This document shows positions 1 through 32,136 of a DNA stretch of 32,136 bases, one piece after another. The notes beneath the pieces are model-generated. The model worked only from the letters and a program-made list of their open reading frames with translations. It was not told the DNA's origin and did not search any database. The stretch lies in NCBI GenBank assembly GCA_012735465.1, contig JAAYHJ010000019.1, forward strand, positions 1 through 32,136, given 5' to 3'. Position numbers and translations under genes: made by a program. This DNA is from Clostridiaceae bacterium. Lineage in GTDB: Bacteria; Bacillota; Clostridia; SK-Y3. How positions within the stretch are numbered: the first letter of the stretch is position 1; the number at the start of each line of letters is the position of its first letter.

Positions 1-126
1 AAAAAAACTCCAATATCAACAATTTTAAAGGGCATACAACGCAGCGGGTATGTGATATAGCCCGTTGTATCAAAAAGATGGGGATACCTTTAAGTTTAAT
101 TATCCTACAACAAATTGACACTATCC
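1..126. repeat. Left copy of a 126-bp inverted repeat (IS-end-like)
   Basis: This segment is the reverse complement of 31952-32077 with one mismatch, at position 73 (125 of 126 bases identical). Identity stops sharply after the CTATCC at 121-126, which suggests an element terminus there, with the element body running leftward out of the window. Inside it, ATACAACG (34-41) and CGTTGTAT (63-70) form a stem-loop. The window begins inside the repeat, so its full length is unknown. An insertion-sequence end is the simplest reading; no transposase is visible here and I cannot name the family. Confidence 0.85.
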
Positions 127-241
127 CCCTTAACAGTTTACATTGTCAATATATCCAAAATTTATTATATTAAATTGACTAAATTTAGACAAGTATACAA
201 ATAAAAATTGGGACTGTCTAAAATTTTATTTAAAAATTTAT

Positions 242-278
242 TAAAAGAAAAAAACATTAATGATGCTTAATGTTTTTT
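242..278 (-). terminator. Intrinsic terminator after the nucleoside kinase gene
   Basis: A 12-bp perfect stem (249-260 with 267-278) around the 6-base loop TGATGC is followed, in the minus direction, by a further U-rich stretch. It sits 16 bases after the kinase stop codon and probably ends the hemZ-kinase transcript. The rest of 127-248 is AT-rich non-coding DNA. It has one imperfect inverted repeat (181-191 with 215-226) and no gene that I can see. Confidence 0.75.
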
Positions 279-294
279 ATTACAGTATCCTGTT

Positions 295-1983
295 CTAGTA
301 TAAAGAGCTACCTCCAATAAATTCTCTTATTATGGATGTGCTTGGAATATGATCCGAAGGCATATCTAAAAAATAACCTAGAAAATCAATCAGCCTTCTG
401 GCCTCCGAATATTGTTCATGGGAGGAATCTATTTCTTCCAGGAGGGGCAGTGCATACTTCTTTAGTACGGCCAGCTCATAAACAAGGGCAGAATTGAACA
501 TCACATCTGCCTGTTCCTGGAACGGAAAAATATTTTTCATTTCCCCTCTGCGCACCGAATTCCACATCTCCAATGTACTTAAAGCCGAACTGGACCGGAA
601 TTTATAATCACGCACAATCCGCCTTATTAACCGTGAATCGGTGGTTGATATGGGACTATGTCCATCCAGGCTCAATTGGGTCAATGCACTTACATATATT
701 TTAAATTTTTTACTCCTTGGAATTGAAGCGGTGAGCCTCTCGTTTAGCCCGTGTATACCTTCTATTATTATAACTTCGTCCTTCCCCAAAATGACCTTTC
801 TTCCGCGTGGCTCCCTGCACCCCAAATGAAAGTTGAAAATAGGGATTTCCACTTCCTGCCCCTCAATCAACTGCCTTAAATGGGTATTGAATAATTCCAC
901 ATCAATTGCTTCTAGAGCTTCATAATCCGGTTTTCCCTCTTCATCTATGGGAGTTTGCTCCCTATTTACAAAATAATCATCCAGGGAAATTGTAACCGGT
1001 TTCAGACCATTCACTCTCATCTGAATTGCAAGCCTATGGGCAAAAGTCGTTTTACCCGATGAAGTTGGTCCGGAAATCAATATAATTTTAATGTTATTGG
1101 AATTAGCAGCAATTGTATCTGCAATATATGCAATCTTTTTTTCATGCAGTGCTTCAGAAACATGTATAAGCTCCAGGCCCCTTCCGTTTGCAATCATTTC
1201 ATTGAGGGAGCCCACATGGGAAACATTTAATATTTCACCCCATCTTTTATATTCGTTTATAACATTAAATAATTGTACATTTTTTTCAAAAGGTGGAATA
1301 TCAGGCTGGGAGTGGCGGTCAGGATAGCGCAGTATAAAACCGGGAGGATAATACATTAACTCAAATTTTTTTAAGTATCCGGTATGAGGTACAAGATACC
1401 CATACAAATAACCGGTCATACCACCGCAATTATACATGCTAATGGTCTTCTTCCTGCAATGCTTAAGCAGGCTTACCTTAGCCATATCACCAGTTTTCAA
1501 AAAATATTCCTTTGCCTGTTCCAAAGGTACGGTGGACTTGGTCATTGGGATATTTTGCGATACGATCTCCCTCATTTTTTTATCAATTTTATCTATATCC
1601 TCTTCCGTTATACAGGGGAGTCCCTGTATTTCACAATAGGTTCCCCGGCTAATGGAATGTCTTATATTCAAATTTCCCTCAGGGTAAAGTTCCTTTACCG
1701 CTTTTATAAGAACAAAGAATAAACTCCTTTTATACACCCTTACACCGTCTTCTGAAGAAAGGTCAATCCATTGAATGTTACAGTCTTCCTCCAGGCAAAA
1801 ATACAAATCCTTAATTTTATTGTTCACTTTTCCTGCAAGGATATCAAGGTTTCTTTTTTCCTGAAAGGAACGGCTTAACTCCAACAAAGAAATACCCTTA
1901 GGGCAGTGAAATACTTTTCCTTCAATATTTACTTGAATGGTATCATTATTTACTTGAATAGTATCATTGCTGCTTTTCATCAT
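295..1983 (-). CDS. Nucleoside (uridine) kinase-like protein with TGS / ThrRS-like N-terminus
   Basis: The protein (562 aa) probably phosphorylates a nucleoside in the cytoplasm. Residues about 13-75 look like a TGS domain. Residues about 75-230 resemble the accessory region of threonyl-tRNA synthetases. From about residue 300 comes a phosphoribulokinase/uridine-kinase fold with a P-loop, ISGPTSSGKTT, near 304-314, then SLDDYF and IIEGIHGL motifs. This domain order is a known clostridial family, but its substrate is not established and the symbol udk would overstate it. An AAAGGA site lies 7-10 bases before two adjacent ATG codons (1983 and 1980). The gene follows hemZ by 50 bases with no terminator between, so they are probably co-transcribed. 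The N-terminus carries a duplicated heptapeptide (NDTIQVN), encoded by a 21-bp tandem repeat at 1927-1968. Confidence 0.87.
   Translation of the reverse strand: MMKSSNDTIQVNNDTIQVNIEGKVFHCPKGISLLELSRSFQEKRNLDILAGKVNNKIKDLYFCLEEDCNIQWIDLSSEDGVRVYKRSLFFVLIKAVKELYPEGNLNIRHSISRGTYCEIQGLPCITEEDIDKIDKKMREIVSQNIPMTKSTVPLEQAKEYFLKTGDMAKVSLLKHCRKKTISMYNCGGMTGYLYGYLVPHTGYLKKFELMYYPPGFILRYPDRHSQPDIPPFEKNVQLFNVINEYKRWGEILNVSHVGSLNEMIANGRGLELIHVSEALHEKKIAYIADTIAANSNNIKIILISGPTSSGKTTFAHRLAIQMRVNGLKPVTISLDDYFVNREQTPIDEEGKPDYEALEAIDVELFNTHLRQLIEGQEVEIPIFNFHLGCREPRGRKVILGKDEVIIIEGIHGLNERLTASIPRSKKFKIYVSALTQLSLDGHSPISTTDSRLIRRIVRDYKFRSSSALSTLEMWNSVRRGEMKNIFPFQEQADVMFNSALVYELAVLKKYALPLLEEIDSSHEQYSEARRLIDFLGYFLDMPSDHIPSTSIIREFIGGSSLY
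1927..1968. repeat. 21-bp tandem duplication in the kinase N-terminus
   Basis: Positions 1927-1947 and 1948-1968 are identical apart from one base (G/A). The duplication is in frame and adds seven residues just before the TGS domain, so the reading frame is kept. Confidence 0.9.
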
Positions 1984-2033
1984 GTTTCATCCTTTCCACC
2001 TATAAACGCTAATAATTTGCGTATTGCGTTTGC

Positions 2034-3524
2034 TCACCACCTATAATCATAAATCCTGTTTTTTCGTTCCAACATTTCATCAATCCTGTGGATATACTCT
2101 TCCACATCTTTAACATTAAATATCCGTTCTATTCGGTTTTTATTGATATCCACCACTTTAGTAACACCGCCGCAACCTAAGGCCAGAATTGTTTGCTTTT
2201 CCTCCATTATTTGAATATTATATATGCATTCCCTGTCTTTCTTGCAATAGCCCACATTTTCCAGATTACCCAATATATTTTTTTGCCTGTATAAATAATA
2301 TGGATGCTTATTACAATCTCTCATAAATTTTTGAGTATAGCTCAGCATTTCCTCCACTACATTCCCATGGGTAAGGGTATATTCCTCTATTTTTTCATGC
2401 AGCCGGGAAGCCCTTTTTATACTCATGGTATGAACGGTTATATTTTCCGGGTCCAGTTTTTGCACCTGCACCAGCGTATTTTTGAACATATCCACCGATT
2501 CTCCCGGCAAGCCAGCTATAACATCCATATTTATATTATCAAAGCCCAAGTCTCGTGCCAGATTAAAGGAATGTACAATATCCTCGGGAGTATGAAGCCT
2601 GCCAATGGTTCTTAAGGTGTCCAGGTTCATGGTCTGGGGATTAATGCTTAACCGGCTGACCGGGTACTTTTTCATAACGCAAAGTTTCTCCTTGTCAATT
2701 GTATCAGGCCTTCCGGCTTCTACGGTAAATTCTTTTATCCCGGTCAGGTCCATATCCTTGTTCAGAGCATACAACAACCGGTCCAATTGTTCAGGATTCA
2801 ATGCGGTTGGAGTACCCCCTCCAATATAAACACTTTCAATATTCCATTTCATATCCCTGATTATATCTGATGTATGTTTTATTTCCTTTTTTAGCGCCTC
2901 AATGTATGGCTCAATAAATTTTTGGGCTCTCTGTACCGAATTAGATACAAAGGAGCAATACAGGCAACGGGTCGGGCAAAAAGGGATTCCTATATACAGT
3001 GCTATACTGTCGGGCTGCGATTCCATAAGTATCTTTCGTTCCTTTTTAGCAACTTCTATTGCCAGCTGTATTTTTTCATAACTTACATCGTACTGCTCGG
3101 ACAGGACTGCATGAATCTCGTCATCGGACTTTCCTTCCTCCATCAACATATGCACAATCTTCGTGGGACGAATTCCCGTTAAAGTTCCCCACGGAATATC
3201 CAATGGCACCAACTGCTTTGCCGTTCTGTAAAGGGACAGTTTCACCAACGACTTGCACCGCCTGCTAAATTCAAGGGATGAAATGACCCCATCATACCTT
3301 TGCTGAACCCTGTCTTCTTTTGTGCAACCACGGAAGGAAACCAATGTATCTACAATAATCCCGTCCCCGTCCCGGTTAAGCCGGCTTATAATATAATCCT
3401 TTCCCATTTCTACGTTCATATCATCATCTATAAATTCTATTTTTTCATTAATAAAAAAAAGACGTACTATATTTTCCACATCGTACTTGTATTCATGCCC
3501 TTGTAAAAAAATTTTCATTATCAA
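2034..3524 (-). CDS. hemZ: Oxygen-independent coproporphyrinogen III oxidase family radical SAM protein HemZ
   Basis: This 496-aa protein belongs to the HemN/HemZ radical SAM family, which decarboxylates coproporphyrinogen III to protoporphyrinogen without oxygen. The [4Fe-4S] cluster motif CPTRCLYC supplies Cys183, Cys187 and Cys190, and it is followed by an SAM-binding GGGTPTAL segment. The roughly 170-residue extension before the cluster, containing WGTLTGIRPTKI, is typical of HemZ rather than HemN or HemW. Other HemZ-like features are SINPQTMN and the C-terminal LGCGGVTK segment. A sigma-A-type promoter lies just upstream (3591-3619), so the gene heads a two-gene unit with the nucleoside kinase. 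No other heme gene is in the window, so the true substrate in this organism is unproved. Confidence 0.88.
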   Translation of the reverse strand: MIMKIFLQGHEYKYDVENIVRLFFINEKIEFIDDDMNVEMGKDYIISRLNRDGDGIIVDTLVSFRGCTKEDRVQQRYDGVISSLEFSRRCKSLVKLSLYRTAKQLVPLDIPWGTLTGIRPTKIVHMLMEEGKSDDEIHAVLSEQYDVSYEKIQLAIEVAKKERKILMESQPDSIALYIGIPFCPTRCLYCSFVSNSVQRAQKFIEPYIEALKKEIKHTSDIIRDMKWNIESVYIGGGTPTALNPEQLDRLLYALNKDMDLTGIKEFTVEAGRPDTIDKEKLCVMKKYPVSRLSINPQTMNLDTLRTIGRLHTPEDIVHSFNLARDLGFDNINMDVIAGLPGESVDMFKNTLVQVQKLDPENITVHTMSIKRASRLHEKIEEYTLTHGNVVEEMLSYTQKFMRDCNKHPYYLYRQKNILGNLENVGYCKKDRECIYNIQIMEEKQTILALGCGGVTKVVDINKNRIERIFNVKDVEEYIHRIDEMLERKNRIYDYRW

Positions 3525-3590
3525 TCTGCACCTTATCCAATTACTTAATAAATAAACAGCAGCATAATAAGCTACCGTTCGACCTTCTTT

Positions 3591-3619
3591 ATTATATATT
3601 TATATATTCTTGTTTTCAA
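3591..3619 (-). promoter_or_regulatory. Sigma-A-type promoter for hemZ
   Basis: Reading the minus strand, TTGAAA (3614-3619) and TATAAT (3591-3596) are separated by exactly 17 bases. The start of hemZ is 67 bases downstream. The intergenic space 3525-3660 holds no terminator that I can recognise for the anti-sigma gene. Confidence 0.7.
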
Positions 3620-3660
3620 GGAAGTACATAAAAACAGGTTAAAATTGAAAAGCAACCATA

Positions 3661-4659
3661 TCACAGCTCATCTTCCACAACTTCCACCGAAATTTTCTTT
3701 GTTTCGCCTCCATTTAACGGCCTGAGGCATAAGTCTTCATATCCCGAACTTTTAGCATAAAGAGATTTTATATTATCATATTGTTTATCCCAATCCAAAA
3801 GCATCCTGGAATTCAATATCTCCACGGGTACGGTATTATCACCTATTATAGCAATATAATCCCCTTTTCTGATTCGTATATTTTCTACCGATGGAATTAT
3901 ATCTCCCGATTCATTCGTCTGATAAGGGATGTAATAAGTAATAATTTTTTTCATGTTACCATTGTTTTCTTTTTCAATATCTTCCTTCTCAACATAATTA
4001 TCAGGGATAAGCCGCGTTTCTTTTAACGCACCATCCACCACTTCTATTTTTCCGCCGATCACATAATTTTGTTCCATATAAGCTATTATTTTATCTTCCT
4101 TATAACCTAATACTCTATAATGGATATACTTTTTGTCATCATTCTGAGAAGAAATAATAACCACAGAGGGCTGATTATCGGGAAAAACAATCATATACGC
4201 AGGGCAAGGTTTATTGCTGTTTTCAAATAAACTGCTGTAAGCCATTTCATAATCACCGCTACTGCCCGGTTTCCATATCACTGCAAGTAAATTATTTTCA
4301 ACCTGGTTTGGCTTATTAATATTAAAGAAATTAAGCCATTGATATAGTCCTTCTTTATTATCAGGCTTAATCATTTGTTGCGAAACGGGCTTCCCCAATG
4401 ATGCCATATTTTCTTTTTCATAATCCAATCCGTCTCTGAAAAAGGAAACTGCAGAAATCAAAAAAATAAGACAGGCTGATAAGGCAGAAATTTTTATGAC
4501 CAACGGATAAATAAAATGTCTTTTATGATAAACTACATCTCTATCTTTGCTCAGCTTAGCAAAAACGGCATTATTCATTTTTTCATAAGGAAAATTTGAG
4601 AAAAACCTGTCTGCATCCTTTCTGGCTTCTAAAAGCTTCATTTCCAATTTATCATTCAT
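3661..4659 (-). CDS. Putative membrane-anchored anti-sigma factor
   Basis: This 332-aa protein has about 50 cytoplasmic residues, one hydrophobic segment (about 51-73), then a 260-residue soluble part that should lie outside the membrane. Its ATG overlaps the stop of the ECF sigma gene in an ATGA junction, so the two are translationally coupled. This arrangement, with a single-span protein directly after an ECF sigma factor, is the standard one for anti-sigma factors. I see no zinc-binding HxxxCxxC motif, and the outer part resembles no domain I can name. The role is therefore inferred from position and topology. The outer part may sense an envelope signal linked to the ABC system upstream in the same unit. 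Confidence 0.65.
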   Translation of the reverse strand: MNDKLEMKLLEARKDADRFFSNFPYEKMNNAVFAKLSKDRDVVYHKRHFIYPLVIKISALSACLIFLISAVSFFRDGLDYEKENMASLGKPVSQQMIKPDNKEGLYQWLNFFNINKPNQVENNLLAVIWKPGSSGDYEMAYSSLFENSNKPCPAYMIVFPDNQPSVVIISSQNDDKKYIHYRVLGYKEDKIIAYMEQNYVIGGKIEVVDGALKETRLIPDNYVEKEDIEKENNGNMKKIITYYIPYQTNESGDIIPSVENIRIRKGDYIAIIGDNTVPVEILNSRMLLDWDKQYDNIKSLYAKSSGYEDLCLRPLNGGETKKISVEVVEDEL

Positions 4660-5195
4660 ATTAAATCCTCCCTGGACAATATCCTCTTTAGCTTTTCTCT
4701 CCCCCTGTGTAGCCTTACTTTAATATTGCTTTCGCTGACTTTAAGGATATCGGCTATTTCCGGGATCGAAAGCCCTTCAAAATAGTACAAGCTAATAGGT
4801 AACCTGTACTTAGTCGGAAGATCCATAACGGCGCTGAATACTTCTCCACCTTCGGCCTCCTCAAACAACTTACTCATTTCCCGTGAGGATCTGTAATGAT
4901 CAAATATGCCAACGGAAATAAGCTTTCTAAATGCAGCTGACTTATAATAATCTTTACATAAATTTACGGTAATTCTATATATCCATGTGAAGTAACTGCT
5001 TTCCTTCCTGAACTTATCCAGGTTATTATAAACCCTGAGAAATACTTCCTGGTAAATGTCTTCAGCTTGATGCTCATCTCTTAAATAATAATATGCCAGT
5101 TTATATACTTGTTTACCGAACCTAAGCATTAAATACTCCAACTGGGCATCCTTATCCGTATCATAAGTCAACGCTCTTTCAACAATGCTTCTCAT
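4656..5195 (-). CDS. ECF-type RNA polymerase sigma factor
   Basis: The protein is 179 aa, the usual length for an ECF sigma factor. Region 2 (about residues 25-90) has the pattern DEHQAEDIYQEVFLRVY followed by FTWIYRITVNLCKDYY. Region 4 (about 125-175) has LPTKYRLPISLYYFEGLSI, then IADILKVSESNIKVRLHRGR, a helix-turn-helix. It would direct RNA polymerase to envelope-stress-type promoters. A GGAGAGG site precedes the ATG by about 6 bases. It lies after the ABC permease gene and before its likely anti-sigma partner. An ECF-type promoter (8376-8402) heads the unit, so the factor may activate its own operon. A 13-bp hairpin sits in the 69-base gap before it. Confidence 0.92.
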   Translation of the reverse strand: MRSIVERALTYDTDKDAQLEYLMLRFGKQVYKLAYYYLRDEHQAEDIYQEVFLRVYNNLDKFRKESSYFTWIYRITVNLCKDYYKSAAFRKLISVGIFDHYRSSREMSKLFEEAEGGEVFSAVMDLPTKYRLPISLYYFEGLSIPEIADILKVSESNIKVRLHRGREKLKRILSREDLI

Positions 5196-5215
5196 GGCTA
5201 CCTCTCCAGTATTTT

Positions 5216-5255
5216 ATCTCATCAGCCCCCTATTTTATTATAGGGCTGATGAGAT
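5216..5255. other. 13-bp perfect inverted repeat between permease and sigma genes
   Basis: Positions 5216-5228 and 5243-5255 are exact reverse complements around a 14-base loop. In the direction of transcription the stem is followed by AAAATACT, not a U-tract, so it is not a normal intrinsic terminator. It ends about 20 bases before the sigma start codon. It could be an RNA-processing or stability element, an operator, or a leaky terminator separating ABC and sigma expression. Confidence 0.7.
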
Positions 5256-5264
5256 TTTAATGCT

Positions 5265-6209
5265 TCATGCTCTGATTTCCTGCCTCATGAAATATATATA
5301 AGACACCGTAAAACAAATCATATTGATGGCAATCAAGCTTACAAGATGAGGCCATACCAGCAATAAACTCTGGAAAAAGGGCAGCGCTCCCGCAATAGCC
5401 CCTACTAATTGTTCCTGTGTTATTGGACCCAAAGTCCTGACACCAGGATTAAGTAAGGTTACGGTTAATTCATCATAAATTGTTGAAGGGGATAACCTGT
5501 TAAGCATCAATTTCACCTGGCTTTTCCTAAGCAACACGTCAACCGTTGTCGAACTGCTTGCGGGAAATAAAGCTTCTGTAATAACACCTGACAGCAGCCC
5601 GACAAATACCGATAAGAAAAGCCAAATAGCTATGCATGCAAGGGCAGATGTGGCAGTCTGCTTGAAAAACAAGGAAAAAAGCTGTGATACCGCAAGCCAA
5701 AGGGACATATACAGTATTGTAAATATTAAGAATACTATTATTCTTAGTAACTCTTCAAGGGTGGGTGGAACTCCTATCATTATGATTCCCAGGCCCCCGA
5801 TTGCAACCCCCAGTGTAATCACCATTAATGCGATTATCGTTATCCCTGCCAGAAACTTACCATTTATAACCGTATCCCTGGGAATAGGCTGGGCTAATAA
5901 CCTGCTTAAAGTGCTCTTGTTTATCTCACCATTTATTGCATCAAATCCCAGCGCCAGTCCTACAAGCGGTCCCAGGAAAGACATGAAAGAGATAAAAGAA
6001 GGTATTGAGTTTCCGGATGTCGTAAACAATCTCAAGAATACAAAATCTTTACCCTGCTCCGAAACGGTTTCCCTTATACCGCTTGCTGCAGCATAAATAC
6101 TTGAAAGCCCCGTAACGGCAACAAGGATCATAATGATTATAAATCTTTTACTGCGCAAATGGTCTGCCATTTCTTTTTTATACAATACCCATAAGCTGTT
6201 TGTATACAT
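5265..6209 (-). CDS. ABC-2 type transporter permease
   Basis: This 314-aa integral membrane protein has about six hydrophobic segments (roughly 23-43, 72-92, 120-146, 152-180, 186-210 and 288-308). The NGEINKSTLSRLLAQPIPR stretch, followed by GKFLAG, is typical of ABC-2 (Nos/NatB-like) permeases. It starts directly after the ATPase stop (6210), so the two form one exporter. No substrate can be read from the sequence. The combination with a NEW3-domain membrane protein is common in Clostridia and suggests an envelope function. About 80 residues between the last two membrane segments are probably exposed. Confidence 0.85.
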   Translation of the reverse strand: MYTNSLWVLYKKEMADHLRSKRFIIIMILVAVTGLSSIYAAASGIRETVSEQGKDFVFLRLFTTSGNSIPSFISFMSFLGPLVGLALGFDAINGEINKSTLSRLLAQPIPRDTVINGKFLAGITIIALMVITLGVAIGGLGIIMIGVPPTLEELLRIIVFLIFTILYMSLWLAVSQLFSLFFKQTATSALACIAIWLFLSVFVGLLSGVITEALFPASSSTTVDVLLRKSQVKLMLNRLSPSTIYDELTVTLLNPGVRTLGPITQEQLVGAIAGALPFFQSLLLVWPHLVSLIAINMICFTVSYIYFMRQEIRA

Positions 6210-7154
6210 TTACTCACCCTTTCCTGCAAAATATCTGCTGTAGATATCATCAAGGTCCCTTCCTCTTTGTCGGAGAAAAAGAAGCTCATAATCATTGTCG
6301 CTTATATATTTAACCAGTTCTTTTCTTATGTCCTCTTTTGATTCCACAAATATTTTATCATCCTTTACCTCTACCTTTATATCTTCTTTTATGGACCCGA
6401 TTATATTAATTAACTGATCATCTATAGGGGAAACATCTAATTCCAGTATCAAGGGCTCATCGGCAAATACCTTCTCACCCAGGGTATCTATCGGCCCAAT
6501 TGCCAGAAGCTTCCCTCCAACGAAAATTCCTACCCTGTCACAAATTTTTTGAACCTGATGCAAAAGATGGGATGAAATCAATACGGTCCTTTTGTCTTTC
6601 TTTGCCAGGTCGGTAATCAAGGCAAGCATTTCTTTAATACCCTCCGGGTCAAGCCCCAATGTAGGTTCATCCAATATAATAACCTTAGGGTCTTTCATCA
6701 AGGTATCTGCTATTCCAAGCCTTTGTTTCATACCCCTTGAATAAGTACCCACTTTTTTATCCCCTGCTTCGGAAAGCCCTACCCTTTGCAACAGATAATC
6801 AATTCTTTCTTCTATATCCTTTGGATCCAGACCGTTTAATCGCCCTGTAAACCTTAGGTTTTCTCTGCCGGTCATATCTTCATAAAAGCCTACATTGTCA
6901 GGTAAATACCCTACCATTCTTTTTACCTTTAGTGTTTCTTTTATTGTATCATAATCATTTATGAGTGCAAATCCTGAAGTGGGTTCCGTCAGCCCGAGCA
7001 GCATCAATATGGTGGTAGTTTTCCCCGCCCCGTTAGGACCCAGAAGCCCGAATATTTCTCCTTCATATACTTCCAGGTTCAGGTTGTTAACAGCGGTAAA
7101 ATCACCGTATTTTTTTGTAAGCCCTTCGGTTCTTATCATTATTTTGTTTTCCAT
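6210..7154 (-). CDS. ABC transporter ATP-binding protein
   Basis: This 314-aa nucleotide-binding subunit has a Walker A GPNGAGKT at residues 39-46. It also has the signature-like YSRGMKQRLGIA, typical of ABC-2/CcmA-type ATPases, a Walker B and D-loop IILDEPTLGLDP, and a switch histidine in LISSHLLHQV. The C-terminal 90 residues form the usual extra domain of this group. The gene starts two bases after the NEW3 protein stop and ends one base before the permease start, so all three are expressed together. It should power the permease encoded next. The substrate is unknown. Confidence 0.93.
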   Translation of the reverse strand: MENKIMIRTEGLTKKYGDFTAVNNLNLEVYEGEIFGLLGPNGAGKTTTILMLLGLTEPTSGFALINDYDTIKETLKVKRMVGYLPDNVGFYEDMTGRENLRFTGRLNGLDPKDIEERIDYLLQRVGLSEAGDKKVGTYSRGMKQRLGIADTLMKDPKVIILDEPTLGLDPEGIKEMLALITDLAKKDKRTVLISSHLLHQVQKICDRVGIFVGGKLLAIGPIDTLGEKVFADEPLILELDVSPIDDQLINIIGSIKEDIKVEVKDDKIFVESKEDIRKELVKYISDNDYELLFLRQRGRDLDDIYSRYFAGKGE

Positions 7155-7156
7155 AT

Positions 7157-8335
7157 CTATCGTCTCCCATATGTGTTAAATGTCCAGTACAAGCCGGCTA
7201 CTAAAAGAATTATAACTATTACCCCAACAACTCCCCATATGGTTGATGTTTTAACCATAACCCTGAATTCGGCAGAACTTGATGCTTCAGGCGTATCAGC
7301 AGAGATTTGGACCACATAATCGCCGGCAATAGCCTTTTCATCCGGCTTAATATAAGCTTTTACGGTAGCTGATTCGCCGGGGGCTACGGAATCAATAACA
7401 TCATTATCAAATCTTACGTTCCATCCGTCCGGCTTCCATGAGGATAATTTAACTCCATTTAAGTCCGCACTTCCCGTATTCTTTATTACTAAATCCACTG
7501 TCGTCTCTTTTCCTGCAGTGGTTTCAGCATTTAACCTTCCTGAGGGAGTGGTTAACTCCATTGCATACCTTCCCGTAATTATTACTTTGAGTTCGGTTTT
7601 AAGGGTTTCCCCCGCAGATTTTGCAACAATCGGAATTACGTATTCACCTGCATTTACCTTGGCCGGCGGTTTTACTTCAACATCCACTGCTTCTGATTTA
7701 TTGGGGTCTACAGGTATACTTGCAATTTGTTTATTATCATACCTGGCTATGAAATTAACCTGCCATCCCCTTTCAACATCGGCTCCAAGGCTATAGGTTT
7801 GTGCTTCGCTTTTGTTGTTTTTAATCTGTATTTCATATTTAAAGTTCGTATCGCTTGAGCCTTTTAATTCCGTATAGTTTGTCGTTAATTCTCCTGCATT
7901 ATCTATGTTTTCCTTAATAGTGTATTCAAGATTCAATCGCTCACTATAACTGCCTGATGATGCACCCAGTACTATATCATATTTACCTTCCTTAGCATCA
8001 TTAGGCACTCTGACTTTCAGACTTACTTTTCCTACTTCTTCTAATACATATATCTTGTCAACAATTTTCCCATCACCTTCGGTATACGCTTCCCATCCTT
8101 CCGGCACGGACAAAATATCTAATTTCACTGTCATACCGGTATCGGTGGTATTTGATATATTAATCTCTGTTTCTACATTTTCACCCGGTTTTACAGCTAT
8201 GCTGGGATAAGTAGTGTAAATTGAAAGGCCGCCTGCTGCCAGCACTTTGACAGAAGGAAATATTGAAAATACAGACAAGGTAAACAACATGAGTATTATT
8301 AGGGCAGTTTTTTTGTTAACAGTTCCGTTAAACAT
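7157..8335 (-). CDS. Secreted, membrane-anchored NEW3-domain protein
   Basis: With the start I favour the protein is 392 aa. A longer frame opens at 8353, but AAAGGGAGGA lies between that ATG and the ATG at 8335, five bases before the latter, so 8335 is the likely start. A signal peptide (NKK then a hydrophobic run ending VLAAGG) is followed by about three Ig-like repeats. The repeats carry NEW3 motifs such as VPEGWEAY, GWQVNFIARY and PDGWNVRFD, each before an APGESATVKA-like strand. A C-terminal hydrophobic segment (WGVVGVIVIILLVAGLYW) ends in RR, so most of the protein faces outward. It heads the unit with the ABC ATPase, permease, sigma and anti-sigma genes, and may deliver or sense the exporter substrate. 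Confidence 0.85.
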   Translation of the reverse strand: MFNGTVNKKTALIILMLFTLSVFSIFPSVKVLAAGGLSIYTTYPSIAVKPGENVETEINISNTTDTGMTVKLDILSVPEGWEAYTEGDGKIVDKIYVLEEVGKVSLKVRVPNDAKEGKYDIVLGASSGSYSERLNLEYTIKENIDNAGELTTNYTELKGSSDTNFKYEIQIKNNKSEAQTYSLGADVERGWQVNFIARYDNKQIASIPVDPNKSEAVDVEVKPPAKVNAGEYVIPIVAKSAGETLKTELKVIITGRYAMELTTPSGRLNAETTAGKETTVDLVIKNTGSADLNGVKLSSWKPDGWNVRFDNDVIDSVAPGESATVKAYIKPDEKAIAGDYVVQISADTPEASSSAEFRVMVKTSTIWGVVGVIVIILLVAGLYWTFNTYGRR

Positions 8336-8375
8336 TTTATTCCTCCCTTTCATTATTTTTTATTTCATATATTTT

Positions 8376-8402
8376 GACGATTCCAGGCACAGCATGGTTA
8401 CA
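8376..8402 (-). promoter_or_regulatory. Candidate ECF-sigma promoter for the NEW3-ABC-sigma operon
   Basis: On the minus strand TGTAAC (8397-8402) is followed after 17 bases by CGTC (8376-8379). This matches the -35/-10 pattern known for B. subtilis extracytoplasmic sigma factors such as SigX and SigM. No good TTGACA/TATAAT pair was seen in the same gap. It would place the operon, including its own ECF sigma gene, under positive feedback. This is inference from two short boxes. Confidence 0.5.
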
Positions 8403-8428
8403 AAAGTTAATGGTTTTCTAAATATAAA

Positions 8429-8469
8429 ATAAAAAAAATAACCGGTCTTAAAATTTAAAACCGGTTATT
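8429..8469 (-). terminator. Intrinsic terminator after the encapsulin gene
   Basis: AATAACCGGT (8437-8446) pairs with ACCGGTTATT (8460-8469). In the minus direction the stem runs into eight consecutive U. It lies 17 bases after the encapsulin stop and separates the encapsulin operon from the NEW3-ABC unit. Confidence 0.85.
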
Positions 8470-8486
8470 AATTTAATATTGATATA

Positions 8487-9299
8487 TTATTCAAAAACGA
8501 TAACAGCATCCTTATTTTTAATTCTTAATAAGACGGTTTCTAATATGCGGAAGTAATGGTTTAAGTCTTTCGTTTCCAAATATGCCGTAATCATATCCTG
8601 ACCAATGACCAAATCCATATTTTGTGGCTCGTTGCATACTAAAACAGCCTTTTCTCCCTCTAAAATCGGTGTACTGTAAATATTTCCTTGAATAAGCTTA
8701 CTCAGCCTGTCATATTCTGTTGTTCCGGTACCTGGTTGTATTCTTTGCAATTGTACAAAAATACTTGGGCTGACAATAAGGGTTTTCCGTCCGACAAGCC
8801 CTTTCTCAATAAATTTTGCCAGTCCTGTTGATACATCCTTGACCGGGTTTTCACCTTCATTCCAATCGGACTTTGGAAGCCTGGTAATCCCATTTTCTGT
8901 AAGCAGGCCTTTATAGCCCGCATCCTGGTCTCCCAGGAATATCAGTTTATCCTCTTTCATGGCACATTCTGTCGCTGCCCGATATACAGCCGACAGGTCA
9001 AGGGGCAGATCTGCCTGTTCACTGGTCTCCAGGTCTCTCCAGAGGAGTGAAAAATCCTGGGTAATCAAAGGTATCTGCTCATACCTTCTGCCGTGGATTT
9101 TTACGACGCTACCTTCCTTTTCTCCCAGCGCAGATAAATCATCCACATTAATGCTTTGCACACCCGCACCTAAAGGGCCATATATATTCAAGAACCTTCT
9201 GCCTACAAGAACCTGCCTTGCTATGGATACAACGGCATCATCCACCTTCGCCCAGATTTCCGGCGATATGGGTGAACCTTCTCTTGACAAAAAATCCAT
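8487..9299 (-). CDS. Encapsulin nanocompartment shell protein (family 1)
   Basis: The 270-aa protein has the length and motif order of family 1 encapsulins (HK97 phage-capsid fold, formerly the linocin M18 family). Recognisable segments are the N-terminal MDFLSREGSPISPEIW, then GRRFLNIYGPLG, then DLPLDLSAVYRAA, then IFLGDQDAGYKGLL. The C-terminal half has VLVCNEPQNMDLVIGQDM and an ETVLLRIKNKDAVIVFE end. Subunits of this family self-assemble into an icosahedral shell. The gene lies 13 bases after a ferritin-like gene whose C-terminus is an encapsulin-loading peptide, so the product is an iron-storage compartment. Its GGAGG site overlaps the end of the ferritin gene, and a terminator follows. 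Confidence 0.95.
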   Translation of the reverse strand: MDFLSREGSPISPEIWAKVDDAVVSIARQVLVGRRFLNIYGPLGAGVQSINVDDLSALGEKEGSVVKIHGRRYEQIPLITQDFSLLWRDLETSEQADLPLDLSAVYRAATECAMKEDKLIFLGDQDAGYKGLLTENGITRLPKSDWNEGENPVKDVSTGLAKFIEKGLVGRKTLIVSPSIFVQLQRIQPGTGTTEYDRLSKLIQGNIYSTPILEGEKAVLVCNEPQNMDLVIGQDMITAYLETKDLNHYFRILETVLLRIKNKDAVIVFE

Positions 9300-9312
9300 A
9301 TTATATGCCTCC

Positions 9313-9675
9313 TTACTCTTCTTCTATAAGACTTCCTACTGTGCTTTTGCGATAGTTTGAAATCGGCTTTGCTTCAATATTCATATCTTTAAGCATTTCT
9401 TTTACTTCTTCCTCGCCCTCAGCAAAGTGTTTGGCTTCTTCCGGGTCTAAATACATGAGTAATGACATTAGTTCTCCCACGTGGGCTTTTTCTTCATCTC
9501 TAATATCTGAAATCACCCTTTTTGCAACCGGGTCATCCGTTGCCTGCACATGGGCATCATAAACATAAATGGCTTCAAGCTCCCCGGCAATATTAAGCCT
9601 CACAGCCTGAATCAAATCTTCCTTTGTCATTTTTCTTTCCACATTCCCTGCAAATGGATTTGCAAAGCTTGGCAT
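9313..9675 (-). CDS. Encapsulated ferritin-like protein (EncFtn) with encapsulin-targeting tail
   Basis: The protein is 120 aa with the start at 9675. An ATG also exists at 9684 but directly abuts the GGGAGG site, whereas 9675 has a 9-base spacing. With the 9675 start the residues E32, E62 and H65 fall at exactly the numbers described for the di-iron site of Rhodospirillum rubrum EncFtn, and E34 and Y39 also fit. The family is a two-helix half-ferritin that forms ring decamers and oxidises Fe(II). The tail KSTVGSLIEEE matches the cargo-loading peptide of encapsulin cargos (TVGSL core). It should be packaged into the shell encoded next. A TATAAT hexamer lies at 9709-9714, but I find no convincing -35 box. 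Confidence 0.93.
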   Translation of the reverse strand: MPSFANPFAGNVERKMTKEDLIQAVRLNIAGELEAIYVYDAHVQATDDPVAKRVISDIRDEEKAHVGELMSLLMYLDPEEAKHFAEGEEEVKEMLKDMNIEAKPISNYRKSTVGSLIEEE

Positions 9676-9762
9676 ATGTATCATCCTCCCAAGTAATTGG
9701 TAAAATCTATTATAGTTTATTTATATCCATATATTTGGGGCTTAATCATAATTTTACTTAGT

Positions 9763-9807
9763 AAAAAAGCAAATGCAGCAATAAGCAAGCTATTGCCGCA
9801 TTTGCTT
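9763..9807 (-). terminator. Intrinsic terminator after the small double-glycine peptide gene
   Basis: A 17-bp stem with one mismatch (9767-9783 with 9791-9807) around a 7-base loop runs, in the minus direction, into six U. It lies 20 bases beyond the peptide stop and separates that gene from the ferritin-encapsulin operon. The remaining 9685-9762 is the ferritin leader. Confidence 0.85.
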
Positions 9808-9826
9808 TATATGGTTTAAATTTATT

Positions 9827-9976
9827 TTAAATCTTGTTCTTGGTATCCTGCGAAATTGCCTTTGTTTGAGTTACCCTGGTTCCCGGTATTGCACCGCCGG
9901 TTACCTCTTCCAAATCCTCTAATGACAATTCGTCCTTTTCTTCTTCAACTTTTTTTATTTCCTTTTCTTCTGACAT
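9827..9976 (-). CDS. Small double-glycine leader peptide, possible RiPP or bacteriocin-like precursor
   Basis: This is a 49-codon gene with an AAAGGAGGA site ending 8-9 bases before its ATG and a strong terminator after it. The N-terminal half is highly charged (MSEEKEIKKVEEEKDE). It is followed by LSLEDLEEVTGG, which fits the double-glycine leader pattern (LSxEDLEEVxGG) of bacteriocins, lanthipeptides and Nif11-like precursors. Cleavage after GG would release a 21-residue tail starting AIPGTRV and ending DTKNKI. The tail is rich in Thr, Ser and Lys, with no Cys, Trp or Phe. No modifying enzyme or C39-peptidase transporter is encoded in this window. It follows the giant surface protein gene by 85 bases with no U-tract terminator between, so the two may be co-transcribed. 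Function unknown; the leader reading is inference from the motif. Confidence 0.7.
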   Translation of the reverse strand: MSEEKEIKKVEEEKDELSLEDLEEVTGGAIPGTRVTQTKAISQDTKNKI

Positions 9977-10008
9977 TATACAATTCCTCCTTTTATGATT
10001 TTAATTGG

Positions 10009-10046
10009 TGATATAGGGGTTGCCGCCCACGGCGGCCCCTATATCA
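10009..10046. other. Strong stem-loop between the giant gene and the small peptide gene
   Basis: TGATATAGGGG (10009-10019) pairs with CCCCTATATCA (10036-10046), and an inner CCGCC/GGCGG stem continues the helix past a small bulge. In the minus direction it is followed by CCAATTAAAAT rather than a U-tract, so it may be a processing or mRNA-stability hairpin, or an inefficient terminator, within a giant gene-peptide transcript. Confidence 0.65.
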
Positions 10047-10061
10047 TTATCATTATTGTTG

Positions 10062-13000
10062 TTATTTTTGTAAGGGAGGGTAAATGATGCCTTGTGTATT
10101 AATTTCTGTAATACCTGTCAGAGGAATATAGGCTTTTCTCAAATCCAGGCCCTTCCATACAAATACCTTTGCATTATATCTGCTTACATCGGACGGAAGC
10201 GTAAATCCTGCGCTCATGATTTCTGCCTGGCCCGGATTTATGGTTTTTGCGATGAAGGATACGTTTGTCATCCTGTTGTTTGAATCATACAGGGCTACAA
10301 TCACCATTGCATCCATTGTCTCTCCGCTTACATTTTCAGCCCTGACCTCTGCCGAAAGCACCTTGTCTGCTTCGAGCCTGGTCGCCTTCTCACTGCCATA
10401 CTTAAACTGGGTAATCAAATTGAAGTATTCTCCATACTGCGTTCCTTCCGGAAGCACCTCTACTGTTATTTGTTTTTCAAAAGGTTCTATGTCCTTGGCT
10501 TCGTCATCCACCTTGATTAATTTGCCTGCAAAATCATGCTCATCTATATGGGTAACCTTATTGATGTATTCAGGAACATCAGGTACAGCCTTTATGGTAA
10601 GGGTAGCGGTGCCTACGCTCTTTCCTGTAATGGTTCCATCCTCATTCACCTGCAGTACGGAAGGATCTGATGATTCATATTCAATCCTGTTTGCAACTAT
10701 TGCTGTGTCAGGTACCAAGCTTATATTAAGTTTAAGATTGTCTCCTACCCTTGTTTTAATTCCTTCTTTTTCTCCGTCCACATTGATATTCCTTACCTGG
10801 TACTGTTCTTTCTGTGATACCTGCTGCAGCTGTTTACCCGATGTATATACGGTGTATTTGTCTTCTTCTTCCTCTACTTCTTCCATAATATTCATATCTG
10901 ATTCTTCGTCCATTTGTACCGTTTCTACAACAAATTTGATAGGCAGTTCATTGTTGATATTTATCATCAGATCGTCCACTTCAATGTTGAAGGCTACGGT
11001 TTCCTGGCTGTTTGCAGGCATGTTTTCAATTGTCATAGTAGCCAACGGAGCATCCAAGTTGATACCTTTTTGTTCAAGGGCTTCTATAGCATCCGCTGTT
11101 AGCTGTAGTTTATCGATATAAACGGATACGATTACCTTCTTTGCTGCCTTATTGCCGATATTCATGATGTTTGCAGCTACCAGGAATGTATTCTTCTTCT
11201 CCGGAACAGCTGTAGGCTTAAATCTTTCATCGATCGTCATTCCATAGTTTCCGCTTTGAACGTATTCAAGTATATCCATGTAAACATCTTTGCTCAAATT
11301 AGAAGGATCGTTAAAGGTATCCCTTACAATCACTCCGTCTGCTATAGCATAGGCCCTTATGGGAACCTGCTTATACACAACCGTTGAATCGCTCATGCCG
11401 TCTTCTATGACTTCCACCTTTATCTTCAGGTCCTCATTTCCAAAGTTCTCGGGTACCTTCCAGTCTGTTTCAACTGTTACAGACTTACCACCTGGGATAT
11501 AGCCTTCCACTTTATTCCTGCCTATTTCGGTTTCCACACCGTCCAGTACCTGGCTAAATATGAATTCCATACTCCGTGCGGCTTTCAGTCCTGTATTTTT
11601 TGCCGTAGCGGTGATGGTAGTATCCATACCCGGAAGCACATATTTATCACCTATAACAATATCCTCCGGTTTAATACCAACAGTGGACACAGGCTTCAAT
11701 GTTGATACCTCCAGCTTATTGGTTGTAACATCCCTTGTCATGATTCCATTTTCGTCCAGCTTTTGCTTATAGCTGTTATGAGCTATTACCATTGTTCCGT
11801 CTTCCAGTACTACAAAATCATGTCCGCTATAGTTAGCACCCTTTGCAAAGGTTATTTGGTTCGGCAATCCCCATATACCTATCCTTCTATTGTCGTTTCC
11901 TGTAGAAGGCAAATCCACCAAACCGTCTTCAAACATAGCGGCAAAGAACTGTCTTTCCTGTACCGTGTTTTCATATTTCTCTGCTTCTATGCTGTCGGGG
12001 TCAATGCCATCTTTTACGGTCTGTACCTTCTGGGTCCATACAAGATACAGGTTTCCGTCCTGCCCAACGGCAACTTTGTAGTTATCGCCAAAGCCCGTAT
12101 CGCCGATTCCTTCCATTGCTACTTCCGGTGCAAAGTTATCGGACAATACATATACTTCCTTACCGTCGATATTAATAAGCCTTATAGTGGATGTCTCGCT
12201 CTCCGGATTTGCATTTTTTATCAATGTGGTAAGGTCCACGTATACCAACCGGTCACCGGATACCCAGAATAAGTAAGTCCTATCCTTATACCTTGCCATC
12301 TGCGGGTTGTAGTCCCTTACATTGTTATTTGTGAACCTTATAGGATGGCTGAAGGAATTTTCTGAGAAATTATATATCTGTACAAATATCTCCTGATCCT
12401 TTAGTTTTTCCGGCGAGCTTGTATCCTGGTCCAAATCCACCGTGTATGCATATAAAGATAATCCGTTGTAGTATACAACCGAAGATTCTTCTATCTTGGG
12501 GTCATTTACCACGTTAGGAATTCCGGCATCAAGGAACCTTTGTCCGTACCAGTTCCTGGTATATTCCTCCAGTTCCTCCGGTGTCATATCTTCAAATTCG
12601 CCTTCATCATACCCTTCATTCCACTTGCCGTTTTCATAGAAACGGTAAGCAATGGCTGTATATGCGGTAACCAGGTCGCCTATTGTATTGCCTGGATTTA
12701 CAGGTTCAAATTCATCACCGGGCACTACGACTGGTTTTCCGTCAGGATTATCCTGTTTATTCTGGTACAAGGTCTTGGTGTAGTACAAGATAACCTTTCC
12801 TGTTTCCGTATCCTTTGCAAGCCTGGGTAGTGTGTCGGCACAGGTATCCAGTTCTGTTTCCTTCGTTACCTGCTGCACATTGCCTGAAAGCTGTCCCGTA
12901 GCCTTATTAAAGGTTGTTGTGCAAATATTCATTGCAGACAGTATATCGGATACTTTATCCTCAGCCGTAAATGTTCTGGATGCATCGGACCATGCTATCA

Positions 13001-16000
13001 TAATTTCATCGTCCAAATCAAACAGGTAAATATCTGCATCTATCGTGCCGTCATCGTCTATTATTACCGGCTCGCTCCATTTTGTTCCGTCATATACGGT
13101 TATATAGGCCGCTGTCCTGTTGTATTCATCCCGCTCAGGAACATCGTCTATATATGCCAGTAGCAGTTTTTCATTGCCTTCGCTGTCCTTAAAGGCCATT
13201 AATTTGGGTTCGGTGTTATTATAGGTTCCTGTCACGATGGTCTTTGTTTCCACTTCTCCTAAGCCGGCCTTGGTAGACATGGACTCGTTTGCAACCCATT
13301 TCTTTCCGTTTGCCAGGTAGTCCCTCGAAGCAGGCTTCAATGCTTCTTCTCCCACATCAAAGGCTTGGGACAAACCGTTGTTCAAAACATTTGCAGCAGC
13401 ACCATACTTAAACATGTCAAATTTGTATGAAGCTATTTTATAGTCAAACTCAAAGAACAGGAATTCTATTTTCAGATTCGCAGAAATTGTTCCTGTACCT
13501 TCTCCTCCCTTGACGGGTACAAACACAAAGGTAAGTTCCACCTCAAACTTGCCTTCTACTCCTACCTTTCCTATTCCTTCCTGGCCCACTCCGGCTTCTA
13601 TGGAAATCCATGGGCTGACTTGAAGCAGTCCGGTCACATACATCTTTTCCAATATCTCATCCATTTTATCAGTTACAAAGTCCGGCATTTCTTCCAGTTT
13701 CTCTCCGGGGGCACATACAGCAAATAACCCCATTACCGAGCCTCCGCCTCCAAAGGTCATATACAAAGGAACGCCATATACGACTACGGTTACGGTTACG
13801 CTCAATCCTGCCTCAACGCTGGCACACAATACCAAGCTTTGGAACTTAACCTTTCCATCAACGAGTTTCATTTGCAATACGAAACTTATTTCAAACTCAA
13901 ACTCCGGTGATGTCTCGGTGCTTACACTGCTCTTTCCGCCGTCCGGTTTATTGTTCCCTTTATCTGCTATTTCTTTGGCCTTCTTTAAGTCCTCACTCGA
14001 CGGCTTCGGTGTGTCACCTTCTTTTTTGGGCTTTAATTTTTCCGCCAGTTCTTTTACTTCATCAAGTTTGTCACCATCGATACCTATTGTAATTGTAATA
14101 GTACCACTTGGTTCATCTTCCTTTTGCGCTTTATTTGTATCTGTTTGTGTTCCCATCGGGAAGTTAGCCTGGGTATTACCAAAAATGGGTACCTCGTTTT
14201 GTATCATGTTTCCATCTTCATCCTTTGCCGCAAAAGTTGGTAAAGCTGTATTTCTTCCCGGTGATTCGTAGAAACTGTACCCGGTATCGGTTTCTCCGAT
14301 CTCTTCTCCAAACTGGTCGTACAAGGCCACGCTTAAGGTATCTCCGGCTACAAAAGTATTAGCAAGGTTTGTTGTCCACTTGGCGTCAGTGCCGTTTATC
14401 AATTGCTTTTCTCCTACAGTGTATTCATGTTTTAAAACCTTGTCTTTTGAATATACTCTAAACGATACCTTGGCAAGCCGTTTTCCAGGATTCCTGTCAG
14501 TCGTTTGTGTTTGAACAAGAAACTCAATATTCTTATCCCTAATTTCTATATTGCCCTGTTGCAATATACCATCCACTCTTGCCTCTATGGATTTGGGAAT
14601 GATGGATTCAAAGAATGGCAGTTCTATCCACTGATTACCGGCTCCCGGTGTAAAATAGGTTGTATAACTGCTGCCACCGTACATAATCCTGGCCGGATAC
14701 TGCTCTCCGTTTATAAACTTGAACTCCCTGCCCGTAGCTGGATCCGGTTTAATCATAAAGTTACCGTTTTTATCTGTAACGGCGCTGAAATAATCTATCA
14801 TTACTTGTACATCCGGAACCCCTACGTATTTTACATCATAAGCGTTCCTTATACTTGCAACCTTTTTAGTAACCGTACCGAAAATGGGCTTGGTTGTAAT
14901 AGGGGTACCTTCGCCTATCTTTTCAAACCTGTAGTATACCAACGGGTTGGCATCTTCCACCTTGAAATGGAACACGTTACCCGTATAGGTAATATGCCTT
15001 TTCTCCCAGCTTATCCTAAATTCCGGGTCGGGTTGCCCGTCTCTATTTCTGTCCACTTCTTCCCATTCAAGCTCTCCGTTACCGTTAAGGTCTCCCGTCC
15101 TTATATACCACCGGGTTGTATATCCTTCCGGCGCATTGGCAGTTATAGTAATTACCTGGTTTGGCTTCAGGTTTTCAAGCTTACTGGGTGATACTGTAGC
15201 TCCCGCCGGCGGAGTGATTCCCGGGTATGGTTTTGCTTCAAAGCCCCTTGGCTCAGATAATATTTTAACCTTATAATCTGCAGCATCAATTTTAAAATCA
15301 TAGGCGGTAGATATGGTTGTATAGATGGTGTCCGCAAGTTTACCGTCTTTATATATCTGGAAAGCTCTTATTGCTTCAGTCGTATCAGGATTTACGGTAG
15401 CATTGATTTTTACCGTATCCCCAAACCTTACGTTTACAACCTCTTTGCTGTTAAAGCCCGGTACTGTGAATTTACTGCTGTCATATTCAATGCTGAACTT
15501 AGCAGGCTTTAACTCAAATACAGGTCTTACGTTAAATCTTCTACCATCACCACTTTTGCTGCTCGGTTTGCCATGACTATCCATATACTTATTTAAGAAA
15601 TCGCCGCTTATCTGGATACGGTCAGGATTTCCACGCGTTATTCCATTTCCTGACTGCGTAATAATTCCACCCCAACTGTCGTATTTATCTTGTATTTGAA
15701 ATCCAACATACTGAACATCGCTACTTGACAGGGAATAACTTAAGGTTACTGTTTCGTCCGAATAATAATCGGTTTGAGTAAAAGTAAAACTACCCGGATT
15801 TATACTCGTAGTCTCTTGATATCTATTGCTAGCCGTATATGTTCTATAATACAAATTAGGTGCAGCTTGCGGAACAACTTCAAATAACCTTCTATAAAGG
15901 GTTATTGAATAAACAGTTAAATTCGAATCATCTTTATAATCGTACCACGAGCCATAGCGCAGGTACCTGTTATAATTACTTCCCATTTTGCTATCGCTCC

Positions 16001-17612
16001 ACGTGAGGGTATCAGTTCTTCTGCCAAAGTTTTGATTACGTGCCAGGGATATTCCCATATCACCGTTAGTATCTTGAACATTCGGGTTACCTACCAGTTG
16101 GAAAACATTATACACATAAAAGCCCTTGGCCGGCTCACCGCATCCTCCACCATAATCAACATTTGATGCATCGCTCTTCCAATCTATAGATGCTTTAGGT
16201 TGGTATTTCCTAAAGTTAATAGAAATGAATCTATAAAATAATCCTCCAAAGTCATCCTTAGAACACCAGAAGTTACTTGGACCTCCTGAGAAACCAGGCC
16301 CCCACCACCATGCTGCGGTAAAATCGCTGGGCTGCAAAATATACTTATCACGCCCGGAAGAATATCCCTTTTGCTCCATAGACGCGTCGTCGCTGTCCTC
16401 ATCGGAAAGCAGATAAGGAGATATCACAACCTTGGTCCGGGCCGGTGCTTCCGTCGTTACATCCCCTTTAAACCTTACACCAAAGCTTACTTCATTTTTC
16501 AAAGTACCGTCGGTCTTATACGTTTGTATTTCTATTACTTTTTCTTCTTCCTTCGGTGTAAATATCAGCGTCTCGTCCAGGGTCATGTAGTCCAAATCAG
16601 GATTTGCATCTATTGCATAGGTCATTATATCAACTTTAGCATATGTATTGATTCCCTTTGTCCTCTTTACGATTACCCTTGCCTTTTCACCCGGCTGAAC
16701 AACCTGCTCGTTCGCACCAAAGCTGAAAACCGACTCTTCCATTTCTTCATTGTCCACTATGTTCATTACCACACCGGTAGAATCGCTAATAGCTGCTCCT
16801 CCCTGGGCTGATTTCAAGACAAACAGGACTTGTTCATCATTTTCTGCTACATCGTCGTCTATGATTTCCACCGTTACGGTTTTTATCCTTTCACCGGGTT
16901 TAAATACCAATGTGTGCTCAACGCCTTCTGCTACATTATAAAAGGCATCAAGCTGTGCTTTTGTCTCATTTTTGCTTTCTTCGTCCGCAATCGAAACATC
17001 ATTGAAATCCTTTATGGTTTTGCGGTCACTTTTTACTCCTGTATACCTTTCCTTTGCTTCCATCAGCGGGTTACTGCTTCCTTGCCGGGAATCAGCTTCA
17101 GCCTCCGAACCCTGTTCAATAGTTCCTTTGCCTAAATCAACTTCCACAGCCGGTTCTTCTTCATTTTCTACATATTTTTCCATTATTTCTTCTATTTCCT
17201 CTTCATCCTTCAGGGTCCTTATGGTTACATTGCCGCTTTCAATCAAAGGTACCGCATTTTTATTTTCAGGCAGGGTTTTTGGGAAAAGCCCTTCTTTTAC
17301 TATAATTACATAGTCTTCACCATATTTTGCACTTACATCAATGGCTTTAAAGTCAACCGATACTTCTCCTTCCACACCCCCTTGCCTTACAACTTGGACC
17401 TCAAACTTTTCTCCTTCAGTGGTCTGATATCCTGCGGAATTTATACTAAACAACCCGTTTGGATATTTGGCCACCAGTTCAGGAGCCCCGGCCAGTTCTT
17501 GTCCGACTGATTCGGAAATGTCTTCCGATTGGGCAAAAGCCGGAATGACGCTTGTTACCAAAAAAGTTAACATGACAAAAAGCGCTGTTAATTTTCTTGG
17601 CAACCCTTTCAT
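10062..17612 (-). CDS. Giant secreted multidomain surface protein (Calx-beta, propeller-like, CARDB and Big2 domains)
   Basis: The 2516-aa product begins with a signal peptide (cleavage expected after PAFA, residue 27). Two Calx-beta-like regions follow. The first (about 50-290) is interrupted by an acidic insert of about 100 residues; the second is at about 293-397. A calcium-loop-like DLNGNGELEWEE lies near 840, and a carboxypeptidase-regulatory-like segment (VPDVQVMIDYFSAVTDKNG) near 920. A charged linker is at about 1150-1235, then a glycine-rich amphipathic strand region to about 1400. Next are repeated strands like a beta-propeller (about 1450-1970), two CARDB-like domains (about 1975-2245), a Big2 domain (about 2290-2360) and a final all-beta domain. 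I see no SLH, LPXTG or dockerin anchor. It is probably extracellular, perhaps adhesive or structural. AAAGGGGGAG precedes the ATG. Confidence 0.85.
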   Translation of the reverse strand: MKGLPRKLTALFVMLTFLVTSVIPAFAQSEDISESVGQELAGAPELVAKYPNGLFSINSAGYQTTEGEKFEVQVVRQGGVEGEVSVDFKAIDVSAKYGEDYVIIVKEGLFPKTLPENKNAVPLIESGNVTIRTLKDEEEIEEIMEKYVENEEEPAVEVDLGKGTIEQGSEAEADSRQGSSNPLMEAKERYTGVKSDRKTIKDFNDVSIADEESKNETKAQLDAFYNVAEGVEHTLVFKPGERIKTVTVEIIDDDVAENDEQVLFVLKSAQGGAAISDSTGVVMNIVDNEEMEESVFSFGANEQVVQPGEKARVIVKRTKGINTYAKVDIMTYAIDANPDLDYMTLDETLIFTPKEEEKVIEIQTYKTDGTLKNEVSFGVRFKGDVTTEAPARTKVVISPYLLSDEDSDDASMEQKGYSSGRDKYILQPSDFTAAWWWGPGFSGGPSNFWCSKDDFGGLFYRFISINFRKYQPKASIDWKSDASNVDYGGGCGEPAKGFYVYNVFQLVGNPNVQDTNGDMGISLARNQNFGRRTDTLTWSDSKMGSNYNRYLRYGSWYDYKDDSNLTVYSITLYRRLFEVVPQAAPNLYYRTYTASNRYQETTSINPGSFTFTQTDYYSDETVTLSYSLSSSDVQYVGFQIQDKYDSWGGIITQSGNGITRGNPDRIQISGDFLNKYMDSHGKPSSKSGDGRRFNVRPVFELKPAKFSIEYDSSKFTVPGFNSKEVVNVRFGDTVKINATVNPDTTEAIRAFQIYKDGKLADTIYTTISTAYDFKIDAADYKVKILSEPRGFEAKPYPGITPPAGATVSPSKLENLKPNQVITITANAPEGYTTRWYIRTGDLNGNGELEWEEVDRNRDGQPDPEFRISWEKRHITYTGNVFHFKVEDANPLVYYRFEKIGEGTPITTKPIFGTVTKKVASIRNAYDVKYVGVPDVQVMIDYFSAVTDKNGNFMIKPDPATGREFKFINGEQYPARIMYGGSSYTTYFTPGAGNQWIELPFFESIIPKSIEARVDGILQQGNIEIRDKNIEFLVQTQTTDRNPGKRLAKVSFRVYSKDKVLKHEYTVGEKQLINGTDAKWTTNLANTFVAGDTLSVALYDQFGEEIGETDTGYSFYESPGRNTALPTFAAKDEDGNMIQNEVPIFGNTQANFPMGTQTDTNKAQKEDEPSGTITITIGIDGDKLDEVKELAEKLKPKKEGDTPKPSSEDLKKAKEIADKGNNKPDGGKSSVSTETSPEFEFEISFVLQMKLVDGKVKFQSLVLCASVEAGLSVTVTVVVYGVPLYMTFGGGGSVMGLFAVCAPGEKLEEMPDFVTDKMDEILEKMYVTGLLQVSPWISIEAGVGQEGIGKVGVEGKFEVELTFVFVPVKGGEGTGTISANLKIEFLFFEFDYKIASYKFDMFKYGAAANVLNNGLSQAFDVGEEALKPASRDYLANGKKWVANESMSTKAGLGEVETKTIVTGTYNNTEPKLMAFKDSEGNEKLLLAYIDDVPERDEYNRTAAYITVYDGTKWSEPVIIDDDGTIDADIYLFDLDDEIMIAWSDASRTFTAEDKVSDILSAMNICTTTFNKATGQLSGNVQQVTKETELDTCADTLPRLAKDTETGKVILYYTKTLYQNKQDNPDGKPVVVPGDEFEPVNPGNTIGDLVTAYTAIAYRFYENGKWNEGYDEGEFEDMTPEELEEYTRNWYGQRFLDAGIPNVVNDPKIEESSVVYYNGLSLYAYTVDLDQDTSSPEKLKDQEIFVQIYNFSENSFSHPIRFTNNNVRDYNPQMARYKDRTYLFWVSGDRLVYVDLTTLIKNANPESETSTIRLINIDGKEVYVLSDNFAPEVAMEGIGDTGFGDNYKVAVGQDGNLYLVWTQKVQTVKDGIDPDSIEAEKYENTVQERQFFAAMFEDGLVDLPSTGNDNRRIGIWGLPNQITFAKGANYSGHDFVVLEDGTMVIAHNSYKQKLDENGIMTRDVTTNKLEVSTLKPVSTVGIKPEDIVIGDKYVLPGMDTTITATAKNTGLKAARSMEFIFSQVLDGVETEIGRNKVEGYIPGGKSVTVETDWKVPENFGNEDLKIKVEVIEDGMSDSTVVYKQVPIRAYAIADGVIVRDTFNDPSNLSKDVYMDILEYVQSGNYGMTIDERFKPTAVPEKKNTFLVAANIMNIGNKAAKKVIVSVYIDKLQLTADAIEALEQKGINLDAPLATMTIENMPANSQETVAFNIEVDDLMININNELPIKFVVETVQMDEESDMNIMEEVEEEEDKYTVYTSGKQLQQVSQKEQYQVRNINVDGEKEGIKTRVGDNLKLNISLVPDTAIVANRIEYESSDPSVLQVNEDGTITGKSVGTATLTIKAVPDVPEYINKVTHIDEHDFAGKLIKVDDEAKDIEPFEKQITVEVLPEGTQYGEYFNLITQFKYGSEKATRLEADKVLSAEVRAENVSGETMDAMVIVALYDSNNRMTNVSFIAKTINPGQAEIMSAGFTLPSDVSRYNAKVFVWKGLDLRKAYIPLTGITEINTQGIIYPPLQK

Positions 17613-17635
17613 AATACATCTCCCCCTTTTTTATT

Positions 17636-17664
17636 TTTATAACCCCCACCCTATGCTTTTTGAA
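17636..17664 (-). promoter_or_regulatory. Possible promoter of the giant surface-protein gene
   Basis: TTCAAA (17659-17664) and TATAAA (17636-17641) are 17 bases apart on the minus strand, just before the AAAGGGGGAG ribosome site. The -35 box is weak and the implied leader is only about 20 bases, so this is tentative. Confidence 0.35.
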
Positions 17665-17732
17665 GCGGGGAATTCTTGTAAATCAATACTTTACTTAAAT
17701 TAATGATATAAAAAATGATATAAAAAAATTCC

Positions 17733-17760
17733 AAAAAAAACATCACCCAAAAGGGTGATA
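17733..17760 (-). terminator. Intrinsic terminator after the LuxR-type regulator
   Basis: ATCACCC (17742-17748) pairs with GGGTGAT (17753-17759) around AAAA. In the minus direction it is followed by eight U. It separates the regulator from the giant surface-protein gene. Confidence 0.85.
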
Positions 17761-17781
17761 AATTAAATTTTTTCATAATAT

Positions 17782-20328
17782 TTACAATATCTTTAATTCC
17801 CTGGCTTTTTCCACCGCCTGTACTCTTCTGTTTACCTGAAGTTTTCCGTATATATTTTTTATATGTGTCTTTACCGTATTGACAGTCATATTCAAACTTT
17901 CAGCAATTTCCTTGTTGGACTGCCCTTCGGCAATCAACTTAAGCACCTCTTTCTCTCTTTCTGTAAGATAATCAACCAATTGCAGGGATGCTTCATCATT
18001 TATTTCGGAATTACTTCTGATTAAAAAATCCTGCAGTGCTTTCACATAAATCATTTGACCAGCTAAAAATTCCAGCAGTTGGATATGTTTTTGGGTAAAT
18101 GCTCCTTCTTTATAGCTGTTTTCCAAATATAAAACTCCCACGGATATGCCTTTCAGCTTTAACGGAACGCAAACTATGGATTTCCCTTTTAACTTTGCAA
18201 TATACGGATCCTGGGAGAATATGCCGGCCTGATTGCTTTTATTCACAATTACCGGCTCATGGGTTCTTACAACATACCGCACCACCTGCTTTGGTAAGTT
18301 AGCGCTTTTTTCCACAGGTATAGGTTTTATAACTTTCAAACTGTCATTTTTGTTTTCCTTAGAGACTTCAATAAACAGTTCTTCATCTCTTTCAAATATT
18401 AGCTCACCCCTGTCCGCACCGGTGATTTTAAGTATCGCTTCCAGTATATTTGTAAGAAGCTCCTCCGGTTTGGATTTCTCGGCAATATTTTTTATTTCAT
18501 TTTGAATCGTATAAAATTCAGCGCTTACTGCCGCTTCACCTTCAGTAATGCTGGAAAGCAGGAGAATATTTTTAAGTAATTCCGCCGAATCAAACTTACT
18601 TTTCTCCTCTTTGACTTCCACTTCATCCAATAATTCCGGATATCGTGACTTCAAGTCCTGGACCTTTGCTTTTGCTCCCCACTGGCAGTACAGACGGAAT
18701 GCATCATTCATATATACCTTTGCAATTTTATTTCTACCTTCAGCCATATAAAGCTTTGCTGCCAATTCGCAAGCAATGGCTTCGTTTTGCAGGTAACCAT
18801 TTTTATGGGCGGACTCAATTGCCTCGTCATACAGCTCCATGGCTTTATTTTTTCTGCCCAAAATGCGAGAAATTTCTGCCTCCACCATTACATATTTATG
18901 TTGAAAATTTGCCGGGCAGGAATCGGACCATTTCTTCATATAGCGCCGGTTTTTATTTATGGTCCTAAGAAACCTCTTTTTTTCCCTTAATGATAACTTG
19001 TCATATATTGCAAGGATTGTTAAAGAATAATAAAATATGTACTCTGAAAATATCATAAAACCCATTATAGCTTCTTTAAAGCCCTCGACTTTTTCAGCTG
19101 CAAAAAGAACATCGGTATAATTACCAAATAAATAGAAAAGCTGCATTTTTAAAGAATAATAGGTTGCAAGGGAGGCTTTATCGTCTTTTACCGATTCAAC
19201 AAGCCGAGCCTCATCAAAACCTTCCAACAAAGCTGAAGAATTATTGCTATCGGTCCTGTTTATCAGGGTAGAAACAATCCACTCATAAACCCCCGCACTG
19301 GAGGCAAGGTTTTCATGCCTTATCAGCCGGGAATAATCCTTGTATTTTTTGGTGTCCTCCAAAAGTTCTTCAAGGGCTGTTCCTATAATGAATTTATTAT
19401 CTAAAATTACGCTGTACGAATACCCTGCAGTAAGTACATCCCCCGCTTCAATTGCATAACGTGCGGCTTTCTCCAGGTATTGGATTCCCTCTTTTCCGTG
19501 TTGTGTCCAATGGCATATTAATGCTCCCATTGTAAAATAAACAATACATTTTGAATTAATCCGGCCGAACTTTTCTACATGCTCTACCGCTACCTTTCCA
19601 AGCTCGTATCCTTTTGAATAATTTCCAAGAACACTTCCCTCTGTTATTCCATATCCTATATACCCTATGGAGCTCGTCTCCATGTTTCCATATTTTAATG
19701 TATGATTGCCTAACTTAATAATTAAAAATGAATATAAATCCGGATGACTGGTACTTGTAGCAAGTATAAGAGCAATAATAATCTGAGCAATCTTCCGCTG
19801 CACCTTATCCTTCATTTCCGGCAGCTCTAACAGATCTCCCATATCCTTATTACGCATATACCATTTATATAGAAGCAGTTCTCTGGCATTATTTAAAATA
19901 CCGAGCCGTATAGGCACCTTTACTCCAAGGTCTTTCAATGCATTTATGCCAATTTGTACAGCCTCATCATACTTGCCTGCTCCGGTATACAAATTCATCT
20001 TCAAAACGTATGCATCTGCCTTTTCAATCCCCGTTTCCGCATTACAGATTAGTGTGTTAAATAACTGTTCCGCTTCAATAATGTTTCCTGTCAAATATTC
20101 GCACTGGGCCCTTTCCATGCAAAGCTCATAATATAAGCGGCGGCAGCTATTCCATGAATTATTGCCAATAAGCCTGGTACCGGCCCTGAAATAATCCCTT
20201 GCCAAATTATAAGCAGCAGATGCTTTTGCCTTTCGTCCCGCAATCAGGTTATACTCGGCAAACCTCAGCTTTTCCTCCGGGTCGCTGATTAAATCAAGCC
20301 CACGGTTTATATGATCCAAAATTGACAA
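17782..20328 (-). CDS. C-terminal fragment of a frameshifted regulator: TPR-like, GAF and LuxR HTH
   Basis: This frame encodes 848 residues: a long helical TPR-like region (about 1-590), a GAF-type sensor domain (about 605-760), and a LuxR/GerE helix-turn-helix at the C-terminus (LTEREKEVLKLIAEGQSNKE, then VNTVKTHIKNIYGKL). The listed start is a TTG without a convincing ribosome site. The same open frame continues upstream through HVKIGRSILKN, which carries straight on from the neighbouring AAA fragment. The break is a seven-A run (20398-20404 on the plus strand as T); one more A would join the frames as IPEEEKK-CIHVKIGRSIL. I read it as the DNA-binding end of one large kinase-like/AAA/TPR/GAF/LuxR protein. 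It may still be made as a separate polypeptide. Confidence 0.8.
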   Translation of the reverse strand: MSILDHINRGLDLISDPEEKLRFAEYNLIAGRKAKASAAYNLARDYFRAGTRLIGNNSWNSCRRLYYELCMERAQCEYLTGNIIEAEQLFNTLICNAETGIEKADAYVLKMNLYTGAGKYDEAVQIGINALKDLGVKVPIRLGILNNARELLLYKWYMRNKDMGDLLELPEMKDKVQRKIAQIIIALILATSTSHPDLYSFLIIKLGNHTLKYGNMETSSIGYIGYGITEGSVLGNYSKGYELGKVAVEHVEKFGRINSKCIVYFTMGALICHWTQHGKEGIQYLEKAARYAIEAGDVLTAGYSYSVILDNKFIIGTALEELLEDTKKYKDYSRLIRHENLASSAGVYEWIVSTLINRTDSNNSSALLEGFDEARLVESVKDDKASLATYYSLKMQLFYLFGNYTDVLFAAEKVEGFKEAIMGFMIFSEYIFYYSLTILAIYDKLSLREKKRFLRTINKNRRYMKKWSDSCPANFQHKYVMVEAEISRILGRKNKAMELYDEAIESAHKNGYLQNEAIACELAAKLYMAEGRNKIAKVYMNDAFRLYCQWGAKAKVQDLKSRYPELLDEVEVKEEKSKFDSAELLKNILLLSSITEGEAAVSAEFYTIQNEIKNIAEKSKPEELLTNILEAILKITGADRGELIFERDEELFIEVSKENKNDSLKVIKPIPVEKSANLPKQVVRYVVRTHEPVIVNKSNQAGIFSQDPYIAKLKGKSIVCVPLKLKGISVGVLYLENSYKEGAFTQKHIQLLEFLAGQMIYVKALQDFLIRSNSEINDEASLQLVDYLTEREKEVLKLIAEGQSNKEIAESLNMTVNTVKTHIKNIYGKLQVNRRVQAVEKARELKIL

Positions 20329-20378
20329 AATCTTCCTGTCAAGTTGCTCTTTATCAGTATTCTTAAGAATCGACCTTC

Positions 20379-21416
20379 CTATTTTAACGTGTATACATTT
20401 TTTTCTTCTTCGGGAATCATAGAATATGCTGTCTGCCTTACCATATCGTGTAAAAATTCATAAGTATCTTCCCCATTATTGAGGTATAATAACTGGGTAC
20501 CATTTTCAGAACGGCAAACCTGGAGTATAAGTCCCTCCAGTATTGCAGGCATAAGAAGAGCAACCGTTTCAATACTTGTCTTTTCCATTACTTCCGATAG
20601 TATTTTCAAATCAAAGGTATCTCCAATACAGGAAGCAAATTTTATTGTCCTTCGCGTTTCTTCATGGAACTTTTGCAGCTTATCAAGCATAAAGGCTATG
20701 ACATCATCATTAATTTGAAGTTTATATATGGATTCTGCATCCCATTCCCAGCATCCCTTATTCATATTAAATTCTATTAAGTTTTCCTTGTAAATAAACT
20801 TTAATAATTGTCCTATAAAAAAAGGAATGCCACATGTCTTCCTATACAAGATTTCTGCCAGTGCCTCTGCTTTTTTCTCATTGCAGCACAAGACCCCTGC
20901 AATGAATTCAGCAGTTACTGCACGATTTAATGGCGGAAGATATATTTCCTTCACCATAATACCGTCTTTCTTTATTTCATCAAGAATTGCATGGAACGGA
21001 TGTTCCGCAGCAATCTCGTTTTCGCGATAAGCGCCTGCAATAATCAGGCCTTTTAAACCGGTGTCCCTGCATAAATAACTGATAAGTCGTAGAGAAGATG
21101 AATCAGCCCATTGCAGGTCATCGAGAAACAGCACCAATGGACGCTCGGGATCAGCAAAAATTTTTATAAAACTTCCAAAAAGCATTAAAAACCGGTTTTG
21201 GGCTTCCTTGGGTTGGAGCGACTCAACAGGTGACTGACGACCAATAATCATCTCCAGTTCAGGTATGAGATCTGTAATAATTGCACCATTTTTACCTAAA
21301 GTACGTAAAATTTTTTGTTTCCAAATTGCAAGCTGTTCCTTGCTCTCCGTCATAAGCTGCCTTATCAGGCTTTCCAAAGCAGTAACAAAGGGAGAGTAAG
21401 GTATGTTTTGTTGCAA
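20379..21416 (-). pseudogene. Middle fragment of the frameshifted regulator: AAA ATPase core
   Basis: This open frame of 345 residues continues the AAA (AAA_16/MalT-like) ATPase whose P-loop lies in the preceding fragment. Its Walker B is PLVLFLDDLQWAD (about residues 93-105). The region beyond it resembles the winged and helical parts of STAND-type ATPases. The formal start is a TTG with no ribosome site. In the same frame the coding sequence can be read further upstream as EVLKPIAIEKGYFAYGKFDQ, which is what should follow the P-loop. It ends prematurely at TAG (20379-20381), just after the A7 run. It lacks both a P-loop and a start signal, so it is unlikely to be an independent gene. Confidence 0.8.
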
Positions 21417-21474
21417 TTGATCAAACTTGCCATACGCAAAGTATCCCTTTTCAATAGCAATAGGTTTTAGAACC

Positions 21475-22485
21475 TCAATTTAACAACGCAGTTTTACCTA
21501 CCCCTGCATATCCACTTATAATGATAAGCTCACCTTGCCCATTACATGCACGCTTAAATGCCGATTTTAAAATTTTTGCTTCCTTTTCCCTTCCGTAAAG
21601 CCTGTGGGGCAGCTCAAAACGCAGGGATATATCCATCCGACCAGGAATAAACGGTTCAATTTTACCTGTTAAATTCCACTGTCTTCTACATTCGTCCAAG
21701 TCTTTTATAATTCCATAGGCGCTTTGATACCCATCATCAGGGTTCTGCGAAAGCAATTTCATGATAATATCCCTTATGGCTACAGGTATCTCAGGATTAA
21801 TTTTATAAAAACTGTAATCCGGGTATTCATTGAAACCTGTCGGCCCTGCTGAGCAATGTCCTGATAAGATTTCAAGAAATACCTTCCCAAGGGAAAAATA
21901 ATCACAGCGGTAATCAATAGTTTCTTCCAGCCATGCATTTTCACCGGCAGTTCCATGTACAATGGTATTTGATAAAGCATCAAGCACAGAGGAATCCATG
22001 CTTTTCACAGAAAAAAGGACCGCATTATTAAATCCTGTAATTTTAGTTATTCCTGTGTCGGGATTAACAAAAATATTGTCCACATTCAAATCCCTATGTA
22101 TGATCCCGTTTTTATGTAGCCTCCCAAGGATCTCTGCCAGCTGAATAGCAATGTCAAGGAAGATGGGCACCTCCAAGGGTCTATTCTTAATATACTCTCT
22201 TAAAGTAACTGCCCCTACATCTTCCATTATCATGGCAAAGTAATTTCCTATATTTTCCAGTTTTATCGGTTCCATAACTCCTTCAATTTTAAGTACACGG
22301 GCAATCTCGTACTCATAAATCAGCTTTGATATTTCTAATGGATTTGATGCCTCTTCCTTTAACACTTCTATCAAAACCGGTATCTGCTTTTTCTCCATGC
22401 ATCCCCTGTAAAGCCTTATTCTGTTATTCTCGTAAACCATCTCCTTTATCACATAACCTTGCAACAAGATCATCATTCCCCACAA
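21475..22485 (-). CDS. N-terminal fragment of the frameshifted regulator: protein-kinase-like domain and AAA P-loop
   Basis: Residues about 10-270 form a serine/threonine-kinase-like domain with the catalytic loop IIHRDLNVDNIFVN. The usual DFG is TGF and the VAIK lysine motif is not clear, so catalysis is doubtful. After LPHRLYGREKEAKIL comes a P-loop, ISGYAGVGKTALLN, where translation stops at TGA (21475-21477). Removing one base near 21475-21484 would continue ALLN into EVLKPIAIEKGYFAYGKFD in the next frame. The annotated start is TTG at 22485; ATG codons at 22476 and 22473 are better chemically, but no strong ribosome site is present. The full ancestral protein would be about 1560 residues. 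The P-II gene lies 51 bases upstream. Confidence 0.75.
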   Translation of the reverse strand: MWGMMILLQGYVIKEMVYENNRIRLYRGCMEKKQIPVLIEVLKEEASNPLEISKLIYEYEIARVLKIEGVMEPIKLENIGNYFAMIMEDVGAVTLREYIKNRPLEVPIFLDIAIQLAEILGRLHKNGIIHRDLNVDNIFVNPDTGITKITGFNNAVLFSVKSMDSSVLDALSNTIVHGTAGENAWLEETIDYRCDYFSLGKVFLEILSGHCSAGPTGFNEYPDYSFYKINPEIPVAIRDIIMKLLSQNPDDGYQSAYGIIKDLDECRRQWNLTGKIEPFIPGRMDISLRFELPHRLYGREKEAKILKSAFKRACNGQGELIIISGYAGVGKTALLN

Positions 22486-22536
22486 TTTTCTTTATAATAC
22501 AAAATGGGACATCTTCAGCGCCTCGCTATTGAAAGC

Positions 22537-23205
22537 CTATTTATATATGCCGTAAGTTTTATTTACATTTTGAACATAAATGATGCCATTGCCGGGTTCA
22601 TCAATTTTCAGCTCGTTCCTTATAGAATTTACAATAGCCTCCGTGTGCTCCACTTCTGAAAGTATAATGACAATTTCCTTTTCCGGTTCTATATCCATGG
22701 CAAAAACTTTACTGGTTTCATGAATCCCCGAACCCCTGGCATTGATTATAGTCCCTCCCTTTGAACCTGCCTTGGTAGCCGCATCAATTACGTCCTCGCC
22801 CTTACCTTTATCAACAATTATTGTTATGGCATGATACATAATATTATCTGCACCTCTTTCACCTTTAATGTTTTTACATTTAATACTTTTTGTTCCCATC
22901 ACGGAACATATGGAAGTTGTAAAGGCTATACCATGATTTGGTTTATGAAATGAATACACCTGATCCAATTTTTCAAGAGCTTTATATGCCGTTTCCTTTT
23001 CAGCAGCCATAAATACAATCTCTTTCCTTACATCCGAAAGGCCTAAGAAATCCAGAATCCTATTATTAACCGTTCCTCTTGCCAATGCTATCGTACCACC
23101 GGAAATGCCATATTGCTTGGCCGTATGTATAACCTTGCTTCCCAGTCCTGCATTTACTATTACGCAAATCAACTCTATGTCCATCGATTCGGAGATATTA
23201 ACCAT
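22537..23205 (-). CDS. Tandem P-II-like regulatory protein
   Basis: The 222-aa protein contains two P-II (GlnB/GlnK-like) domains in a row. Each has the characteristic loop: GGTIALARG at 36-44 and GGTIINARG at 150-158. Each begins with a strand of hydrophobic residues and ends with an I(I/V)xxL/A-type strand. P-II proteins bind effectors such as ATP/ADP and 2-oxoglutarate and dock on transporters or enzymes. Here the gene overlaps the DUF1538 membrane-protein gene by 8 bases, so the pair is translationally coupled and the membrane protein is the obvious target. A GGGAGG site lies 12 bases before the ATG. The ligand is not known, and T-loop uridylylation cannot be judged. Confidence 0.82.
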   Translation of the reverse strand: MVNISESMDIELICVIVNAGLGSKVIHTAKQYGISGGTIALARGTVNNRILDFLGLSDVRKEIVFMAAEKETAYKALEKLDQVYSFHKPNHGIAFTTSICSVMGTKSIKCKNIKGERGADNIMYHAITIIVDKGKGEDVIDAATKAGSKGGTIINARGSGIHETSKVFAMDIEPEKEIVIILSEVEHTEAIVNSIRNELKIDEPGNGIIYVQNVNKTYGIYK

Positions 23206-24688
23206 TACCTTCTATTCCTCCCTTTTTAGATTTTACCTTAAATATAAGACCTAAAACCTGCAGAGCAATTAAAGGGGTCATTGCAACCATTGCAATCACT
23301 CCAAATCCGTCAACCATGACGTTGGCACCTTCAATCGCTTCTGCTGCTCCCTGGGCATATGCAAGTATAAAAGTAGCAGTCATCGGCCCCGATGCAACTC
23401 CACCCGAATCAAATGCAATACCTACAAACAGTATTGGAACGAAATAAGTCATTCCTAAGGCAATAATATATCCGGGAAGAAGATACTGCCATAGTTGCAA
23501 TTCCGGAACAAGAATTCTCAGTATAGATAATGCAACAGCACAACCAACTCCAATTGAAAGGGTAATGATGACAGCTTTTCTATTTACACAACCGCTTGTA
23601 ACATCTTCAATCTGATGTGTCAACACATAAACAGCCGGTTCGGCCAGTATGGTAACAACTCCCAATATAAAGCCAATCAATACGACATAAGCCTTATTTC
23701 CCAACATGGCTAACTTATAGCCGACGATACTTCCTACATCCATAAAACCTGCATTAACTCCTAATAAAAATAAGACAAGTCCAAAAAACATGAACAAAGA
23801 ACCAAATAAAATTCTTCGTACAGCTCTCTTTGACAGTTTTAAGGAGATTCTTTGGAAAATGAAAAAAATTATAAGTATTGGCAGCAACGCCAGGATTACT
23901 TCTCCAGCTATTATTGGAAGCTTTTGAATAAATGGCATAATAATTGACGTTGATGTCGCTTCATCATAGCTAAGAGTAGCTGTAATCTTATCTGCTTTTG
24001 ACAGGATACTCATCATCATTACCGCTAAAATCGGTCCTATATAAGCAATACCAACTAATCCAAAGCTATCCTGCTCAGAAGACTTGCTGTCCTTTTTTAG
24101 TTTTGAAACACCTGTGGCAAGAGCTAATATAAATGGAACTGTCATTGCGCCGGTAGCAGCTCCTGATGCGTCAAAGGATATTGCCAGAAACTCCGGTGAC
24201 GTAAATATAGCAATTATAAGTATAATGCCATAGAAAATTGACAGAATTTTATTCAATGATATATTATAAACTATTCTTACAAGACCTATAGAAAGCATCA
24301 CTGCAATTCCAATCGATACAATAACAACAATGCTCAATTTTGAAATTAAACCTGATGTAACAGCATCTACCTGTCCAGCTAAAATATGGAGAGCGGGCTC
24401 GGCGATGGAAATAAAAAAACCAAGTATTAATCCGGCTAAAATAACTGCTGATATTTTATTCGTTTTTGCAATAGCTGAACCCATAGTATTACCAATTGGC
24501 GTAAGTCCAATATCAACACCTAATAAAAATATTGTTAATCCTATAATAATCAGAACCGCCCCAATAAGGAACCTAATAAGTATTGGTGTATCAATAGGTG
24601 TTAAGGTAAAATGAAGTATTACCCCAATCAGTGTAATAGGAAGAACTGAATATAAAACCTCCTTGAATTTTGATATAATGACATTCAA
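23198..24688 (-). CDS. DUF1538 family multi-pass membrane protein
   Basis: The 496-aa protein has about 12 hydrophobic segments and is built from two similar halves. Motif pairs show this. AEPALHILAGQVDAVTSG in the first half matches AEPAVYVLTHQIEDVTSG in the second. ISFDASGAATGAMTVPFILA matches IAFDSGGVASGPMTATFILA. This is the DUF1538 family, whose function is not settled; the duplicated glycine-rich and acidic motifs suggest a transporter or channel. The start is TTG (24686-24688): an in-frame TGA lies two codons upstream, and AGAGGA is about 10 bases before it. It is transcribed from a likely sigma-A promoter at 24736-24764 and is coupled to the tandem P-II gene. Confidence 0.85.
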   Translation of the reverse strand: MNVIISKFKEVLYSVLPITLIGVILHFTLTPIDTPILIRFLIGAVLIIIGLTIFLLGVDIGLTPIGNTMGSAIAKTNKISAVILAGLILGFFISIAEPALHILAGQVDAVTSGLISKLSIVVIVSIGIAVMLSIGLVRIVYNISLNKILSIFYGIILIIAIFTSPEFLAISFDASGAATGAMTVPFILALATGVSKLKKDSKSSEQDSFGLVGIAYIGPILAVMMMSILSKADKITATLSYDEATSTSIIMPFIQKLPIIAGEVILALLPILIIFFIFQRISLKLSKRAVRRILFGSLFMFFGLVLFLLGVNAGFMDVGSIVGYKLAMLGNKAYVVLIGFILGVVTILAEPAVYVLTHQIEDVTSGCVNRKAVIITLSIGVGCAVALSILRILVPELQLWQYLLPGYIIALGMTYFVPILFVGIAFDSGGVASGPMTATFILAYAQGAAEAIEGANVMVDGFGVIAMVAMTPLIALQVLGLIFKVKSKKGGIEGNG

Positions 24689-24735
24689 ATCTCACACATC
24701 CTCTCTATATTAGACATATTCCCCCCTTTTCAAAT

Positions 24736-24764
24736 AGTATAATATAAATCCCAGATAAAAGCAA
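24736..24764 (-). promoter_or_regulatory. Sigma-A-type promoter for the DUF1538/P-II operon
   Basis: TTGCTT (24759-24764) and TATACT (24736-24741) are 17 bases apart on the minus strand. They lie between the terminator at 24803-24855 and the TTG start at 24688. Confidence 0.6.
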
Positions 24765-24802
24765 GGGGATGTGCCCGTAATACTGTAAAATACCGTAATT
24801 AT

Positions 24803-24855
24803 ATAAAAAAATGGGCCTTTATCCTACGGTAAAAACCGCTGCCTTTTGCCCATTT
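24803..24855 (-). terminator. Intrinsic terminator after the VOC gene
   Basis: AAATGGGC (24809-24816) pairs with GCCCATTT (24848-24855), enclosing a smaller CGGT/ACCG hairpin. In the minus direction the outer stem ends in a run of U. It comes 55 bases after the VOC stop and before the next promoter. Confidence 0.7.
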
Positions 24856-24910
24856 GTTATTACTGCTTAAATATTAAATATATGTTTTTCATACCTGCGT
24901 ATATCATCCG

Positions 24911-25288
24911 TCACTGCAATTTATTCTCTACAAACTGTATTCGCAGTCCATTGGGGTCCAATATAAAGAAAAATTTTGTATTTGGATTTGGCTCAAACGG
25001 TCCGCTATGAATATCTATACCCTTTTCTTTAACAAAACTGATCATTTCGTCTACGGATTTAACTTCAAATCCCAATGAGATATCCTTACCCAAATTTACT
25101 TCTGTACTGTCTTTATTATATATCAATTCAATCTTTGTTTCTCCATCACCTAAAAATACAATTTCAACTCCCGGCCCTGCATTAAATCTTTTTTCAATTT
25201 TAAGTCCCACTATTTCCTGATAGAACTTTAAAGAATCTTCCATATTATTAACCCTTATTGTAGCCCAGCAAAATTTCATGTTTTTCAC
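24911..25288 (-). CDS. VOC (glyoxalase/bleomycin-resistance) family protein
   Basis: The 125-aa protein has the paired beta-alpha-beta-beta-beta layout of the vicinal oxygen chelate superfamily. Typical segments are SLKFYQEIVGLKIEKRF in the first half and GPFEPNPNTKFFFILDPNGL followed by IQFVEN in the second. Members are metal-dependent lyases, dioxygenases or drug-binding proteins, and the substrate cannot be inferred. An AAAGGAG site precedes the ATG by 8 bases. It follows the GTPase-nuclease gene by 75 bases with no recognisable terminator, so it may be part of that transcript. Its own promoter is not evident in the AT-rich gap 25289-25363. Confidence 0.8.
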   Translation of the reverse strand: MKNMKFCWATIRVNNMEDSLKFYQEIVGLKIEKRFNAGPGVEIVFLGDGETKIELIYNKDSTEVNLGKDISLGFEVKSVDEMISFVKEKGIDIHSGPFEPNPNTKFFFILDPNGLRIQFVENKLQ

Positions 25289-25363
25289 TCCTTTATCCCC
25301 AATTATAATTAATAATTTATATTTATAAATTATATTATTTTCTTATCCATATTTATTTAATAT

Positions 25364-28009
25364 TTATTTCATTTGTTTTATTTGCTGTTTTTCTTCCGGA
25401 GTCAATGCATCTTCAAGATAATTACGGTCAAGTTTCCCTGTGTCCTGGTATTCACGCCTTATTCTTTCATTTACTTCGTCAATTTCAGCTTTCAGTTCCC
25501 TGGCCAACAGCAGGGAACATCCTGCCCCCCTTATGATTATCTGCTGCAATCCGTCCGATGTGGCAACCGTTATATCATATTTTTTCTGATTGTCATGGGC
25601 AAATTTTTCAATATATTGGTCCGCTGTTTGGGCTTCTTTTGTAAATACAACATGGATATTATTGTAGTCGATTATTTCCTCCGCATGCCCTTGAACACGG
25701 TATGCATCAAATACAACTATAATCTCACAATTCCGGGTTCCTTTATAATTGCTCAGATAATCAAGCAGTTTTATTCTGGCACTTTCCATATCCCCATCTG
25801 CCAGTTCTTTTAGTTCGGGCCATGCATGGATAATATTATAGCCATCCACAAGGAGATATTTTTCTTTAATTTCCTTAACCTCTTTCTTCTTCTCAATTTG
25901 GGAAACCGGATGATATAAAACACTACGTTCCCCTTTTCTTTTTTTCCAACTTGATTTTTTCCCTTTATTGGCAAAAAAGGTATTTTGGAAAATACGCTCA
26001 ATTTCCTCTAAGCTAATCCATCTTTCTTCAGTATAGGAAGCATGATTGGAGGTGTTTTCTTCCGATGGATCACCTTTACTGCTAAGATAGCTTTCCACGT
26101 GCATATAATCCTTTACTTCATCCCAACTAACCAAGAAACCCACACCATTTTTACAAAATATTGAATAGGTAGGGTTTTCTATATCCTTTTCCGAATCATA
26201 ACCTATGCTTTCGATAACCTCTTGCGCATTGTGACATGGTTCGTACCCTCTAAAGGTACAAAACAGTCTGCCAAGACCTTTGGTATAGGCAACTACCTCT
26301 TTCTGATAATTCCTCATGGTAACAACAGGAGCACTTCCGACAAGAACCGCCGTCTCTCCGTTTGTTTGCGATATTTCACACGTACCATACATCCTTTTAA
26401 TATCGGTCATGGCTCTGCCTACCATTTTTTCAGGAAGTTCCAGTCGGAAGTCATAATAAGGCTCCAACAATATGGACTGGGCCTCTTTTAAACCCTGGCG
26501 CACTGCGCGGTAGGTAGCTTCTCTGAAATCACCGCCCTCTGTATGCTTAGGATGTGCTTTTCCTGCGACCAAAGTAATCTTCATATCCGTAATTGCTGAC
26601 CCTGTCAAAACTCCTTTGTGAACTTTTTCTTGCAGATGGGTTAAAATAAGTCTTTGCCAGTTCCTGCTCAACATATCTTCACTGCAATTGGTCTCAAACT
26701 GAAGGCCGCTCCCCCTTTCTCCCGGTTCCAATAATAGGTGAACTTCCGCATAATGCCGCAATGGTTCAAAGTGCCCGACTCCTTCTACCGTGTTGGCAAT
26801 CGTCTCTTTGTATACAACTTTCCCCTCATCAAAGGTCACATCAACACCAAACCGACTTTTTATAAGCCCCTGTAAAATTTCAATCTGTACTTCACCCATA
26901 ATCTGCACCTGAATTTCCTGTAACTGCTCATCCCAGGTGATATGTAGTTCCGGTTCCTCTTCTTCAATTTGACGCAGCTTAGGGAGCATTGCCCTTGGGT
27001 CACAACCTTCCTTAAATATAATCTGATAAGACAAAACAGGCTCCAATACAGGCGTACCTGAAGCTTTTTCTATACCCAAACCTTCCCCCGGCCTGGTATA
27101 GCTCAATCCTGTCACTGCAAATACGGAACCCGCTTCTATCTCATTTATAGCCTGGAATTTTTGACCGGAATAGATCCGAATTTGATTTACTTTTTCTTCC
27201 CAGATACCATTGGTTAATGCATCTTTTACTTTAAGCTTTCCTCCTGTAAGCTTCATATGAGTAAGGCGGTTTCCCTGCTCATCCCTTGTTATCTTAAAAA
27301 TTTTAGCTCCAAACTCATCAGGATAATGGGGTATGAGGGTATACTTTTCTATACCCTGCATCAGCTGCTCAACACCCTCTAATTTTAAAGCTGAACCAAA
27401 AAAGCATGGGAACACCTTTCGCTCCAAAACAGCCTTTTTAATCTGCTCGGTTTCAATATGTCCTGTTTCCAGGTAGGATTCCATCATAACCTCATCACAC
27501 ATGGCCAGCTGGTCATACAATTCGTCCTCTCGTACCTGTCCGAATTCAATACATCCGTCATCCAGCTGCTCTTTCAGCTCTTTCATTAACTTGTCCTTAT
27601 CGGTACCCTTTTGATCCATTTTATTTACGAATATAAAAACAGGAATCCTGTACATGTGAAGGAGCCGCCACAATGTTTTTGTATGTCCCTGTACACCATC
27701 CGCACCGCTTATCACCAAAATGGCATAATCCAAAACCTGAAGCGTTCTCTCCATTTCCGCCGAAAAATCCACATGTCCCGGGGTGTCCAATAAGGTAACC
27801 TGAATTTCTCCTATATCTAATACAGCCTGCTTGGAGAAAATTGTTATTCCCCTTGCCCTTTCCATTTCATAGGTATCAAGGAAGGCGTCCTTATTATCCA
27901 CCCTTCCCAAATTTCCAATCTTACCGCTCAGATAAAGCATGCTCTCTGCCAATGTGGTTTTACCCGCATCCACATGGGCCAGTATACCAATAACCAATTT
28001 TTTCATCAT
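25364..28009 (-). CDS. Tet(M)-like ribosomal-protection GTPase fused to a NYN (YacP/Rae1-like) nuclease domain
   Basis: The first 650 or so residues are an EF-G/Tet(M)-type translation GTPase. The G1 motif is AHVDAGKTTL (11-20), switch II is DTPGHVDF, and G4 is NKMD, followed by the EF-G-like later domains. Tet(M) itself is about 640 aa. A basic linker (GKKSSWKKRKGER) leads to a C-terminal domain from about residue 715. It has YLLVDGYNIIHAWPEL, IIVVFDAYRVQG and TVATSDGLQQ, the acidic motifs of NYN/PIN-like YacP proteins. B. subtilis YacP (Rae1) is a ribosome-dependent mRNA endonuclease, so the fusion may place a nuclease at the A site. Its promoter (28089-28117) is followed by a leader hairpin that may act as an attenuator. 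AAAGGA lies 10 bases before the start. Confidence 0.88.
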   Translation of the reverse strand: MMKKLVIGILAHVDAGKTTLAESMLYLSGKIGNLGRVDNKDAFLDTYEMERARGITIFSKQAVLDIGEIQVTLLDTPGHVDFSAEMERTLQVLDYAILVISGADGVQGHTKTLWRLLHMYRIPVFIFVNKMDQKGTDKDKLMKELKEQLDDGCIEFGQVREDELYDQLAMCDEVMMESYLETGHIETEQIKKAVLERKVFPCFFGSALKLEGVEQLMQGIEKYTLIPHYPDEFGAKIFKITRDEQGNRLTHMKLTGGKLKVKDALTNGIWEEKVNQIRIYSGQKFQAINEIEAGSVFAVTGLSYTRPGEGLGIEKASGTPVLEPVLSYQIIFKEGCDPRAMLPKLRQIEEEEPELHITWDEQLQEIQVQIMGEVQIEILQGLIKSRFGVDVTFDEGKVVYKETIANTVEGVGHFEPLRHYAEVHLLLEPGERGSGLQFETNCSEDMLSRNWQRLILTHLQEKVHKGVLTGSAITDMKITLVAGKAHPKHTEGGDFREATYRAVRQGLKEAQSILLEPYYDFRLELPEKMVGRAMTDIKRMYGTCEISQTNGETAVLVGSAPVVTMRNYQKEVVAYTKGLGRLFCTFRGYEPCHNAQEVIESIGYDSEKDIENPTYSIFCKNGVGFLVSWDEVKDYMHVESYLSSKGDPSEENTSNHASYTEERWISLEEIERIFQNTFFANKGKKSSWKKRKGERSVLYHPVSQIEKKKEVKEIKEKYLLVDGYNIIHAWPELKELADGDMESARIKLLDYLSNYKGTRNCEIIVVFDAYRVQGHAEEIIDYNNIHVVFTKEAQTADQYIEKFAHDNQKKYDITVATSDGLQQIIIRGAGCSLLLARELKAEIDEVNERIRREYQDTGKLDRNYLEDALTPEEKQQIKQMK

Positions 28010-28041
28010 CTATTTCAAATCCTTTACATTTTTCTTATTCT

Positions 28042-28069
28042 TAAAAAATTACAGACCCTTCAGGCCTGT
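28042..28069 (-). terminator. Terminator of the exporter operon, also placed as a leader attenuator of the GTPase-nuclease gene
   Basis: ACAGACC (28051-28057) pairs with GGCCTGT (28063-28069), with one G-U pair in the RNA, and the stem is followed by six U in the minus direction. It lies downstream of the promoter at 28089-28117 and about 33 bases before the GTPase-nuclease start codon. Transcripts from that promoter must therefore pass through it. Confidence 0.7.
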
Positions 28070-28088
28070 TTGCTAATTCTCAATAATT

Positions 28089-28117
28089 ATTATAACCGTA
28101 AGTTCAGGATTTGACAA
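28089..28117 (-). promoter_or_regulatory. Sigma-A-type promoter for the GTPase-nuclease gene
   Basis: TTGTCA (28112-28117) and TATAAT (28089-28094) are separated by 17 bases on the minus strand. The -35 box begins only two bases beyond the exporter stop codon. The predicted start of transcription is near 28082, about 12 bases before the hairpin at 28042-28069. Confidence 0.7.
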
Positions 28118-28119
28118 TT

Positions 28120-30018
28120 TTACTCCAGTTCAAATGCACCGGTATACAGTTGATAGTACTGACCTTTCTTAGCTATCAACTCCTCATGGTTGCCCCGTTC
28201 AATGATACGCCCGTGATCCAATACTATTATAACATCCGCATTTTTAACCGTGGACAGGCGATGGGCAATCACAAATACCGTTCTGCCTTTCATCAAAGCA
28301 TCCATTCCCCGCTGAACAATGGCTTCCGTCCTTGTATCAATGGAAGATGTTGCTTCATCCAGAATCATAACCGGAGGGTCTGCAACCGCTGCCCTTGCAA
28401 TGGAAATTAACTGACGTTGTCCCTGGGACAGGTTTGCACCATTTTCAGTAATCAGCGTATTATAGCCATCGGGCAAACGACAAATGAAATCATCCGCTCC
28501 TACAAGCTTTGCAGCCGCAATACATTCTTCATCAGTGGCATCCAGTCTGCCGTAGCGAATATTATCCATTACAGTACCGGTAAAAAGGTTGGTATCCTGC
28601 AAAACCATTCCAATGGCACGGCGAAGATCCGATTTCTTAATTTTATTGATATTAATGCCGTCATAACGGATTTTTCCATCGGCAATATCATAAAAACGAT
28701 TTAGTAAATTTGTGATAGTCGTCTTTCCTGCGCCGGTTGCACCGACAAAGGCTACCTTCTGCCCCGGTTTTGCATAAAGGCTTATATCGTGTAAAACAGG
28801 TTTCCCTGGTTCATATTCGAAATCAACATTGAATAACCTTACGTCACCGTTTAACCTGGTATATGTCACGGAACCATCACTACTATGGGGATGCTTCCAG
28901 GCCCAAATCCCTGTTCTTTCTTTGCACTCTATTAACTGGCCGTTTTCTTCACGGACATTTACAAGGGTGACATACCCGTTGTCCTGTTCCGGTTCTTGAT
29001 CAATCAAATCATAGATTCGCTTTGCACCGGCAATTCCCATAACAACGGCATTTATCTGATGGGATACCTGGTTAATATTACCAACAAATTGCTTTGTCAT
29101 GTTCAGAAACGGAACAACAATGCTAATTCCCATTGAAAGCCCTGAAATACTCAGATTCGGGGCATCGGTGACCAATAAAACACCGCCGGTAACTGCAACA
29201 AAAACATATAATATATTGCCAATATTATTCAAAACAGGACCCAGTATATTGGCATATCGGTTTGCTGCATTTGCATCATTAAATAAAGATTCATTAATCT
29301 TGTCAAAATCCGCTTTGCTTTCATTTTCATGACAGAAGACTTTAATTACTTTTTGTCCGTTCATCATTTCTTCCACAAAACCTTCCAGTCGGCCAATAGC
29401 CTCCTGCTGTTTAATAAAGTATTTGGCGGAACCGCCTCCAACCTTTCTTGTAACAAAGAGCATAACAACTACACCAATGACTACCACAAGGGTCAGCCAT
29501 ATGCAGAAGTACATCATAATGCTGAAAATAGTAATAACCGTGATGCTTGACACCAGAAGCTGCGGAAAACTCTGGGATATCATCTGCCTCAGTGCATCAA
29601 TATCATTGGTATAATAACTCATGATATCCCCATGATTATTCGTGTCTATATATTTAATTGGGAGTGTCTGCATCCTGTTAAACATTTTAACACGAAATTT
29701 TTTCAAAGTTCCCTGATTAATAACTGCCATCATCTGGTTATATATAATACTGCTTATAAGGGACAGTATATAAAACACTACCAATATGGAAACAAGGTGT
29801 AATATTTTCCCTCCCACTGCATTCCAGTCGCCGGTATGCCAGTTTTTCTCCACGATGGCAATGATGTTCTGCATAAATACGGCAGGAATGGAACTTATAA
29901 TTGCATTTAATATTATACATATAATGACAACCGGAAACATTACCGGATAAAACTCAAATATGTTTTTAAACAAGCGAAAGATGACGGATTTTTTATTTTT
30001 AGTATTATCAGTTTTCAC
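28120..30018 (-). CDS. ABC exporter subunit with canonical ATPase site (YheH/BmrD-like)
   Basis: With a GTG start at 30018 the protein is 632 aa and begins MKTDNTKNKKSVIF. An ATG at 30069 is open but has no ribosome site and would overlap the upstream gene by 62 bases; the GTG overlaps it by 11, with AAGGCAGGTG in front. Six transmembrane helices are followed by an insert of about 40 residues (ERTGIWAWKHPHSS) and the nucleotide-binding domain. That domain has Walker A GATGAGKTT, signature LSQGQ (non-standard), Walker B VMILDEATS with the catalytic Glu, and switch IAHRLST. It forms a heterodimer with the product of the preceding gene, like BmrCD, LmrCD and TM287/288, which export drugs. No peptidase domain is present. 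Confidence 0.88.
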   Translation of the reverse strand: MKTDNTKNKKSVIFRLFKNIFEFYPVMFPVVIICIILNAIISSIPAVFMQNIIAIVEKNWHTGDWNAVGGKILHLVSILVVFYILSLISSIIYNQMMAVINQGTLKKFRVKMFNRMQTLPIKYIDTNNHGDIMSYYTNDIDALRQMISQSFPQLLVSSITVITIFSIMMYFCIWLTLVVVIGVVVMLFVTRKVGGGSAKYFIKQQEAIGRLEGFVEEMMNGQKVIKVFCHENESKADFDKINESLFNDANAANRYANILGPVLNNIGNILYVFVAVTGGVLLVTDAPNLSISGLSMGISIVVPFLNMTKQFVGNINQVSHQINAVVMGIAGAKRIYDLIDQEPEQDNGYVTLVNVREENGQLIECKERTGIWAWKHPHSSDGSVTYTRLNGDVRLFNVDFEYEPGKPVLHDISLYAKPGQKVAFVGATGAGKTTITNLLNRFYDIADGKIRYDGININKIKKSDLRRAIGMVLQDTNLFTGTVMDNIRYGRLDATDEECIAAAKLVGADDFICRLPDGYNTLITENGANLSQGQRQLISIARAAVADPPVMILDEATSSIDTRTEAIVQRGMDALMKGRTVFVIAHRLSTVKNADVIIVLDHGRIIERGNHEELIAKKGQYYQLYTGAFELE

Positions 30019-31759
30019 CCTGAACACCTGCCTTATTTTGGGAATAGTATATTTCTCGATAAATGGCATTTTCAGCTAATAATTCTTTATGGGTTCCGAT
30101 ACCGTTGATACAACCTTTGTCCATGACTATTATCCTGTCCGCATCCTCCACAGAAGCTGTTCTCTGGGCTATAATTATCTTGGTTGTCTCCGGCATATAT
30201 TCCCGCAATGCCTTACGAATCTTGGCATCTGTCTTGGTATCCACCGCACTGGTGGAATCGTCAAGAATTAATATTTTGGGCTTCTTAAGCAATGCTCTTG
30301 CAATACAAAGCCTTTGCTTTTGACCGCCTGATAAATTGGCTCCACCTTGCTCCACGTAGGTGTCATAACCCTCGGGAAACTGGTTGATGAATTCATCAGC
30401 ACAGGCAAGCCTGCAAGCTTCAATCAATTCTTCGTCGGTTGCATCTTTATTACCCCAACGGAGATTCTCTTTGATGGTGCCTGAAAACAGTGTATTCTTT
30501 TGCAGCACCACAGCAACCTGGTTCCTCAGGGTATCCAAATCGTAATTTCTTACATCTATTCCACCTACTTTTACAACCCCTTCCGTTACATCATACAGGC
30601 GCGGAATCAACTGAACAAGGGAAGATTTTGAAGCCCCTGTACCACCGATAATTCCAATGGTTTCACCGGATCTTATTTGTAAATTTATGTTTGACAAAAC
30701 CATTCTCTCGGCTTTTTCGGAATACTTAAAACTAACATTTTCAAAAGAAATAGAACCATCCTTAACAGTATATATGGGGTTTTCAGGATTTGTTAATGTG
30801 CTTTTTTCCTTTAATACTTCCACTATACGCTTGGCCGATTCGCCCGCTAAAGTAAACATAACAAACACCATGGAAAGCATCATAAGACTGACTAAAATCA
30901 TAAAATTATATGTCAATATAGCGGAAAACTGCCCTATATCAAAGTCCAGTCCCCTGCTGGTGATAACGGTATAGGAACCAAAGGACAGAACAAACGCCAT
31001 AACTGAATACATGCAAAACTGCATTAAAGGTCCGTTAAATGCTACAATGCGTTCAGCCTTTGTAAAGTCGGCACATACATCCTGGGCCGCTGCCTCAAAT
31101 TTTTTCTGCTCATAATCTTCCCGGACAAAAGATTTTACCACTCGCATTCCTTTAATATTTTCCTGGATCGATTTATTCAGCGCATCATATTTGGCAAAAA
31201 CCTTTTTAAACAATGGAAAAGCTTTGTATATTATTATACCCAGGCCAATTGCAAGAATAGGAGTAACCACCAGAAAAATCCAGGCCATACGTCCACCCAT
31301 TACAAAGGCCATCACAAAGGCAAAGATCAGCATTAAAGGAGCACGTACCGCCACTCTAATCAGCATCATATACGCCATTTGCACATTGGTAACATCGGTT
31401 GTCATGCGGGTGATCAAGGATGAGGTTAAAAACTTATCAATGTTTTCAAAGGAAAAATTCTGAATATTATAAAACATATCCTTCCGTAAATTTTTTGCAA
31501 AACCGCAAGACGCAGTGGCACTGGTAGACCCTGCAATACCACCGAAGATCAATGACAAAAACGCCATGATAACCAGAATAACACAATATTTAATTATTGT
31601 GCTTAAATCACACCCGCCTTTAATTTCATTTACCAATGTGGCTGTAATGAATGGAATGATACATTCAATAACTACCTCTAAGCTAATAAGTATTGGAGTT
31701 ATAATTGATTGTTTCTTATACTCACGTATGCTTCGTGCCAGTTCTCTAATTACATCCAT
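30008..31759 (-). CDS. ABC exporter subunit with degenerate ATPase site (YheI/BmrC-like)
   Basis: The 583-aa protein has six transmembrane helices (about 1-300) and an ATPase domain. The ATPase site is degenerate in three places: Walker A is GGTGASKSS (Ser for the last Gly), Walker B is ILILDDSTS (Asp for the catalytic Glu), and the switch His is Gln (IIAQRTAS). Its signature LSGGQ is canonical. In heterodimeric exporters one composite site is inactive. That site here pairs this Walker A/B with the partner LSQGQ, so the pattern fits. AAAGGA lies about 14 bases before the ATG. The gene follows a promoter and a leader containing a terminator hairpin (31782-31831), which suggests attenuation control as known for bmrCD. 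Confidence 0.9.
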   Translation of the reverse strand: MDVIRELARSIREYKKQSIITPILISLEVVIECIIPFITATLVNEIKGGCDLSTIIKYCVILVIMAFLSLIFGGIAGSTSATASCGFAKNLRKDMFYNIQNFSFENIDKFLTSSLITRMTTDVTNVQMAYMMLIRVAVRAPLMLIFAFVMAFVMGGRMAWIFLVVTPILAIGLGIIIYKAFPLFKKVFAKYDALNKSIQENIKGMRVVKSFVREDYEQKKFEAAAQDVCADFTKAERIVAFNGPLMQFCMYSVMAFVLSFGSYTVITSRGLDFDIGQFSAILTYNFMILVSLMMLSMVFVMFTLAGESAKRIVEVLKEKSTLTNPENPIYTVKDGSISFENVSFKYSEKAERMVLSNINLQIRSGETIGIIGGTGASKSSLVQLIPRLYDVTEGVVKVGGIDVRNYDLDTLRNQVAVVLQKNTLFSGTIKENLRWGNKDATDEELIEACRLACADEFINQFPEGYDTYVEQGGANLSGGQKQRLCIARALLKKPKILILDDSTSAVDTKTDAKIRKALREYMPETTKIIIAQRTASVEDADRIIVMDKGCINGIGTHKELLAENAIYREIYYSQNKAGVQGEN

Positions 31760-31781
31760 TTATACACATCAGTCCTTTCAT

Positions 31782-31831
31782 AAAAAACGAGTATTGTTTA
31801 TCAACCGTACTTATATGATAAACATTACTCG
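31782..31831 (-). terminator. Leader terminator (putative attenuator) of the ABC exporter operon
   Basis: Positions 31788-31803 and 31816-31831 form a 16-bp stem with one mismatch around a 12-base loop. In the minus direction it runs into six U. It lies between the promoter at 31908-31936 and the exporter ATG (22 bases after the U run), so it can stop transcription before the gene. Confidence 0.7.
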
Positions 31832-31872
31832 CTTTCTGCTTTCTTACTCAAACAAAATAACCGATACACCAC
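31825..31872 (-). CDS. Possible 15-codon leader peptide of the exporter operon
   Basis: A GTG at 31870-31872 opens a 15-residue frame, MVYRLFCLSKKAESE. Its stop TAA (31825-31827) falls inside the 5' arm of the leader terminator. Stop-codon overlap with the hairpin is what ribosome-mediated attenuation requires. The ribosome site is weak (AAG only), so translation is uncertain. Confidence 0.3.
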   Translation of the reverse strand: MVYRLFCLSKKAESE

Positions 31873-31907
31873 TATATCTTCATAGCATTTACCAAAACGA
31901 TTTTATT

Positions 31908-31936
31908 ATATTATCAAATTTCATCGAAATTGTCAA
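31908..31936 (-). promoter_or_regulatory. Sigma-A-type promoter for the ABC exporter operon
   Basis: A perfect TTGACA (31931-31936) and TAATAT (31908-31913) are separated by 17 bases on the minus strand. It gives a leader of about 140 bases before the exporter start. It lies just inside the right-hand inverted repeat. Confidence 0.8.
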
Positions 31937-31951
31937 ATACAATCTTCGACT

Positions 31952-32077
31952 GGATAGTGTCAATTTGTTGTAGGATAATTAAACTTAAAGGTATCCCCAT
32001 CTTTATGATACAACGGGCTATATCACATACCCGCTGCGTTGTATGCCCTTTAAAATTGTTGATATTGGAGTTTTTTT
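31952..32077. repeat. Right copy of the 126-bp inverted repeat (IS-end-like)
   Basis: This is the reverse complement of 1-126 with one mismatch. It begins GGATAGTGTCAATTTG, which looks like a terminal sequence of an insertion element whose body runs rightward out of the window. Beyond it, an ATG at 32082, 11 bases after TTGGAG, opens a frame (MLKAGMLFNF...) that stays open to the window end. It could be the start of a transposase, but 18 residues are too few to recognise. AGCGGGTATGT (32090-32100) also repeats, inverted, a motif inside the repeat (32025-32035). Confidence 0.85.
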
Positions 32078-32136
32078 ACCCATGTTAAAAGCGGGTATGT
32101 TGTTTAATTTCTCATGTGTAGTTTTACTAAATACTT

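Follow-up and report, generated by a model that had tools for sequence, protein, structure and literature searches.

A Rae1-like nuclease fused to an EF-G-like GTPase takes the place of stand-alone Rae1 in many Clostridia

In many Clostridia, a fusion protein in which an EF-G-like GTPase is followed by a Rae1/YacP-like NYN nuclease domain takes the place of stand-alone Rae1. We studied the gene for such a protein in a 32,136-nucleotide stretch of DNA from a Clostridiaceae bacterium (contig JAAYHJ010000019.1), referred to as the window in this text. With moderate confidence, we consider this gene to be the bacterium's Rae1 in a tethered form, with the GTPase acting as a ribosome-entry arm in the three steps set out below. 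The architecture itself has been known since 2015, when a genome analysis described "Tet" proteins of ten Clostridiales species that end in a YacP-like NYN domain and interpreted them as Tet proteins whose resistance mechanism might involve an RNase, without functional tests (Atkinson 2015, PMC4342817). What changes here is the reading: the fusion replaces Rae1, and its GTPase belongs to a family other than Tet. A functional study (biochemistry or genetics) of any fusion protein was not found among the open-access papers searched, a set without the two main Rae1 papers.

The gene (25364-28009) is a single frame of 881 aa on the minus strand, running from an ATG at 28009 to the stop codon at 25364-25366, while the plus strand is closed by many stop codons over 25364-28009. 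A second ATG at 28006 corresponds to the start position matched by many relatives. The initial annotation, which gave no strand, had joined a GTPase and a C-terminal NYN domain in one frame. This proved correct, since the frame spans exactly these positions and a Pfam search of the 881-aa protein placed all five EF-G-type domains and NYN_YacP in it. The G domain (aa 5-223, 27341-27997, minus strand like all features of the gene; GTP_EFTU, 7e-51) has intact GKTT, RGIT, DTPGHVDF and NKMD motifs. It is followed by domains II and III (aa 234-394, 26828-27310; EF-G_D2 at 234-309 and EFG_III at 323-394), domain IV (aa 396-511, 26477-26824; EFG_IV, 2.6e-20) and domain V (aa 514-595, 26225-26470; EFG_C, 5e-17). 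By alignment, the GTPase continues at its C-terminus into an extension (aa 590-640, 26090-26242) with the pattern CHN...NPT.S(I/V)FC.(H/N)G...YMH, after which come a disordered linker (aa 641-715, 25865-26089; pLDDT below 50 at 645-712) and the NYN_YacP nuclease domain (aa 719-880, 25370-25855; 3.4e-54).

A search for the same architecture across Clostridia, as the annotation had suggested, found relatives at 80 loci of our genome collection, nearly all of them full length and 47-81% identical. Because of these 80 relatives, and because 51 sequences (the window protein and 50 relatives) could be aligned end to end, the fusion is neither a chance read-through nor an assembly artefact. An AlphaFold2 model built on the 51-sequence alignment reached a mean pLDDT of 80.6, and its one long stretch of low confidence, 645-712, is the linker. 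Two occurrences lie in unusual records. One fusion (L030:8001-10631), in a record named Calditrichales bacterium MX18-03, nests with Lutispora and reflects either a misnamed assembly or an inter-phylum transfer. Two further full-length fusions lie on faecal "Bacteriophage sp." scaffolds (MT835563.1 and MT835514.1); a phage origin is doubtful for them, as the scaffolds are UNVERIFIED, unannotated and probably host DNA.

The assignment of the C-terminal half to Rae1/YacP was confirmed. It scored 183.7 bits with NYN_YacP (Pfam cut-off 24.6) over profile positions 1-164 of 166, and phmmer matched it to the B. subtilis YacP structure 5mq9 with 7.6e-25, aligning D722 to Rae1 D7 and D797 to D81. Loss of the acidic residues, named beforehand as a finding that would refute a factor that binds ribosomes and cleaves mRNA, was not seen: D722 (25844-25846), D768 (25706-25708), D797 (25619-25621) and D819 (25553-25555), all on the minus strand, are conserved in essentially all fusions, and together with N725, E801 and S818 they are invariant or nearly so. 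Such clustered aspartates are characteristic of the active sites of NYN nucleases, in another of which an aspartate of this kind was shown to be required (PMC11346440). B. subtilis Rae1 is described as an endonuclease that cleaves mRNA in the A site and may favour stalled ribosomes (PMC6613710; PMC10100781). In a B. subtilis efp mutant, which lacks EF-P, loss of Rae1 acts as a suppressor of the swarming defect (PMC6613710).

The genome of the window (98.6% complete) has one NYN_YacP domain only, the fused one. Among 393 genomes of the class Clostridia, 249 had a match, and 248 of these were sorted by open-frame length into 129 with the fusion, 112 with the stand-alone form and 7 ambiguous cases, two of which (G156 and G172) are contig-edge pieces of fusions. 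Both forms were intact together in just one of the 393 genomes (G284), whereas about 37 such genomes would be expected if the two were independent (Fisher p ~1e-22, uncorrected for shared ancestry). Most families have a single form throughout; in five, the window's own among them, both forms occur. In one genus (g27), seven species carry the fusion and one genome (G054) has the stand-alone gene only and no such GTPase. Beyond the class, we also found the fusion in other Bacillota groups, where most domain-bearing genomes have the stand-alone form.

Synteny is the part of the replacement evidence that is independent of shared ancestry. In the cases examined, the stand-alone yacP gene follows cysS and mrnC and is flanked by rlmB on one side and sigH on the other. 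We read this native site, identified by the native SigH and RlmB, in ten fusion genomes and in G284. The window's genome has a gap of 81 bp between rlmB and sigH, without yacP; its nuclease is not the ~170-aa form located there but is fused and encoded elsewhere. Six further fusion genomes had no recognisable yacP between rlmB and sigH (G117 with a marginal trace, E 0.003). Broken yacP remnants were found at the native site in G026 and G370, one with frame breaks and the other with a stop codon and an internal deletion, and a faint remnant in G299. G284 carries the fusion with yacP still intact at its native site, the state expected just before yacP loss. The mutual exclusion of the two forms, and a native site where yacP is either missing or broken down, tie the fusion to the job of Rae1; the fusion may have supplanted the free protein in roughly half of the domain-bearing Clostridia. 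The replacement shows that stand-alone Rae1 is dispensable in these genomes, not that the GTPase helps in cutting.

It seems most likely to us that the GTPase delivers the nuclease to the ribosome, where it cuts mRNA, because the fusion makes stand-alone Rae1 dispensable and because the factor is built like proteins that enter the A site. In a first step, the GTPase with GTP would bind a ribosome, most plausibly a slow or stalled one with a free A site, and insert domain IV into this site. GTP hydrolysis would then release or reposition the GTPase, and the NYN domain, on its flexible linker of ~70 residues, could reach the exposed codon or the entering mRNA and cut it. Finally, the cut message would be degraded and the truncated complex passed to ordinary rescue. 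A hand-over, in which the nuclease occupies the A site once domain IV has left, must be assumed because the two cannot both fill it. We infer ribosome binding, mRNA as the substrate, the order of events, the role of GTP and the joint action of the domains.

The main rival is that two separate activities share one chain: the NYN domain would do the work of Rae1 and the GTPase an unrelated EF-G-like job, such as clearing or resetting ribosomes, the fusion merely keeping both at the ribosome. We regard this as rather unlikely. In its favour, the GTPase also occurs as a separate protein, both in genomes that have YacP and in genomes that lack it. We found unfused copies in 4 of 40 genomes without any YacP and in 10 of 40 genomes with stand-alone YacP, and because they occur in both settings, the GTPase has a function independent of the fusion. 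The difference between these counts is too weak for co-occurrence with stand-alone YacP to serve as evidence, and we did not use it. A close unfused GTPase is also present in Ligilactobacillus salivarius. This member (L147:2986-4920) lies on the Bacilli megaplasmid pMP118, adjoins an rpsN copy, and is named TetM/W/O/S family in RefSeq, yet scores below the cut-off of the resistance model. What counts against two unrelated activities is that a single fusion fits both trees, that it is kept in 129 of 393 genomes and that reversal is almost unseen. The fused NYN domains form one clade (support 99) together with one stand-alone domain, and the NYN and GTPase trees are compatible with a single fusion event. 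This stand-alone NYN protein (L110, 190 aa) is 55% identical to the window's domain and comes from a genome (G209) that also has an unfused GTPase elsewhere; it may represent the donor type or a later split.

The linker bears on the same question from both sides. The long disordered stretch predicted by the model would make the two halves structurally independent, which favours separate activities; however, the linker holds a conserved motif, which does not. A simple pattern search recovered this helix-plus-basic motif, ISLEEIERIFQNTFFANKGKKSSWKK (25940-26017) in the window, from 57 of 74 sequences, and it coincides with the helix 667-678, the only structure that AlphaFold2 predicts within 645-712. 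The "basic linker" of the initial annotation held for residues 670-715 (median net charge +6) but not for the whole of 641-715, where the median over 75 sequences is only +2. The extension after domain V (CHN...FC.HG...YMH) is predicted to be ordered, with a helix (595-602) and two strands (616-620 and 623-627). It is absent from Tet and EF-G and common to the unfused relatives, which end there. Residues C592, H593, C619 and H637 are conserved and make up a candidate zinc site.

A second rival, the one proposed in 2015, takes the protein for a resistance factor of the Tet type, directed against tetracycline or another A-site drug, with an added RNase. We consider this improbable. The proteins have been classed in the Tet subfamily (PMC4342817), some relatives are named TetM/TetW/TetO/TetS family in RefSeq, and in our GTPase tree (a short search with SH-aLRT supports) the Tet proteins are the sister group (94) of a clade (99) formed by the fusions and their unfused relatives, with EF-G outside. 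Of the features of a Tet(M)-type protein, the five EF-G-like domains and intact GTPase motifs are present, the key residues of these motifs being identical in 75 of 75 fusions. Among proteins of solved structure, Tet(O) and Tet(M) are the closest in sequence (phmmer 3e-76 to TetO). The predicted structure is EF-G-like over residues 1-608. Fold comparison with Foldseek and VIA-align ranks EF-G first, Tet(M) also spans residues 2-630, and the comparison does not discriminate between the two; the matches listed are filled by the GTPase part and include none to the NYN domain.

Against resistance of the Tet type, the window protein reached only 437.9 bits with the NCBIfam model tet_protect (NF012153; cut-off 775), which a Tet(M) control passed with 877.4, and two relatives failed it as well (374 and 389 bits). 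It also stayed below the cut-off of the EF-G model TIGR00484 (303 against 659.4 bits). Loop I, loop III and the C-terminus of Tet are absent. For domain IV, we aligned the window protein and 74 other fusions with 15 unfused relatives, four Tet proteins and 15 EF-G rows. Loop I reads EGVGHFEPLRHYAEVHL (26735-26785) in place of PPNPFWA in Tet and QSGGRGQYGHV in EF-G, and the domain IV signature GKAHPKHTEGGDFR (26522-26563) differs from both. Loop III follows the family pattern G(K/R)AHxKHTxGGDFR, compared with GLYYSPVSTPADFR in Tet and GSYHEVDSSEMAFK in EF-G. The window protein has AHPKHT where Tet loop III has YYSPVS, and xKH occurs in most of the 75 fusions and 15 unfused sequences. The tip residue H486 is found in 75 of 75 fusions and aligns with a histidine in all 15 EF-G rows, where Tet has a tyrosine; this EF-G histidine (H583 in E. 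coli) matters for translocation. In EF-G and Tet(M), domain IV is the part that enters the 30S A site.

The sequence of the tip alone does not exclude drug removal, as a Tet(M) triple mutant in loop III (S508A P509A V510A) was reported to be still active (PMC4750697). However, resistance-gene prediction, which flags tet(M), tet(O) and tet(S) records, gave no match on the two relatives examined, and at the level of whole families the fusion replaces a chromosomal gene, unlike an acquired resistance gene. The initial label "Tet(M)-type" for the GTPase could thus not be kept, given the tet_protect score, the missing loop III and C-terminus and the separate clade; its companion claim, that the protein is not simply a tetracycline resistance factor, is supported by sequence and not by experiment. 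Tetracycline protection by the fusion is unlikely, and the GTPase forms a family of its own, distinct from Tet and EF-G and existing unfused too.

Finally, the GTPase might direct the nuclease to ribosomes or precursors so that it makes maturation cuts in rRNA or tRNA, a role first proposed for NYN_YacP (cited in PMC4342817) and in keeping with yacP adjoining mrnC and rlmB, a 23S methylase gene, but this seems improbable, as Rae1 of B. subtilis, the member that has been characterised, has mRNA as its target and depends on translation for cutting it (PMC10100781; PMC11346440).

The surroundings of the gene add little to the tethered-Rae1 reading. No conserved gene neighbour of the fusion, and none pointing to a process, was found in 74 loci, and because of this the ABC transporter pair and the glyoxalase-like gene beside the window fusion are incidental. 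The leader of the bmr ABC operon is a Rae1 target in B. subtilis; a functional link with the upstream ABC pair (28120-31759) was nevertheless rejected on the same 74 loci. A possible promoter of the gene's own (TTGTCA-17 nt-TATAAT, 28089-28117, minus strand) matches the consensus at 11 of 12 positions. Such promoter-like sites show no clear excess over shuffles in the region, so that the candidate is weak. A hairpin with a T run (28051-28069, minus strand), 40 nt before the start codon, is not position-conserved among relatives and probably is the terminator of the upstream ABC genes. Ribosome-mediated attenuation was rejected because the terminator-like hairpins upstream of the fusion, seen in 21 of 62 loci, lie at scattered distances that fit terminators of preceding genes. 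Neither an Rfam match nor a conserved leader structure was found upstream of the fusion.

Elsewhere in the window, all on the minus strand, we noted an encapsulin-type shell protein (8487-9299; Linocin_M18, 2e-76) and a 2516-aa protein with Calx-beta and CARDB domains and no NCBIfam match (10062-17612), probably a surface protein. A kinase/AAA_16/TPR-GAF-LuxR regulator is spread over three frames (17782-22485), its AAA_16 domain being cut between the first two, which indicates a broken gene or assembly errors. A P-II-like protein adjoins a DUF1538 protein (22537-24688), possibly a regulated transporter pair.

With Rae1 naturally joined to a GTPase, the ribosome entry of Rae1 and its choice of ribosomes become testable, since the GTPase half can be mutated, removed or supplied apart. 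Many gut and soil Clostridia carry proteins annotated as resistance factors of the TetM/TetW/TetO/TetS family; these are probably translation-coupled RNA decay factors, not resistance genes.

Compared with known systems, the window protein shares with Rae1/YacP of B. subtilis (PDB 5mq8, 5mq9) NYN homology over most of the length, with D7 and D81 kept. Rae1 stands alone with ~170 aa and is encoded beside rlmB, whereas here the domain forms the C-terminus of an 881-aa GTPase. The unfused GTPases (L113-L126 in Clostridia and the one on L. salivarius pMP118) are 41-50% identical over aa 1-640 and have the same loop and extension signatures, but they end at the extension (YMHC or nearby), without linker and NYN domain. 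Tet(M) and Tet(O) (PDB 3j9y, 4v6v), from the sister clade, have the five-domain shape in common with the window protein and are ~30% identical to it; they differ in loop I, loop III and the C-terminus, and the window protein additionally has extension, linker and nuclease. Elongation factor G shares the fold and the aligned, conserved histidine at the tip of domain IV, is ~25-29% identical and has other domain IV loops. The window protein matches the architecture described in 2015, a Tet/EF-G-like GTPase and a YacP-like NYN domain in one chain. In contrast to that description (PMC4342817), the GTPase scores below the cut-off for the Tet family, the fusion is far more widespread than ten species, and it replaces stand-alone Rae1.
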